A stretch of DNA of 49,795 nucleotides. Source: Candidatus Gastranaerophilales bacterium. Its GTDB lineage: Bacteria; Cyanobacteriota; Vampirovibrionia; Gastranaerophilales; Gastranaerophilaceae. The stretch is from NCBI GenBank assembly GCA_944325025.1, contig CALUYN010000013.1:1-49795 (forward strand). Reading direction: 5' to 3'. This document shows, in pieces, positions 1 to 49,795 of the stretch. Made by a program: the position numbers and the translations under genes. Each line of letters begins with the position of its first letter. Position 1 is the stretch's first letter. The notes under the pieces were generated by a model, which was not told the DNA's origin, did no database searches, and saw nothing but the letters and a program-made list of their open reading frames with translations.

Positions 1-1086
1 GAAGCAGATAAAATAATTTTTATTGTCGACGGAAAAGAAGGGGTTAACCCTGTTGATTACGATATTGCAAATATTTTAAGGCAATCGGGCAAGCCTGTTT
101 TTCTTGCCGTTAATAAATCCGACAATCCTGAATCTTTAATGATGGTGAATGATTTTTATTCTCTAGCTATTGGTGAGCCTATAGGAATATCTGCGCTCCA
201 TGGTTCCGGCGGCGTCGGTGATTTGCTTGATTTGGTTACTGCTGATTTTCCCCGCGATGTTGAACAAAAAGACGATAATACAATAAGGATTGCTATTGTA
301 GGCCGGCCGAATGCGGGTAAATCTTCTATTGTTAATGCTCTGTTAAATGAAAACAGAGTCATAGTTTCGGATGTTTCCGGCACAACCCGCGACAGTATTG
401 ACAGCACAATAACTTATAACAACAGAGAGTTTGTTATTGTTGATACCGCAGGTATTAGGAAAAAATCAAAAGTTGATTGGGGTGTTGAAAAATTTGCAGT
501 AGACAGGGCAATCCGCTCAATAAGAGATTGCGATGTTGCGCTTCTGGTTCTTGATGCAACGCAAGGTGTTTCTGATCAGGATAAAAAAATAGCCTCAATA
601 ATTACAGAAGCCGGAAAAGGTTTGATTATTGCTATTAACAAGTGGGATTTGATAGAAGACAAAAAATCAAACACAATTAATCAATATAACAAAAAACTTG
701 CAAATGATATTCCGTTTTTGGAATACGCTCCGAAAATTTATATTTCAGCGGTTACAAAACAGAGGCTGCACAGTATTTTCACGGAAGCTGAAAAGGTTTA
801 TGCAGAATGTACAAAACGTATTTCTACAGGTTTGCTGAATAAGATTATAAAAGAAGCTTATATGCTTAATCCGCCTGCATCTTCAAAGGGTAAACGTCTG
901 AAAATAATGTATGTAACCCAAACAGGCATACAGCCGCCGCATATTGTAATTTTTGCAAACAACTCGGATTTAATGAAAGACCATTATAAACGATATATTG
1001 AGAATAAACTGAGAGAGGCATTCGGATTTTTCGGGACGCCGGTAAAACTTTCAGTCAGAGAGCGTTCTGATAAAGAAAAGAAATAA
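1..1086 (+). CDS. der: GTPase Der (EngA), 5' end cut off by the window edge
   Basis: Der is a double-GTPase ribosome-assembly factor acting on the 50S subunit. The frame is open from base 1, so 361 residues are visible and roughly 80-90 N-terminal residues are missing. What remains of the first G domain shows its NKSD (G4) and SALHG (G5) motifs. The second G domain begins at visible residue 101 with GRPNAGKSS (G1), followed by DTAG (G3), NKWD (G4) and SA (G5). The last ~100 residues form the KH-like domain typical of Der. An ATG at 139 is internal and is not the start. A strong terminator follows directly after the stop codon, so der ends its transcription unit. Confidence 0.97.
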   Translation, partial: EADKIIFIVDGKEGVNPVDYDIANILRQSGKPVFLAVNKSDNPESLMMVNDFYSLAIGEPIGISALHGSGGVGDLLDLVTADFPRDVEQKDDNTIRIAIVGRPNAGKSSIVNALLNENRVIVSDVSGTTRDSIDSTITYNNREFVIVDTAGIRKKSKVDWGVEKFAVDRAIRSIRDCDVALLVLDATQGVSDQDKKIASIITEAGKGLIIAINKWDLIEDKKSNTINQYNKKLANDIPFLEYAPKIYISAVTKQRLHSIFTEAEKVYAECTKRISTGLLNKIIKEAYMLNPPASSKGKRLKIMYVTQTGIQPPHIVIFANNSDLMKDHYKRYIENKLREAFGFFGTPVKLSVRERSDKEKK

Positions 1087-1116
1087 AAAAAGAGGAGCCT
1101 GAACTCCTCTTTTTTT
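1087..1116 (+). terminator. Rho-independent terminator of der
   Basis: AGAGGAG (1091-1097) pairs with CTCCTCT (1104-1110) across a six-base loop. An A run stands before the stem and six T follow it. It starts right after the der stop codon. Read from the other strand it also precedes a T run, so it may also stop transcription of the minus-strand pair 1440-1799/1123-1413. Confidence 0.9.
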
Positions 1117-1122
1117 ACCTGT

Positions 1123-1413
1123 TTAAAACTTACTTACGAAACATAAAACATCATCAAATAAATTCTTAATCGGTTCTGTCACATCGTAGGAAAGAATTTT
1201 TCTTACGTATTCGAGTTTTTCCTCAAATGTTAATGTGTGACGTTGTTCTTCCGGGATTTCTGCGATGATTTGTTCTATTTTACTTTCATCAATAACCATT
1301 TCATACTTTTTTAACAACTCTTCTGACAACATAATAGTTTCACATACATCATTGATAGGGGTGATTTTTGAGTAATCAATTTCTAACTCTGCGGGGTCAT
1401 GTAAATTTTTCAT
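1123..1413 (-). CDS. Small protein of unknown function, second gene of a pair
   Basis: A 96-residue acidic, mainly helical protein with no signal peptide or membrane segment; I do not recognise the family. AGGAGC lies 8 bases before the ATG. It follows the 119-residue gene at 1440-1799 by 26 bases on the same strand and is probably cotranscribed. Its last 20 residues (D-V-T-x-P-I-K-N-L-F-D-D-x3-F-V-S) match the end of that neighbour (D-I-T-x-P-L-Q-N-M-F-D-E-x3-Y-V-S), so the two probably share a C-terminal helix by duplication. Whether they bind each other cannot be seen from the sequence. Confidence 0.75.
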   Translation of the reverse strand: MKNLHDPAELEIDYSKITPINDVCETIMLSEELLKKYEMVIDESKIEQIIAEIPEEQRHTLTFEEKLEYVRKILSYDVTEPIKNLFDDVLCFVSKF

Positions 1414-1439
1414 CTTTCTTGCTCCTTATATATTAATTT

Positions 1440-1799
1440 TTAAACAAACGCTTCTGAGACATAATTTGCCATTTCATCAAACATATTTTGAAGCGGCAGT
1501 GTAATATCAATCATTGCTTCCTGCTGAATATCAGCCATTGCTGTTTCAAATGTTTTGGGCGGTTTGACTGCAACTGTTTCAAACTTCCCTGATTCAAGCT
1601 GTTGTAGTAAATCTCTTGAAAAATCTTTAGTGTTCCTTAGAGATGATAAGATAGCACAGTCTATTTTAAACAAGTCTGCAGAACTCAATTCACTGCTGAG
1701 CATTCTCTCCATTTTGTCAATGTCATTAATATCGTGCATAATTCCATTGGCAACAGTGTTACAGTCCATGACCATAACGTTTTCAGTTTTTGAATTCAT
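1440..1799 (-). CDS. Small protein of unknown function, first gene of a pair
   Basis: A 119-residue soluble, mostly helical protein without known motifs. The start is supported by GGAGG ten bases before the ATG. The C-terminal block D-I-T-L-P-L-Q-N-M-F-D-E-M is shared with the following gene (1123-1413). The likely promoter lies about 240 bases upstream (TTGACA/TATAAA, 2045-2073), giving an unusually long leader that contains a strong hairpin. No function can be assigned. Confidence 0.75.
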   Translation of the reverse strand: MNSKTENVMVMDCNTVANGIMHDINDIDKMERMLSSELSSADLFKIDCAILSSLRNTKDFSRDLLQQLESGKFETVAVKPPKTFETAMADIQQEAMIDITLPLQNMFDEMANYVSEAFV

Positions 1800-1995
1800 T
1801 AAAATTTTACCTCCAATTAATTATTGCTCTGTCTGTATTTTTTATCTCGGTAAAATTTTTCAAAAACTTTAATAAAAAGAATGAATTGTTACATTATCTT
1901 TACAAAAAATAAACAATTAAGCCAAAATCCTATCAATCTGGCATTATTTCAGGATTTCTGTTTTTTAATTCATGAAAAGTTTGTAGCGAAAAAGA

Positions 1996-2019
1996 AAGTC
2001 TCGTCATTTGACAAGACTT
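1996..2019 (-). promoter_or_regulatory. Leader hairpin near the 5' end of the small-protein mRNA
   Basis: On the minus-strand RNA AAGUCUUGUC and GACGAGACUU form an 11-bp stem (one G-U pair) with a two-base loop, followed by UCUUUUUC. It begins about 20 bases after the predicted transcription start. It could be an early terminator/attenuator or a 5' stabilising structure. The U run is broken by one C. Confidence 0.5.
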
Positions 2020-2044
2020 ATAAATATACATTTACCCCACACCT

Positions 2045-2073
2045 TTTATAACATAAAAGATTTTTTTTGTCAA
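2045..2073 (-). promoter_or_regulatory. Sigma-70-type promoter for the 1440-1799 / 1123-1413 pair
   Basis: On the minus strand TTGACA (2073-2068) is followed after exactly 17 bases by TATAAA (2050-2045). The predicted start is near 2038, about 240 bases before the first start codon. This is one of the best promoter matches in the window. Confidence 0.75.
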
Positions 2074-2126
2074 CATATATTAGAAAAAATATTTGTAACA
2101 AATAAAAAATATTATACAAAAAAGGT

Positions 2127-2765
2127 TTAATGAGCTTCTTTTAGCACTACAATGGTGTCTTCTATTTCTGTTTTAAGATATTCAAGCTGTTGATCAATAA
2201 CATTGTCGTTATATAGATATCCTGCACCGGTGTATGCCATATACGGCCTGTATTTTTCGGCTTCTGCGCGTAGGGTTGCAACAGATTGCGTGTGCGTTGA
2301 AAGTTCCATCAGTTTTTTGAAGGAAATATAGCTGCTTTCGGGTGTGCCTTCGTATTTGTTTCTTAAAAATTCTACGGTTTTTGTGAAAAAGAATGCTTTT
2401 GCATTGAAAAGCTGAACGCTTCCCCTGTCTTCTATACAGGAGAGAAGGTTTTCTAACTGCGGCAGAAGTTCATTAATGTCGTTTAGATAAGGGGATGTTT
2501 TATTGTCTTTTAAAATAATGTTTACAAATGCCGGATTGTCACGCGGAACAGGTTTTATTTCTTCTGATGAATTGAAGTTTTTTGAGTCTTCAAAGAGAGG
2601 TTTTGTACTTTTGGGGTCAGTGGTGTTAAAATTTTTGGAAATATCCGGCAATGTACCTACATAACCTCTGCCTTCTATATCAGGTTTATCTTTTTTAAAT
2701 CCCCACCCGAAACAAGCAGAGGTACTTAAAATTATAGCTAAACAAAAAACAGCAAGTTTTCTCAT
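2127..2765 (-). CDS. Exported protein, possible lipoprotein, unknown function
   Basis: 212 residues. The N-terminus has two basic residues, a hydrophobic core and S-T-S-A-C at residues 14-18, which resembles a lipobox except for Thr at -3. It is therefore secreted or membrane-anchored. The rest is soluble and helix-rich, with no family I recognise. It lies 58 bases after the exported protein at 2824-3507 on the same strand. There is no Shine-Dalgarno site. Instead TATAAT (2777-2772) sits so that transcription would start at the A of the ATG, so a leaderless mRNA is possible even though an upstream gene is close. Confidence 0.75.
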   Translation of the reverse strand: MRKLAVFCLAIILSTSACFGWGFKKDKPDIEGRGYVGTLPDISKNFNTTDPKSTKPLFEDSKNFNSSEEIKPVPRDNPAFVNIILKDNKTSPYLNDINELLPQLENLLSCIEDRGSVQLFNAKAFFFTKTVEFLRNKYEGTPESSYISFKKLMELSTHTQSVATLRAEAEKYRPYMAYTGAGYLYNDNVIDQQLEYLKTEIEDTIVVLKEAH

Positions 2766-2823
2766 ACCATAATTATAATGACTGGAGAAAAAAAATCATC
2801 GTTTGTTTAATTTATTTGTTAAT

Positions 2824-3507
2824 CTATTCTATTACCGATCCGGTTGCAGGTTCTATCATCGGAGTTTCAGGCATTGTTTGTGGTGTTTGTTCCGGCTTGT
2901 GCTTAAAACCAAACAGGTGCCATTTTTTGTGAACCGGACAAAGCACGTTATTTTGTTCGCCGTAATACATTTTTTGCCCGAAGGGTCGTAGTTTTGGGTC
3001 GCGTTCATAAAAAGCTTTATTCTTCATACAGTATTTAATTTCTTTGCGTTTCATTTTGGTAACTGTATTGTATTTTGCTTTTTGTTCGGAATTTAAGATT
3101 GATTTAAATTCTTTATCATACTTATCGGCAGTTTTTTGCATTTCTTTTTTTATTTTTTCAATAACTTTTTCCTGTTTTCTCACTGCAGATTCTGAAGCAC
3201 CGCTGTGTTCACACATTTTTGAGAGAACATATTCTTCCTGCTGATATTCTTTAAAAAGTTTTCCTAATTCTTCATAACGTTTTTGATCTATAACGTCTTT
3301 GCATTTTTGCTGATCGTTAGAGAGGTTTAAGACGTTGTATAATGTTGCGCGCTCGTTGTACATAGAAGTCATCAAGTCAAGACATTTTGTTGTTTGGTTA
3401 CATTTGCAGGCTTGCTCATTATTTTCCATTATTCCGATTTCCTGTGAAAAAGCAGCAGATGCACATAATAAACAGCAAATTCCAAGTACAAAAAATTTTT
3501 TAGACAT
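2824..3507 (-). CDS. Periplasmic helical protein with LTxxQ-like motifs (Spy/CpxP-like)
   Basis: 227 residues with a clear signal peptide (cleavage near residue 22, after the AFS region). The mature part is strongly charged and helical, with L-S-N-D-Q and L-N-S-E-Q segments about 70 residues apart. This resembles the LTxxQ motif of the Spy/CpxP family of envelope chaperones. Cysteines are frequent (C33, C35 and others). The C-terminal 60 residues are a low-complexity Pro-rich tail. GGGAGAGG precedes the ATG by five bases. It heads the minus-strand pair with 2127-2765 and is divergent from mrnC. The family assignment rests on motif spacing and is tentative. Confidence 0.7.
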   Translation of the reverse strand: MSKKFFVLGICCLLCASAAFSQEIGIMENNEQACKCNQTTKCLDLMTSMYNERATLYNVLNLSNDQQKCKDVIDQKRYEELGKLFKEYQQEEYVLSKMCEHSGASESAVRKQEKVIEKIKKEMQKTADKYDKEFKSILNSEQKAKYNTVTKMKRKEIKYCMKNKAFYERDPKLRPFGQKMYYGEQNNVLCPVHKKWHLFGFKHKPEQTPQTMPETPMIEPATGSVIE

Positions 3508-3581
3508 TTTACCTCTCCCTTATGAAAAGAATTATTGCATAATTATAGGTTAAAAACAATATTTTGTAGTAAACTCTTTTT

Positions 3582-3944
3582 ATGGAAGAAATGAATTTAA
3601 GAAATTATGCATATTTAGGTGACGCTGTCTGGGAGTTGTTCATTAGAGAAAAAACTACAAAATTAACCGACAATTCCCGAAAATTACATAAGATAACAAC
3701 AGATAAAGTTAAAGCTTCTTTTCAGGCTGAACTGCTTCATGTAATTGATGATTATCTGACAGATTTTGAAAAAGAAATTTCACGCCGCGCAAGAAATCTT
3801 CCTATCCCCGTCGGCCGGCGCCAAATTCAATCAGAATATCGTCAGGCAACAGCTTTTGAAGCGTTAATAGGTTTTTGGTTTATTCATGAGAAAGATCGGT
3901 TAAAATTTTTTCAAGATTTGTTTGAAAAATATTTAAAATTTTAA
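3582..3944 (+). CDS. mrnC: Mini-ribonuclease 3 (Mini-III)
   Basis: 120 residues, the normal size for this RNase III catalytic-domain protein without a dsRNA-binding domain; it trims 23S rRNA precursors in Firmicutes and Cyanobacteria. YLGDAVWEL near the N-terminus carries the catalytic Asp (D14). Further on come the LH-x2-T-x2-VKAS-x-QA segment, R-R-A-R-N and Y-R-x-ATAFEALIGF with the second acidic site. The start could be 3582 or the ATG at 3591; neither has a good Shine-Dalgarno site. The gene stands alone, divergent from 2824-3507. Confidence 0.93.
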   Translation: MEEMNLRNYAYLGDAVWELFIREKTTKLTDNSRKLHKITTDKVKASFQAELLHVIDDYLTDFEKEISRRARNLPIPVGRRQIQSEYRQATAFEALIGFWFIHEKDRLKFFQDLFEKYLKF

Positions 3945-4026
3945 ATAAAAAAACATTTAACCGGAGGATATAATTTTTTAAATCTGCATGTATATTATAA
4001 AAATATAAAAAATGGAGGTTTATTTT

Positions 4027-4590
4027 ATGAAAAGAGATTATCAGGAATTAATTAACAATTACCAGGGCGGCGATTTGGATTTGTCTGGCTGCGAAATTAA
4101 AAAACTTGAATTAGGCCATATTGAAGGCAGCTTGAATTTATCAAAATGTGTTATTGGAAAACTTTCTATCGGTTGGGTTGCAAATACATTAGATATGTCA
4201 GGTGCTGATATTAAAAAAATTGAAACACCAATTGACGCAAATTCTGTTAACATGGCCGGAGCCAAAATCGGGAAATTGCCTGAACATATTTGGACAGACA
4301 GCTTAAATATGGAAAAAAGCAGCATTGAAAAATTAAATACAGATATTAGAACTAATGTGTTTAATATTAGAGGAACAAAATTTACATCTTTACCAAAGAA
4401 TTTGAAAGTTCACAAACTTATTACAGATTCAAAATCAGCTAAAAATCTTTCATTGTTAACATTAAAACAATGTGACGAGCTTGTAATGGATGATTGTGTA
4501 TACTTTGAACAAAGAGATCTTGTAGAAAACTATAATTTCTCAAATGTAGTTTCAGCATCAAGCGATATTGAAATGGTTTGTGCAGTTTAA
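4027..4590 (+). CDS. Leucine-rich-repeat-like protein
   Basis: 187 residues from the ATG at 4027. An ATG at 4012 is in frame, but GGAGG (4014-4018) overlaps it and is ideally placed for 4027. The first 130 residues are about six repeats of 18-22 residues with the pattern x-L-D-L-S-G-C-x-I-K-K-L, predicting a curved or solenoid beta structure. There is no signal peptide. The last 60 residues leave the repeat. Function unknown; such folds usually bind proteins. It is a single-gene unit ended by a strong terminator. Confidence 0.8.
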   Translation: MKRDYQELINNYQGGDLDLSGCEIKKLELGHIEGSLNLSKCVIGKLSIGWVANTLDMSGADIKKIETPIDANSVNMAGAKIGKLPEHIWTDSLNMEKSSIEKLNTDIRTNVFNIRGTKFTSLPKNLKVHKLITDSKSAKNLSLLTLKQCDELVMDDCVYFEQRDLVENYNFSNVVSASSDIEMVCAV

Positions 4591-4610
4591 CATAATAAGG
4601 ATAATTATAT

Positions 4611-4642
4611 AAAAAGCCGCTTATAAAATAGGCGGCTTTTTT
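4611..4642 (+). terminator. Rho-independent terminator after the LRR-like gene
   Basis: AGCCGC (4615-4620) pairs with GCGGCT (4632-4637) around an 11-base loop, with flanking A and T runs (T to 4642). Confidence 0.9.
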
Positions 4643-4668
4643 AATTACTAATAAAAAATACAAGGGGG

Positions 4669-4696
4669 TTTACAAAAAAAAATCAGCATGTACAAT
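4669..4696 (+). promoter_or_regulatory. Promoter of the tRNA-Ala gene
   Basis: TTTACA (4669-4674), 16 bases, then TACAAT (4691-4696). Predicted start near 4703, giving a leader of about 24 bases before the mature tRNA. Confidence 0.6.
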
Positions 4697-4726
4697 AAAT
4701 ATTGTGACAATTAAAAAGAACCTTAT

Positions 4727-4799
4727 GGGGGTTTAGCTCAGCTGGTAGAGCACCTGCTTTGCACGCAGGGGGTCAGGAGTTCGAATCTCCTAACCTCCA
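4727..4799 (+). tRNA. tRNA-Ala (anticodon TGC)
   Basis: 73 bases with complete cloverleaf. The acceptor GGGGGTT pairs with AACCTCC (4792-4798) with a G3-U70 wobble, the classical alanine identity element. The anticodon TGC is at 4760-4762 and the T arm AGGAG-TTCGAAT-CTCCT is intact. CCA is not encoded. Its T-arm region reappears in altered form at 6989-7012, and the 3' flank is the integration-like site discussed under findings. Confidence 0.97.
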
Positions 4800-4800
4800 A

Positions 4801-4834
4801 AATAAAAGGGACATCGAAAGATGTCTCTTTTATT
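4801..4834 (+). terminator. Terminator of the tRNA-Ala transcript
   Basis: A stem of up to 15 bp (AATAAAAGGGACATC with GATGTCTCTTTTATT, one G-U) around a GAAA loop, beginning two bases after the tRNA. The stem itself supplies the U run. Confidence 0.85.
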
Positions 4835-4848
4835 GTTATGTATCATGG

Positions 4849-4891
4849 ATTTTGAGAAAAAGTATCACGAGTTTGATATTTAAGTCGGAAA
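4849..4891 (+). repeat. 43-bp direct repeat, left copy
   Basis: Identical over 43 bases to 7015-7057. It lies 50 bases downstream of tRNA-Ala, just before the stop codon of the minus-strand XRE gene. The two copies bracket a block of about 2.1 kb (XRE regulator, possible toxin, membrane protein). It looks like an attachment-site or recombination duplication; no recombinase gene lies inside. Confidence 0.85.
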
Positions 4892-4893
4892 AC

Positions 4894-5277
4894 TTATAAG
4901 TTTTGAATTTTTTGCAATTTTTCGAGTCCTGATATAAAATAAATAACCTGCGTAATATTATCAGAATTAAGTGTTGTTCTGGTTGCAAGTAGCTCTCTTA
5001 ATTCGTCTTCAAATGTTTTATCCGGGATATTTTGTTCTTTATTTTCAAACAAAATATCCGCTAAAATAAATAATTCATTATTAAATTTTAAAGCATCACT
5101 AAGTTGTTTAATAGTAATAGCTTTCGGGAAATTAGCCATTTTACCGTTTTCAAGTTTAGTTATTAAAGCTGCACTAACACTTGATAGTTTTTCTAACTCT
5201 CTTAAACTTAATTTCAAAGCCAGACGTCTTTGCTTTAAAACAGTCCCGAATTTAATAAGTTGTGTATATTTATCCAT
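4894..5277 (-). CDS. XRE-family transcriptional regulator
   Basis: 127 residues from the ATG at 5277, supported by GAGGTGG just upstream. A further in-frame ATG at 5334 would add 19 hydrophobic residues lying inside the promoter and is rejected. Residues 10-65 form a helix-turn-helix of the XRE/Cro type (TVLKQRRLALKLSLRELEKL, then SVSAALITKLENG). The C-terminal half is helical and may dimerise. Divergent from the possible toxin gene at 5422. Its own promoter and the divergent one share an inverted repeat (5319-5331), so it probably represses itself and the cassette. Confidence 0.88.
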   Translation of the reverse strand: MDKYTQLIKFGTVLKQRRLALKLSLRELEKLSSVSAALITKLENGKMANFPKAITIKQLSDALKFNNELFILADILFENKEQNIPDKTFEDELRELLATRTTLNSDNITQVIYFISGLEKLQKIQNL

Positions 5278-5293
5278 TATCCACCTCAAAAGA

Positions 5294-5322
5294 ATGATAA
5301 CAAAAACAAAGCAATAAATCAA
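5294..5322 (-). promoter_or_regulatory. Promoter of the XRE regulator
   Basis: On the minus strand TTGATT (5322-5317), 17 bases, TATCAT (5299-5294), with a TG extension upstream of the -10. The -35 overlaps the inverted repeat at 5319-5331. Confidence 0.65.
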
Positions 5323-5385
5323 CACAGTTGACAAATCAACAAAGCAATGTTATACTAGATATAATTCAACACACATTGACAAATA
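5319..5385. promoter_or_regulatory. Two probable operator copies in the divergent intergenic region
   Basis: The unit TCAACACA-(G or CA)-TTGACAAAT occurs at 5319-5337 and 5366-5385. Each contains an inverted repeat (TCAAC-ACA-GTTGA at 5319-5331; TCAA-N6-TTGA at 5366-5379). The first covers both divergent -35 boxes and the second lies just after the predicted plus-strand start. This is the layout of an XRE repressor with two operators. Confidence 0.6.
5328..5356 (+). promoter_or_regulatory. Strong promoter of the 5422-6883 gene pair
   Basis: TTGACA (5328-5333), 17 bases, TATACT (5351-5356) preceded by TGT (extended -10). Predicted start near 5363. The -35 lies within the first operator copy. 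Confidence 0.75.
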
Positions 5386-5421
5386 TAAAACAATTTAACA
5401 CCCGCGCTAGGAGAAATATAA

Positions 5422-6417
5422 ATGGCAAGTTTAAGAAATTTTATTAATGCAATCACAAATGACAACAAAATCTACACAGCAGAAGACATAGGCAGTATGT
5501 CAGGAGATGAATTTATGGAAAATGAAAAAGCAATAGATTATCAAGTGGCAAATTTAGGTATTCCAAGAGAAAGTGATCTTGCTAGCAGTTCAGACGTAGT
5601 TTATGTTCAAGCATACACTAGAGATGACGGAACGGAGGTAAAAGCACATTATCGTTCCAAGCCAGATGGGGTTGGTGGAAATAATTATGAGTACAGTGAA
5701 ACTTCAACCGACGCATCCGCTAATATTGAGCAACCGACAGTATTAGAAGGCGGTATTACTTATAATGATTATCCGATAAATAAAAATGCAGGAATTAGAA
5801 ATTATTTAGACCATAATATTAATAGTGTAGCGGGCTCATTTAGTGAGCAAATGCTAAATTGGGGAGTTAATGCATTAGGATATCCGTTGAATCAAAATGA
5901 TGCTGTAGCGTTATGGAATATGGCTTCAAATCCAACAGGAATTTATAATAATGATTATATAAGAAAAAATGGTACTTTATATAACGATGTAGATTCTTTA
6001 ACCAGTGAATATACACCATATAAAACAAAAATAAAAAATAAAATAAAATCACAATTTGGAGATGTAAATGTTCCCGGTGTCGTTTTACATGAAAATAGTA
6101 ATGTATCTAATGTAATAGCTCATTCTGAGGAACTTGGAAATTTTATAAGAAATAATTATGCAGATTTAAAGTCAGGGAAAGAAGTATCCGGCTCATTCAG
6201 GTTTAATGGATTTACTAATTTACACAATGCCTTTGGCAGTGTAGATGTGTTATCTGCAAAAACTCGTGGGAATTATGTGGATGTGACATTACTTGACACG
6301 TATGATTTTAATAAAAATGATAAGAATCTTTTTGTTAAAATGGGTCGTAGTGCCCAAGAAACAGGGAAGCTAAATCCATACTTTACAATTGTAAAATGTA
6401 GGTATAAACTGAAATAA
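5422..6417 (+). CDS. Possible polymorphic toxin/bacteriocin-like protein
   Basis: 331 residues, start backed by AGGAG eight bases before the ATG. I do not recognise the full protein. Residues 59-82 hold VYVQAYTRDDGTEVKAHYRS, a short basic segment of a kind seen in many accessory-region proteins. Residues 220-331 form a compact alpha/beta-like C-terminal region with D-T-Y-D-F at 292-296. D-x-Y-D is the first half of the catalytic motif of colicin M-type lipid II phosphatases, but the following His-Arg pair is not at the usual spacing. There is no signal peptide. It is cotranscribed with a small membrane protein 19 bases downstream and controlled by a divergent XRE regulator, an arrangement that suits toxin and immunity. 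The toxin role is inference. Confidence 0.6.
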   Translation: MASLRNFINAITNDNKIYTAEDIGSMSGDEFMENEKAIDYQVANLGIPRESDLASSSDVVYVQAYTRDDGTEVKAHYRSKPDGVGGNNYEYSETSTDASANIEQPTVLEGGITYNDYPINKNAGIRNYLDHNINSVAGSFSEQMLNWGVNALGYPLNQNDAVALWNMASNPTGIYNNDYIRKNGTLYNDVDSLTSEYTPYKTKIKNKIKSQFGDVNVPGVVLHENSNVSNVIAHSEELGNFIRNNYADLKSGKEVSGSFRFNGFTNLHNAFGSVDVLSAKTRGNYVDVTLLDTYDFNKNDKNLFVKMGRSAQETGKLNPYFTIVKCRYKLK

Positions 6418-6436
6418 ATGAGGAGAAATTTAATCT

Positions 6437-6883
6437 GTGAAAAATTTCGATTTTTATTTTTATCTAAATCTTTTCAATATCCTATTAGTTGTATTTATGT
6501 TTGGAATGTTTCTTATTTTTTTTATAACTTGTTATATATCACCAAACTGGATACTTCCAAGTTGCTTTATTTTATTATGCATACTTGCAAAAATTTTTCT
6601 TTTGTACCTATTATTTGTTACATTTGAAAAATTTTTCACTAATTCAGAATTGATTAAAGTTGCAGAAGAATTGAAAACAAACTCCACACGTAGAAAATAT
6701 TCACTGTTATTGTCTTTTGGCTATGATACAATTATAATGTTATGTTTTGCATTGCATGATATGATAGAATACCGTTTTGAATGGATATCTCTTTTGGGTT
6801 ATGAAATAATGACACTTGGTGGGGTATGTATGTTTTATATAACATTATTTGGTTTATGGAAAATTCAAGGTAAATTAGAATAA
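6437..6883 (+). CDS. Small polytopic membrane protein, possible immunity protein
   Basis: 148 residues starting with GTG at 6437; AGGAG is at 6421-6425. Two long hydrophobic segments (about residues 8-32 and 37-62) precede a polar stretch with a K-T-N-S-T-R-R-K cluster, followed by two more (about 90-108 and 116-142), giving four likely membrane spans. It lies 19 bases after the 331-residue gene and has no other partner. Small inner-membrane proteins of this kind serve as immunity proteins for M-type bacteriocins in pseudomonads; applying that here is inference. No homologous family recognised. Confidence 0.65.
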   Translation: MKNFDFYFYLNLFNILLVVFMFGMFLIFFITCYISPNWILPSCFILLCILAKIFLLYLLFVTFEKFFTNSELIKVAEELKTNSTRRKYSLLLSFGYDTIIMLCFALHDMIEYRFEWISLLGYEIMTLGGVCMFYITLFGLWKIQGKLE

Positions 6884-6988
6884 TAATTTATTTAGGATAA
6901 TTATTGTGTTGAAAAGATACAAAAGCTATTTAAAACACTTGATATGCCGGTAAAATAGAGTTAAATTATAAATGACAAATTAATATCA

Positions 6989-7012
6989 GGTCAGGAGTCC
7001 GAGTCCCCTGAC
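6989..7012 (+). repeat. tRNA T-arm fragment adjoining the right repeat
   Basis: 24 bases matching the tRNA-Ala T-arm region (4771-4794) at 20 positions; all four differences are transitions. It lies directly before the right copy of the 43-bp repeat. The T loop has lost the invariant TTC, so it cannot be a working tRNA. It looks like the remnant of a tRNA 3' end duplicated or brought in with the cassette. Confidence 0.6.
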
Positions 7013-7014
7013 AT

Positions 7015-7057
7015 ATTTTGAGAAAAAGTATCACGAGTTTGATATTTAAGTCGGAAA
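7015..7057 (+). repeat. 43-bp direct repeat, right copy
   Basis: Identical to 4849-4891. It ends one base before the stop codon of the damaged glycosylase gene (minus strand), just as the left copy ends next to the XRE stop codon. Confidence 0.85.
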
Positions 7058-7540
7058 TTAATCCGGACAAATTGCTTGCTGCCATTCTTTATATAATTCG
7101 TCTAATTTATATCTCGCATTCGCAGGGCTTGTTGAAGGTAATTTATAACATTTGTATTTTTCTAATAACTTTGGGAAATGTTTTTTGAAGGCAGAATATG
7201 CTTTATTGCCGTTTAAACAGATGTATTTTATATTCGGAAATTTTTCTAATAATTCAGTAATATTGTTTGGTATTTCATTTTGAATATTAGAATCTAGGCT
7301 GCCATTCCGTTCGCAAGATTGAATAACATCCCAAAGCGCAATTTTATTTTTTAATAAAATTTGTAGTTTATTTTCATAAAATAAATCTGATAAATTATCG
7401 GTATTGCAAATTTTCTCCATTATTTTCCAAAACCTGTTTTGCGGGTGTGCATAATACTTTTGTTCGTTCAAAGATTTTACACCGGGTATAGAGCCAAGTA
7501 TTAAAATTTCGGATTTTTCATTTATGTTTGGTAAAAAACT
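7058..7540 (-). pseudogene. DNA-deoxyinosine (hypoxanthine) glycosylase-like gene lacking a start
   Basis: The uracil-DNA-glycosylase superfamily fold is readable across about 160 codons: S-F-L-P-N-I-N-E-K-S, LILGSIPGVKSL (motif 1), YYAHPQNRFW with the Asn expected to be catalytic in this family, ALWDVI-x-SC-R-GSLDS, and LPSTSPAN near the end. The first in-frame ATG (7471) would remove motif 1. Upstream the frame stays open to 7735 with no ATG or GTG, and the only TTG falls inside motif 1. Either the true start was lost by truncation, or a frameshift separates the start from the rest. Lying next to the repeat-bounded cassette fits decay of accessory DNA. Confidence 0.7.
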
Positions 7541-7693
7541 TTGACAAGTTTGTTTGTCTGATGTTTTTGTTATTTTATTCTGAATATCGTTACAGATTAA
7601 GTCATTTAAAACAATTCCATTTTCACTCGTCTTTTTGAGTTTAAAAATTCCCGTTAAATTGTTTATACAAGTAATTTCTTTTATAATACATGA

Positions 7694-7783
7694 TTTGCTA
7701 ATTCCAAGTATAAACTTACAAGACTTGCAGAAATATTATACGGAAACTTAAATCACGGACACTGGGCAGATTTGGTTGAATAA
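7694..7783 (+). pseudogene. Remnant of the 3' end of an unidentified gene
   Basis: Plus-strand frame of 29 codons opening after a TGA and reading F-A-N-S-K-Y-K-L-T-R-L-A-E-I-L-Y-G-N-L-N, then HGHWADLVE and stop. The composition is protein-like and it has no start codon, so it looks like the tail of a lost gene. It overlaps the upstream open frame of the glycosylase remnant on the other strand. I cannot name the family. Confidence 0.3.
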
Positions 7784-7959
7784 TATTATGTTTAAGTAAA
7801 AAAATGTTACAAATTTTTTTGTATTTGAAAAACTTTTATTTACAAATACTTTATTATTATATCAGTTAAAAATACTGACTTTAGTTCATTTTGAATGGAA
7901 AGGGGCGACGAGCCCCTTTCCATTTTGTATATAAGTCCTCTATACAAAATTATTTTAAA
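7784..7959. other. Spacer with one strong hairpin
   Basis: AT-rich, no gene. It contains a perfect 13-bp stem AATGGAAAGGGGC / GCCCCTTTCCATT (7894-7906 with 7912-7924) around a five-base loop. The T run is short on the plus side (TTTT) and absent on the minus side. It lies 36 bases beyond the pcrA stop codon and is the best candidate for its transcription end. Confidence 0.6.
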
Positions 7960-10497
7960 TTAAAACTTTTTTAATTTAGCATATGCGGCATCCATGGCCT
8001 TTACCCCCTGTCGGCCAAAGTCTATTGTGTACATCATGCTGTCCCCTACACGTGTAACTTCTTTTATATGCCCTATACCGAGTTTGTCGTGGAAAACGCG
8101 TTCGCCTTCGTTAAAAACGTATTCAATCGGTGTTGTTGTTTCCATACGTTTTTGGCGTTCTTCTTCTGCTTGCTGCTGCATACGTTCTTTTTGTTTCTTT
8201 TCTTCAAGCATACGTTTTATGGCGTTATCCTTGAAAAATTCTTTTACCTTTTGTTCATCCCGCTCTTTATTTTCTTTTGATTTTACAAGAATTGTGCGGG
8301 AAGCGGTTCGTTGCGGTCTTTCATAATATGTTGAATTTTGTTTTTCTCTGTCTGATTTTGTATTACCTGTTGCAAGTCCGCGTGTAGGTGCCACAAAACC
8401 TTTGCCGAAACCTGTTGACGGTTTTACATATCCGTAGCTGTCAGATTGAGCTGCGGAATATGAATAATTTGATTTTCCTGTTTTAGCTTTTGAAACAGCA
8501 TTTTGGAATGTTGAAGCTCCGCTTGTTGAGCCTTCAAATCCGATAGAGTTTAAAAGCTGCCGCGGAATTTCATCAATAAACCTTGACGGGTTATAGTATT
8601 TGTATTCTCCCCACATTTGACGGCGTTTGGCAGATGTCAGGTACAATTTTTCTTCGGCACGGGTTACGCCTACATACATCAAGCGTCGTTCTTCTTCAAG
8701 TTCAGACGGGTTGTTGAAGGTTCTCTGGTGAGGGAAAACGCCTTCATCACACCCTGCAAGAAATACTATCGGGAATTCAAGGCCTTTTGCTGAATGCAGT
8801 GTCATCAAAGTTACGTTGTTGCTAATGTTTTCAAGTGCGTCTGTATCTGACACAAGTGCAACCTGCTGTAAAAATTCGCCGAGTGCATTATCCTGTTCTT
8901 CCGGTACAAATTCGCCCGCAACATTTACTAATTCCTGCAGGTTTTCAATATCAGCTTCGCTTTCGGGTGTATTTTGCATTTGCAATTCTGCCAGGTATCC
9001 CGTTTTTTCAATTACAAGAGTTACAAATTCCTGAAGCGAATAGGAATTTTGCGCGTCTTTAAATTTCAAAATAAGTTCTGAAAAATCTTTAAGTTTTGAG
9101 CGGGTTCTCGGAGGAATTTCAATAGCTTCTTCAATCCTCTGACAGGCTTGAAAAAGGCTTATATCTTCTTTGTCAGCAAAATCAGCGAGATTTTTTATTG
9201 TGGTATCGCCGATTGCGCGTTTGGGAACATTTACTATTCTTCTGAAACTTTGAGAATCATCTGTATTATAGATTAACCTCAAATAAGCAATAATATCTTT
9301 AATTTCTTTACGGTCGTAGAATTTCAAGCCGCCGTAGATTTTATATGGAATTCCGGCTGCCATGCAGGCTTCTTCTATTGCACGGGATTGTGAATTTGTA
9401 CGGTAAAGGACTGCATAGCGGTTGTAATCTCCGCCCGAATCCTGCTTTATACGGCTTGCGATAAAGTTCGCCTCATCAGCTTCATCCTGCGCTTCAAAAT
9501 AATCTATAAGCTCGCCTTCGCCTTTATTTGAGTAAAGAACTTTATCAACGCGTTCGGTGTTGTTCTCAATAATTGCGTTTGCAACATTGAGGATATTAGC
9601 GGTTGACCTGTAATTCTGTTCCAGTTTGATAAGTTTAGTGTTTTTAAAATCTTTTTGGAAGTTCAAGATAATTGTGTAATCAGCGCCTCTCCAACTGTAG
9701 ATTGACTGGTCGACATCGCCTACAACGCAAAGCGAGCGTTCCTTGGGAATATCTGCCTGAAGATTTGTATAAAGCATATTGATAAGTTTGTATTGTGCCA
9801 TATTGGTATCCTGAAACTCGTCAACCAGAATATGTTGAAATCTGTCATAATACAATTGTCGAACGTCTTTGCATTGCTCAAGAAGTTTTACGGTCAGCAT
9901 AAGCATATCGTCGAAATCTATTGCGTTGTTGTTATTTAGTGAATTTTCGTATTCTTCGTATATTGCTGCTATTTTTTGAGATTTAAAATCTCTTGCAAAG
10001 GTTGCGAATGTATATGCATCCTGCATTTTGTTTTTTGCATTGGAAATTACAGCTTTTACAAGTTTTGGGGCATAGATTTTATCGTCTAGATTAAGTTTTT
10101 TGACAGCCTGTTTAATTACGGCGTTAGAATCCGCTTCATCATATATTGTGAAGTTTTTATCAAGTCTTTTTCCGGATTGGAAACTGTAATTTTCGATGTT
10201 TTCGCGTAAAATTCTTCCGCAGATGCCGTGAAAAGTTCCGACCCACATGTATTTGACAACGTTTTCGCCTAAGATATTTCCCAGACGCTCTTTCATTTCC
10301 TTTGCAGCTTTGTTGGTAAATGTAACTGCAAGAATATTTCTGGGGCGTACACAGCAATCTTTTATTAAATAAGCTATTCTTGAGGTAAGTAATTTTGTTT
10401 TTCCGCTGCCTGCTCCGGCTAAAACAAGCAATGGGCCTTGAACGGTTTGAACAGCCTCTCTCTGTTCTTTGTTAAGATTCTCCAGTATATTTTCCAT
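7960..10497 (-). CDS. pcrA: ATP-dependent DNA helicase UvrD/PcrA
   Basis: 845 residues from the ATG at 10497 (MENILENLN). An in-frame ATG at 10539 overlaps a -10-like TTATAT and is less likely. SF1A 3'-5' helicase that unwinds DNA in repair and replication and removes RecA and stalled polymerase. Motifs in order: GAGSGKT (Walker A), AVTFTNKAAKEM (Ia), DEFQDT (II), GDVDQSIYSWRGA (III), QNYRST (IV), TLHSAKGLEFPIVFLAG (V), GVTRAEEKL (VI). The C-terminal 50 residues (GERVFHDKLGIGHI and following) are the Tudor-like RNA-polymerase-binding domain of PcrA. A polar linker precedes it. Divergent from the DprA-like gene. Confidence 0.97.
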   Translation of the reverse strand: MENILENLNKEQREAVQTVQGPLLVLAGAGSGKTKLLTSRIAYLIKDCCVRPRNILAVTFTNKAAKEMKERLGNILGENVVKYMWVGTFHGICGRILRENIENYSFQSGKRLDKNFTIYDEADSNAVIKQAVKKLNLDDKIYAPKLVKAVISNAKNKMQDAYTFATFARDFKSQKIAAIYEEYENSLNNNNAIDFDDMLMLTVKLLEQCKDVRQLYYDRFQHILVDEFQDTNMAQYKLINMLYTNLQADIPKERSLCVVGDVDQSIYSWRGADYTIILNFQKDFKNTKLIKLEQNYRSTANILNVANAIIENNTERVDKVLYSNKGEGELIDYFEAQDEADEANFIASRIKQDSGGDYNRYAVLYRTNSQSRAIEEACMAAGIPYKIYGGLKFYDRKEIKDIIAYLRLIYNTDDSQSFRRIVNVPKRAIGDTTIKNLADFADKEDISLFQACQRIEEAIEIPPRTRSKLKDFSELILKFKDAQNSYSLQEFVTLVIEKTGYLAELQMQNTPESEADIENLQELVNVAGEFVPEEQDNALGEFLQQVALVSDTDALENISNNVTLMTLHSAKGLEFPIVFLAGCDEGVFPHQRTFNNPSELEEERRLMYVGVTRAEEKLYLTSAKRRQMWGEYKYYNPSRFIDEIPRQLLNSIGFEGSTSGASTFQNAVSKAKTGKSNYSYSAAQSDSYGYVKPSTGFGKGFVAPTRGLATGNTKSDREKQNSTYYERPQRTASRTILVKSKENKERDEQKVKEFFKDNAIKRMLEEKKQKERMQQQAEEERQKRMETTTPIEYVFNEGERVFHDKLGIGHIKEVTRVGDSMMYTIDFGRQGVKAMDAAYAKLKKF

Positions 10498-10579
10498 ATC
10501 CCTATTCCCAAAATCAAATTTTTGTGATATAATCAGCATAAACTAAAAATGTGTAGATTGCAATTAGAAAGTGAGAAAA

Positions 10580-11182
10580 ATGGTAGAAACTGAAATGAAA
10601 GATATATTAATGGGTTCTGAAGATGATGCAAAAGAAAAACAAAATTCAATTGTAGTTCCGATTGATGATGATATGGATAAAGTTTCCGCGGATTCTCCGG
10701 ATACAGTTGATGCATTGGCTATGGAACTTGCTACCATTCAGCAGTCTGCAAAAAGGGTTGCAATAATTGGAAGCCGAAATCTTCCCATTACTCATCAACA
10801 GATGATTGAAACTCTTGCAACAGCGCTTGTTATGCAGGGAAATACAATTATTACCTCAGGCGGTTCATCAGGTACTAACGCTGCAGCTATCCGCGGTGCT
10901 ATGAAAGCTAATCCTGATAAATTGAAAGTTATTTTGCCGCAGACAATAGGTCAGCAGCCGTCTGATGTTCAAAACCAGCTTATCGGTGTTCCTAATATTG
11001 TTGAACATCCTGACCGCGCTATGATGACGCTTGCTGATGCTTCAAGAGTCTGCAACAGAGAAATTATTGACGATTGCAACCAGTTAATCTGCTTCTTATC
11101 TCATACAAGTAAAACTTTGCACAACGCTGTTCAATACGCAGAAGAAGGGCATAAAGTTATTACTGTATTCTATCTGGATTAG
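10580..11182 (+). CDS. DprA-like (SLOG/Rossmann) protein of cyanobacterial type
   Basis: 200 residues from the ATG at 10580, with GTGAG just upstream; a GTG at 10571 is an alternative. After an acidic 45-residue N-terminus comes a nucleotide-binding fold: VAIIGSRNLPITHQQMIE, IITSGGSSGTNAAAIRGAM, LKVILPQTIGQQP, then NREIIDDCNQLICFL and HKVITVFYLD. This single-domain arrangement, with the phrase SR-x-x-PITHQ, is one I know from Cyanobacteria, where it is annotated as DNA recombination-mediator protein A-like. It lacks the winged-helix domain of true DprA. It stands alone; TATAAT at about 10530 on the plus strand is a likely -10. Its function is not established. Confidence 0.85.
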   Translation: MVETEMKDILMGSEDDAKEKQNSIVVPIDDDMDKVSADSPDTVDALAMELATIQQSAKRVAIIGSRNLPITHQQMIETLATALVMQGNTIITSGGSSGTNAAAIRGAMKANPDKLKVILPQTIGQQPSDVQNQLIGVPNIVEHPDRAMMTLADASRVCNREIIDDCNQLICFLSHTSKTLHNAVQYAEEGHKVITVFYLD

Positions 11183-11188
11183 GTAAAT

Positions 11189-11218
11189 GGTGGGAACACT
11201 TCGTTTATCCCACCCTAC
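11189..11218 (-). repeat. REP element, copy a
   Basis: 30 bases, exact inverse of copy b at 11307-11336. On the minus strand it begins GTAG and continues GGTGGGA-N12-TCCCACC. The GTAG head plus imperfect palindrome is the signature of REP sequences acted on by RAYT transposases. A RAYT gene lies 146 bases downstream. Confidence 0.85.
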
Positions 11219-11306
11219 GTGTATTTTGTAAGGTGAAAAAATGCAGCGTTCACGCCATTTACTTGTAATTCAATTATATCAAATTTTTCAGAATAATTAA
11301 ACAGTA

Positions 11307-11336
11307 GTAGGGTGGGATAAACGAAGTGTTCCCACC
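11307..11336 (+). repeat. REP element, copy b
   Basis: GTAG at 11307-11310 followed by the palindrome GGTGGGA...TCCCACC. Together with copy a it forms an inverted REP pair (BIME-like) just upstream of the RAYT gene. Confidence 0.85.
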
Positions 11337-11363
11337 GGATAAATTCCATGATAACATAGATTT

Positions 11364-11897
11364 ATGCCAAATTATAGAAGATTATATTTGCAGCAATATA
11401 ATTATGTATTCTTTACTCTTGTTACAGAAAACAGAAGAAATATTTTATTTGATAACATAAATTTATTAAGACAATCATTTAAATATGCTATAAGCAGGTA
11501 TAATTTTGAACTATATGCTATTGCTGTTTTGGATAATCATCTTCATTTTATATTAAAATTTGATGATATAAATTCATTTTCAAAAATTATACGTGATATA
11601 AAATACTATTTTTCAATTCATATCTCAGCAAAATACGATATATCCAAAAGTAAATCAAAAAAAGGTGAAAAAGGTATATGGCAAAGACGATTTTATGATC
11701 ATGTAATCAGGGATGAAAATGATTTAAATAAACATTTAGATTATATACATTTCAATCCGATAAAACACGGTTATGTTTCTCAAGCAAAAGAGTTTCCATA
11801 TTCAAGTTTCAAAAAATTTGTACAATTAGGGTATTATGATGAATTATGGTGTAACTTTGATGATAAATATTTAATAACAAATCTTGAATTGGAATAA
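11364..11897 (+). CDS. REP-associated tyrosine transposase (RAYT)
   Basis: 177 residues, Y1 HUH-type single-strand transposase of the IS200/IS605-related RAYT group. It begins MPNYRRLYLQ and VFFTLVTENRR, as these proteins do. The HUH motif is HLH (H59, H61) in LDNHLHFILKF. IWQRRFYDH and then LDYIHFNPIKHGYV hold the presumed catalytic Tyr (Y127). It is flanked by REP palindromes on both sides, its expected substrate. No terminal repeats of its own are visible, consistent with a domesticated gene. There is no Shine-Dalgarno site; TG-A-TAACAT (11349-11357) is placed for transcription to start at the ATG. Confidence 0.93.
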   Translation: MPNYRRLYLQQYNYVFFTLVTENRRNILFDNINLLRQSFKYAISRYNFELYAIAVLDNHLHFILKFDDINSFSKIIRDIKYYFSIHISAKYDISKSKSKKGEKGIWQRRFYDHVIRDENDLNKHLDYIHFNPIKHGYVSQAKEFPYSSFKKFVQLGYYDELWCNFDDKYLITNLELE

Positions 11898-11902
11898 TAT
11901 TA

Positions 11903-11933
11903 GGTGGGAACGCAAATGCTTATCCCACCCTAC
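11903..11933 (-). repeat. REP element, copy c
   Basis: Directly after the RAYT stop codon. Same stem arms GGTGGGA/TCCCACC and CTAC end, with a different 13-base centre that reads CGCAAATGC on the plus strand. Confidence 0.8.
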
Positions 11934-11960
11934 ACCTACACCTATCTGTATTATATAAAT

Positions 11961-11993
11961 GATGAGAACACTTTGTTTATCCTACTACCCTAC
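11961..11993 (-). repeat. Degenerate REP copy d
   Basis: GATGAGAACACTTTGTTTAT followed by CCTACTACCCTAC resembles copy a but has mutated stem arms and a small duplication near the GTAG end. Probably an inactive relic. Confidence 0.6.
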
Positions 11994-12045
11994 AGAAAAA
12001 TTGTCCTGAATTTAAAAAATTTCGTATTTATGTTAAATTGGTGTT

Positions 12046-13215
12046 ATGAGCGAACAGTTAAAAAAACTTACAGGTAAAAATAAGAATGATTATGAGGCTA
12101 TAGCAAAAGAGTTAGTCAACAGACCGGATGTTGAGCTGTTTAGAGAGCTGGTTGAAAATGAAGATTTTTTATTTGATTTTGTAAAACAAAATACGGCTGA
12201 AAGGATTGCAAACGCTGTTAATGAAACTAATTACAAAAATCTTCTTGAGTTTTTGAAATATTATTCACCGTCTTATGAAGATGTTATTATAAATTCGCTT
12301 GTAAAATACGCAGATGAAGATTTGACCGATATCATGCTTGAAAAGCTTGAATGCGGAACAGACGATGAAAAGATATATTCAGCAAAGTATTTTACTTATA
12401 TACAAGACCCTCTTGCGTTTGATTGTTTAAAAAAATATGCATATTCAGATAACGAATTTCTTGTTCATAATTGTGCCGGAGCACTTGCGGCATGCGGTGA
12501 TAGAGAATCTTATAACGACGCTTTAGAAAAACTAAAAAGCAGTGATGATTTTGAGCAGCTTTCTGCTGTGAAATTTTTGACAGCATACGGTGATAAAAAT
12601 GCTATTGATAAAATTCTGGATGCTATGAAAAATTCTGCAATGGCAGAGAATATCGCAGGAGAAATCCCTTATCTGGTGAGTATTTTTGAACTTCTTGACA
12701 GCCGCTATGAGGACGGATTGCTTGTTTTAAATAATATTATAAACGGTCTTGGTGAAATCTTTCCGCTTCCGGTTGTTTTTGACTATGAATTGTTTGATGT
12801 TTTTGAACGCTTAATTCACAATTTTAATGACAGCAAGGCTGCGATCGTTATTCTTAATGCAAAAGAAAAGTTTGATACGCTTACTGAAAACGATGAATAT
12901 TTATTTGATGAAGATAAAGATACAAAAAATGAAGTTCAGGATATAAAAAAATTACTCAAAAGCGTTAATAAAAAAGAACTTGAAAAATACGTTAATGAAG
13001 AGTTAAATGAAAACAGCCCTTTTGTTTATACGGCACTTGAATTTGCAGCGGATATATTTGTCGTAAAAGAACTTTTAAAATCAAATAATCAGACTTTAAT
13101 ATTGAAAACAGCAGAGGTTTTAAAATCTCTCGGAGCCCTTGATGAAACGGCAAAGACTGTTGCACTGCTGAAAGTTACAGATATAAATATTAAAGCAATA
13201 ATTCGTGCTTTATAG
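12046..13215 (+). CDS. HEAT/ARM-repeat protein of unknown function
   Basis: 389 residues, acidic, almost entirely alpha-helical. Paired helices of about 30-35 residues recur, such as KIYSAKYFTYIQDPLAFDCL, HNCAGALAACGDRESYNDAL and LSAVKFLTAYGDKNAIDKIL, typical of HEAT-like solenoids that bind proteins. No signal peptide or catalytic motif. No Shine-Dalgarno site: TG-T-TAAATT (12031-12039) is placed exactly for transcription to begin at the ATG. It is followed after 24 bases by the Nudix gene, which has the same kind of start. Confidence 0.8.
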   Translation: MSEQLKKLTGKNKNDYEAIAKELVNRPDVELFRELVENEDFLFDFVKQNTAERIANAVNETNYKNLLEFLKYYSPSYEDVIINSLVKYADEDLTDIMLEKLECGTDDEKIYSAKYFTYIQDPLAFDCLKKYAYSDNEFLVHNCAGALAACGDRESYNDALEKLKSSDDFEQLSAVKFLTAYGDKNAIDKILDAMKNSAMAENIAGEIPYLVSIFELLDSRYEDGLLVLNNIINGLGEIFPLPVVFDYELFDVFERLIHNFNDSKAAIVILNAKEKFDTLTENDEYLFDEDKDTKNEVQDIKKLLKSVNKKELEKYVNEELNENSPFVYTALEFAADIFVVKELLKSNNQTLILKTAEVLKSLGALDETAKTVALLKVTDINIKAIIRAL

Positions 13216-13239
13216 AATTTTTCATGTTAATATTCAAAT

Positions 13240-13767
13240 ATGGAATTTACAGAAAAAACTTTAGAGTCGCAATTGATATATGACGGGAAAGTTGTCAGGG
13301 TTTTTAAAGACAGTGTTGAGCTTTCAACAGGGCAAAAATCGTTCCGCGAAGTTGTAAAACATTCCGGTGGTGTTGTAATTCTTGCTGTTAAAGAAGATAA
13401 AATTCTTCTTGTTAAACAGTTTAGATACCCTTTAAAAGAGGTATTGTTTGAACTTCCGGCAGGTAAGCTTGAAGCCGGAGAAGACCCGTTTGAGGCTGCA
13501 AAACGTGAATTGGAAGAGGAAACAGGATATTGTGCAAGCAAATGGACTGAACTTGGTTACGTTTACACATCACCCGGGTACAGCGATGAAAAATTGTATC
13601 TTTACAAAGCTGAAGATTTGGAATTTACTCACTGTCATCCTGATGAAGGGGAGATTATTCAGGCTTTTGAATACAAGTATGACGAAGTGCTGAAAATGAT
13701 TAATGATGGGAAAATTAATGACGCAAAGACTCTATGTGCGTTATTGAGAGCTAAAATTAAAGGATAA
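13240..13767 (+). CDS. Nudix hydrolase (ADP-ribose pyrophosphatase-like)
   Basis: 175 residues. The Nudix box spans residues 75-97: G-KLEAG-E-x7-REL-x-EE-x-GY with all metal-binding acids present. The preceding VLFELPAGK and following YTSPGYSDE match ADP-ribose/ADP-sugar pyrophosphatases, which hydrolyse ADP-ribose to AMP and ribose 5-phosphate. It is followed after four bases by a HAD phosphatase, suggesting a small housecleaning operon. No Shine-Dalgarno site; TG-T-TAATAT (13225-13233) would put the transcript start on the ATG. Confidence 0.92.
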   Translation: MEFTEKTLESQLIYDGKVVRVFKDSVELSTGQKSFREVVKHSGGVVILAVKEDKILLVKQFRYPLKEVLFELPAGKLEAGEDPFEAAKRELEEETGYCASKWTELGYVYTSPGYSDEKLYLYKAEDLEFTHCHPDEGEIIQAFEYKYDEVLKMINDGKINDAKTLCALLRAKIKG

Positions 13768-13771
13768 GAAT

Positions 13772-14587
13772 ATGCCTGATAAAAAAATTAAGATGGTGGC
13801 AACAGACATAGACGGAACTATTTTTAACTGGAGTTTAGGCGGTTTTACACCTGAAGTTAAAGAATGTATAAAAAAACTGTGCGCAAGCGGGGTTAAAGTC
13901 GTGCTTGTAACAGGCAGAATGCACAGGGCAACGACATTTTTAGCAGATGAACTCGGGCTTGATACCCCGATAGTTTCCTATCAGGGCGGAATGATTAAAG
14001 AAAACATGGAAAACGGAAAAGTGTTTTACCGCAAAGACCTTGACCCCCAGCGTGCTAAAGAAATTATCAAATGGGCGAAAGATAACAATATTCACATAAA
14101 TCTTTATATGGACGATGTTTTGTACGTTGAAAAAGATGATGAAACAATCAGGCAATACACAGATGCAAGGTATATTGAATACACAGTATGCCCGTTTGAA
14201 GATTTGGAAATCAAAAATGTAAACAAAATTCTTGCGATAAAATACGGAGATGCAGATACTGTGACAGGTTGGGTTAACTATCTTGAAAAAAGATACCCTG
14301 ACCTTTATATAGTGAAGTCGACACCGTATTTCTGTGAAATTTCTAACAAAGATGCAAGAAAGTCTTATGCAGTAGAATATTTATGCCAAAAATGGGGAAT
14401 AAAAAAAGATGAAGTTTTGGCAATAGGCGATCAAAATAACGATATTGAACTTTTAAAATCCGGCGGAATAAAAGTTGCAATGGGAAACGGCACACCCGAA
14501 TTAAAAGAATGTGCCGATTTCATAACTGATACTGTTGATAATAACGGTTTTGTAAAAGCCGTAAATAAATTCTGTAATGTTAATTAA
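13772..14587 (+). CDS. HAD-superfamily Cof-type phosphatase
   Basis: 271 residues. The DxD nucleophile motif is ATDIDGT (D12, D14); motif II is LVTGR; the lysine motif and GDQNNDIELL (motif IV acids) follow, then VAMGNGTPELKECADFIT. The C2-type cap lies at about residues 85-195. Enzymes of this kind dephosphorylate sugar phosphates or flavin precursors; the substrate cannot be told. AGGATAAGAAT precedes the ATG, overlapping the end of the Nudix gene, so translation is probably coupled. Confidence 0.92.
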   Translation: MPDKKIKMVATDIDGTIFNWSLGGFTPEVKECIKKLCASGVKVVLVTGRMHRATTFLADELGLDTPIVSYQGGMIKENMENGKVFYRKDLDPQRAKEIIKWAKDNNIHINLYMDDVLYVEKDDETIRQYTDARYIEYTVCPFEDLEIKNVNKILAIKYGDADTVTGWVNYLEKRYPDLYIVKSTPYFCEISNKDARKSYAVEYLCQKWGIKKDEVLAIGDQNNDIELLKSGGIKVAMGNGTPELKECADFITDTVDNNGFVKAVNKFCNVN

Positions 14588-14596
14588 TATAAACAG

Positions 14597-14625
14597 CAGG
14601 GCGGGATAAGCGAAGCTTTCCGCCA
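14597..14625 (+). repeat. REP element, variant copy e
   Basis: GCAG head, then GGCGGGATAAGCGAAGCTTT and CCGCC. Relative to the other copies both arms changed together (T to C on one side, A to G on the other), keeping the stem. It lies between two convergent genes, a usual REP location. Confidence 0.75.
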
Positions 14626-14631
14626 AGCATA

Positions 14632-15309
14632 CTAAACTTCTGGAATTGTGAATTTAGTGCCGCATTTCAGGCAGTAAATCTGCATTCCGGGTTCAATGTT
14701 ATCAACATCTTGAAGCCCTGAAATTTTCGGTTTGCCGTTTTCATCTGTATCAACTTTATATTTAGTCTTGCATTTTGGACATACAACAAATTTGTATCCG
14801 GCATTTTCAAGAATTTGTCCTTCGGGTGATTCAGTATACGTTTTTGAGGGTTCAAAACCTGTTTTACCGGCTGTATAAGCGTCTACAAATTCAGCTATTA
14901 AGTTACCCAAACCGCCCATAGGAACGTAATTAACAATAGGCTCGATAACAACAGCGTTGCCGTATGCAACAACTTCCGCATTTCCGCCGTAGGGAGAGGA
15001 TGCTATTTCAAATCTGAAATTTATAACAGCATTAGCTCCAATTCTTTTTGCTGATTCAAGCAGTCTGTCTAGAGCTTTCTGGCGGGATTCGTCAGACAGT
15101 TCTGTGTATGATGTAAGTTCGCCTCCAATAAACTGCTTAAATCCCATAAATATATCCTGAACAGCATCTTTTGACCGCATGGATATACCCCATACCATTC
15201 CTTTATAATCCATTACCTGATAACCTTCAAAGCTTTCTTTTTCTGTTACCAGAATACGCCTTCCTACCTCCGGACGGGTTCCTGCCAGTAATTCTGCACG
15301 ATTAACCAT
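14632..15309 (-). CDS. YbjQ/UPF0145-type protein with C-terminal zinc ribbon
   Basis: 225 residues. Residues 1-125 are the YbjQ-like pentamer-forming domain (ILVTEKESFEGY, GMVWGISMRSKDAVQDI, A-x-RIGANAVINFRF, VAYGNAVVIEP). The C-terminus has CPKC ... CLKC, a zinc ribbon (about residues 177-220). YbjQ proteins have been called heavy-metal-binding, but their function is not settled. The preceding gene (15321-15566) also carries a zinc ribbon and lies 11 bases upstream on the same strand. Confidence 0.85.
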   Translation of the reverse strand: MVNRAELLAGTRPEVGRRILVTEKESFEGYQVMDYKGMVWGISMRSKDAVQDIFMGFKQFIGGELTSYTELSDESRQKALDRLLESAKRIGANAVINFRFEIASSPYGGNAEVVAYGNAVVIEPIVNYVPMGGLGNLIAEFVDAYTAGKTGFEPSKTYTESPEGQILENAGYKFVVCPKCKTKYKVDTDENGKPKISGLQDVDNIEPGMQIYCLKCGTKFTIPEV

Positions 15310-15320
15310 AATTTTTTCTC

Positions 15321-15566
15321 CTATCCTGCCTTATCGTTAACATTTGTGTCATTTGTTTCTTCTAATTCTGCACCGCACACTTTACAACGTTTTGACTCCA
15401 TGTGTTCTGTGCGGAAACTTTCGCCGCATTGCGGGCATTTATAATATTTTCTTGATTTTACGGATTTATTGTAAGCCCATACACAAAACCATATAAAAAG
15501 AATTGATATAAGAATATTCATTAAAGGATCTTCATATATGAACTTTAAAGCTTTTTCAAATAACAT
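15321..15566 (-). CDS. Small membrane protein with zinc ribbon
   Basis: 81 residues: one transmembrane segment (about 16-32, ILISILFIWFCVWAY) followed by a cytosolic rubredoxin-like zinc ribbon CPQC-x14-CKVC and an acidic tail. AAAGGCGG precedes the ATG by six bases. Cotranscribed with the YbjQ/zinc-ribbon gene. Confidence 0.8.
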   Translation of the reverse strand: MLFEKALKFIYEDPLMNILISILFIWFCVWAYNKSVKSRKYYKCPQCGESFRTEHMESKRCKVCGAELEETNDTNVNDKAG

Positions 15567-15677
15567 ATAAACCGCCTTTCAGATTTAAAATACAATATTT
15601 GTTTGCTGTTTACATCATGCATAAACATTAGAAAAATTTTTGTGTGATAATAAGATTAACGGAAGGGGTAACAAAAT

Positions 15678-16154
15678 ATGTACAGAATAGGGCTTGGCTA
15701 TGATATTCACAAACTGACAGAGGGCAGAAATCTTGTTATAGGCGGGGTTAAAATTACGCATGAAAAGGGGCTTCTGGGACATTCTGACGCTGACGTTTTA
15801 ATCCATGCAATAATTGATGCAATGTTAGGTGCGCTTTCGCTTTCTGATATCGGAACAATCTTCCCCGACACGGATGAACTTTATAAAGACGCCGACAGCA
15901 CTGTTTTATTAAAAGATGTTTATAATCTCATAAAAGAGAAAAAATACGTAATAGAAAATCTGGACAGCAACATAATCGCGCAGCAGCCTAAAATGATGCC
16001 TTATATTCCGAAGATGAAAGAAATTCTCTGCCATATTCTTGAAGTTGAACCCGAAAGAATTTCTATTAAGGCTAAAACAAACGAAAAAATGGACGCAGTT
16101 GGTCAGGAACTAGCAATAGAAGCTCATGCTGCAGTTCTTTTGAAAAAAGTGTAA
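15678..16154 (+). CDS. ispF: 2-C-methyl-D-erythritol 2,4-cyclodiphosphate synthase
   Basis: 158 residues, normal length. It catalyses the cyclising step of the MEP isoprenoid pathway. RIGLGYDIHKL holds the zinc ligands D9 and H11; GHSDADVLIHAIIDAMLGAL holds the third (H43) and the signature; DIGTIFPDTD and KTNEKMDAVGQE complete the pattern. GGAAGGGG is nine bases before the ATG. No other MEP gene is in the window. Confidence 0.97.
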   Translation: MYRIGLGYDIHKLTEGRNLVIGGVKITHEKGLLGHSDADVLIHAIIDAMLGALSLSDIGTIFPDTDELYKDADSTVLLKDVYNLIKEKKYVIENLDSNIIAQQPKMMPYIPKMKEILCHILEVEPERISIKAKTNEKMDAVGQELAIEAHAAVLLKKV

Positions 16155-16206
16155 TATTATGCATCCATTTTTTATAGAGCTAGAAAATGTAGTAGACTTT
16201 TGCAGC

Positions 16207-17835
16207 TTATGCATTTAAAAGCTGCAATTCTCTGTCTTTTGCAATTTCATCGTAAAGGAGTTTTCCTCCGCAGAAAGAGTAGACATCGCTATACCCGTAT
16301 CCGTTTAAAATTCTGGCAGCAACGTAACTTGTGTATCCTCGTCTGCAATGAAGAACTACTTTTTTATTTTTTGGAATTTCATCCAGACGGGTTCTTATTT
16401 CCCCTCCGGGCATTGATAATGCACCTTCTATATTAGAAATTTCATAGTCGGGTGCGGGGCGCACATCAATTATTACTGCATCTTTTAAATCTTCATAAAA
16501 AGCAGGTTTGAAAAGTCCGTCCAGAATATTTTGGGATGACATTCCTAAGAGATTTACAGGGTCTTTTGCGCTTGAATAAGGCGGCGCGTAACATAGTTCC
16601 AAATCTATTAAATCCTGAACTTTTCCATTGAGCCTCATAACAGTGGAAATCACGTCAATGCGTTTTTCAACCCCTTCATAGCCTGCTGCCTGAGCACCCA
16701 GAATTTTTCCTTCCTCAGTGAACAAAAGCTTGATTGTCATAAATTTTGCATTCGGGTAGTAACCGGCATGGGAGTTGCACATTACAATATTTTTCAGATA
16801 ATTTACACCCGACGCTTTAAGCTGTTTTTCATTTTCGCCGACTGCAGCAAGAGTTTTGTCAAAAACTTTAACAACGCATGTCCCTTGCGATGCTTTATAT
16901 GTCTGATTTTTACCGCAGATGTTATCGGCTATAATTCTGCCCTGTCTGTTTGCGGGGCCTGCAAGAGGAATTACAGCAGGCTCGCAAGATACAAAATCAA
17001 CAACTTCAACACTGTCGCCCCCTGCCCAGATATTTGGAACAGAAGTCTGCATATACTTATTAACTTTTACACTTCCTCTCAAGCCAAGCTCAATACCTGC
17101 CTCTTTTGCTATTTGCGTTTCAGGTTTGACGCCTATTCCTAAAATTGCTATATCATAAGGGATTTTGACGCCTGATGAAAGTTCTATTGCATCTTCTTTG
17201 AAAGTTTTTACACCGTTGTTTAGAATTAATTTACACCCTTTATCTTTCAACTCATTTTGTGCAAAACAAACCATATCATTATCAAAAGGAGCAAGAATTT
17301 GCGGTGCAGCTTCAACTAAAGTTGTATCAAGCCCCATTTCAAGGAAATTCTCTGCCATTTCAACCCCGATAAAACCTCCGCCTATTACAACGGCATTTTT
17401 TGCACCGGTTGATTTGATGTGGCCTTTTATTCTGTCGGCGTCAAGCAGTGTGCGGACAGTAAATATTTTTTTATTATCAATCCCTTCAATAGGCGGTTTG
17501 ACAGGGTTTGCGCCAAGAGCAAGCACAAGATTGTCATAATTCAATTCATAATCATTATTTACAGTTACTGTTTTTTCAGCCGGATTGATTGATGTGACTT
17601 TAGAATTCAGCCGGACATCTATATTCAGCAATCCTGAAAAAATCTGCGGTTTAGCAACAATCATATCGTCACGTGAACTTATAACACCCGAACAGTAATA
17701 AGGCAGCCCGCAGTTTGCAATAGATATTTCATCAGTTGCTTCAAGAATTATTATTTCCGCTTTTTCATCTAATCTTCTCAAACGTGCTGCACAGCTCGCT
17801 CCGCATGCTCCGCCGCCTACAATAACTGTTTTCAT
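16207..17835 (-). CDS. CoA-disulfide reductase-like flavoprotein with rhodanese domain
   Basis: 542 residues. N-terminal FAD site TVIVGGGACGASCAARLR, then SIANCGLPYY with the redox Cys (C42) typical of CoA-disulfide reductase/NADH oxidase. The NAD(P)H site is VVIGGGFIGVEMAENF and the second FAD motif is IWAGGDSVEV. The C-terminal ~100 residues form a rhodanese domain with active-site loop HCRRGYTS (C497). This CoADR-RHD architecture reduces CoA persulfide/disulfide or polysulfide. AAGGAGTAGGATTT precedes the ATG. It stands alone and converges with ispF. Confidence 0.92.
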   Translation of the reverse strand: MKTVIVGGGACGASCAARLRRLDEKAEIIILEATDEISIANCGLPYYCSGVISSRDDMIVAKPQIFSGLLNIDVRLNSKVTSINPAEKTVTVNNDYELNYDNLVLALGANPVKPPIEGIDNKKIFTVRTLLDADRIKGHIKSTGAKNAVVIGGGFIGVEMAENFLEMGLDTTLVEAAPQILAPFDNDMVCFAQNELKDKGCKLILNNGVKTFKEDAIELSSGVKIPYDIAILGIGVKPETQIAKEAGIELGLRGSVKVNKYMQTSVPNIWAGGDSVEVVDFVSCEPAVIPLAGPANRQGRIIADNICGKNQTYKASQGTCVVKVFDKTLAAVGENEKQLKASGVNYLKNIVMCNSHAGYYPNAKFMTIKLLFTEEGKILGAQAAGYEGVEKRIDVISTVMRLNGKVQDLIDLELCYAPPYSSAKDPVNLLGMSSQNILDGLFKPAFYEDLKDAVIIDVRPAPDYEISNIEGALSMPGGEIRTRLDEIPKNKKVVLHCRRGYTSYVAARILNGYGYSDVYSFCGGKLLYDEIAKDRELQLLNA

Positions 17836-17925
17836 AAATCCTACTCCTTAAATATTCTGTTCCTTGAAATTAAAGGATATGCCAAGATTATATGATTGTC
17901 AAATATATTTGAAATTCCAACATCA

Positions 17926-17955
17926 CCCCACCCCTCCCCGTTCAGGGAGGGGAAA
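17926..17955. repeat. GC-rich intergenic hairpin repeat
   Basis: CCCCTCCCC-GTTCA-GGGAGGGG forms a strong hairpin. Similar CCCTCC/GGAGGG hairpins occur at about 19621, 25272, 48181 and 48321 in this window, so it belongs to a dispersed family. Confidence 0.55.
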
Positions 17956-17980
17956 ACATTTTATTTATTATATCTAATTC

Positions 17981-18020
17981 CTGATATTTTTATAGTAAAA
18001 TATCAGTGTAAAATTTTACA
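17981..18020. promoter_or_regulatory. Two adjacent palindromes in the pgi upstream region
   Basis: CTGATATTTT (17981-17990) and AAAATATCAG (17997-18006) are perfect inverted repeats around TATAGT, a possible -10. The 14-bp perfect palindrome TGTAAAATTTTACA follows at 18007-18020. They lie 17-56 bases before the pgi ATG and may be operators. Confidence 0.5.
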
Positions 18021-18036
18021 AGAGAAAGAGGTTAAT

Positions 18037-19338
18037 ATGTTAACAAAAAATTCAAGCGTAACCGTAAAATTCACAGGCATGGATTTTAGCGGTTATACAT
18101 CAAAGGTTTCAGAATTCGTAAACGAATTTTCATCACGGGCAAACAAACAGGGTCAGTTTTTAAACTGGGTTAATCTTCCTGAAAAACAGGCTCAAAGAGT
18201 TGATGAAATTTACGAACTTGCACAAAAGCTAAAAAATCAAACATCTGCATCAAAACTCAGCGTAATGGGTATCGGCGGTTCAAAACACACTGTTGAACAC
18301 ATGTTGTCAATCAACGGTTTGAACGTGTGCCATGACGTTGTAGAATTTTATTCAGACGTTGATTCTTCAAGTTTGGAAAGATTTTTGTACAGATTAGGAA
18401 ATGATGTAACTTCATCAAACTACCTTATCGCATCAAAATCAGGCTCAACTTTTGAAACAAAAGACGGATTTTTAAGAGTTTTGGATATGTTAATTGATGC
18501 TTACAAAGCTCAAGGAAAATCTCAAGAAGAAGCTGAAAAATGCGCTAATAAACACTTTATCGCTGTAACTGACGGAAACGCAGAAAAAAGCGAACTTAGA
18601 AGAACATCAAACGAAAACGGCTGGCTCGGCGACTTATACATTCACGATGATGTCGGCGGACGTTTTTCAGCATTTGATGACCATGCTTTATTCACTCTTG
18701 CTTACGCAGGCATGAAAAAAGAAGATATGGTAAAAATGTTAAATGCAGCACAGGAAGTTTCAACAGAATCATTAACAGCTGATTTAGAAATTAATGACGC
18801 TTTGAAAGAAGGTATTTTCTGGGCTCACGCTAAAATGAACGGTATTTTAACAACAGTTCATCAGTATATGGGTTCAATCTTTGAAAATACGGTTTACTGG
18901 CACGCTCAAATGCAGAATGAATCCGTCAAAGATACCCTGAAACAGGTTGCAAAAGTTCCTGATGCAATGCACCACTCTGCAGAAGCTCACTTTAATCCTG
19001 CAAATAAATTTGCGTTTGCTCTGACAGTTCCTCAGGACAACGGAGTTTGCAGAGAAAATGCCGAAAGCTACATTGAAGCTTTGACAAAATCTTACACATC
19101 AACCGGCGCATTCTTCCTTGAAACTGCAAAAACTTCTGGCATGGGATTAACTCCTGAAGCAGCAGGCGCATTAACTCAATTGAGAGCATTTGCAACAGTT
19201 TATCAGGAAATTGTTGAAAAAATCAGCGAAAACAAATCGTTCCCTGAAGTTCTTGACAGCGTACTGCAGCCGCACGTAGAATTCTACAAAAAGAATTTAA
19301 AAGGCGGAGTTGTAGTTCCGGGAAGAATTTCTAAGTAA
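18037..19338 (+). CDS. pgi: Glucose-6-phosphate isomerase
   Basis: 433 residues from ATG 18037 (MLTKNSSVTV), with GAGAAAGAGG just upstream. A longer in-frame reading from 17896 would run through the GC-rich repeat and is rejected. It interconverts glucose 6-phosphate and fructose 6-phosphate. Sugar-isomerase motifs: VMGIGGSKHTVEH, ASKSGSTFETKDGF (phosphate loop) and VGGRFSAFDDHALF, with the C-terminal GVVVPGRISK region. It is shorter than E. coli Pgi (about 550) but typical of the short bacterial class. Alone, with its own terminator. eno further on is the only other glycolytic gene here. Confidence 0.93.
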   Translation: MLTKNSSVTVKFTGMDFSGYTSKVSEFVNEFSSRANKQGQFLNWVNLPEKQAQRVDEIYELAQKLKNQTSASKLSVMGIGGSKHTVEHMLSINGLNVCHDVVEFYSDVDSSSLERFLYRLGNDVTSSNYLIASKSGSTFETKDGFLRVLDMLIDAYKAQGKSQEEAEKCANKHFIAVTDGNAEKSELRRTSNENGWLGDLYIHDDVGGRFSAFDDHALFTLAYAGMKKEDMVKMLNAAQEVSTESLTADLEINDALKEGIFWAHAKMNGILTTVHQYMGSIFENTVYWHAQMQNESVKDTLKQVAKVPDAMHHSAEAHFNPANKFAFALTVPQDNGVCRENAESYIEALTKSYTSTGAFFLETAKTSGMGLTPEAAGALTQLRAFATVYQEIVEKISENKSFPEVLDSVLQPHVEFYKKNLKGGVVVPGRISK

Positions 19339-19350
19339 ATACAATTCCTA

Positions 19351-19384
19351 AAAGAGCTAAAGAATTTTCTTTAGCTCTTTTTTT
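19351..19384 (+). terminator. Terminator of pgi
   Basis: AAAGAGCTAAAGA pairs with TCTTTAGCTCTTT (13 bp, four-base loop), followed by TTTT. Confidence 0.92.
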
Positions 19385-19440
19385 AGTCGATAAGTCTTTT
19401 TAAGTGAAGGGTGAAGAGTGAAGAGAGTTTATTTTTTAGT

Positions 19441-19488
19441 CGATAAGGCGATAAGGCGATAAGACGATAAGACGTTAGGACGATAAGT
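19441..19488 (+). repeat. Tandem 8-bp repeat, six units
   Basis: Units CGATAAGG, CGATAAGG, CGATAAGA, CGATAAGA, CGTTAGGA, CGATAAGT. Such an array could vary in copy number between strains. Confidence 0.85.
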
Positions 19489-19497
19489 GCGTTTCGT

Positions 19498-19604
19498 GTC
19501 ATTACGAGGAGAATGCGAAGCATTCGACGTAGTAATCTCATTATTATTGCAGCTATTATGCGATTGCGGATCAAGCGAAGGTCAATTCGCATGTCCGCAA
19601 TGAC
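19498..19604. repeat. Dispersed palindromic element (GTCATTACG type), copy 1
   Basis: 107 bases with terminal inverted repeats GTCATTACG... and ...CGCAATGAC. The inner GAATGCGAAGCATTC is itself palindromic. Copies at 25172-25267 and 48223-48307. There is no coding capacity; it resembles widespread MITE-like intergenic repeats. Confidence 0.75.
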
Positions 19605-19808
19605 GATTATCAACAGCTAACTTCCCTCTCCTTTACAAGGAGAGGATTAAGGTGAGGTGATATCAGATGCAAAGATGCGAAGAGGCATAGACGCAAAGCT
19701 ATTATCAATAATAAATTTTGTCCCAGTTTTACCTAAATAGCTAAAAATGAAACTAGCCTGCCCTCCTGCCCTCTTGACCTCCGTCAGCTGTAATAGCCTG
19801 CCTTCCGA

Positions 19809-20723
19809 TTATGCTCTGGGGTGGGCTTCGTTATAAACTTCTTTTAAGTGTTGGGTTGATACGTGGGTATAAATCTGGGTGTTAGAAATACTTGCGTGCC
19901 CCAAAAGTTCCTGCACAACTCTCAAATCCGCTCCGTTTTCTATCAAATGCGTTGCAAAACTGTGGCGGAAAACGTGCGGAGTCACATGCTTTGGCAGATT
20001 AATTTTTTCAACAACATCATTTATCACATTTCTTATTGTTTTTGTCTGCAGGCGATAACCTGTGTTGTTTATAAAAACCGGAGAATTTTCCTCTTCGGGC
20101 GGGGCGGGAAAACCTTTCGGAATAAGTGCTCTTGCGCTTTCGATATACCTTTCAAGGAAATTTTTTGCCCTGTCTGTGACAAGAATTATCCGTTCTTTTG
20201 AACCTTTTCCAAAAACGCGTATTTCGTTGTTTTCAAGGTTCAAGTCCCCGAAGTTAAGCCCTGAAAGTTCTGATATACGCATACCCGTTGCCCATAAAAG
20301 TTCCAGAATAGTTCTGTTTCTGTAGCCTGCAGGGGTTTCTATCTTTGTGTTGTTTAATATTTGTTCAACTTCATCAGGGGTGAGAAATTTCGGCAGGGAT
20401 TTCGGACGTTTCGGGTTAGTAAGGCTCATTGCAGGGTTTGAGTCAACTTTGCGCTCGCGGTAAAGATATTTGTAAAATGTTCTTAATGATGCAATTTTCC
20501 GTGCTAAAGTTGTTTTTTTGTAATTGAATTTTTGAATGAAATGAAGATATTCTCTGATTTTTGTAAGGTCAATATCCTCGCATGAAGTTTCGTCCATCCA
20601 GACAAGAAAACTCAAAATATCTGAACAGTAAGCTTTTGCAGTATGTTTTGAAAAATTCTTTTCCGCGATTATATATGATTTAAAATCTTCCAGATCCTGC
20701 TTTGAAGTTGTGTTAATCCCCAT
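19809..20723 (-). CDS. xerC: Xer-type tyrosine recombinase
   Basis: 304 residues, full Xer length. Residues 8-95 are the SAM-like DNA-binding domain. The catalytic set is present: R149 (GMRISEL), K173 (FGKGSKER), H250 and R253 (HVFRHSFATHL), H276 (LLGHASIS) and nucleophile Y285 (QIYTHVS). The end HLKEVYNEAHPRA is closest to XerC-type proteins, but XerC and XerD cannot be separated with confidence here. Normal role: resolving chromosome dimers at dif. It is the only site-specific recombinase in the window. Start ATG without good Shine-Dalgarno; TATAAT lies at 20770-20765 on this strand. Confidence 0.93.
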   Translation of the reverse strand: MGINTTSKQDLEDFKSYIIAEKNFSKHTAKAYCSDILSFLVWMDETSCEDIDLTKIREYLHFIQKFNYKKTTLARKIASLRTFYKYLYRERKVDSNPAMSLTNPKRPKSLPKFLTPDEVEQILNNTKIETPAGYRNRTILELLWATGMRISELSGLNFGDLNLENNEIRVFGKGSKERIILVTDRAKNFLERYIESARALIPKGFPAPPEEENSPVFINNTGYRLQTKTIRNVINDVVEKINLPKHVTPHVFRHSFATHLIENGADLRVVQELLGHASISNTQIYTHVSTQHLKEVYNEAHPRA

Positions 20724-20825
20724 TTTTTCTACACCGTTTACATTATTGATTTTTTATAGTTACTATTATACAATATTTTTAGAATAAGTAAAATAGTCAA
20801 CTTATAACCGGTTGCAGGAGAAAAC

Positions 20826-22679
20826 ATGAATTATAAAAAGTTATTAATATCGTCTATTGTCGTTATGGCTGCTATATCTTCACAAGTTTATGCAAAAGAG
20901 CTTCAGGCACAGGTTCAAAAAAATACAGCAAACTCTGCAAAACAATCAGTTGCTGCGCCTGCTAAATCTGCAACTCAGGTTTATCCGGAAATTGCAAGAC
21001 TTATTGAATACAATCATTGCGCAGAAGCTGATCAAAAAATCCGTGAAAATCTTAACTTGAAACCGAATGATGTTAATCTTCTTGCATTAAGAACTGTTTC
21101 AATGGCAAAGCAGCACAAATTAGACCCTGCACAAAAAGAACTTGATAAACTGCTTAAACAATACCCCAAAAACCCGACGCTTCACTATGCTCAGGGGCTT
21201 GTTTATCTGCAGAGAACCACATCATCCGATGTTGACTATATTAAAAATACACGCGAGCTCATAAATTCTTCATTGAGAGAATTTGTTAATGCAGTTAATT
21301 TAAACAGCAAATACTATGAAGCTTACAATGCAATGGGTGTTGCAACTTTAAAACTTGGCAATACAAATGATGCTATGGATTTGTTCAACACTGCAATAAA
21401 AATTAATCCTTCATTTGCAACAGCCTACGACAATATCGGGGTTGTTGAAATGATGAATGGAAATCTTGACTCTGCCGAAAACTATTTTATGAAGGCCATG
21501 AAATACAATTCGCACAACCCGACAGCCTGGTATCACATGGCTCAGGTTGAAACCCGCAGAGGAAATTACTCAAAAGCTTTAACATGGGTTAACCACTCAG
21601 TCCATGTTAACCCGAATTCTTCACCTGCTCTTACTTTGCAGGGTGAATTATACTTGAAACAGGGCAATCAGGCCGCTGCTATTAACTCTTTCAAAAAAGC
21701 ACAAATTGTTAAGCCGGAAAATGCAAGACCTTATTTGAACCTTGCTACAATTTACGAAAACCGTGCAGATGAAGAGTTTGCAATGGAACAGCTGAAAACC
21801 GCTATTGCGATTAACCCAGGCTATACCGAAGGACGTTTGAAAATTGCTAATATGGCGCTTCATATTAAAAAATACGATCAGGCGCTTGATTACTATTCAA
21901 AACTCGTAGGTGACGAAAACTACAATGACGATGCAATAATCGGACTTGCTAACACATATTATGAAATGGCTAAAGAAAGAGGCAGCAACGAAGGTATAAC
22001 TACAAATAAAGAAGTTTATCTTGCTTATGACTACGTAAATAAAGCAATTGAACAGTGTCCGGATGATTTAAAACTTCATCTTGCAAAATTGAAGCTTGCA
22101 AGACTTGTTCATCAGGCTCCGCTTGCAAAAGACAGTCTTAACTATATTATTCAGGCTGCAGGAAACAACCTTATGGACAGCGTAATCAAAGGCGAAGCTT
22201 ATCTTGCAATGGGCAGAGAAAAAGATGCGGTTTATACATTTGAAAATGCTATAAATTTCTCAAATTCTGTTGACGATGATTTATACCTTGCTGAAATTCT
22301 TGTTCATAACAAACAGTTCAGAACAGCAAGACAAGCACTTCAAAAGGCATTAATGAAAGATCCTGATAATGTAATTGCCAAAAACGGTATTGCATATATC
22401 AACCTTTGTGAAATCAAGTCAAACGAATTCTTTGATATTGCACAAAGACAATATCAGGAAAAGAATTACGCATCAGCTATTGAATACTGCAACCGCGCTA
22501 TAGACTTCTATCATAACAGTTCGCAGATTGCAAAACTTAAAGCAATGTCGTATGAAAAAGAACTTAACTACAGAGGAGCTGTTAAATACTATCAGCAGTA
22601 TCTTGCTATGAACCCGAATGCCTCTGATAAAGCCGATGTTATGAAAAAAATAGAAAAATATAAAGTAAAAGCTCAATAA
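20826..22679 (+). CDS. Exported TPR-repeat protein
   Basis: 617 residues; signal peptide cleaved after about residue 23 (SSQVYA/KE). From residue 55 on it is a nearly continuous run of roughly twelve tetratricopeptide repeats, for example YYEAYNAMGVATLKLGNTND and PTAWYHMAQVETRRGNYSKA. It should act as a periplasmic scaffold. AGGAG is five bases before the ATG. The 84-residue gene and engB follow closely on the same strand, so the three may be one operon. Confidence 0.9.
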   Translation: MNYKKLLISSIVVMAAISSQVYAKELQAQVQKNTANSAKQSVAAPAKSATQVYPEIARLIEYNHCAEADQKIRENLNLKPNDVNLLALRTVSMAKQHKLDPAQKELDKLLKQYPKNPTLHYAQGLVYLQRTTSSDVDYIKNTRELINSSLREFVNAVNLNSKYYEAYNAMGVATLKLGNTNDAMDLFNTAIKINPSFATAYDNIGVVEMMNGNLDSAENYFMKAMKYNSHNPTAWYHMAQVETRRGNYSKALTWVNHSVHVNPNSSPALTLQGELYLKQGNQAAAINSFKKAQIVKPENARPYLNLATIYENRADEEFAMEQLKTAIAINPGYTEGRLKIANMALHIKKYDQALDYYSKLVGDENYNDDAIIGLANTYYEMAKERGSNEGITTNKEVYLAYDYVNKAIEQCPDDLKLHLAKLKLARLVHQAPLAKDSLNYIIQAAGNNLMDSVIKGEAYLAMGREKDAVYTFENAINFSNSVDDDLYLAEILVHNKQFRTARQALQKALMKDPDNVIAKNGIAYINLCEIKSNEFFDIAQRQYQEKNYASAIEYCNRAIDFYHNSSQIAKLKAMSYEKELNYRGAVKYYQQYLAMNPNASDKADVMKKIEKYKVKAQ

Positions 22680-22702
22680 TAAAAACCACACCAGACCGGG
22701 AT

Positions 22703-22957
22703 ATGAAAAAGTTCGATATAAGAAAAACATTTGAAATATTTTTGAGAGAGCCCATCAGTGTATTAACTGAAGGGCTGTTTCAACTTGTGAGCATTGAAAA
22801 TAATATTTTTAATAAAAAACCTTACGTTAATATAGATTTTGTGAACAAAAAAACTCAAATTACCGTTGTCAACAGCGAAAAAATGTACAATCTGTTTCAA
22901 AAAGTTCTCTTTAAGAATAAATTAAAAGAACAAAAAGAAAAGGTTTCAGGCAAATGA
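22703..22957 (+). CDS. Small protein of unknown function preceding engB
   Basis: 84 residues, basic, soluble, no known motif. It overlaps the engB start by four bases (ATGA), which points to translational coupling. CCGGGAT precedes its ATG. It could be a specific partner or an accessory of EngB-linked ribosome assembly, but only position supports this. Confidence 0.75.
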   Translation: MKKFDIRKTFEIFLREPISVLTEGLFQLVSIENNIFNKKPYVNIDFVNKKTQITVVNSEKMYNLFQKVLFKNKLKEQKEKVSGK

Positions 22958-23523
22958 CAAAATATATGCATGCAAAGTTTTTAATAAGCGCGGAAAAGCT
23001 TTCGCAGTGTCCGTCTTACACACTGCCCGAGTTTCCGCTTCTCGGACGTTCAAACGTCGGGAAATCCTCGTTTATTAATGCGCTCGCAAATCAGAAAAAA
23101 CTTGCAAAAACTTCTAACACACCGGGTAAAACAAGATTGATAAACTTTTTTCAGTTTTCTGATAAATTTATGATAGCGGATTTGCCCGGATACGGTTATG
23201 CAAAAGTTTCCAAAGAGGCGCAAAACAGGTGGCAGAAATATTTGGAAGAATATTTACTTAAACGGGAGCAGATATCTTCTTTAATTCAGCTTGTTGACGG
23301 CAGGCATGAAATCCAAAAAAATGATTACCAGATGAGGGAATGGGTTGAGGCTTACAATCTGCCGATTTTTACAGTTGTGACAAAAATGGATTATGTGCCC
23401 AAATCAAAAACATTGAATGTTATAAAATATGTTGAACGCGAGTTTGGCGGAGTTGTCCTGCCGTTTAGCGCAGAAGACCACAGATATAACGAAAAGATTT
23501 TTGAATATATTCTAAATATGTGA
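22954..23523 (+). CDS. engB: Ribosome biogenesis GTPase EngB/YsxC
   Basis: 189 residues, normal size. G1 GRSNVGKSS (31-39), G2 region TSNTPGKT, G3 DLPGYGYA, G4 TKMDY and G5-like FSAED. This TrmE-Era-family GTPase helps assemble the 50S subunit; with der it is the second ribosome-assembly GTPase in the window. It overlaps the preceding small gene by four bases. Confidence 0.96.
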   Translation: MTKYMHAKFLISAEKLSQCPSYTLPEFPLLGRSNVGKSSFINALANQKKLAKTSNTPGKTRLINFFQFSDKFMIADLPGYGYAKVSKEAQNRWQKYLEEYLLKREQISSLIQLVDGRHEIQKNDYQMREWVEAYNLPIFTVVTKMDYVPKSKTLNVIKYVEREFGGVVLPFSAEDHRYNEKIFEYILNM

Positions 23524-23534
23524 TGAACAGAATA

Positions 23535-23564
23535 GTAGGGTGGGATAAGCAAAGCGTTCCCACC
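23535..23564 (+). repeat. REP element, copy f
   Basis: GTAG head followed by GGTGGGATAAGCAAAGCGTT and CCCACC, the same unit as the elements around the RAYT gene 12 kb away. It lies directly after engB. Confidence 0.85.
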
Positions 23565-23589
23565 AATCATTCTATTTTTTAAATAAAAT

Positions 23590-23613
23590 AAATGACCCCT
23601 TATGGAGTCATTT
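23590..23613 (-). terminator. Terminator of the EF-hand gene
   Basis: On the minus strand AAATGACTCC and GGGGTCATTT form a 10-bp stem (one G-U) with an ATAA loop, followed by ATTTTATTT. Confidence 0.75.
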
Positions 23614-23651
23614 CCTTTCCGATATGTATTGTTACTAAGTTAAAGTGTATA

Positions 23652-24197
23652 TTAATCGTTGTTTGATTTGTATTTATAGCTTAAAAGACTGTAGGTGTCA
23701 TCTGAAGATGATGAGTCGCCGTAGAATACTGACATATCAGTTGCACGCTGGTTATTGAATTTATCTTCCATTTCCATTCTCGCGCAATTTATATCATAAG
23801 CTGATATTTCAGCGCTTGTAATTCTGCCGTCATGGTTTGTGTCCATTTCATCAAAATGTTCAAGAATTTTTGACATCGTGCTTTCTGATATTCCGCTTGC
23901 ACCGGATGCATAAAGCTGCGTCAATTCAGCCTTTGTTAACCCTTGAGTTGAAATTCTGTTTGATAAGTTGTTCATTTCTTCTGCAGTAATAGTACCGTCG
24001 CCGTCATTATCAATAGATGCGAAATTGTTTTGCAGATACGATGCAAATGTTTGGTTCAGAACTCCAACATTAGTTGTTTTTGTTCTTGCCTCTGTCAGGT
24101 TTTCAAGCGTCAAACCGTTTGGATACTGTGAAGCAAGATATGAATATGTATTTGTTAATCCGGCATAAACACCGGCAAGTAAATTATTATTAGCCAT
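23652..24197 (-). CDS. EF-hand calcium-binding protein
   Basis: 181 residues. Two EF-hand loops are clear: DNDGDGTITAEE and DTNHDGRITSAE, each with Asp at 1, 3, 5 and Glu at 12. There is no signal peptide. The N-terminus (residues 1-60) and Ser/Asp-rich tail are not recognised. Bacterial EF-hand proteins of this size act in calcium sensing or buffering; no partner is visible. GAGGGCG precedes the ATG. It has its own terminator and is divergent from 24374. Confidence 0.88.
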   Translation of the reverse strand: MANNNLLAGVYAGLTNTYSYLASQYPNGLTLENLTEARTKTTNVGVLNQTFASYLQNNFASIDNDGDGTITAEEMNNLSNRISTQGLTKAELTQLYASGASGISESTMSKILEHFDEMDTNHDGRITSAEISAYDINCARMEMEDKFNNQRATDMSVFYGDSSSSDDTYSLLSYKYKSNND

Positions 24198-24373
24198 ACT
24201 ACGCCCTCAATTTCTACCTGTTCAATGTCATGTTAATGATTTTTTCTAAAATGTCAAACCTCTATATGTATGATTTGTAAAAATATGTAACAAATAGAAC
24301 AAAAACTTTAAAGTTTTAGGAAAGAGGAGCCGATATAAATTTTGTTGATAGATTTTATAAGGAGTGTGTACTC

Positions 24374-24598
24374 ATGGATGAAAAAAAATTTACTGATATG
24401 GAAGATTTGATGGTAGATTACGGTGAAATGACAAGTTTTGATTTTAATTCACTTGACTATCAGCAGGTCAGAGATTTGCAAAGAATAAGCGAAAGCGAAT
24501 ATTCAAACAAGCCTTATGCGTTTAAATACGGCAATTTTGATCTTGTTGATATGATTCACGCATTTATTACACAGTATCAAAAGAAAGAAAATGCATAA
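24374..24598 (+). CDS. Small acidic protein of unknown function
   Basis: 74 residues, strongly acidic, rich in Tyr and Phe, soluble. AAGGAGTGTG precedes the ATG, the same ten bases as before the next gene (24623). No known motif. Probably cotranscribed with 24623-24835, which is 24 bases away. Confidence 0.75.
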   Translation: MDEKKFTDMEDLMVDYGEMTSFDFNSLDYQQVRDLQRISESEYSNKPYAFKYGNFDLVDMIHAFITQYQKKENA

Positions 24599-24622
24599 TT
24601 TCAATTAACTAAGGAGTGTGCA

Positions 24623-24835
24623 ATGAATAACAAAGAACTTTTTGAAAACAACTGTTTTCCTATTTCGTGGTGCGAAGATGAGGAGCATTTTACGCCTCAA
24701 GTTCCTGCTCGAAAAGATTTGACAACGCTGCTTGCGGAGCTTGAAGACATAAAAAACAGGATAGATGAACTGGATGCAAAAGAATGGCATCTTGCAAAAC
24801 TGATGAAGTTTCACAAAGAAGGTTTTGCAAAATAA
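24623..24835 (+). CDS. Small helical protein of unknown function
   Basis: 70 residues. After a Cys/Trp-containing N-terminus (NNCFPISWCEDEEHF), residues 32-58 form a short coiled-coil-like helix (LLAELEDIKNRIDELDAKEW). AAGGAGTGTG precedes the ATG. Second gene of a pair with 24374-24598, ended by the terminator at 24911. Confidence 0.75.
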   Translation: MNNKELFENNCFPISWCEDEEHFTPQVPARKDLTTLLAELEDIKNRIDELDAKEWHLAKLMKFHKEGFAK

Positions 24836-24910
24836 CCGCTTGCTGTTAAGAAGAACGGCTGCCGAGATTTGGGATAGTAAAAATTTATAACAATACATAT
24901 ACATTTACAC

Positions 24911-24935
24911 CGCCGACATAATCGGCGTTTTTTTT
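24911..24935 (+). terminator. Terminator of the 24374-24835 pair
   Basis: CGCCGA-CATAA-TCGGCG followed by eight T. Confidence 0.92.
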
Positions 24936-24982
24936 GTGCTACGCACGTAGCCGCATTAGGTGCTGCATTAATTTTGTATCTT

Positions 24983-25068
24983 TAAACTAAAGAAGGAACG
25001 TAGCCGCTGCACCCGACACCTGGGTTTTGCATAAACTCGCAAAGTCTAAACTAAAGAAGGAGCGTAGC
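24983..25068 (+). repeat. Direct repeat pair, 22 bp each
   Basis: 24983-25004 and 25047-25068 differ only by A/G at one position and are 64 bases apart, framing GTAGC-rich sequence. Confidence 0.7.
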
Positions 25069-25171
25069 GCGAGTGAGCAGAGGGCGAAGGAAGCACACGG
25101 CGGCGATGAGCCGGCGGAGCATTCCGTAGTCCCGTTTATCGCGATACGAGCAAGAGGCCGCTCCACTATAT

Positions 25172-25267
25172 GTCATTACGAGGAGAATGCGAAGCATTTG
25201 ACGTAGTAATCTCATTCATATTGCAGCTATCTTGCGATTGCGGATCAGCTACGCTGTCCGCAATGAC
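25172..25267. repeat. Dispersed palindromic element, copy 2
   Basis: 96 bases. Same GTCATTACGAGGAGAATGCG start and TCCGCAATGAC end as copy 1, with a different short centre. Confidence 0.75.
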
Positions 25268-25328
25268 GAATAGCGTAGCACCCTCCCTAATTAGGGAAAG
25301 AATGTTTGTCTTTTACCAATAAAAAATA

Positions 25329-25353
25329 AGACGGATTTAAAAAAAATCCGTCT
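25329..25353 (-). terminator. Terminator of the Cys-rich small gene
   Basis: AGACGGATTT pairs with AAATCCGTCT; on the minus strand the stem is followed by TATTTTTTATT. It lies 36 bases beyond the stop codon at 25389. Confidence 0.85.
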
Positions 25354-25388
25354 GTCAAATATGGTTCTTAAATAAAAGGAGCTGTAAA

Positions 25389-25601
25389 TTACGCGGGGTT
25401 GATGCGAGGTTTTCCGACAGAGCCGATTAGAATATCTATAACTTTCGGCATCTGGCATTTGAAAGAATAGTTTCCATTTTTTAATGAACATTTTGAACAG
25501 TCACATTGTATGGAATAGCATTCCATAGCCTGTTCTGTCCAACTCTGGGTAATCGAACTTGAGATTTCGCCGTTATTTTGCGGATAAAAAATTTCCTCCA
25601 T
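25389..25601 (-). CDS. Small cysteine-rich protein, unknown function
   Basis: 70 residues from the ATG at 25601. An upstream in-frame GTG at 25610 overlaps the AGGAG that serves this ATG, so it is rejected. The pattern W-T-E-Q-A-M-E-C-Y-x4-C-D-C-S-K-C-S-L and a later C-Q-M suggest a bound metal. The end V-I-D-I-L-I-G-S-V-G-K-P is helical. I have an impression of similar small proteins in this lineage but cannot name a family. Confidence 0.75.
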   Translation of the reverse strand: MEEIFYPQNNGEISSSITQSWTEQAMECYSIQCDCSKCSLKNGNYSFKCQMPKVIDILIGSVGKPRINPA

Positions 25602-25715
25602 AAAAGCCACTCCTAAAAAAGATGATTACTAACCCATTTATATTTTAACTTAGCAGCGGTTTATTTTAATCCTTCAAACAGAGGAGATTTTTTAAATTTT
25701 AGATGCGTAGATGCA

Positions 25716-25753
25716 AAGATGCATAGTCCATTGCAATTGGAACTATGCATCTT
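25716..25753. terminator. Strong hairpin downstream of eno
   Basis: AAGATGCATAGT and ACTATGCATCTT form 12 bp, extended by CCA/TGG inside. It lies 20 bases beyond the eno stop codon. There is no clean U run, so it may instead be a repeat-derived mRNA-end stabiliser; GATGCAAAGATGC-like sequence is also found near 19666 and 48450. Confidence 0.55.
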
Positions 25754-25773
25754 AACTTTTTAGCTTCTTTAAT

Positions 25774-27069
<1,296 letters not shown>

Positions 27070-27091
27070 TTATAATACCATTTTTGATGAC

Positions 27092-27115
27092 ATTGCGGGC
27101 AGTGAACACCGCAAT
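27092..27115 (-). promoter_or_regulatory. Hairpin upstream of eno
   Basis: ATTGCGG (27092-27098) and CCGCAAT (27109-27115) form a 7-bp stem with a 10-base loop, 35 bases before the eno ATG. It may lie in the eno leader; role unknown. Confidence 0.4.
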
Positions 27116-27237
27116 CTTTTATGCAATTCTGTCATAAAACCTTCAACTTTGCAAGTAGTTTATCTGGGGATATATATCTCTTTATCTGGTATAAATGAAT
27201 GATGTGGAAAATCAGGTTATACAATATACTTGTCTAT

Positions 27238-28356
27238 ATGGATACTACAGAATTACAGAAAAAATTCGACCAGATTTATACTCAAAAACTGGAGCCAAGA
27301 ATTCAGGTTATAGAGCGGGAAAGAGCTGCGCAGGCTAAAAAAGCACTGATATTGGCTTGGACTTTTATTTTTCTGTTTTTTGGTCCCTTTGTATTTGTTT
27401 TTTTATCTGGCAAATTTGAGTCTTTCTTATTTATGATACCAGGTGCAATTTTAGGTGTGCATGAAACTAAAAGACATAAAATTTATAGGGATAAATTAAA
27501 AAAGCAACTTTTTATTGAAATTCTCCATTTGTTCGGTAATTTTAATTATTTTGGAAATGAACTTATAACTAAGGAGGAAATAAAAAGAACCGGATTGTTC
27601 CCCCGTATTTCTGACAAAATTGATGATGACAATATTGCAGGGATTTATAATGGATTGGATGTTGTTATTGTAGAAACAAAGTTAACCCATAGCGAACACA
27701 GAGGATCCGGTAGAAGTGGGAGCCATACTGTAACAGATTTTAGTGGTTTGATTGTAAAAATAGTTTTAAATAAACCTTTCAAAGGAAGGATTATGCTGCA
27801 CCAAAAATATATTGATGCAGCCACAAAGAAAGAGATTTTGCACACACATTTTACTGAAGCTCTAAAAGAAGCAAAAGCTAATAAAGTTGTGAACTCTGAT
27901 TTGGCTGATACAATAGGCGGTATTGTTTCACTAACAGAAAAATTGCCATTAAATAATGTAAAATTGTTGTCTAACGAAGTTGAGATAAATCTAATCCCCG
28001 AACCAGAAATTAGTGTAGATGATAAATTAGAAGAAGTTATTCTTGAAGATCCTGAATTTAACCAGATGTATGCAATATACGCTGATGATCAGGTTGAAGC
28101 AAGATATATCTTAACGCCAACTTTTATAGAAAGGCTAAAAAATATCAGGGACGTTATAGGAGCGTTGGATGTTAACTGTATGATAGAAGATAACTCAATT
28201 ACTTTATTCATTGATACTCTTGAGGATTTTTTTGAAATTGCTGATATGTATACACCGCTTAATAATAAAAGACTATATCAGAAGATGTTTAATCAATTAG
28301 TTTCAATATTTAATTTAATTTATTACTTTAAATTAGATAAAAAATTAGGTTTATAG
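27238..28356 (+). CDS. DUF3137 membrane protein (LemA partner)
   Basis: 372 residues from ATG 27238 (MDTTELQKKF), where the family usually begins. ATGs at 27199/27202 are in frame and possible. Two adjacent transmembrane segments lie at about residues 37-73. The rest is a cytosolic alpha/beta domain with GIYNGLDVVIVETKLTH, typical of DUF3137. The gene is seven bases or so from lemA, a pairing seen in many bacteria. There is no Shine-Dalgarno site: TATACT (27225-27230) would start transcription at about 27237, and TGGTATAAA (27187-27195) at the ATG of 27202. Both suggest a leaderless message. Function unknown. Confidence 0.82.
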   Translation: MDTTELQKKFDQIYTQKLEPRIQVIERERAAQAKKALILAWTFIFLFFGPFVFVFLSGKFESFLFMIPGAILGVHETKRHKIYRDKLKKQLFIEILHLFGNFNYFGNELITKEEIKRTGLFPRISDKIDDDNIAGIYNGLDVVIVETKLTHSEHRGSGRSGSHTVTDFSGLIVKIVLNKPFKGRIMLHQKYIDAATKKEILHTHFTEALKEAKANKVVNSDLADTIGGIVSLTEKLPLNNVKLLSNEVEINLIPEPEISVDDKLEEVILEDPEFNQMYAIYADDQVEARYILTPTFIERLKNIRDVIGALDVNCMIEDNSITLFIDTLEDFFEIADMYTPLNNKRLYQKMFNQLVSIFNLIYYFKLDKKLGL

Positions 28357-28371
28357 GAAAGGATGTTTAAA

Positions 28372-28950
28372 ATGGAGCTACTTGTAATTTCAGGAATTTT
28401 AGTTATTTTAGTTGTTGTAGTATCTGTAGTTGTAATTGCGTTTTTTTACAATATCTACGTGCAGCTTATTCAAAAGAAAAACAAAGTTAAAGAGGCAGAA
28501 GGCAGTGTTGATGTACAGTTGAAAAAACGCTACGATTTAATTCCTAATATTTTGACTATTGCCAAAAAATTTATGGAACATGAAAGGTCGTTGATTGAAG
28601 ATATTACAAAACTCAGAACACAGGCTGCATCAGCCGGTGATATGTCTGACAAAATTAAACTCGACAATGCAATTAAAGGTAAAATGGATCAGTTAATGAT
28701 TAGCGTTGAAAACTATCCGCAGTTAAAATCAGATGCCACAATGGTTCAGGCAATGCAGACTTATGCAGAAGTTGAAGAACATATTGCGGCTGCAAGAAGA
28801 TTTTACAACACTACTGTTAATGATCTGAACAATGCTGTTGAAATTTTTCCTTCATCTGTCATTGCAGGCATGCTTAATATTAAAGCCAAACCGTACTTTG
28901 AAGTTCAGGAAAATGAAAGAAAACCTATTAATGCTGCGGATATTTTATAA
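28372..28950 (+). CDS. lemA: LemA family protein
   Basis: 192 residues from the ATG at 28372, served by AGGAAAGGA. An in-frame ATG at 28363 overlaps that site. One N-terminal transmembrane helix (about 4-28), then a helical bundle with KKNKVKEAEGSVDVQLKKR, YDLIPNIL and AAARRFYNTTVNDLNNAVEIFPSSVIA, the LemA signature. Follows the DUF3137 gene closely, ends at a strong terminator. The role of LemA is not established in most bacteria. Confidence 0.93.
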   Translation: MELLVISGILVILVVVVSVVVIAFFYNIYVQLIQKKNKVKEAEGSVDVQLKKRYDLIPNILTIAKKFMEHERSLIEDITKLRTQAASAGDMSDKIKLDNAIKGKMDQLMISVENYPQLKSDATMVQAMQTYAEVEEHIAAARRFYNTTVNDLNNAVEIFPSSVIAGMLNIKAKPYFEVQENERKPINAADIL

Positions 28951-28966
28951 AATTATTTTCTATTTG

Positions 28967-29003
28967 AAAAATCCCTTCCAACATAAAGCGGAAGGGATTT
29001 TTT
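28967..29003. terminator. Bidirectional terminator between lemA and the MATE gene
   Basis: ATCCCTTCC (28971-28979) pairs with GGAAGGGAT (28990-28998); T run on the plus side and, read on the minus strand, TTTTTC. It overlaps the end of the MATE gene. Confidence 0.9.
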
Positions 29004-30384
29004 AGTTATTTGATAAATAGTTGTGGAATTTGCTTTTAACTTTATAGATTATATGCTTTATGCTTCCGAAATACCCGAAGAACATTATAGTTGACGCGCT
29101 TATCCAGGCAATCGGGCCTGCGTAAAATATTCCGACGTATCCGAATTTAATTGCAAGATATATTGCTGCAAAAATCCTCATAACAAGTTCTGCTATACAA
29201 GCCAGAAGCGGGAACAAGGTTTCTCCCATACCTTGAAGCGCGTTTCTGTAAATGAATATCTGGCCAAGAAAGAAGTAAAATATAGTGCTTATCAACAAAT
29301 ATTTGTGTGCAATATCAATGATTTCCTTAGTTGCCGTGCCAATAAATGCTCCGATAATATCGGTTCCCCAAATTCTCATGACAAATGCCATTAAAATGCT
29401 GATAATAATGTTTATTGTAGATGTTTTTATAACACCGAGTCTTATTCTTTTAAACTTCCTTGCCCCAAAGTTTTGTGCGACGTAAGCTGCCAGAGCAACT
29501 CCGAATGACATCATAGGCATTGTTGCAATTTGTTCAATTCTTAATGCTGCTGTGAATGCGGCTATTACATTTGACCCGAATGAGTTGCATACACTTTGAA
29601 TAACAAGTATGCTCAGTCCGATAATTGAAAACTGAACAGCCATCGGAACCCCTACTCGAAGATGTTCATAAGCAGAATTTTTGAAATTTTCATCAAATTT
29701 GATTTTCCATTGGCTTCTTTTTATATGAAGGATAGGAAATTTATATTTAATAAACAACAAACATAAAATTACTGATACTGCCTGCGAAAGAATTACGGCA
29801 ATTGCAGAGCCGGGAACTCCAAGATGAAATACCTGTATAAAAACTAGAGCAAGAACAATATTAATCAAAGAAGCAACTATAAGAAAATATAGAGGAGTTT
29901 TGCTATCCCCGAGTGCCCTTATTATACTTGATAACATATTGTATAACGTTGTAATAATTAATCCTATAATAATAATTTCTACATACCAGAAAGCGTTGTG
30001 ATAAATGTTTTCTGGCACATTCATCAAATGTAATATAGGGTTAATTAAAATACTGCAGACAACCGAGAAAACAAGAGTTACAGCCGTGCTTAATACAGTA
30101 GATACAATAAAAGAATTTTTAACCCCTTCAATATCTTTAGCCCCGTATCTTTGTCCTGTGATAACCGCAAAACCGTTGGTTAGACCGACAATAATAAATG
30201 TAATCAAGAAAAACAGAGGAGCAACAGCCCCGACTGCCGCAAAAGATTCTACACCGAGTGTTCTTCCTACAATTACAAGGTCAGCAATGTTGTATAATTG
30301 CTGGAAAATGTTGCCTATAAGCAACGGTACTGAAAAAACAAGGATATGTTTTAAGGGGTCACCCTTGGTCATGTCGGTAATCAT
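29002..30384 (-). CDS. MATE-family efflux transporter
   Basis: 460 residues with twelve predicted membrane helices in two halves. The N-terminus DPLKHILVFSVPLLIGNIFQ, LYNIADLVIVGRTLG and AVGAVAPLFFLI, and the second-half LRIEQIATMPMMSFGVALAAYVAQNFGA, are typical of the DinF/NorM-like MATE group. It should export drugs or metabolites in exchange for Na+ or H+. AAAAAGG stands before the ATG; ATG at 30372 (MTKGDP) is an alternative start. Single gene. Confidence 0.94.
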   Translation of the reverse strand: MITDMTKGDPLKHILVFSVPLLIGNIFQQLYNIADLVIVGRTLGVESFAAVGAVAPLFFLITFIIVGLTNGFAVITGQRYGAKDIEGVKNSFIVSTVLSTAVTLVFSVVCSILINPILHLMNVPENIYHNAFWYVEIIIIGLIITTLYNMLSSIIRALGDSKTPLYFLIVASLINIVLALVFIQVFHLGVPGSAIAVILSQAVSVILCLLFIKYKFPILHIKRSQWKIKFDENFKNSAYEHLRVGVPMAVQFSIIGLSILVIQSVCNSFGSNVIAAFTAALRIEQIATMPMMSFGVALAAYVAQNFGARKFKRIRLGVIKTSTINIIISILMAFVMRIWGTDIIGAFIGTATKEIIDIAHKYLLISTIFYFFLGQIFIYRNALQGMGETLFPLLACIAELVMRIFAAIYLAIKFGYVGIFYAGPIAWISASTIMFFGYFGSIKHIIYKVKSKFHNYLSNN

Positions 30385-30553
30385 AAAAAAATAACCTTTT
30401 TTGACAAACTCTGATAAATATTATAAATAAAAAAATAAAAAAAGAGAAATAAATAAAAGCTTGAAATTTAAAATTTTTTATGAGAAGATTTAACTCGGCG
30501 ATTGTGAGATATAAATTTTAACACATCGTTTCTAACAAATTGAATATAAATAT
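30385..30553. other. Spacer before tRNA-Met
   Basis: AT-rich, with -10-like TATAAA at 30509 and 30545. I see no gene or clear operator in it. Confidence 0.4.
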
Positions 30554-30627
30554 GGCAAGGTAGCTCAGTTGGTGAGAGCGCACGGCTCATACCCGTGAGG
30601 TCGAGAGTTCGAATCTCTCCCTTGCTA
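30554..30627 (+). tRNA. tRNA-Met (anticodon CAT), probably elongator
   Basis: 74 bases, full cloverleaf. The acceptor GGCAAGG pairs with CCTTGCT (G-U at the end). Anticodon stem CACGG/CCGTG with CAT at 30588-30590; T arm GAGAG-TTCGAAT-CTCTC. The anticodon stem lacks the three consecutive G-C pairs of an initiator. A tRNA-Ile2 with lysidine is less likely from the overall sequence. CCA not encoded. Confidence 0.93.
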
Positions 30628-30630
30628 AAT

Positions 30631-30668
30631 AAAAAGAGGATAAGATTTTTTGTAGTCCTCTTTTTATT
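30631..30668 (+). terminator. Terminator of tRNA-Met
   Basis: AAAAAGAGGA (30631-30640) pairs with TCCTCTTTTT (30656-30665), with T run continuing. Confidence 0.88.
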
Positions 30669-30699
30669 TTGTATTTATAAAGTTTTAATGGATGATTAA

Positions 30700-31506
30700 A
30701 TGACAGGAATTCTATGTATTCAGTTTAAGCCGGTTTGTGATGATAAAGAGTTTAATATAAAAACAATTGAACGGCTGATAAAAGAAAATTGCGATAAAAA
30801 TATTGATTTGGTTGTAATGCCTGAATTTTTTTCAACAGGAATAGATCATACAGCTTTTATAAACGAGCCCGAAGATATTAACGGAGGAAATACAATCTCA
30901 AAAATTCAGGACATTGCCATAAAATATCAGACAAATATTATTGCAGGAACGGTAATTGAAACTGAAAATAAAAAGTTATATAACACGTCATTTATAATAA
31001 ACAGGCATGGAAAAATTTTAGCCAAGTATCGTAAAATTCATTTATTTAATTACCTGGGTGGCACTGAAGGTGAGCGGATTACTCCCGGGGATGAAGTGGT
31101 TACTGTTGATTTTGATTTTGGGAAAGTCGGCATAGCAATATGTTATGATATCAGATACCCGCTGCATTATAAAAAATTGGCGCAGCAAGGAGCGGAAATA
31201 ATCGTTCTTCCAACAGCCTGGGTTGTGTCAGATGAAATATATAAAAATTCTCTCAAAAATGAAATGGAAATTTGGATTGCATTAAATAGAACACGAGCCT
31301 ATGACAATATGGTATATACAGTTTCAAGTAATCAAACAGGAAAGATAAATGATAATATAAGTGCTATAGGTACATCAATTATTTGTTCGCCGCTCGGGGA
31401 TATTATAGCTAAAGCTGATAATGAACAGTGTGTATTATATGCACAGTTAAATCTGAATTCAGTAAGGTCATTGAAAACTATTTATCCTATAGCATCAATT
31501 GACTGA
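30700..31506 (+). CDS. Carbon-nitrogen hydrolase (nitrilase superfamily, omega-amidase-like)
   Basis: 268 residues, usual size. The catalytic triad is visible: E42 (VMPEFF), K112 (KYRKIHLF) and C148 (VGIAICYDIRYP). The motif order and the YRKIHLF phrase fit the branch with omega-amidase/Nit2-type enzymes, which hydrolyse alpha-ketoglutaramate or similar amides; the substrate is inferred. The Shine-Dalgarno site is weak (GGATGATTAA). It converges with the uvrA2 gene, whose stop codon follows directly. Confidence 0.9.
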   Translation: MTGILCIQFKPVCDDKEFNIKTIERLIKENCDKNIDLVVMPEFFSTGIDHTAFINEPEDINGGNTISKIQDIAIKYQTNIIAGTVIETENKKLYNTSFIINRHGKILAKYRKIHLFNYLGGTEGERITPGDEVVTVDFDFGKVGIAICYDIRYPLHYKKLAQQGAEIIVLPTAWVVSDEIYKNSLKNEMEIWIALNRTRAYDNMVYTVSSNQTGKINDNISAIGTSIICSPLGDIIAKADNEQCVLYAQLNLNSVRSLKTIYPIASID

Positions 31507-34011
31507 CTATAGTTTTAAAAATTTGCCTGTAATACTGTTTTTGCATTTTGATATTTCTTCGGGTGTGCCTGATGCAACAATTGTTCCGCCTTCTTTACCG
31601 CCGCCTGGCCCCATGTCTATTATGTAGTCGGCATTTCTTATTACATCTAAGTCATGTTCAATTACAATAACAGTGGCATTGTTATCAATGAGTTTTTGAA
31701 AGACCCTTAGCAGGGAATGAACATCTAACGGGTGCAGGCCTATTGTCGGCTCATCAAATACAAAAACGGTATCTTCCTGCTTACGTCCCATTTCTGACGC
31801 AAGTTTTAATCTCTGTGCTTCCCCGCCTGAAAGGCTCGGAGTTGCCTCTCCAAGTGTAAGATACCCTAGCCCCAGATCTTTCAAAACCTGCAGCCTATGC
31901 CTTACAATGTTTAAATCTTTGCAGGCCGTAAGCGCATGATTTATATCCATTGCCATAAGCTCGGGCAAAGAGTAACTTCCGTTTGTTTTACTAATGTACT
32001 TAATGATTTCCGCCTGTTTTGAATAGCGTGAACCTCTGCAGTCAGGACAGGGAACTTCAACATCAGGCAGGAATTGTACATCAAGGCTGATACTGCCTGT
32101 TCCGTCACAGGTCGGGCAGCGCAAAGTTCCAGTATTATAAGAAAAATCTCCTGATTTGTAACCCAATTCTTTAGCTGTTTGTGTTTTTGCAAAAATTTTT
32201 CTCAGTTCGTCATGGGCATTTGCATAAGTTGCAACTGTTGAACGTACATTTATGCCGATAGGTGTTGCATCTATCAGTTTTACCTGTTTGATACCTTCTG
32301 AGGTGACATCTTTCACGTGTTCGGGTAATTGTTTGCCTGCAATTTTGTTTTCCAGTGCGGGAATTAAGCTTTCCAAGATTAAAGTAGTTTTGCCGGAGCC
32401 GGAAACACCTGTAATGACTGTAAGTTTACCTTTAGGTATACAGACATTAAGGGGTTTTACAGTATGGATTACAGAAGTTGAAAGTTTAATTTCCCCGTTT
32501 GAGAACATTTCTGATTTTTTTGTCTGCGGACGAATTGATTTATGGGCAGTTTCTGCCAGAAAAGGAGCGATTTTTGAAGCGGGGTTGTTTATTATCTCAG
32601 GGATGCTTCCTTCACTAATTACTTCTCCTCCGTCTGCACCTGAATTTGGACCAAGTTCAATAATCCAATCGGATTCGGATAAAATTTGTGTATCATGGTC
32701 AACAAGTACTACAGAGTTCCCGTCTGAGATAAGATCATGCATAACGGCATTTAAGCCCTTAATATTTGCAGGATGGAGTCCGATAGATGGTTCATCAAGG
32801 ACATACAGAACTCCTGTTGTACGGTTTCTGACAGAGCGTGCAAGCTGCATCCGCTGTCTTTCGCCTGTTGAAAGAGTTGAAGCTGAACGGTCAAGCGACA
32901 AATATCCTAAACCTAAATCCATTAACCGTTTGGCGGTTGTTTGAAAAGATTCGCAAATTGATTCTGCCATAGGGCGCATTTCTTCTGGCAGTGATGAGGG
33001 GACACCGTCTACCCATTTTATAAGTTCCGATAAAGTCATCTGACAGGCTTTATCAAGTGATATCCCTCTCAGTTTTGGTGCTCTGGCAGCTTCTGACAGA
33101 CGTGTTCCTTTACAATCAGGACAGATATCTTCTTTAAGAAACTTTTCTACACGTTTCATCCCTTTTTCGTCTTTAACTTTTTTAAGGGCGTTTTCGACCG
33201 TGTAAACAGCATTGAAATATGTAAAATCAATTTCGCCTGCCTGATTGGTATTTTTTGCTTTATAGAAAATATGTTTTTTTACGGCAGGGCCGTGGAATAC
33301 TATTTCTCTTTCTTCTTTTGTAAGCTGATTGAACGGAATATTTGTCCGCACGCCCATTTCACGGCATACATCCGTCATTAAAGACCACATGAGAGAATTC
33401 CACGGAAGAACAGCTCCTTCATCAATTGTAAGCGATTCATCAGGAACAAGAGTGGATTCATCAACTGTCCTAACTGTTCCGACACCTCCGCAGCGCGCGC
33501 ATGCACCCTGACTGTTGAACGCGAGCTCTTCGGCTCCCGGGGCATAAAAATGTGCACCGCATTCGGGGCATATAAGTTCTTTTTCCGCAGCAACAAGCAG
33601 TGTCGGTTCAAGATAGTGTCCGTTTGGACATCTATGGCTTGCAAGACGGGAATACATCAGTCTTAAGCTGTTTAACAATTCTGTTCCGGTTCCGAATGTG
33701 CTTCTTATACCGGGTACACCGGGACGTTGGTGAAGTGCAAGAGCTGCCGGAACATATAAAATTTCATCGACCTGTGCTTTAGCTGCCTGTGTCATTCTGC
33801 GTCTTGTGTAAGTTGAAAGAGCTTCAAGATATCTTCTGGAACCTTCTGCATATAAAACTCCGAGCGCCAGAGAAGATTTTCCGGAGCCGGAAACACCTGC
33901 AATTCCTACAATTTTGTTCAGCGGAATATCAACATTAATATTTTTTAAATTATGAACACGCGCCCCGCGAACAAGTATTCTATCAGGTTTTAATTCTTTA
34001 TGACTTTGCAC
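31507..34011 (-). CDS. UvrA-like ABC ATPase, short UvrA2 type
   Basis: 834 residues, starting with GTG at 34011 (GGGAG five bases upstream). Two ABC ATPase modules: Walker A GVSGSGKSSLALG and GVSGSGKTTLILE; signatures LSTGERQRMQLA and LSGGEAQRLKLA; Walker B VLYVLDEPSIGLH and VFVFDEPTIGLH; zinc fingers CPNGH/CPECG/CARCGG and CPTCDGTGS/CPDCRG. About 100 residues that bind UvrB in canonical UvrA (between RCPNGH and CPECG) are missing. Class II/III UvrA proteins of this form (UvrA2) are linked to resistance to DNA-damaging drugs rather than to core excision repair. Confidence 0.92.
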   Translation of the reverse strand: MQSHKELKPDRILVRGARVHNLKNINVDIPLNKIVGIAGVSGSGKSSLALGVLYAEGSRRYLEALSTYTRRRMTQAAKAQVDEILYVPAALALHQRPGVPGIRSTFGTGTELLNSLRLMYSRLASHRCPNGHYLEPTLLVAAEKELICPECGAHFYAPGAEELAFNSQGACARCGGVGTVRTVDESTLVPDESLTIDEGAVLPWNSLMWSLMTDVCREMGVRTNIPFNQLTKEEREIVFHGPAVKKHIFYKAKNTNQAGEIDFTYFNAVYTVENALKKVKDEKGMKRVEKFLKEDICPDCKGTRLSEAARAPKLRGISLDKACQMTLSELIKWVDGVPSSLPEEMRPMAESICESFQTTAKRLMDLGLGYLSLDRSASTLSTGERQRMQLARSVRNRTTGVLYVLDEPSIGLHPANIKGLNAVMHDLISDGNSVVLVDHDTQILSESDWIIELGPNSGADGGEVISEGSIPEIINNPASKIAPFLAETAHKSIRPQTKKSEMFSNGEIKLSTSVIHTVKPLNVCIPKGKLTVITGVSGSGKTTLILESLIPALENKIAGKQLPEHVKDVTSEGIKQVKLIDATPIGINVRSTVATYANAHDELRKIFAKTQTAKELGYKSGDFSYNTGTLRCPTCDGTGSISLDVQFLPDVEVPCPDCRGSRYSKQAEIIKYISKTNGSYSLPELMAMDINHALTACKDLNIVRHRLQVLKDLGLGYLTLGEATPSLSGGEAQRLKLASEMGRKQEDTVFVFDEPTIGLHPLDVHSLLRVFQKLIDNNATVIVIEHDLDVIRNADYIIDMGPGGGKEGGTIVASGTPEEISKCKNSITGKFLKL

Positions 34012-34188
34012 TAAAACTCCCTATAGCCAATTTTGTTTAAATCTAAATAAATTATAACATGTAAATTGGCTGATAAATTTATTATTAAAATTTTTTTTTA
34101 TGTTATTATGTTTTTATTAAAGGAGAGCTAAATTTTTTAGGGTATGTGGTAAAAAATAAATAATTTAATAATTGCGGGTATATTTAAA
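34012..34188. other. Intergenic region at the head of the biosynthetic cluster
   Basis: Very AT-rich. It contains a 9-bp inverted repeat AGCCAATTT (34025-34033) / AAATTGGCT (34073-34081) and an orphan AGGAG at about 34122 followed by no usable start codon. No clear -35/-10 pair can be fixed. Confidence 0.4.
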
Positions 34189-35322
34189 ATGGGAAATTTA
34201 TTGTTGAAAGATAAAGTTTTTGTTACACAGCCGGTTTTACCGGAGTTGTCAGATTTTAATAAATATTTACAAGAAATTTGGCAATCAAAGTGGTTGACTA
34301 ATATGGGTTCTAAACATAATGAACTTGAAAATGAATTAAAGTCAGTGTTAAAAGTCCCTTATGTTTCTTTATTTAATAATGGAACAATAGCTTTGTTAAC
34401 AGCAATTAAGGCGTTAGATCTTCCCTATGGGAGTGAAGTAATTACTACTCCCTTTACATTTGCTGCAACTCCGCACTGTATTGTATGGAATGGTTTAAAG
34501 CCTGTTTTTTGTGATGTAGAACCAGATACTATGACTATCAATGCTGATAAAATTGAATCATTAATTACCCCAAAAACATCTGCAATTGTTGGAGTCCATG
34601 TGTATGGTTTTCCCTGTGATGTAGAAAAGATTGATAAGATTGCTAAAAATTATAATTTAAAAGTCATTTATGATGCTGCACATGCGTTTTCTACAGAAAT
34701 AGACGGCAAAGGTATTGGAGCATTTGGTGATATAACAATGTTTTCTTTTCATGCAACTAAACTATTTAACACAATAGAAGGCGGCTGTTTAACATATAAC
34801 AATCCAGAATTAGTAAAAAAGGTATACAACCTAAGGAATTTTGGTATCAGGTCGGAAGAACTTGTTGAAGATATAGGTATAAATGGAAAACTTGATGAAA
34901 TCCGTTCAGCTGTCGGGCTATTGAATTTAAAAATTTATAAAGAAGAACAAAGAAAACGTGAAAAAATTAGAGAATTTTATAATTCAAGACTTTCAAAAGT
35001 TATTGGTATAAGGATTCCCCAAATGCCCGACAATGTTACTAATTCGTATCAATATTATCCTATCGTAATTGAAGACGATTATCCGATTTCAAGAAATGAA
35101 CTTTATGATAGATTGAAACAAAGAAATATTTTAACAAGAAAATATTTTTATCCGGCTTGTACTGATTATGAATGTTACAAAAATGATCTCGCTGTGAAGT
35201 TAGCAGATTTATCAGTTGTTAACGATATAAAAAATAGAGTTTTATGTCTGCCCTTTTACGGAGCATTACAGGAAAATGAGCTAGCCTATATATGTGAAGG
35301 AGTTGAAAATGCCTGCCAATAG
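34189..35322 (+). CDS. DegT/DnrJ/EryC1/StrS-family sugar-nucleotide aminotransferase
   Basis: 377 residues, full length for these PLP enzymes, which aminate keto groups of nucleotide-linked deoxysugars. The PLP lysine is K191 in FSFHATKLFNTIEGGC; D162 in YDAAHAF pairs with the pyridine nitrogen; WLTNMGSKHNELE and ITTPFTFAATPH are family hallmarks. Likely product: an amino-deoxy-hexose such as Qui4N or a 3-amino sugar; the position cannot be told. First gene of the cluster. It overlaps the next gene by 14 bases, so translation is coupled. No clear Shine-Dalgarno site. Confidence 0.93.
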   Translation: MGNLLLKDKVFVTQPVLPELSDFNKYLQEIWQSKWLTNMGSKHNELENELKSVLKVPYVSLFNNGTIALLTAIKALDLPYGSEVITTPFTFAATPHCIVWNGLKPVFCDVEPDTMTINADKIESLITPKTSAIVGVHVYGFPCDVEKIDKIAKNYNLKVIYDAAHAFSTEIDGKGIGAFGDITMFSFHATKLFNTIEGGCLTYNNPELVKKVYNLRNFGIRSEELVEDIGINGKLDEIRSAVGLLNLKIYKEEQRKREKIREFYNSRLSKVIGIRIPQMPDNVTNSYQYYPIVIEDDYPISRNELYDRLKQRNILTRKYFYPACTDYECYKNDLAVKLADLSVVNDIKNRVLCLPFYGALQENELAYICEGVENACQ

Positions 35323-37771
35323 TAAATTGACAAAATTATATCGTTTAGCAGGAATAAGAGGTCCAATTAAGAATAAGAAATTTTTTGAAGAAGTAAAGAA
35401 CGAATGTTCTAATGAAATTAAACTTCAAGATAATTATGATTTAACAGATTTACAGAATGCTGACAAAGCTATAATATTTCTTATACCTGGAAATAATAAA
35501 ATTTGCGGCGGCATAATGTCCATATATTCACTTTGTGAAGCTTCTAGAAAGTTTAATAAAGATTCTTTATGTATTCTTTCTACATTTCCTAACAGTAAGT
35601 ATACTTATTCAGTCAATAAAACTTTTCCTAATAATGAAAAAATTTATAGATTTTCACAAATTACAAAAAACTGTAAAAATTTGCAGGAAGCTATTGTGCA
35701 TATTCCAGAATATTATGTTAAGTATTTTTATAAAAATTTAAGTGAGGATGATCTTCATTTTTTCAAATCTATAAAAAATTTGCAATTTAATATTTTGAAC
35801 CAAAATATTGATTTAATGCCAAAACCTAAAAAATTGAAAAAATTGCGTAAATTGACAAAAAATATAACTCAAACAATAGCGCATGATCGGTGTGCAACTC
35901 AACAGGTGTGTAACAAATGGGGTATACCTACACATTTGATGTCTGTAAATATCGATGTAAGTAAATATAAGTCATATGATTTTGAAGAAAAAGAAAAAAT
36001 TATTGTCCTTTCAAATGATAAAAATGAACATAAGCTTGGTATAATTAATAAAATTAAACATGAGATGCCGGATTTTAAATTGATAACTGTCCAAAATATG
36101 ACATTTTCAGAATATATGGATTTAATAGCTAAAGCATATTTTACAATTACTTTTGGCGAAGGAATGGATGGATATTTTGGGCAGCCGCATAATGTAGGAA
36201 GTATTGGATTTGCAGTTTATAATGACGGTTTTTTCCCAAATAATGACTGGAGTAATTTATTAAATGTGTATAAGTCTTATAATGATATGTATAACAATAT
36301 CGTTAAAGACATGAAACAATTATTGAATGATAAAGAACTATATTATAAAACGGTAGAGATTGCGTTAAAAAAACAAAATAGTTTGTATAGAATTGATAAA
36401 TTTGAAGATAACGTCAAAAGATTCTACAGAAAAGAATATGATTTTTATCCTAAAAGTTACAAAACATGTTATACAAAAATTGAGAAAAAGGTGATAAATA
36501 TGATAAAAAAATTTTCTATCAAAAATTTAATAGAAAAATTTAAATTGATGCATGATAAATCATTATATATCGGTATTCCTGATGATTTAACATTGCAGTT
36601 GAGTTTTAATAATTATTGTAATTGCAAATGCAAATTTTGTTTTGAAAGTATTGCGAAGACTAAAGAAGAACGAGCTGTAATTCCTGAAAAGTGGTTGTAT
36701 GATGATTTGGTTACATTATATCCAAAAACTGCTAATATAGTTACAACGTATGGTGAGATAACATGTTGTAAAGAGGGGTATGAATTTTTAAATTATATTC
36801 ATAAAAATTATCCTCATATAAATAATTTTATAGAAACAAACGGTATAACTTTTGATGAAAAGTGGGCAGAGTTGGCGTCTGAGAATTTAATGAGGGTTCA
36901 TTTTTCTATTAATGCAATCAATGAAGAATATTTTAAAAAAACTGTTTGGGATAAAGATGGAGTGTACCCGGTTATACAAAAAAACTTTAATAATTATGTA
37001 TCAATGCTCGAAAGAAAAAATCTTTCAGCTTTTAAACCGTCTGTATCTTGTGTTATAAGTTCAGTAAATTATGATACGATAGTTGAATTTGTAAGACAAT
37101 ATGTAAATAAAGGTACGCAGGTTATTGTTTTTTATTTTGAAACTGAAGAAAATGAAACTCTTGCAAATAATGCTGCTAAAAGTACAGCCGTGGAGGATGC
37201 TTTAATAACTCTAATAGAACTTGAAAAACTATTGAAAGGTAAAGTTCAACTGTATTTTAGACTTTTTTCGCCAACAAATAATTTAAACAAATATGATGAT
37301 ATTGTGGCTCAAACGAAAGTTGAAGATTTACAAAGAAAATACCTTGATATTTATGAAATAACAAAAGATTGGGACTTAAAGAAATTGTATCTGGAAAAAG
37401 ACAAAATAAGGAGAGAAAAAGGTAAAAGAGCTTATTCATATTACGAGGAAGTTACAAATGTTTGCTATCATCAAGGTAATGTATGTGGAAATATTATATG
37501 TACTAACCCATGGAAAAACATCAGGATAAGACCAAACGGAGCTTTTGATGTTTGTTCTTGGAGATCCCACAGACAAAATTTGAAAAAATATATTAAAAAT
37601 AATAAAATTGATTTTGAAGCGGTATTTAACAGTTATTTTTATAGAAAGTTAAGAAAAGATTTTCAAAAGAAACGTTATAATGGCTGTATGCCGAATTGTC
37701 CTGGTATGGAAAATATATCTGTCGAAGAATTTAATAACGAGTACGATTTAAATATAGTTGAAAAGGTGTAA
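35309..37771 (+). CDS. Glycosyltransferase-radical SAM/SPASM fusion protein
   Basis: 820 residues from ATG 35309 (AAGGAG at 35297). Residues 1-395 resemble a GT-B glycosyltransferase of the WsaF kind: IIFLIPGNNKICGGIMSIYS, IVLSNDKNEHKLGIINKI and the late ITFGEGMDGYFGQP donor region. Residues 400-820 are a radical SAM enzyme with C437-x3-C441-x2-C444 (NCKCKFC). A SPASM-like C-terminal set of cysteines follows (CYHQGNVCGNIIC, FDVCSW, NGCMPNCPG). At the boundary, AAGGTG (36488-36493) lies six bases before an in-frame ATG (36500, residue 398), so a separate 423-residue radical SAM protein may also be made. What it modifies is unknown; an unusual sugar or acyl modification is inferred from context. 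Confidence 0.82.
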   Translation: MPANSKLTKLYRLAGIRGPIKNKKFFEEVKNECSNEIKLQDNYDLTDLQNADKAIIFLIPGNNKICGGIMSIYSLCEASRKFNKDSLCILSTFPNSKYTYSVNKTFPNNEKIYRFSQITKNCKNLQEAIVHIPEYYVKYFYKNLSEDDLHFFKSIKNLQFNILNQNIDLMPKPKKLKKLRKLTKNITQTIAHDRCATQQVCNKWGIPTHLMSVNIDVSKYKSYDFEEKEKIIVLSNDKNEHKLGIINKIKHEMPDFKLITVQNMTFSEYMDLIAKAYFTITFGEGMDGYFGQPHNVGSIGFAVYNDGFFPNNDWSNLLNVYKSYNDMYNNIVKDMKQLLNDKELYYKTVEIALKKQNSLYRIDKFEDNVKRFYRKEYDFYPKSYKTCYTKIEKKVINMIKKFSIKNLIEKFKLMHDKSLYIGIPDDLTLQLSFNNYCNCKCKFCFESIAKTKEERAVIPEKWLYDDLVTLYPKTANIVTTYGEITCCKEGYEFLNYIHKNYPHINNFIETNGITFDEKWAELASENLMRVHFSINAINEEYFKKTVWDKDGVYPVIQKNFNNYVSMLERKNLSAFKPSVSCVISSVNYDTIVEFVRQYVNKGTQVIVFYFETEENETLANNAAKSTAVEDALITLIELEKLLKGKVQLYFRLFSPTNNLNKYDDIVAQTKVEDLQRKYLDIYEITKDWDLKKLYLEKDKIRREKGKRAYSYYEEVTNVCYHQGNVCGNIICTNPWKNIRIRPNGAFDVCSWRSHRQNLKKYIKNNKIDFEAVFNSYFYRKLRKDFQKKRYNGCMPNCPGMENISVEEFNNEYDLNIVEKV

Positions 37772-37775
37772 AAGG

Positions 37776-38420
37776 TTGAAAAATATATTTTTTATAGGTG
37801 CCGGCGGCTTTGCAAGTGAATGTTATTGTTATTTGCAAGATATAATGAAAGTAGATAAAGATATTATATTTAAAGGTTTTTTGTCAACGAGTAATGACTT
37901 AGCTCAATATGGTTTATCTGATTTATACTTGGGCAGCTATGATGATTATGAATTTCAAGAATATGATTATGCAGTCATAGCAATAGGAACTCCATCAATA
38001 CGAAAACAAATATATTTTATGCTGAAAAAAAGAGGAGTAAAGTTATATACTTTAATATCACCTTATTCTGTGGTTCCTGAACAAAAAAATTTAGGAGAAG
38101 GCTCAATTATAGCTAATTTTGTAACAATTGCTGCAAATGCTAAAATAGGAGTGTGTAATGTAATAAATTCCTTATCGGCAGTAGGTCATGATGTAGAGAT
38201 AAGTAATTTTAATGTCATATCATCTCATGCAGATATTTGCGGAAATACAAAAATTGGAAATTGTAATTTTTTTGGTTCAAGATGTTCAACTTTACCACAT
38301 ACAGTAATTGGAGATAATAATAAAATTGCAGCAGGCAGTGTATTATATAAAAAATACAGAGATAACAACGTAATACAAGGAAACCCTGCTGTTTGTATAT
38401 GTAAAACGGAGGATTTATGA
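37776..38420 (+). CDS. PglD/NeuD-like sugar acyltransferase
   Basis: 214 residues, TTG start at 37776 with AAAAGGTG seven bases upstream; a TTG at 37758 is the alternative. Rossmann-like N-terminus IFFIGAGGFASECYCYL, then a left-handed beta-helix built from hexapeptide repeats (IANFVTIAANAKIGVCNVIN and following). The catalytic His candidate is VGHDVEI and the end is GNPAVCIC. PglD-type enzymes N-acylate UDP/dTDP-4-amino sugars. With two carrier proteins next to it, the donor may be acyl-ACP rather than acetyl-CoA. It overlaps the next gene by four bases (ATGA). Confidence 0.88.
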   Translation: MKNIFFIGAGGFASECYCYLQDIMKVDKDIIFKGFLSTSNDLAQYGLSDLYLGSYDDYEFQEYDYAVIAIGTPSIRKQIYFMLKKRGVKLYTLISPYSVVPEQKNLGEGSIIANFVTIAANAKIGVCNVINSLSAVGHDVEISNFNVISSHADICGNTKIGNCNFFGSRCSTLPHTVIGDNNKIAAGSVLYKKYRDNNVIQGNPAVCICKTEDL

Positions 38421-38650
38421 TAAGAGAAAAAGTCTTAGAAATTTTGATGGAAAACAGACCTGATATTGAAAATATAGAAAATGCGGAATTAGTAAATGAC
38501 GGGTTACTGGATTCTTTTGATATAGTAACACTTGTTACGGATTTGGATAAAGCTTTTGAGATTAACATAGATGGGGCAGATATAACTCCAGAGAATTTTA
38601 ACACAGTAGATTCAATAGTTGAGTTAGTAAAAAAGAACGGAGCAAAATAA
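38417..38650 (+). CDS. Acyl carrier protein 1
   Basis: 77 residues, acidic. NDGLLDSFDIVTLV carries the phosphopantetheine serine S33 (DSF in place of the usual DSL). Size and helices fit an ACP. It overlaps the acyltransferase gene by four bases and is followed by a KAS III, so it is probably a dedicated carrier for this cluster rather than the fatty-acid ACP. Confidence 0.88.
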   Translation: MIREKVLEILMENRPDIENIENAELVNDGLLDSFDIVTLVTDLDKAFEINIDGADITPENFNTVDSIVELVKKNGAK

Positions 38651-38651
38651 A

Positions 38652-39710
38652 TTGCATTTTGAGTTTAAAAATAAAAAAATTACTGGAATATTGACAATAG
38701 TTCCGAAAAATACCGTAAAATTTGATGATGAAATTGAAAATTATAATTTTACAGCAAAACAATCAATGAAATTGAAACTTGTCATGGGATATGATGAGCG
38801 CAGAGTTGCTACAACAGGTGTTTGTTCTTCCGATTTATGTGAATATGGGATGAATTATCTGTTTGATAATAATTTATTAAAAAAAGATGAGGTTGATGCA
38901 TTAATTATGGTAACGCAGTCACCTGATTATTTTATGCCTGCAACTTCCTGTATTTTACATGGAAAATTGGGCTTAAAAAAAGAAACATATTGTATTGATA
39001 TTAATCAAGGATGTGCCGGTTTTATTATAGGTTTAATTCAAGCATTTATGCTTTTGGAGCAAGATACAATAAATAAAGTTGTATTATTAAATGCGGATGT
39101 GTTGAGCCCTAAAATTTCTAAAAAGGATAGAAATTCAGCTCCGCTTGCAGGTGATGCAGCATCTGTAACAATTATAGAAAAATCAGAAGAGTCTTCTAAA
39201 ATTATAGCTGATGTTAATTTTGACGGGAGTAATGCACTATGCTTGAATATTCCTGCAGGAGGGTTTAGAATACCATCAACATCTGAAACTGCTATTATGA
39301 AAGAAGATGAAGCAGGTAATTTGCGATCACTTGATAATCTTGTGATGAAAGGTGACGATGTATTTAATTTTGTTTTAAATAAAGTTCCGGAACAAATTGA
39401 AAATTTGTTGCACTCTGAAAATTTATCGAATGACGATATAGATTATTTTATCTGTCATCAGCCTAATCGGTTTATGCTTCAAAAGTTAGCAGATAAACTG
39501 GGGGTGAGTTACGACAAACTGCCTAATAATATTGTTGAGCATTTTGGCAATGCATCTGGCGTTACAATTCCTACAAATATATCTTTTAATTTAAAAGAGC
39601 AAGATAGAAAATTAAAAGTTTGTTTATCGGGTTTTGGTGTTGGATTAACATGGGCAAGTATGATTTTGGATTTAGATGTGTTAAAATTTAATAAACTTAT
39701 AGAATTTTAA
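38652..39710 (+). CDS. 3-oxoacyl-ACP synthase III (FabH-like)
   Basis: 352 residues with TTG start at 38652 (CGGAGC upstream). Thiolase-fold condensing enzyme with the Cys-His-Asn triad: C121 (DINQGCAGFIIGL), H269 (ICHQPNRFML) and N300 (HFGNASGVTIPTN). It joins an acyl-CoA to malonyl-ACP. Position between two ACP genes and before an SDR suggests it makes an acetoacetyl-type chain for later reduction. Confidence 0.92.
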   Translation: MHFEFKNKKITGILTIVPKNTVKFDDEIENYNFTAKQSMKLKLVMGYDERRVATTGVCSSDLCEYGMNYLFDNNLLKKDEVDALIMVTQSPDYFMPATSCILHGKLGLKKETYCIDINQGCAGFIIGLIQAFMLLEQDTINKVVLLNADVLSPKISKKDRNSAPLAGDAASVTIIEKSEESSKIIADVNFDGSNALCLNIPAGGFRIPSTSETAIMKEDEAGNLRSLDNLVMKGDDVFNFVLNKVPEQIENLLHSENLSNDDIDYFICHQPNRFMLQKLADKLGVSYDKLPNNIVEHFGNASGVTIPTNISFNLKEQDRKLKVCLSGFGVGLTWASMILDLDVLKFNKLIEF

Positions 39711-39724
39711 AAGGAGATTTTTAA

Positions 39725-39937
39725 ATGGATATAAAAAAATTTGAAGAAAACTTAGCGGATATTCTTGATGTTAATGAAATACATGATGATGATGTTTTAG
39801 AAAAATTTGATGAATTTGATTCTCTTGCTATATTGTCAATAATATCAATTATAGGTACAAATTTTTCAAAGACAGTTTCTATTCAAGATATAAAGAACGC
39901 TAAAACAATAAAAGGGCTAAAGGATTTAGTTAAATAA
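39725..39937 (+). CDS. Acyl carrier protein 2
   Basis: 70 residues, acidic, short. FDEFDSLAILSII holds the candidate phosphopantetheine serine S33. AAGGAG precedes the ATG. Its stop codon TAA overlaps the next ATG by one base. A second, divergent ACP in the same cluster suggests two chain-handling steps or two acceptors. Confidence 0.83.
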   Translation: MDIKKFEENLADILDVNEIHDDDVLEKFDEFDSLAILSIISIIGTNFSKTVSIQDIKNAKTIKGLKDLVK

Positions 39938-40683
39938 TGAATAAAGAGTATTTATTAATTACAGGAGCAAGTTCAGGAATAGGAAGGCAGTGTGCAATTC
40001 AACTTTCCAAACAATATAATTTAATATTATGTGCAAGAAGATATGACAAACTTGAAGAAACAAAATCAATGTGTAAAAATCCGCAAAACCATTTAATTTT
40101 TTCTTATGATTTGTCCGATACAGAAAATCTTGAAACATCTCTTATAGATTTTATAAAAATTAATGATATAGTTATAACCAAATTTTTACATAGTGCTGGA
40201 ACTATCGGTTTGCAGTCATTAAAGTTGGTTGATTCTGATTTTATGTTGAATTGTTTAAAAATTAATTTGGTTAGTGCAGAGCTAATTGTTAAAGTTTTGT
40301 CAAGTAAACGTTATAATCAATCAGCTTTAGATTCTGTTGTCTTTATTTCAAGTAATATTTCAAATATGGGTGCAAAAGGGTTTAGTACATATTCAGCATC
40401 AAAAGCGGGATTAGATGGAATGATGAGGAGTTTGGCAATAGAATTAGCTCCAAAAGTCAGGATAAATTCAATTTTACCCGGGGGGATGAAAACAGAAATG
40501 ACAAAAGATATTGACGCAAATGAAGAAGTGTCTAAAAGACTTGAATCTTCATTCCCATTAGGGCAGGGCAAACCTCAATATATTGCTGATGCTGCTGAAT
40601 TTCTTTTTTCAGATAAAGCAAGTTGGATAACCGGTCAGCAATTAACGGTAGATGGTGGAAGAACTATAAATATATCTAGTTAA
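39937..40683 (+). CDS. Short-chain dehydrogenase/reductase (FabG-like)
   Basis: 248 residues. NAD(P) motif TGASSGIG (9-16), catalytic S139, Y152 and K156 (YSASK), substrate-loop end SILPGGMKTEM and C-terminal ITGQQLTVDGG, all as in 3-oxoacyl-ACP reductases. Following KAS III and ACP, it would reduce a 3-oxoacyl-ACP to the 3-hydroxyacyl form. Converges with and overlaps the GNAT gene by eight bases. Confidence 0.92.
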   Translation: MNKEYLLITGASSGIGRQCAIQLSKQYNLILCARRYDKLEETKSMCKNPQNHLIFSYDLSDTENLETSLIDFIKINDIVITKFLHSAGTIGLQSLKLVDSDFMLNCLKINLVSAELIVKVLSSKRYNQSALDSVVFISSNISNMGAKGFSTYSASKAGLDGMMRSLAIELAPKVRINSILPGGMKTEMTKDIDANEEVSKRLESSFPLGQGKPQYIADAAEFLFSDKASWITGQQLTVDGGRTINISS

Positions 40684-41509
40684 TATTATAGTTTTTAGAT
40701 TTAATATTATTTTTTAATTGATAATTTATAAATATGTAGTTTTTTAAACTATCAGAATTAAATCCAAAATATTTATAAAAATTTAAAGCATGCTGATTAT
40801 AAATAATATCAACCCATAAATAACAATACACGTAATTTAATCTCATTAACTCTGAAAAAAAACAATCCCAAAGTTTTATAGTATTTGCAGAAATCCTATC
40901 AAAACTTAAAAACTGATCCAATATAGCTGTTTGCCGACCTTCTGGTTTGTAAATTGCGAATGAAGCAAGTTCTTTATTTGTGTTTCTTACAACTATAATT
41001 TGTTTGTTTGTTATCAAATTGTGAAGATTAGCTTTATCAGGCAAGTGTGAAGCATGATAATCGAATGTGTTGTATAAGCCGTTATAAATTGTATCAATAT
41101 CATCTATATTTGCATATTCAATTTCATCTTCAGAATATGATTTTGTTTTTTTTATTTTTGAAATAGCACACTTCATCCTTTCATATGTTGTATCATATTC
41201 AAGATATTTTGTGAAAATATTATAAAGTTTTTCAGGAAGTTCTTGTTTTGACAACACTTCAAGACTTATAGCTTTATCTTTTGGAAGCTGTTGAAGCAGT
41301 TGTTCAAAATATTCAATGCTTATATAAGCAAAGTATGCCCTGTAAATTTCTTTGTCAGGTTGTAAACATAGAACAGCCTTCTCATTTTCAAGATAATATA
41401 TATCATCATCAAGTGGATTTAAAAAATAATTGGTATTAAAATTTTTAATATCCAATTTTCTTAACTGTGAAAACTTTTCTTTTATTAAAGCAGATTTTAT
41501 TTTTTGCAT
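40676..41509 (-). CDS. GNAT-like acyltransferase
   Basis: 277 residues. The C-terminal half ends in LWVDIIYNQHALNFYKYFGF, the final helix-strand pattern of GNAT N-acyltransferases, preceded by IIVVRNTNKELASFAIY (beta-bulge region). The N-terminal half (about 1-125) is not recognised and may be a second, degenerate GNAT fold. AAAGGAA precedes the ATG. It is on the opposite strand inside the cluster. A role in N-acylating the sugar or another metabolite is inferred. Confidence 0.72.
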   Translation of the reverse strand: MQKIKSALIKEKFSQLRKLDIKNFNTNYFLNPLDDDIYYLENEKAVLCLQPDKEIYRAYFAYISIEYFEQLLQQLPKDKAISLEVLSKQELPEKLYNIFTKYLEYDTTYERMKCAISKIKKTKSYSEDEIEYANIDDIDTIYNGLYNTFDYHASHLPDKANLHNLITNKQIIVVRNTNKELASFAIYKPEGRQTAILDQFLSFDRISANTIKLWDCFFSELMRLNYVYCYLWVDIIYNQHALNFYKYFGFNSDSLKNYIFINYQLKNNIKSKNYNIN

Positions 41510-41566
41510 TTTATATATTTCCTTTTAATATATTTATTATAGAATAAAAACAGGAAAGAGTATAAT

Positions 41567-42517
41567 ATGGAAAATTTATTAACAGTAAATGTTGTAACTT
41601 ATAACCATGCAGAATATATAAAAGAATGTCTGGATTCTCTATTGAGCCAGGAAACAAATTTTGGATATATTATTAGAATATTTGATGATTGTTCAACTGA
41701 TGGTACAACGGAAATATGTCAACAATATGAGGAAAAATACCCTGATAAAGTATTTCTTTTCCCAAATAGCGTCAATGAAAATTTACATAATTGTATAAGA
41801 TCTTATGAAAATATAAAAACTAAATACTATATGTATATAGAAGGTGATGATTATTGCTGTGATAATTCTAAATTTCAAAAACAAATTGATATTTTAGAAG
41901 CACATCCGGAGTATGTTTTTTGTGCACATAATACAAAAATATCTGGCGGTAATTTAGGACGTGAGATAAGTAAAAGACAGGGTGAATATGAACCTCTTGA
42001 TGAAGGTGTGCTTATTGAGAAAAATTTTATTTCTCCTCATATATCATCCAAAATAGTAAGAACCGAATGTATAAAGATTGATAAAGATAATCCCAAACCT
42101 TATTTATTTGATGCCACTCAAACAATGATACAGCTTATGCAAGGTAAAGCTTACCATATAGGTAAGACGATGACTGTTTATAGAGTATCTTTGAAAGGAT
42201 GTTTTTCAAGTTTGGATTATCTGCATAAAATAAAACGTTTTAAGTCTGAGTTATTAAATTTTAATGAATATACTAAAGGAAAATATGAACCGCTAGTCAT
42301 AAAATTAATTGCAGCTCAAACAATGTTTTATATAATGTCTGAGTGTAAGGCAAATAAAGGACATGAAAAAATATTTTATAATTTGAGAAATGTTAACAGT
42401 CGAAAAGCTTTGAAAAGATATTTATTTCCATTATTTGTAACTGATATATTGAATTTACCAAGGGATATAATAAGACTAATAAAAGAATATTATATTTCTA
42501 AACAAGTAAAAAATTAA
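41567..42517 (+). CDS. Family 2 glycosyltransferase
   Basis: 316 residues, GT-A fold. N-terminal TVNVVTYNHAEYIKECLDSL, FDDCSTDGTTEI (nucleotide-binding DD at 40-41) and EGDDYCC with the DxD-like metal site at 92-95. No membrane segment until the C-terminus, which is basic. It would add a sugar to a growing glycan, perhaps the modified amino sugar made by the neighbouring genes. GGAAAGAG precedes the ATG. Confidence 0.9.
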   Translation: MENLLTVNVVTYNHAEYIKECLDSLLSQETNFGYIIRIFDDCSTDGTTEICQQYEEKYPDKVFLFPNSVNENLHNCIRSYENIKTKYYMYIEGDDYCCDNSKFQKQIDILEAHPEYVFCAHNTKISGGNLGREISKRQGEYEPLDEGVLIEKNFISPHISSKIVRTECIKIDKDNPKPYLFDATQTMIQLMQGKAYHIGKTMTVYRVSLKGCFSSLDYLHKIKRFKSELLNFNEYTKGKYEPLVIKLIAAQTMFYIMSECKANKGHEKIFYNLRNVNSRKALKRYLFPLFVTDILNLPRDIIRLIKEYYISKQVKN

Positions 42518-42528
42518 TATGAATTAAG

Positions 42529-44031
42529 TTACAATAATGTTTTTAATTTCAATCTGTCAATTTTACCATTATTATTAACTGGTAATTTGTCAATTTTTCT
42601 CAAATCAGTAGGGATCATATATTTTGGAATAGATTTTCCGAGATATAGGATTAAATCTTTATTAGAAATTTCCTTATCTGATTCATAAAATAATACTATT
42701 TTTGAGTTTTTTTGATCATAAACAACGCAAACATTTTCTAATTCCTGAATTGCACCTAAAGCTGTTTCAATTTCACCGAGTTCAATACGGTATCCCATGT
42801 GTTTAATTTGAAAATCTTTGCGTCCCTGAAAGATAATTTCCATATTTTCATTATAATAAACTATATCTCCGGTACGGTAAATCCTTTCAGGATAGTGTTT
42901 ATTCAATGGATTTTGTGTAAAAACTTTTTCGGTTTTGTCAAAATCATTATAATAGCCTAATGCAAGTGATGAGCCTCTCACACACAGTTCGCCTGGAATA
43001 TTTGGTGTTGTAACAAGTTTATCTTTATCATCTAAAATTAAGACATCAGAATTTTTACATTTTTTACCTATAGGCAAGGGCTCGTCATCTTTGAATTTTC
43101 TATCAACTGTATAAAAGGTACAATCAACAGTAATCTCTGTAGGTCCGTAAAGATTTGAAAATAATGCATCAGGATAATATTTTATCCAATAATTTAACTG
43201 TTTTGTCGGCATTACTTCACCTGCAAATAATATTTTAGTAAAATCAGGTTTACAGGTTTTTAGAATATCCATATTTGCTATATTTACAAGAATAGATGGA
43301 ACAAAGAAAAACATGTTGACTTTTTTTTCTTTAAAATATTCCATCAATTTAATAGGGAATATGAATAAAGATTCTGGAGTGATTATGAGTTTACATGCAT
43401 TTTTTAATGTTAAATAGATATCTAAAACAGAATTGTCAAAATAAAATGGTGCTTGATTACCTATTATGTCATTTTCAGTAATTTTATATTCATTGCTTGC
43501 CCATTCAATGTAATCAATGATAGATCTATGAGAAATTAGAACACCTTTTGGAACTCCTGTTGACCCTGAAGTGTTTATAATATACGCACCATCTGTATCA
43601 ATTAATTCTTTATATCTGGTTTTGTGTGAAGAAGCGGTTTCTATAATATTTTCATATATTAAAATATCCCCATTATAGTCTAGTTTGCAGAGTTTATCAT
43701 AGTTAGCTTTGTCTGTAATAATTAATGCAGGATTTATATTATTAATTATTCCCTGTATCCGTTCTTGAGGATTTTTTACATCAAGAGGCATATAAATATT
43801 ACCTGAATATAAAATGCCCATAAAAGCAGCTAGAGCGTTTACAGATTTATGTAAAAATACACCTATAGGTTTTTGGAGTTCTGAAATGTTGCAGCATATA
43901 TTAGTTGAAATATTTTTAGCTAGATTACTAAATTCTTTAAATGTCATAGAGCATGATGCATCTTCAAATCCTAATTTATTTGGATATTTTTCTACTGTAT
44001 TTTCTAAATATTCAATGACATTAATTAACAT
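42529..44031 (-). CDS. AMP-forming acyl/amino-acid ligase (adenylation domain)
   Basis: 500 residues from ATG 44031; GGAG is seven bases upstream and overlaps an alternative TTG at 44043. ANL-family motifs in order: TSGSTGVPKG (154-163), YGPTEITVDCTF, GELCVRGSSLALGYY, YRTGDIVYY, GRKDFQIKHMGYRIELGEIE, PVNNNGKIDRLKLK (the A10 lysine). It is a stand-alone NRPS-type domain, most like DltA. It would load an amino or carboxylic acid onto a carrier protein; the ACPs in the cluster are the obvious partners. Confidence 0.9.
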   Translation of the reverse strand: MLINVIEYLENTVEKYPNKLGFEDASCSMTFKEFSNLAKNISTNICCNISELQKPIGVFLHKSVNALAAFMGILYSGNIYMPLDVKNPQERIQGIINNINPALIITDKANYDKLCKLDYNGDILIYENIIETASSHKTRYKELIDTDGAYIINTSGSTGVPKGVLISHRSIIDYIEWASNEYKITENDIIGNQAPFYFDNSVLDIYLTLKNACKLIITPESLFIFPIKLMEYFKEKKVNMFFFVPSILVNIANMDILKTCKPDFTKILFAGEVMPTKQLNYWIKYYPDALFSNLYGPTEITVDCTFYTVDRKFKDDEPLPIGKKCKNSDVLILDDKDKLVTTPNIPGELCVRGSSLALGYYNDFDKTEKVFTQNPLNKHYPERIYRTGDIVYYNENMEIIFQGRKDFQIKHMGYRIELGEIETALGAIQELENVCVVYDQKNSKIVLFYESDKEISNKDLILYLGKSIPKYMIPTDLRKIDKLPVNNNGKIDRLKLKTLL

Positions 44032-44108
44032 ATTGCTCTCCAACTATCACATACTCATTAAATTTATTATATAATAAAAATTATTTTACAATACAAACTA
44101 AAGATATA

Positions 44109-44804
44109 TTATTTTATTAATTCTTTTTTCCATTGCCTGTAAAAATAAATTGCAAGGATAAAATACACTCCCCACATTAAAACGGTTGAATATGCCTTTG
44201 TTCCGTGGATTACAAGGTTGAACCACATAACAAACGAAAGCCCGTTCACAATCATCCATACAATCCACTGTTCAATTGCTCGTCTTACAGTAAGATACAT
44301 TCCAAGTATTGACAAAAATGTCGTAATCCCATCGATTATTGGGCTTTTGTCGTTAAAGTAATATAAAATCATTCCCGAAATCAGGCTTCCGCCAATTCCT
44401 ATAATGCCAAGCATTAACCGTTGTTTATTATTCAGCCTTATTTTGATTATCTCCCCTGAATCTTTTTTGAGATGTTTTTTCCATCTGAAAATTCCAAGGA
44501 TTTGCATTGGGATGTAATACAGAAGATAAAGGAGCATATTACCCCACAATGCGTTTAAGAACGACAGATAAATATAACAGCCGGAACCTGTTAAACCAAA
44601 AAGATAACATGAAATTTTGCCCTTGCCCGCAATAATTGTGTATAAAATTCCGCATATTGCATTGATGATTGCAGCCGGACTGTCTTTTAGTACAAAAGCA
44701 TTTATAAAAATAATTACAAGAACGACTGATAATCCTGTTATTTCAGCACTCGTCCAACCTCGCAATTCTTTTTTGACAAATTCTGTGATTTTCATTATGA
44801 GCAT
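44109..44804 (-). CDS. pnuC: PnuC-type nicotinamide riboside/mononucleotide transporter
   Basis: 231 residues, about seven membrane helices. The signature region FLNALWGNMLLYLLYYIPMQ and the later VRRAIEQWIVWMIVN, typical of PnuC, are present. It takes up vitamin B3 ribosides for NAD synthesis. Start either ATG 44804 or ATG 44795; TATACA (44810-44805) would start transcription at about 44798, so the 44795 start would have a three-base leader. Divergent from 44821 with overlapping -10 boxes. Confidence 0.9.
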   Translation of the reverse strand: MLIMKITEFVKKELRGWTSAEITGLSVVLVIIFINAFVLKDSPAAIINAICGILYTIIAGKGKISCYLFGLTGSGCYIYLSFLNALWGNMLLYLLYYIPMQILGIFRWKKHLKKDSGEIIKIRLNNKQRLMLGIIGIGGSLISGMILYYFNDKSPIIDGITTFLSILGMYLTVRRAIEQWIVWMIVNGLSFVMWFNLVIHGTKAYSTVLMWGVYFILAIYFYRQWKKELIK

Positions 44805-44820
44805 TGTATAATGAATTTAC

Positions 44821-45768
44821 ATGAAAGTACAGGCGATTTATAATAGCAAAATTTTAAAAAAAGGATTGGAATTTGCAGCGGATAACGGTTCATTATTTGT
44901 TGCAACTGCCTCTCTTGCCCTATCAACTGTTGCACGTCCGATTGCTATTATGGCTGCTCCGAAAACCGATTTGGAGAATAAAAAATATGCCTGTGCAAAA
45001 TCACTTGCCTCCAGTGCTGTCGGGTATTTTTTAATGCTTGCGGCTTCTTCGCCTGTTGCTAAAGCTGTGAAAAATATTGACAAAAGACCCTATGAATACC
45101 TCAAAAAATCAACGGTCGAAAATCTTAAAGCAGGCGAAAAAAGTCTGAAAGCTTCCTCAAGATATAAATTTGCAGCGCAGTTGTTTAAACTCGGTTTGGG
45201 TTTTGTAATAGCCGTTCCTAAATCTATTATGACCTGCTCTTTAATCCCGCCTTTTATGTCGGTTTTGTTTAACAAAAAGGTTAATAATGAGCAAAAAGAT
45301 AAGCAGATATCATTTACCGGCAGCGGGTCAAAAAGTCTTTCAAAATTAATAGGAAAGGCTATGGATACTTCATTTATCCAGAAGATGTCCGAGAAATTCC
45401 ACAATACAAATTTTGAACAGCACATAATTTCTTTGACAGATGCTGCTGCAACAACGGCATTTATTGCACAGACTGGGCGAAGCAGCAAAATAGAACAGTC
45501 AAGGAAAAAAGCTCTTATGTATAATGCTGCAATATCTACAGGGCTTTGTATTGCAGGCGGTTATGCAATCAACGGGCTTCTTGAAAAACCGGCTGAAAAA
45601 TTCATTAAAAATTTTGCGCAGGCAAATAAAAGTTCACCTAAATTAGGCAAGTATATAGAAGGAATAAAGGTTGCAAAACCCGCGTTAATACTGGGCGGAA
45701 TTTATTATATTATCATCCCTTTGATTTCGACATTTCTTGCAGATAGATTTGATAGAAAAAATATTTAA
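44821..45768 (+). CDS. Membrane protein of unknown function
   Basis: 315 residues with several hydrophobic segments (about 22-45, 57-75, 115-140, 235-252, 285-308) and small-residue-rich helices. The segment ISFTGSGSKSL (about 161-171) stands out. No known family; I have the impression that similar proteins are common in this lineage. No Shine-Dalgarno site: TATAAT (44807-44812) puts the transcript start within about two bases of the ATG. It overlaps the convergent SLT gene by four bases. Confidence 0.75.
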   Translation: MKVQAIYNSKILKKGLEFAADNGSLFVATASLALSTVARPIAIMAAPKTDLENKKYACAKSLASSAVGYFLMLAASSPVAKAVKNIDKRPYEYLKKSTVENLKAGEKSLKASSRYKFAAQLFKLGLGFVIAVPKSIMTCSLIPPFMSVLFNKKVNNEQKDKQISFTGSGSKSLSKLIGKAMDTSFIQKMSEKFHNTNFEQHIISLTDAAATTAFIAQTGRSSKIEQSRKKALMYNAAISTGLCIAGGYAINGLLEKPAEKFIKNFAQANKSSPKLGKYIEGIKVAKPALILGGIYYIIIPLISTFLADRFDRKNI

Positions 45769-46454
45769 TTATATTTAGATGGCTCACGTTTGAGTGCATC
45801 AACATGTTTTTGCTGTCTTTTTACAAATGCGTTATCATGAATGCTTGCAGGACGTTTTATAAGAGTCCAAACCTGTCCTCCGCTCAGCTTTTTACCGGTA
45901 AGACCTTTTTCTTCTATACGATATTTTAAATATGCTTCTACATATTTAAGCTGTTTTTCTCTTGGGAGTTTGCAGTATTCTTCATAAGTACATTTGTTGT
46001 CTACTTGAAGGCTGTCAAAACTCCTTTTGTCCATCTGTATTAAACCTGTATATTTTCCGGTGGAATTTTTTATCTGCGGGTCAAAATGAGATTCTCCGTA
46101 TATAATAGCAGCAAGGTCTTCGGGGCTGCAATTCAGTCTTTTGGCTGTTTCAGTAAGTTCTTCAAAAAATTTTAGTGAAATATTAGGATCAATTTTTACT
46201 TTATTTTGTTTGACTGTTGCTTCTGCTTTCATAACCGAACGCCAGTCTTCGCACAATTGGAGAGCTAACGGTGATGTTGCCCCGGTTGCTTTGCTGTTGG
46301 GACTTTTAGGAGCATACATTGTTTTATACCACAGGCTGTTTTTCATCCAATCTGCATTGAACGGTTTATTTAAATCCAACTTGAATTTTTCAAGATAATT
46401 TTCTTGCGGAGCTTTCATCGGCGGATGCCAGTTTATTTTTTTATCGTCACTCAT
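45765..46454 (-). CDS. Lytic-transglycosylase-like (SLT/lysozyme-fold) protein
   Basis: 229 residues. LNCSPEDLAAIIYGESHFDP holds the catalytic Glu of the SLT fold, followed by NSTGKYTGLIQMDKRSF, the typical second motif. No signal peptide is visible, so export, if any, would be non-classical; this is odd for a murein enzyme. AAGGAAGG precedes the ATG. Residues 1-95 are not recognised. Confidence 0.78.
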   Translation of the reverse strand: MSDDKKINWHPPMKAPQENYLEKFKLDLNKPFNADWMKNSLWYKTMYAPKSPNSKATGATSPLALQLCEDWRSVMKAEATVKQNKVKIDPNISLKFFEELTETAKRLNCSPEDLAAIIYGESHFDPQIKNSTGKYTGLIQMDKRSFDSLQVDNKCTYEEYCKLPREKQLKYVEAYLKYRIEEKGLTGKKLSGGQVWTLIKRPASIHDNAFVKRQQKHVDALKREPSKYN

Positions 46455-46524
46455 TTAATTAACCTTCCTTTGTCAAATAATAACGGCACAAAGGTTAAAA
46501 ATATTTAGTAATTATGAAATTTTG

Positions 46525-47436
46525 TTACAGTTTTATATTTTTACCGAGTGTTTTTACGGTTTTGATATCCTCATCCGGGGATTTCCCTGCAGTTGTGAGG
46601 TAATTCCCTACCATCAAGCCTTCTACGCAGGTTTGCAGTGCTAAACGTTGATTTTCATCAGACAGCCTCATTCTTCCGCCGCAAAAACGCAGAACAGAAT
46701 GTGGATTTGCTATTTTAAAGATGGCAAGTGTTCTTAGAATATTTTCTTCGTCTATTTTATTGTAGTAATTTTCAAACGGAGTTTCTGGAATAGGCATTAG
46801 AATATTTATCGGTATAGAATTCGGCTGAATTTCGGCAAGTTCAAGCGCCATTTCAACACGCTGTTCAACGCTTTCTCCCATGCCGAGAATTACGCCGCAG
46901 CATAATTCCATTCCGTATTTTTTTACCAGTTTACAGGTATTTATCCTGTCATCAAAAGTATGGGTAGTACACACTTCCGGATAATAAGAACGGCAGGTGT
47001 TAATGTTATGATGAAACCTTTTTAATCCGCATTGTGCTAATCTTTGTGCCTGTTCTTCGTTTAAAATCCCGATTGAAGCACAGCTTTTTAAGCCTTCAAT
47101 TTTATTTACTTCTTTAATCATTTCGAGTATTTTGTCAAAATCGCTTTCATCAGGGGTTTTGCCGGATGTTACTATTGCAAACCTTGAAGCTTTATGACTT
47201 TTTGCTTCTAATGCTGCTTTTTGTACTTCGTCAAGTTCTATGAGCGGATATGTTTCTATATTTGTTCTGTAATGGGAACTCTGGGCGCAGTACTTGCAAT
47301 TCTGTGAGCATTTACCGTTGCGGGCGTTCACAAGCGAGCAAAATTCCACTTCATCTTTTATAAATTTTGAGGAAAGGCTTAAAAGCTTATCCAAGTCAGA
47401 ATGATATAATGTTAAAAGTTCTCTTTTTGAAATCAT
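46525..47436 (-). CDS. bioB: Biotin synthase
   Basis: 303 residues, a radical SAM enzyme inserting sulfur into dethiobiotin. C43-x3-C47-x2-C50 in GKCSQNCKYCAQS binds the [4Fe-4S] cluster; the later CASIGIL, RFHHNINTC, CCGVILGMGES and LRFCGGR motifs are typical and supply the [2Fe-2S] ligands. No other biotin gene is near, so the pathway may be split or biotin precursors imported. There is no Shine-Dalgarno site. TTGACT-17-TACCAT (47472-47444) places the transcript start one base before the ATG, suggesting a leaderless mRNA. Confidence 0.96.
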   Translation of the reverse strand: MISKRELLTLYHSDLDKLLSLSSKFIKDEVEFCSLVNARNGKCSQNCKYCAQSSHYRTNIETYPLIELDEVQKAALEAKSHKASRFAIVTSGKTPDESDFDKILEMIKEVNKIEGLKSCASIGILNEEQAQRLAQCGLKRFHHNINTCRSYYPEVCTTHTFDDRINTCKLVKKYGMELCCGVILGMGESVEQRVEMALELAEIQPNSIPINILMPIPETPFENYYNKIDEENILRTLAIFKIANPHSVLRFCGGRMRLSDENQRLALQTCVEGLMVGNYLTTAGKSPDEDIKTVKTLGKNIKL

Positions 47437-47443
47437 AACTTTA

Positions 47444-47472
47444 ATGGTATACCGCTAATTGACTAAAGTCAA
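47444..47472 (-). promoter_or_regulatory. Promoter of bioB
   Basis: On the minus strand TTGACT (47472-47467), 17 bases, TACCAT (47449-47444). The -35 is half of the palindrome TTGACT-AA-AGTCAA (47459-47472). Confidence 0.65.
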
Positions 47473-47487
47473 ATGATATGCTAGAAT
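47459..47487 (+). promoter_or_regulatory. Promoter of the PH-domain gene, sharing a palindrome with bioB
   Basis: TTGACT (47459-47464), 17 bases, TAGAAT (47482-47487). The two divergent -35 boxes are the two arms of one 14-bp palindrome, so polymerase or a regulator would see both promoters at one site. Confidence 0.68.
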
Positions 47488-47509
47488 TGGCTAACGGAAG
47501 GGGTAAAAA

Positions 47510-48148
47510 ATGTTCTGTCCGAATTGTGGAAAACAAATTAAAGACGAGGATAATTTTTGCAGATACTGCGGATGTGATTTGCGTGCGGATGTTGTAATTG
47601 ATAAAAATTCACAGCCGGATATAGCGCCGGAACCACATGTTCAAGGCATTGCGGATATCAAGGATAGCCAGGAGGACAGTCTGCCTGAAGATATGGAAGA
47701 ACTCGTTTTGTATGATGTTAAAAAACACTGGATGGCGCTTTTTTGGCCGATTGTGCTGACGCCTGTATTTTTCATTTATTTTTGGAACATTTTTTTGAAT
47801 ACCCACAGTATTTTTAGTTGGTTGGTTGTATTTGGGATTTTGGCAGCTATTATTTATCCGATTTTGAGATTTATTTACGATAAAATCATCATTACAACAA
47901 AATTTGCGCATATTAAAATCGGTGTATTAAATCCGGTTGAAATAGATATTCCGCTCAAGCAGCTTGATAGACTTGATGTTACACAAACATCAATGGGCAA
48001 AATAATGGATTATGGCATGATTTCTTTTAGTGCAAATTCTGAAAGGTACGAATACAGATATATTAAAGCTCCCGAAGATTTGCTATATATTATAGATAAC
48101 CCTGTAAAATTTGTCAAAGAAGCTTTAAATGACGATGATTCTTTTTAA
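47510..48148 (+). CDS. Zinc-ribbon and bacterial PH-domain (bPH2) membrane protein
   Basis: 212 residues. N-terminal zinc ribbon CPNCGKQIKDEDNFCRYCG (C3, C6, C17, C20), an acidic linker, two membrane helices (about 83-102 and 105-122), then a PH-like domain with IIITTKFAHIKIGVLNPVEIDIPLKQLDRLDV. This matches the bPH2/DUF304 family with an added zinc ribbon. Role unknown; such proteins are envelope-associated. GGAAGGGG precedes the ATG. Confidence 0.88.
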   Translation: MFCPNCGKQIKDEDNFCRYCGCDLRADVVIDKNSQPDIAPEPHVQGIADIKDSQEDSLPEDMEELVLYDVKKHWMALFWPIVLTPVFFIYFWNIFLNTHSIFSWLVVFGILAAIIYPILRFIYDKIIITTKFAHIKIGVLNPVEIDIPLKQLDRLDVTQTSMGKIMDYGMISFSANSERYEYRYIKAPEDLLYIIDNPVKFVKEALNDDDSF

Positions 48149-48508
48149 GTGAAGTGTGAAGCGTGAAGAGCGTATTTTAACTTCCCTCCCTCGGGGGGAG
48201 GGATTGAGGGAGAGGGTTCTCGTGTCATCCTGAACGTCGGATTGACCTCCGTGTTTTAGCATCTCACTATCTTGCGATTGCGGATCAGCTTCGCTATTCG
48301 CAATGACGGAATAATGCAGCGCCCTCCCTGATTAGGGAGGGCGGGGGTGGGTAACTGTCGGAGGAACAGAAGTTCAGAGGGCAGGCTAGTTACTTCATTC
48401 TGAACTTGTTTGACAAAGCGAACCAGAATAAATGATAACAGCTTTGCCTCTATGCCTCTTTGCATCTAACCCCTCTCCCACAAGGGGCGAAGCGATAATA
48501 TTTTAAGG
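48149..48508. other. Repeat-filled region without genes
   Basis: No gene supportable in 360 bases. It shares pieces with 19385-19808: the GTGAAG-rich start (48148-48172), CCCTCCC/GGGAGGG hairpins (about 48181-48204 and 48321-48343), a truncated GTCAT...GCAATGAC element (48223-48307) and CTCTATGCCTCTTTGCATC near 48450. Confidence 0.7.
48223..48307. repeat. Dispersed palindromic element, copy 3 (diverged)
   Basis: 85 bases. The right half (TCTTGCGATTGCGGATCAGC and CGCAATGAC) matches copy 2, while the left half has been replaced (GTCATCCTGAACGTCGGATT). Confidence 0.65.
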
Positions 48509-49174
48509 TTATATATTTTCAAATTTCAAATTATTTGTATAAAGGTTATCAATAAGCTTTGCAATATCTTCTTTATCTCTGTTATCCATTATTTTAATAT
48601 TGTCATAACATCTTGTTGTTATGTATGGTTTGACAGTCTTGGCAGGTTCAGCTGCTTTGAAGCTTGTGTTTGTGTTATTAACCCAACTTGTAACTTTTTC
48701 TGTTACCGGATCTATTTTTTTTATTATGCTGACAGTTCTTCCGTCCCGCTTATAAATAGAGATAGTTGTAATTTTGCCTGTTTCCTGGTCGTATTCCTGT
48801 ATTGATGAAATTTTATTCTCATCTTTTACATTAAAATTTATTGTACGTAATTTTTTACCTGTTTCAGGGTCAAATTCATCAACTGATTTGTAAAGAACAT
48901 AGTTAATCGTTCTAAGTTTTCGCCCTGTTTTTCGGTCAAACTCGTCAATTGAACGTATTTTTTTATCATTAAAATAGTCATAGTGCGTTGTTTTTATTTT
49001 TGAATTTGTTTGAATATCAAATTCAATAATTTTATCAACAGATTTTCCGTTTCTGCGGTATACAACTTCTTCTCTTGTTTCAGGGTGCAGATTAGAATAA
49101 AGAAGCTTTAGATGTGCGCTGTCAAAGGCTTTATTTTCAGGTATTGCCTTTTGAATTGCCGTTAATAATTTCAT
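48509..49174 (-). CDS. Protein with DUF2963-like DE[FY]D-x2-TGK repeats
   Basis: 221 residues. Five repeats of about 25 residues between residues 49 and 163: IIEFDIQTNSKIKTTHY, SIDEFDRKTGRKLRTINY, SVDEFDPETGKKLRTINF, SIQEYDQETGKITTISIY and a degenerate IIKKIDPVTEKVTSWV. The pattern resembles DUF2963/MORN-like repeats that form beta-hairpin sheets. There is no signal peptide. N- and C-terminal parts are helical and unrecognised. GGAGA precedes the ATG. Function unknown. Confidence 0.8.
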   Translation of the reverse strand: MKLLTAIQKAIPENKAFDSAHLKLLYSNLHPETREEVVYRRNGKSVDKIIEFDIQTNSKIKTTHYDYFNDKKIRSIDEFDRKTGRKLRTINYVLYKSVDEFDPETGKKLRTINFNVKDENKISSIQEYDQETGKITTISIYKRDGRTVSIIKKIDPVTEKVTSWVNNTNTSFKAAEPAKTVKPYITTRCYDNIKIMDNRDKEDIAKLIDNLYTNNLKFENI

Positions 49175-49295
49175 CTTAAATTTCTCCTACATATATAATA
49201 CATGATAAAATAAATTTTGCTATTTTATGTAAAGTATTATATATAATTGCAAGTAAAATAATAAATTCCCCTACAGGGCGAATTATAATAATATA

Positions 49296-49637
49296 TTAAC
49301 CTCTTTTCTCTAAAAGTTTCAAGAAAACTTTGTAATCTGTTCCCCAACTTGCCATAGCGTTCAGAACAGGCGCAAGACTGTACCCGACATCAGTGAGTGT
49401 ATATTCTACCCGCGGCGGCACTTCAGGAAAAACTTTTCTTATGACAAGGCCGTCATCTTCCATAGCGCGCAGATTTGTTGTTAAAACTTTTTGAGAAATT
49501 CCTGAGCAGGCTTTTTTAAGTTCTCCAAAACGCTTTGTGCCGTTGAGCAAATCTCTTATTATAAGGATTTTCCATTTTTCACCTATTAGTTTTAGAGTTG
49601 TTTCAACTGGGCATTTAGGAAGGTCTTTTAGTCCCAT
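49296..49637 (-). CDS. HxlR-family transcriptional regulator
   Basis: 113 residues. Winged helix of the HxlR type: CPVETTLKLIGEKWKILIIR, then GTKRFGELKKACSGISQKVL (recognition helix), L-R-AMEDDGLVIRKVF and YTLTDVGYSLAPVL. The Cys near the N-terminus is the one used for thiol/aldehyde sensing in many relatives, so redox control is possible. GGAGA is four bases before the ATG. A large palindrome overlaps its -10 and suggests self-repression. Its target genes are probably outside the window. Confidence 0.93.
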   Translation of the reverse strand: MGLKDLPKCPVETTLKLIGEKWKILIIRDLLNGTKRFGELKKACSGISQKVLTTNLRAMEDDGLVIRKVFPEVPPRVEYTLTDVGYSLAPVLNAMASWGTDYKVFLKLLEKRG

Positions 49638-49648
49638 AAATTCTCCTA

Positions 49649-49708
49649 TAGTATCTTATGGTAATTGTCTTACTAAAATATACTAAATTGATTATTCTAT
49701 TTTGTCAA
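49649..49708 (-). promoter_or_regulatory. HxlR promoter with palindromic operator
   Basis: On the minus strand TTGACA (49708-49703), 17 bases, TAGTAT (49685-49680). A 37-bp imperfect palindrome centred on 49667 (TAGTAT...GTAA-N5-TTAC...ATACTA) covers 49649-49685 with 13 of 18 half-site positions symmetric. It overlaps the -10 and the start point. Confidence 0.65.
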
Positions 49709-49728
49709 CTTATTATGATGTAAAAGGA

Positions 49729-49768
49729 CACATGGTTTGATTATTTGTTCCACATGGTTTGATTATTT
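49729..49768 (+). repeat. Two direct copies of an 18-bp sequence
   Basis: CACATGGTTTGATTATTT at 49729-49746 and 49751-49768, separated by GTTC (period 22). They lie upstream of the HxlR promoter, near the window end; the array might continue beyond it. Confidence 0.75.
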
Positions 49769-49795
49769 TGGGCAACATAAATTTGAAATATTAAA

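Follow-up and report, generated by a model that had tools for sequence, protein, structure and literature searches.

The locus described here places a set of carrier-protein-dependent acyl enzymes, with an amino acid adenylating ligase, among genes for an amino sugar. What acyl group would such a set make, what does the ligase do in it, and where does the product go? The window (the whole stretch of DNA analysed, 49,795 nucleotides from a Candidatus Gastranaerophilales bacterium) holds ten predicted genes within positions 34189-44043. Open reading frames and Pfam and NCBIfam profiles confirmed, in place and in kind, the gene list of an earlier sequence-only reading:

34189..35322, + strand: DegT-family sugar aminotransferase (PF01041, E 9e-100), probably for 4-amino-4,6-dideoxyhexose synthesis
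35309..37771, + strand: GT-radical SAM fusion (Radical_SAM PF04055, E 1e-11), with CxxxCxxC at residue 437 and C-terminal cysteines
37758..38420, + strand: PglD/VioB-like N-acyltransferase (PF17836 PglD_N and PF00132, both above cut-off)
38417..38650, + strand: ACP1, a DltC-like carrier protein (PF00550 at cut-off, 20.8 bits)
38652..39710, + strand: KAS III (PF08541/PF08545), Cys-His-Asn triad retained
39725..39937, + strand: ACP2, a second carrier protein (PF00550)
39937..40683, + strand: FabG-like SDR ketoreductase (PF13561, E 1e-39), with a YxxxK motif
40676..41509, - strand: tandem-fold GNAT acyltransferase (AlphaFold model and Foldseek matches)
41567..42517, + strand: GT2-family glycosyltransferase (PF00535, E 1e-17)
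42529..44043, - strand: DltA-like amino acid adenylating ligase (TIGR01733 above cut-off)

Genes in the block overlap by 14, 14, 4, 1 and 8 bases, within the 1-14 bases given before, and the carrier serine is residue 33 of both ACPs, as had been read and as alignment and sequence agree. The block was also said to be more AT-rich than its flanks, and the comparison of base composition and codon use proposed with that claim bears it out: GC is 28.2% against 35.6% in the remainder of the window, and GC3 is 13-24% in block genes against 31-35% in five flanking genes. Another AT-rich patch (27-28% GC) lies at 6-8 kb of the window, so the low GC of the block alone is not special. That the block is more than a chance grouping is indicated by the recurrence of its gene set in other genomes, found in the search of relatives that had been suggested.

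Recurrence was assessed by tblastn comparison of loci. Wherever a KAS III of the window's clade was found, an ACP1 orthologue lies immediately upstream of it (11/11 loci) and an ACP2 orthologue immediately downstream (11/11), so that ACP1, KAS III and ACP2 are adjacent in all 11 loci. The clade has 11 members and a support of 100/100 in a tree built without L014 (whose two genes are those of L003), L016 (one internal stop codon) and L001 (the window itself), and it includes enzymes of named Bacteroidota. The KAS III carries the full catalytic triad and both Pfam halves. All 11 ACP1 and 7 of the 11 ACP2 proteins were aligned; the DltC-like NCBIfam matches of ACP1 all score under cut-off. In five wide loci taken as controls, which have KAS III of other types (L047-L051), there was neither an ACP1 match nor a close ligase, and the KAS III enzymes of ligase-free control loci fall outside the clade. 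A scan of viral contigs for the KAS III gave three stretches and no relative. The FabH positions that we take to be CoA contacts are altered in the clade and likewise in most of the other KAS III enzymes, and thus their alteration is not a sign of an ACP-bound primer.

The ligase scores above cut-off for amino acid adenylation (TIGR01733, 322.3 bits against 317.4) and under cut-off for DltA (TIGR01734, 301.9 bits against 559.85) and NF003417 (312.6 against 476). It lies within the same stretch as ACP1-KAS III-ACP2 in 9 of the 11 loci, and in the window it is encoded on the - strand, opposite to the KAS III core. Among 490 sampled genomes, an identical set of seven has this KAS III and a DltA-like ligase at E 1e-90 or better, a cut-off that is not specific alone, a second, differently coded ligase of the goat genome (L045) scoring 6.5e-109. 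The sequence-only reading had placed both the ligase and the radical SAM step outside the systems it knew. Since the ligase occurs in the same seven genomes as the KAS III, it belongs to the acyl system and is no stranger to it, and it probably supplies the primer. The equivalents of Asp235 and Lys517, the residues that bind the alpha-amino acid, are retained in 12 of 12 aligned cassette ligases (an alignment made without the partial ligase of L044). Five substrate codes occur among these 12, two of them differing by one residue. The window's code, DNLSLALVDK, is carried in all ten residues by the 53% identical ligase of L039, whose genome is drawn as a relative of Eudoraea; it matches no code known to us, and we name no substrate.

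Lateral transfer, suggested earlier, was assessed at the insertion site. In one sister species uvrA is directly adjacent to pnuC, leaving an empty site, and in a second a related DegT-GT pair lies beside pnuC with another tail; DegT-GT pairs in relatives carry differing tails. The block thus has the behaviour of a mobile unit, and a KAS III clade common to named Bacteroidota agrees with transfer. L042 encodes, all on one strand, a ligase, GNAT, ACP1, KAS III, ACP2, two SDRs, PglD and DegT, an operon with eight of the window's enzyme types. Its DegT, PglD and GNAT are 25%, 36% and 26% identical to those of the window and, judging by sequence, may serve another sugar. Across the 11 loci, SDR was matched in five, GNAT in four, DegT in three and PglD in eight. 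Ligase-ACP1-KAS III-ACP2-PglD is retained in L039 and the five Eudoraea-type loci, where neither a GNAT nor an SDR was matched, and SDR matches are absent from L021, L022 and L038-L041. No PglD-like match was seen in L018, L019 and L020 within the stretch fetched, nor on the goat contig (L018/L046). Proteins of 160 aa adjoin the Eudoraea-type ligases and match no Pfam family above cut-off. Given this patchiness of SDR, GNAT, DegT and PglD, the Eudoraea-type loci must make another product or use enzymes encoded elsewhere.

The window GNAT has no Pfam match on its own; its L042 homologue matches PF00583 (E 3.8e-11). The AlphaFold model (pLDDT 89) gives Foldseek matches to solved GNATs including WecD, MshD and glycine N-acyltransferase. 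In L042 the GNAT homologue sits between ligase and ACP1, the place taken by a formyltransferase in L039, and this substitution fits a need to cap the aminoacyl amine. With WecD as a fold match, the modelled enzyme could act on the sugar instead. The SDR has counterparts 51% (L018) and 56% (L042) identical, and 71% (L019) and 70% (L020) identical over 145 residues only.

For the sugar, the best NCBIfam match of DegT is DesI (284 bits, under the cut-off of 650), and homologues 70-76% identical occur in L046, L047, L096, L098 and L099. The PglD-like protein exceeds the gathering scores of PF17836 (27.4 against 23.4) and PF00132 (41.7 against 27), falls under that of TIGR03570 (142.6 bits against 160.8), and has VioB (7txp, E 3.5e-17) as its best solved relative. 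RmlB, above cut-off, is encoded in the same genome. The fusion joins a GT-B-like half (about residues 1-410) to a radical SAM half (about 415-820) whose cysteines are SPASM/twitch-like. No Pfam family matches the GT half, whose model (pLDDT 78.5) resembles solved glycosyltransferases at a TM of about 0.5. Matches in relatives span this half only, as a lone gene or inside other large frames, and among the loci compared the fused form was seen in the window only; its 820 codons form a single open frame, which makes an assembly artefact unlikely. In none of the 22 other loci compared does the radical SAM half have a close relative, and no tie between it and the acyl pathway was seen. A different radical SAM/SPASM gene adjoins the DegT-GT pair of L098. 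DesI/DesII-type deamination was rejected for the fusion, given the DesI score of 284 against 650 and no DesII among the seven NCBIfam models that match it.

The earlier proposal that a dedicated ACP pathway serves an N-acylated amino sugar is supported by the genes observed, their intact active-site motifs, the linkage of the ligase with ACP1, KAS III and ACP2, and the variation at the site. From these we infer the reactions, substrates and final glycan of a fuller scheme, C-C extension included. The DltA-like ligase would adenylate an alpha-amino acid and load it on ACP1, and the GNAT would acylate the aminoacyl amine, preventing premature lactam formation. KAS III would then condense the acyl-aminoacyl group from ACP1 with malonyl-ACP2, giving 4-acylamino-3-oxoacyl-ACP2, which the SDR would reduce at the ketone to a statine-like 4-acylamino-3-hydroxyacyl-ACP2. 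DegT would make NDP-4-amino-4,6-dideoxyhexose from dTDP-4-keto-6-deoxyglucose, and the PglD-like enzyme would transfer the acyl group to its amine; the fusion's GT half, the GT2 enzyme or both would join the sugar to a surface glycan.

That an amino-acid-derived N-acyl group is placed on an amino sugar we consider likely. The full scheme, a mobile surface-glycan cassette with an amino-acid-fed two-carrier KAS III line, has in our judgement very nearly an even chance. It is favoured by the ACP1-KAS III-ACP2 adjacency, the nearby ligase in nine loci, the shared seven genomes and the five negative controls; by the clade support, the retained Asp and Lys, the code identity with L039 and the L042 operon; and by the position of the L039 formyltransferase, the RmlB gene and the VioB relationship. 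It is weakened by the patchy accessory genes, the lack of PglD on L018/L046, the low L042 identities, a GNAT that may act on the sugar, a ligase on the opposite strand and a ligase cut-off not specific alone.

The main rival, which we regard as unlikely, joins two lines by an amide. KAS III, ACP2 and SDR would make 3-hydroxybutyryl-ACP2 from acetyl-CoA, the ligase would make aminoacyl-ACP1, the GNAT would join the two, and PglD would transfer the resulting 3-hydroxybutyryl-aminoacyl group to the amino sugar. Nearly every window gene is thereby given a job, the radical SAM half excepted, glycine N-acyltransferase is among the GNAT fold matches, and the kind of product is known, the accessible part of PMC3210612 citing 4-amino-4,6-dideoxyglucose that bears N-[(R)-3-hydroxybutyryl]-L-alanyl. 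Against it are L039 and the five Eudoraea-type loci, which keep the core and PglD without GNAT or SDR, and the control loci lacking such a ligase, whose KAS III lies outside the clade. No SDR is needed in a pyrrolidone route of our own drawing, which we hold improbable: acetoacetyl-ACP2 from KAS III would acylate alanyl-ACP1, and aldol ring closure would yield 3-hydroxy-2,3-dimethyl-5-oxoprolyl on the amino sugar. The route's needs, an amino acid and a four-carbon unit, suit the six SDR-less loci, and that group on Qui3N is described under Plesiomonas (PMC3210612, same part), but the SDR would be superfluous in the window, L018 and L042, and no cyclase was found, the 160-aa proteins having no Pfam family above cut-off. 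Little probability attaches to a plain viosamine-type island in which PglD receives a 3-hydroxyacyl group from KAS III, ACP2 and SDR while ligase and ACP1 serve an unrelated product; the gene kinds are those of Pseudomonas syringae vioA, vioB, vioS, vioR and acp (PMC3927599, as excerpted) and of L047 in a relative, yet KAS III and ligase share the same 7/490 genomes and ACP1 adjoins KAS III in every locus. A free or lipid-linked small molecule with the sugar genes as mere neighbours is a poor prospect: a small pathway of NRPS/PKS type could be made up of the ligase, both carriers, KAS III and the SDR, polyketide lines that start from an amino acid are known from antibiotics (PMC11284099, in part) and three loci (L018, L019, L020) showed no PglD-like match in the stretch fetched, but a PglD-like gene is present in 8 of 11 loci, a sugar-phosphate transferase (PF02397) lies near L021 and L042, and relatives' DegT-GT pairs have different tails, one at the same pnuC site.

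The proposed amino-acid-fed line shares parts with several known systems. In the Dlt system a stand-alone adenylating ligase, DltA, serves a small dedicated carrier, DltC. The window likewise has a free-standing adenylating ligase and a small carrier of its own, but it scores under the DltA and DltC cut-offs and its carrier adjoins KAS III. A Dlt system for teichoic acid D-alanylation was rejected on the DltA scores and on the absence of DltB (TIGR04091, 0 matches in the same genome; control positive in 3/14 genomes). The Campylobacter jejuni flagellar glycosylation locus has ACPs, FabH2, an amino acid activating enzyme, DegT, a PglD-like transferase and an SDR. It resembles the window in this gene list and is flagellar in C. 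jejuni; for its AcpP2 see PMC3749442 (in part). The flagellar target once suggested for the window is not supported, its 91.5% complete genome giving 0 matches to flagellin PF00669 (control positive in 4/14 genomes).

The P. syringae viosamine island, seven ORFs (vioA/vioM/vioT/vioS/vioB/vioR/acp) that act on flagellin, has DegT, a PglD/VioB acyltransferase, KAS III, ketoreductase and ACP in common with the window, and makes an N-acyl 4-amino-4,6-dideoxyglucose; its description in PMC3927599 (in part) lists one ACP and no amino acid ligase, whereas the window has two ACPs, a ligase and a GNAT. Flavobacterium psychrophilum wfpC-wfpG, for the 3,5-dihydroxyhexanoyl group of the O-polysaccharide, comprises two KAS genes, an ACP, a reductase and a PglD homologue for which acylation of a 4-amino sugar is predicted, as in the window's line; its acyl chain contains no amino acid, and no amino acid ligase is mentioned in the available text of PMC6519341. 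Vicenistatin-type polyketide lines do use an amino acid as starter of a carrier-bound chain (PMC11284099, excerpt), but their beta-amino acid starters lead to macrolactam antibiotics, while the window has a free-standing KAS III beside sugar genes.

Whether the combination was undescribed, as had been thought possible, is answered in part. KAS III, ACP, SDR and PglD sets for N-acyl sugars are already published (PMC3927599, PMC6519341, both in part), which reduces the novelty; the ligase-fed two-carrier variant remains, no amino-acid-primed KAS III or ligase in a polysaccharide cluster having been found described in the open-access literature. The cassette is probably a version of a known bacterial means of varying surface sugars, with an unusual, amino-acid-built side chain made on two dedicated carriers and fixed to an amino sugar of the surface coat. 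More specifically, and somewhat short of an even chance, a free-standing KAS III would be primed by an N-capped amino acid on a DltC-like carrier and extend it by C-C bond formation into statine-like gamma-amino-beta-hydroxy acyl groups for surface sugars, with a swappable ligase setting the amino acid and with exchange of the cassette, as a plug-in, between gut Gastranaerophilales and marine Bacteroidota.

Variation of the acyl group on surface amino sugars alters antigenicity, and acyl genes vary between F. psychrophilum strains (PMC6519341, accessible part). The KAS III gene sets found described for surface sugars build the acyl group from acetate units. If true, a line fed by a ligase would make the amino acid pool available for surface sugars, would let acyl structure be predicted from the adenylation code, and would offer a small KAS III system with two carriers for direct tests of primer choice. 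It would also account for the presence of an adenylating ligase, otherwise hard to place, among the glycan genes of this uncultured gut lineage.

All ten genes listed by a sequence-only reading for the block at 34,189 to 44,043, and their overlaps, were confirmed in the window, and alignment and sequence placed a serine at residue 33 of both carrier proteins. The block had also been thought more AT-rich than its flanks, and this is borne out by GC content (28.2% versus 35.6% in the rest of the window) and by GC3 (13-24% versus 31-35% in five flanking genes). A second AT-rich patch (27-28% GC) lies at 6001-8000 of the window, together with proteins to which no function is assigned and, close by, a small helix-turn-helix-like protein. 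A Pfam search with the window proteins returned no match for the GNAT or for the GT half of the GT-radical SAM fusion; predicted structures support a tandem-fold GNAT (pLDDT 89) and a GT-B kind of glycosyltransferase (pLDDT 78.5, best TM about 0.5). The C-terminal half of the fusion contains PF04055 and a CxxxCxxC motif.

Genome scans identified closely related KAS III at ten loci besides the window (five loci in one scan and six genomes in another, one of these being that of locus L021). ACP1 lies directly before and ACP2 directly after KAS III at all 11 loci, and a PglD-like gene is found at eight. This core recurs in other genomes; DegT, SDR and GNAT accompany it at 3, 5 and 4 of the 11. 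The DltA-like ligase, which the sequence-only reading had set outside the known set, instead co-occurs with this KAS III, lying within the fetched stretch at 9 of the 11 loci. In the rabbit genome of L019, three tandem ligases (73, 64 and 48% identity) sit on a separate contig as locus L043; the genome of L020 has only a partial ligase, 38% identical, at a contig end. Among named records with the cassette, the nearest belong to Gastranaerophilales bacteria of isolates called Lapin (rabbit) and to a goat-colon bacterium; the window's genome probably also belongs to Gastranaerophilales.

The 11 KAS III form a single clade (support 100/100), separate from 17 other sequences: 14 from relatives' genomes, one each from L019 and L020 (a second KAS III in both cases), and the other KAS III of the window's own genome. 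Within a set of 194 genomes, the window's and its relatives, 12 have some KAS III at 1e-40, but only the window's has the clade KAS III (783.8 bits versus 227.5 for the next best), as also in a phylum sample overlapping the 194 (1/386). The ligase is found at 1e-100 in the same single genome, a cut-off unspecific by itself since the goat genome has a second, differently coded ligase at 6.5e-109 (L045). Among 296 relatives of a Eudoraea genome (itself counted), the same six pass both cut-offs, 1e-85 for the KAS III and 1e-90 for the ligase. Since relatedness makes genomes non-independent, no probability is attached to the co-occurrence. None of five wide control loci with other KAS III types (L047-L051) has an ACP1 match or a close ligase; L048 has a ligase at 22%. 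At L019:8709-12034 further carriers, several SDRs and a second KAS III stand around the core, as would suit a longer chain, and two SDR genes appear split in the assembly. The KAS III at L020:1261-2244 is short of some 25 residues, those around 36-55 among them, and may be non-working.

The window ligase exceeds the TIGR01733 (amino acid adenylation) cut-off and falls below that of DltA, and no DltB match was found in the window's genome. The ten specificity positions, in PheA numbering, were read from an alignment of 12 cassette ligases. Asp and Lys are kept in all 12, and the distant paralogue L045 has Glu for Asp. Four ligases, including that of the window and the L039 enzyme, which is 53% identical to the window's, share the code DNLSLALVDK, five Eudoraea-type ligases share DMLSLGMGTK, and the remaining three have other codes, two of them one residue apart. 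Codes kept among divergent enzymes, and codes that differ within the tandem of a single genome, point to different amino acids as substrates. That tandem (L043:2429-8017, three codes, beside a GNAT) is possibly a switchable set. Next to the goat genome's second ligase (L045:8013-9542) are membrane proteins and a small protein resembling a carrier, an arrangement that may be a Dlt-like operon. A protein of ~160 aa, in one or two copies and with no Pfam family over cut-off, occurs shortly before the Eudoraea-type ligase:
L021:7221-7709, ~160-aa protein before the ligase
L038:11925-12948, ~160-aa protein before the ligase
L040:10297-11330, ~160-aa protein before the ligase
L041:6592-7077, ~160-aa protein before the ligase

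Locus L042, whose genome was drawn as a Eudoraea relative and is therefore presumably Bacteroidota, has on one strand a sugar-phosphate transferase, ligase, GNAT, ACP1, KAS III, ACP2, two SDRs (38% and 56%), a metallo-beta-lactamase fold protein, PglD and DegT. This row holds eight of the window's enzyme types, at low identity for DegT (25%), PglD (36%) and GNAT (26%). A formyltransferase between ligase and ACP1 takes the GNAT's place at L039; at L018 there is an AAC(3)-like acyltransferase, and at L019 a protein similar to it by sequence reading as well as a formyltransferase. What these variable genes have in common is acyl transfer onto an amine. On the goat contig (L018/L046), a metallo-beta-lactamase fold protein accompanies the AAC(3)-like acyltransferase beside the cassette, and the contig's DegT has two further enzymes close by, an ATP-grasp one and one of the ornithine cyclodeaminase family.

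Gene content, linkage and known family chemistry suggest a scheme in which the ligase would load an amino acid on ACP1, the GNAT cap it, KAS III extend it with malonyl-ACP2, the SDR reduce it and the PglD-like enzyme transfer it to an amino sugar. Its critical step would be KAS III taking its primer from ACP1, which is favoured by KAS III keeping its linkage with the ligase and ACP1 also at loci where neither SDR nor GNAT was found. However, the CoA-contact positions of KAS III do not discriminate primer type, and the same genes would also allow a product needing no such step, with a 3-hydroxybutyryl group amide-joined to the aminoacyl group; N-[(R)-3-hydroxybutyryl]-L-alanyl on 4-amino-4,6-dideoxyglucose is known (PMC3210612).

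Probable identities of the sugar are 4-amino-4,6-dideoxyglucose and its galacto epimer: an RmlB is over cut-off in the window's genome, the window DegT is nearest DesI among NCBIfam models (below cut-off), and the nearest solved structure to the PglD-like enzyme is VioB. It may instead be a 3-amino sugar, because QdtB, a 3-aminotransferase, is among the best solved DegT matches. A flagellar glycan, proposed earlier as a target, is disfavoured, no flagellin having been found in the window's genome. The C. jejuni flagellar locus has parts similar to the cassette and may be the nearest described case. Novelty of the combination stands only in part: the general kind is known, since KAS III/ACP/reductase/PglD sets acylating amino sugars are published (PMC3927599 and PMC6519341), but no description of a ligase and dedicated carrier linked to a separate KAS III clade was found in the open-access literature searched. 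Antibiotic polyketides are known to use amino acid starter units (PMC11284099).

The GT half of the fusion occurs in 11 of the 194 relatives, window included, and the other ten matches stop at the GT part, alone or within other large frames. An in-frame query with the radical SAM half found nothing close at 22 other loci (best 22%, E 7e-4, L019); its closest, though weak, sequence resemblance is to chains of NifB and SkfB. At L098 a DegT-GT pair is adjoined by another radical SAM/SPASM gene (11431-12465), different from this half, so this sugar may involve radical SAM chemistry of some kind.

In the window the block is flanked by uvrA and pnuC. These directly adjoin each other in a sister species (G033, L097), where gene order beyond pnuC is as in the window. 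pnuC is present in 33 of 34 genus genomes; among 30 loci examined (29 from other genomes; three further matches not among them), uvrA is its neighbour within the 1.5 kb covered at one (L064, G033), and the empty site therefore rests on one species. Upstream of pnuC in G026 (L096) lie DegT (76%) and GT (54%), and after them, in place of the acyl genes, come one of the WbqC family and one with no Pfam match. Other genes likewise follow the DegT-GT pairs of L047, L098 and L099. Thus, the block behaves as a mobile unit, and a DegT-GT head whose tail can be exchanged is a recurrent arrangement in this lineage.
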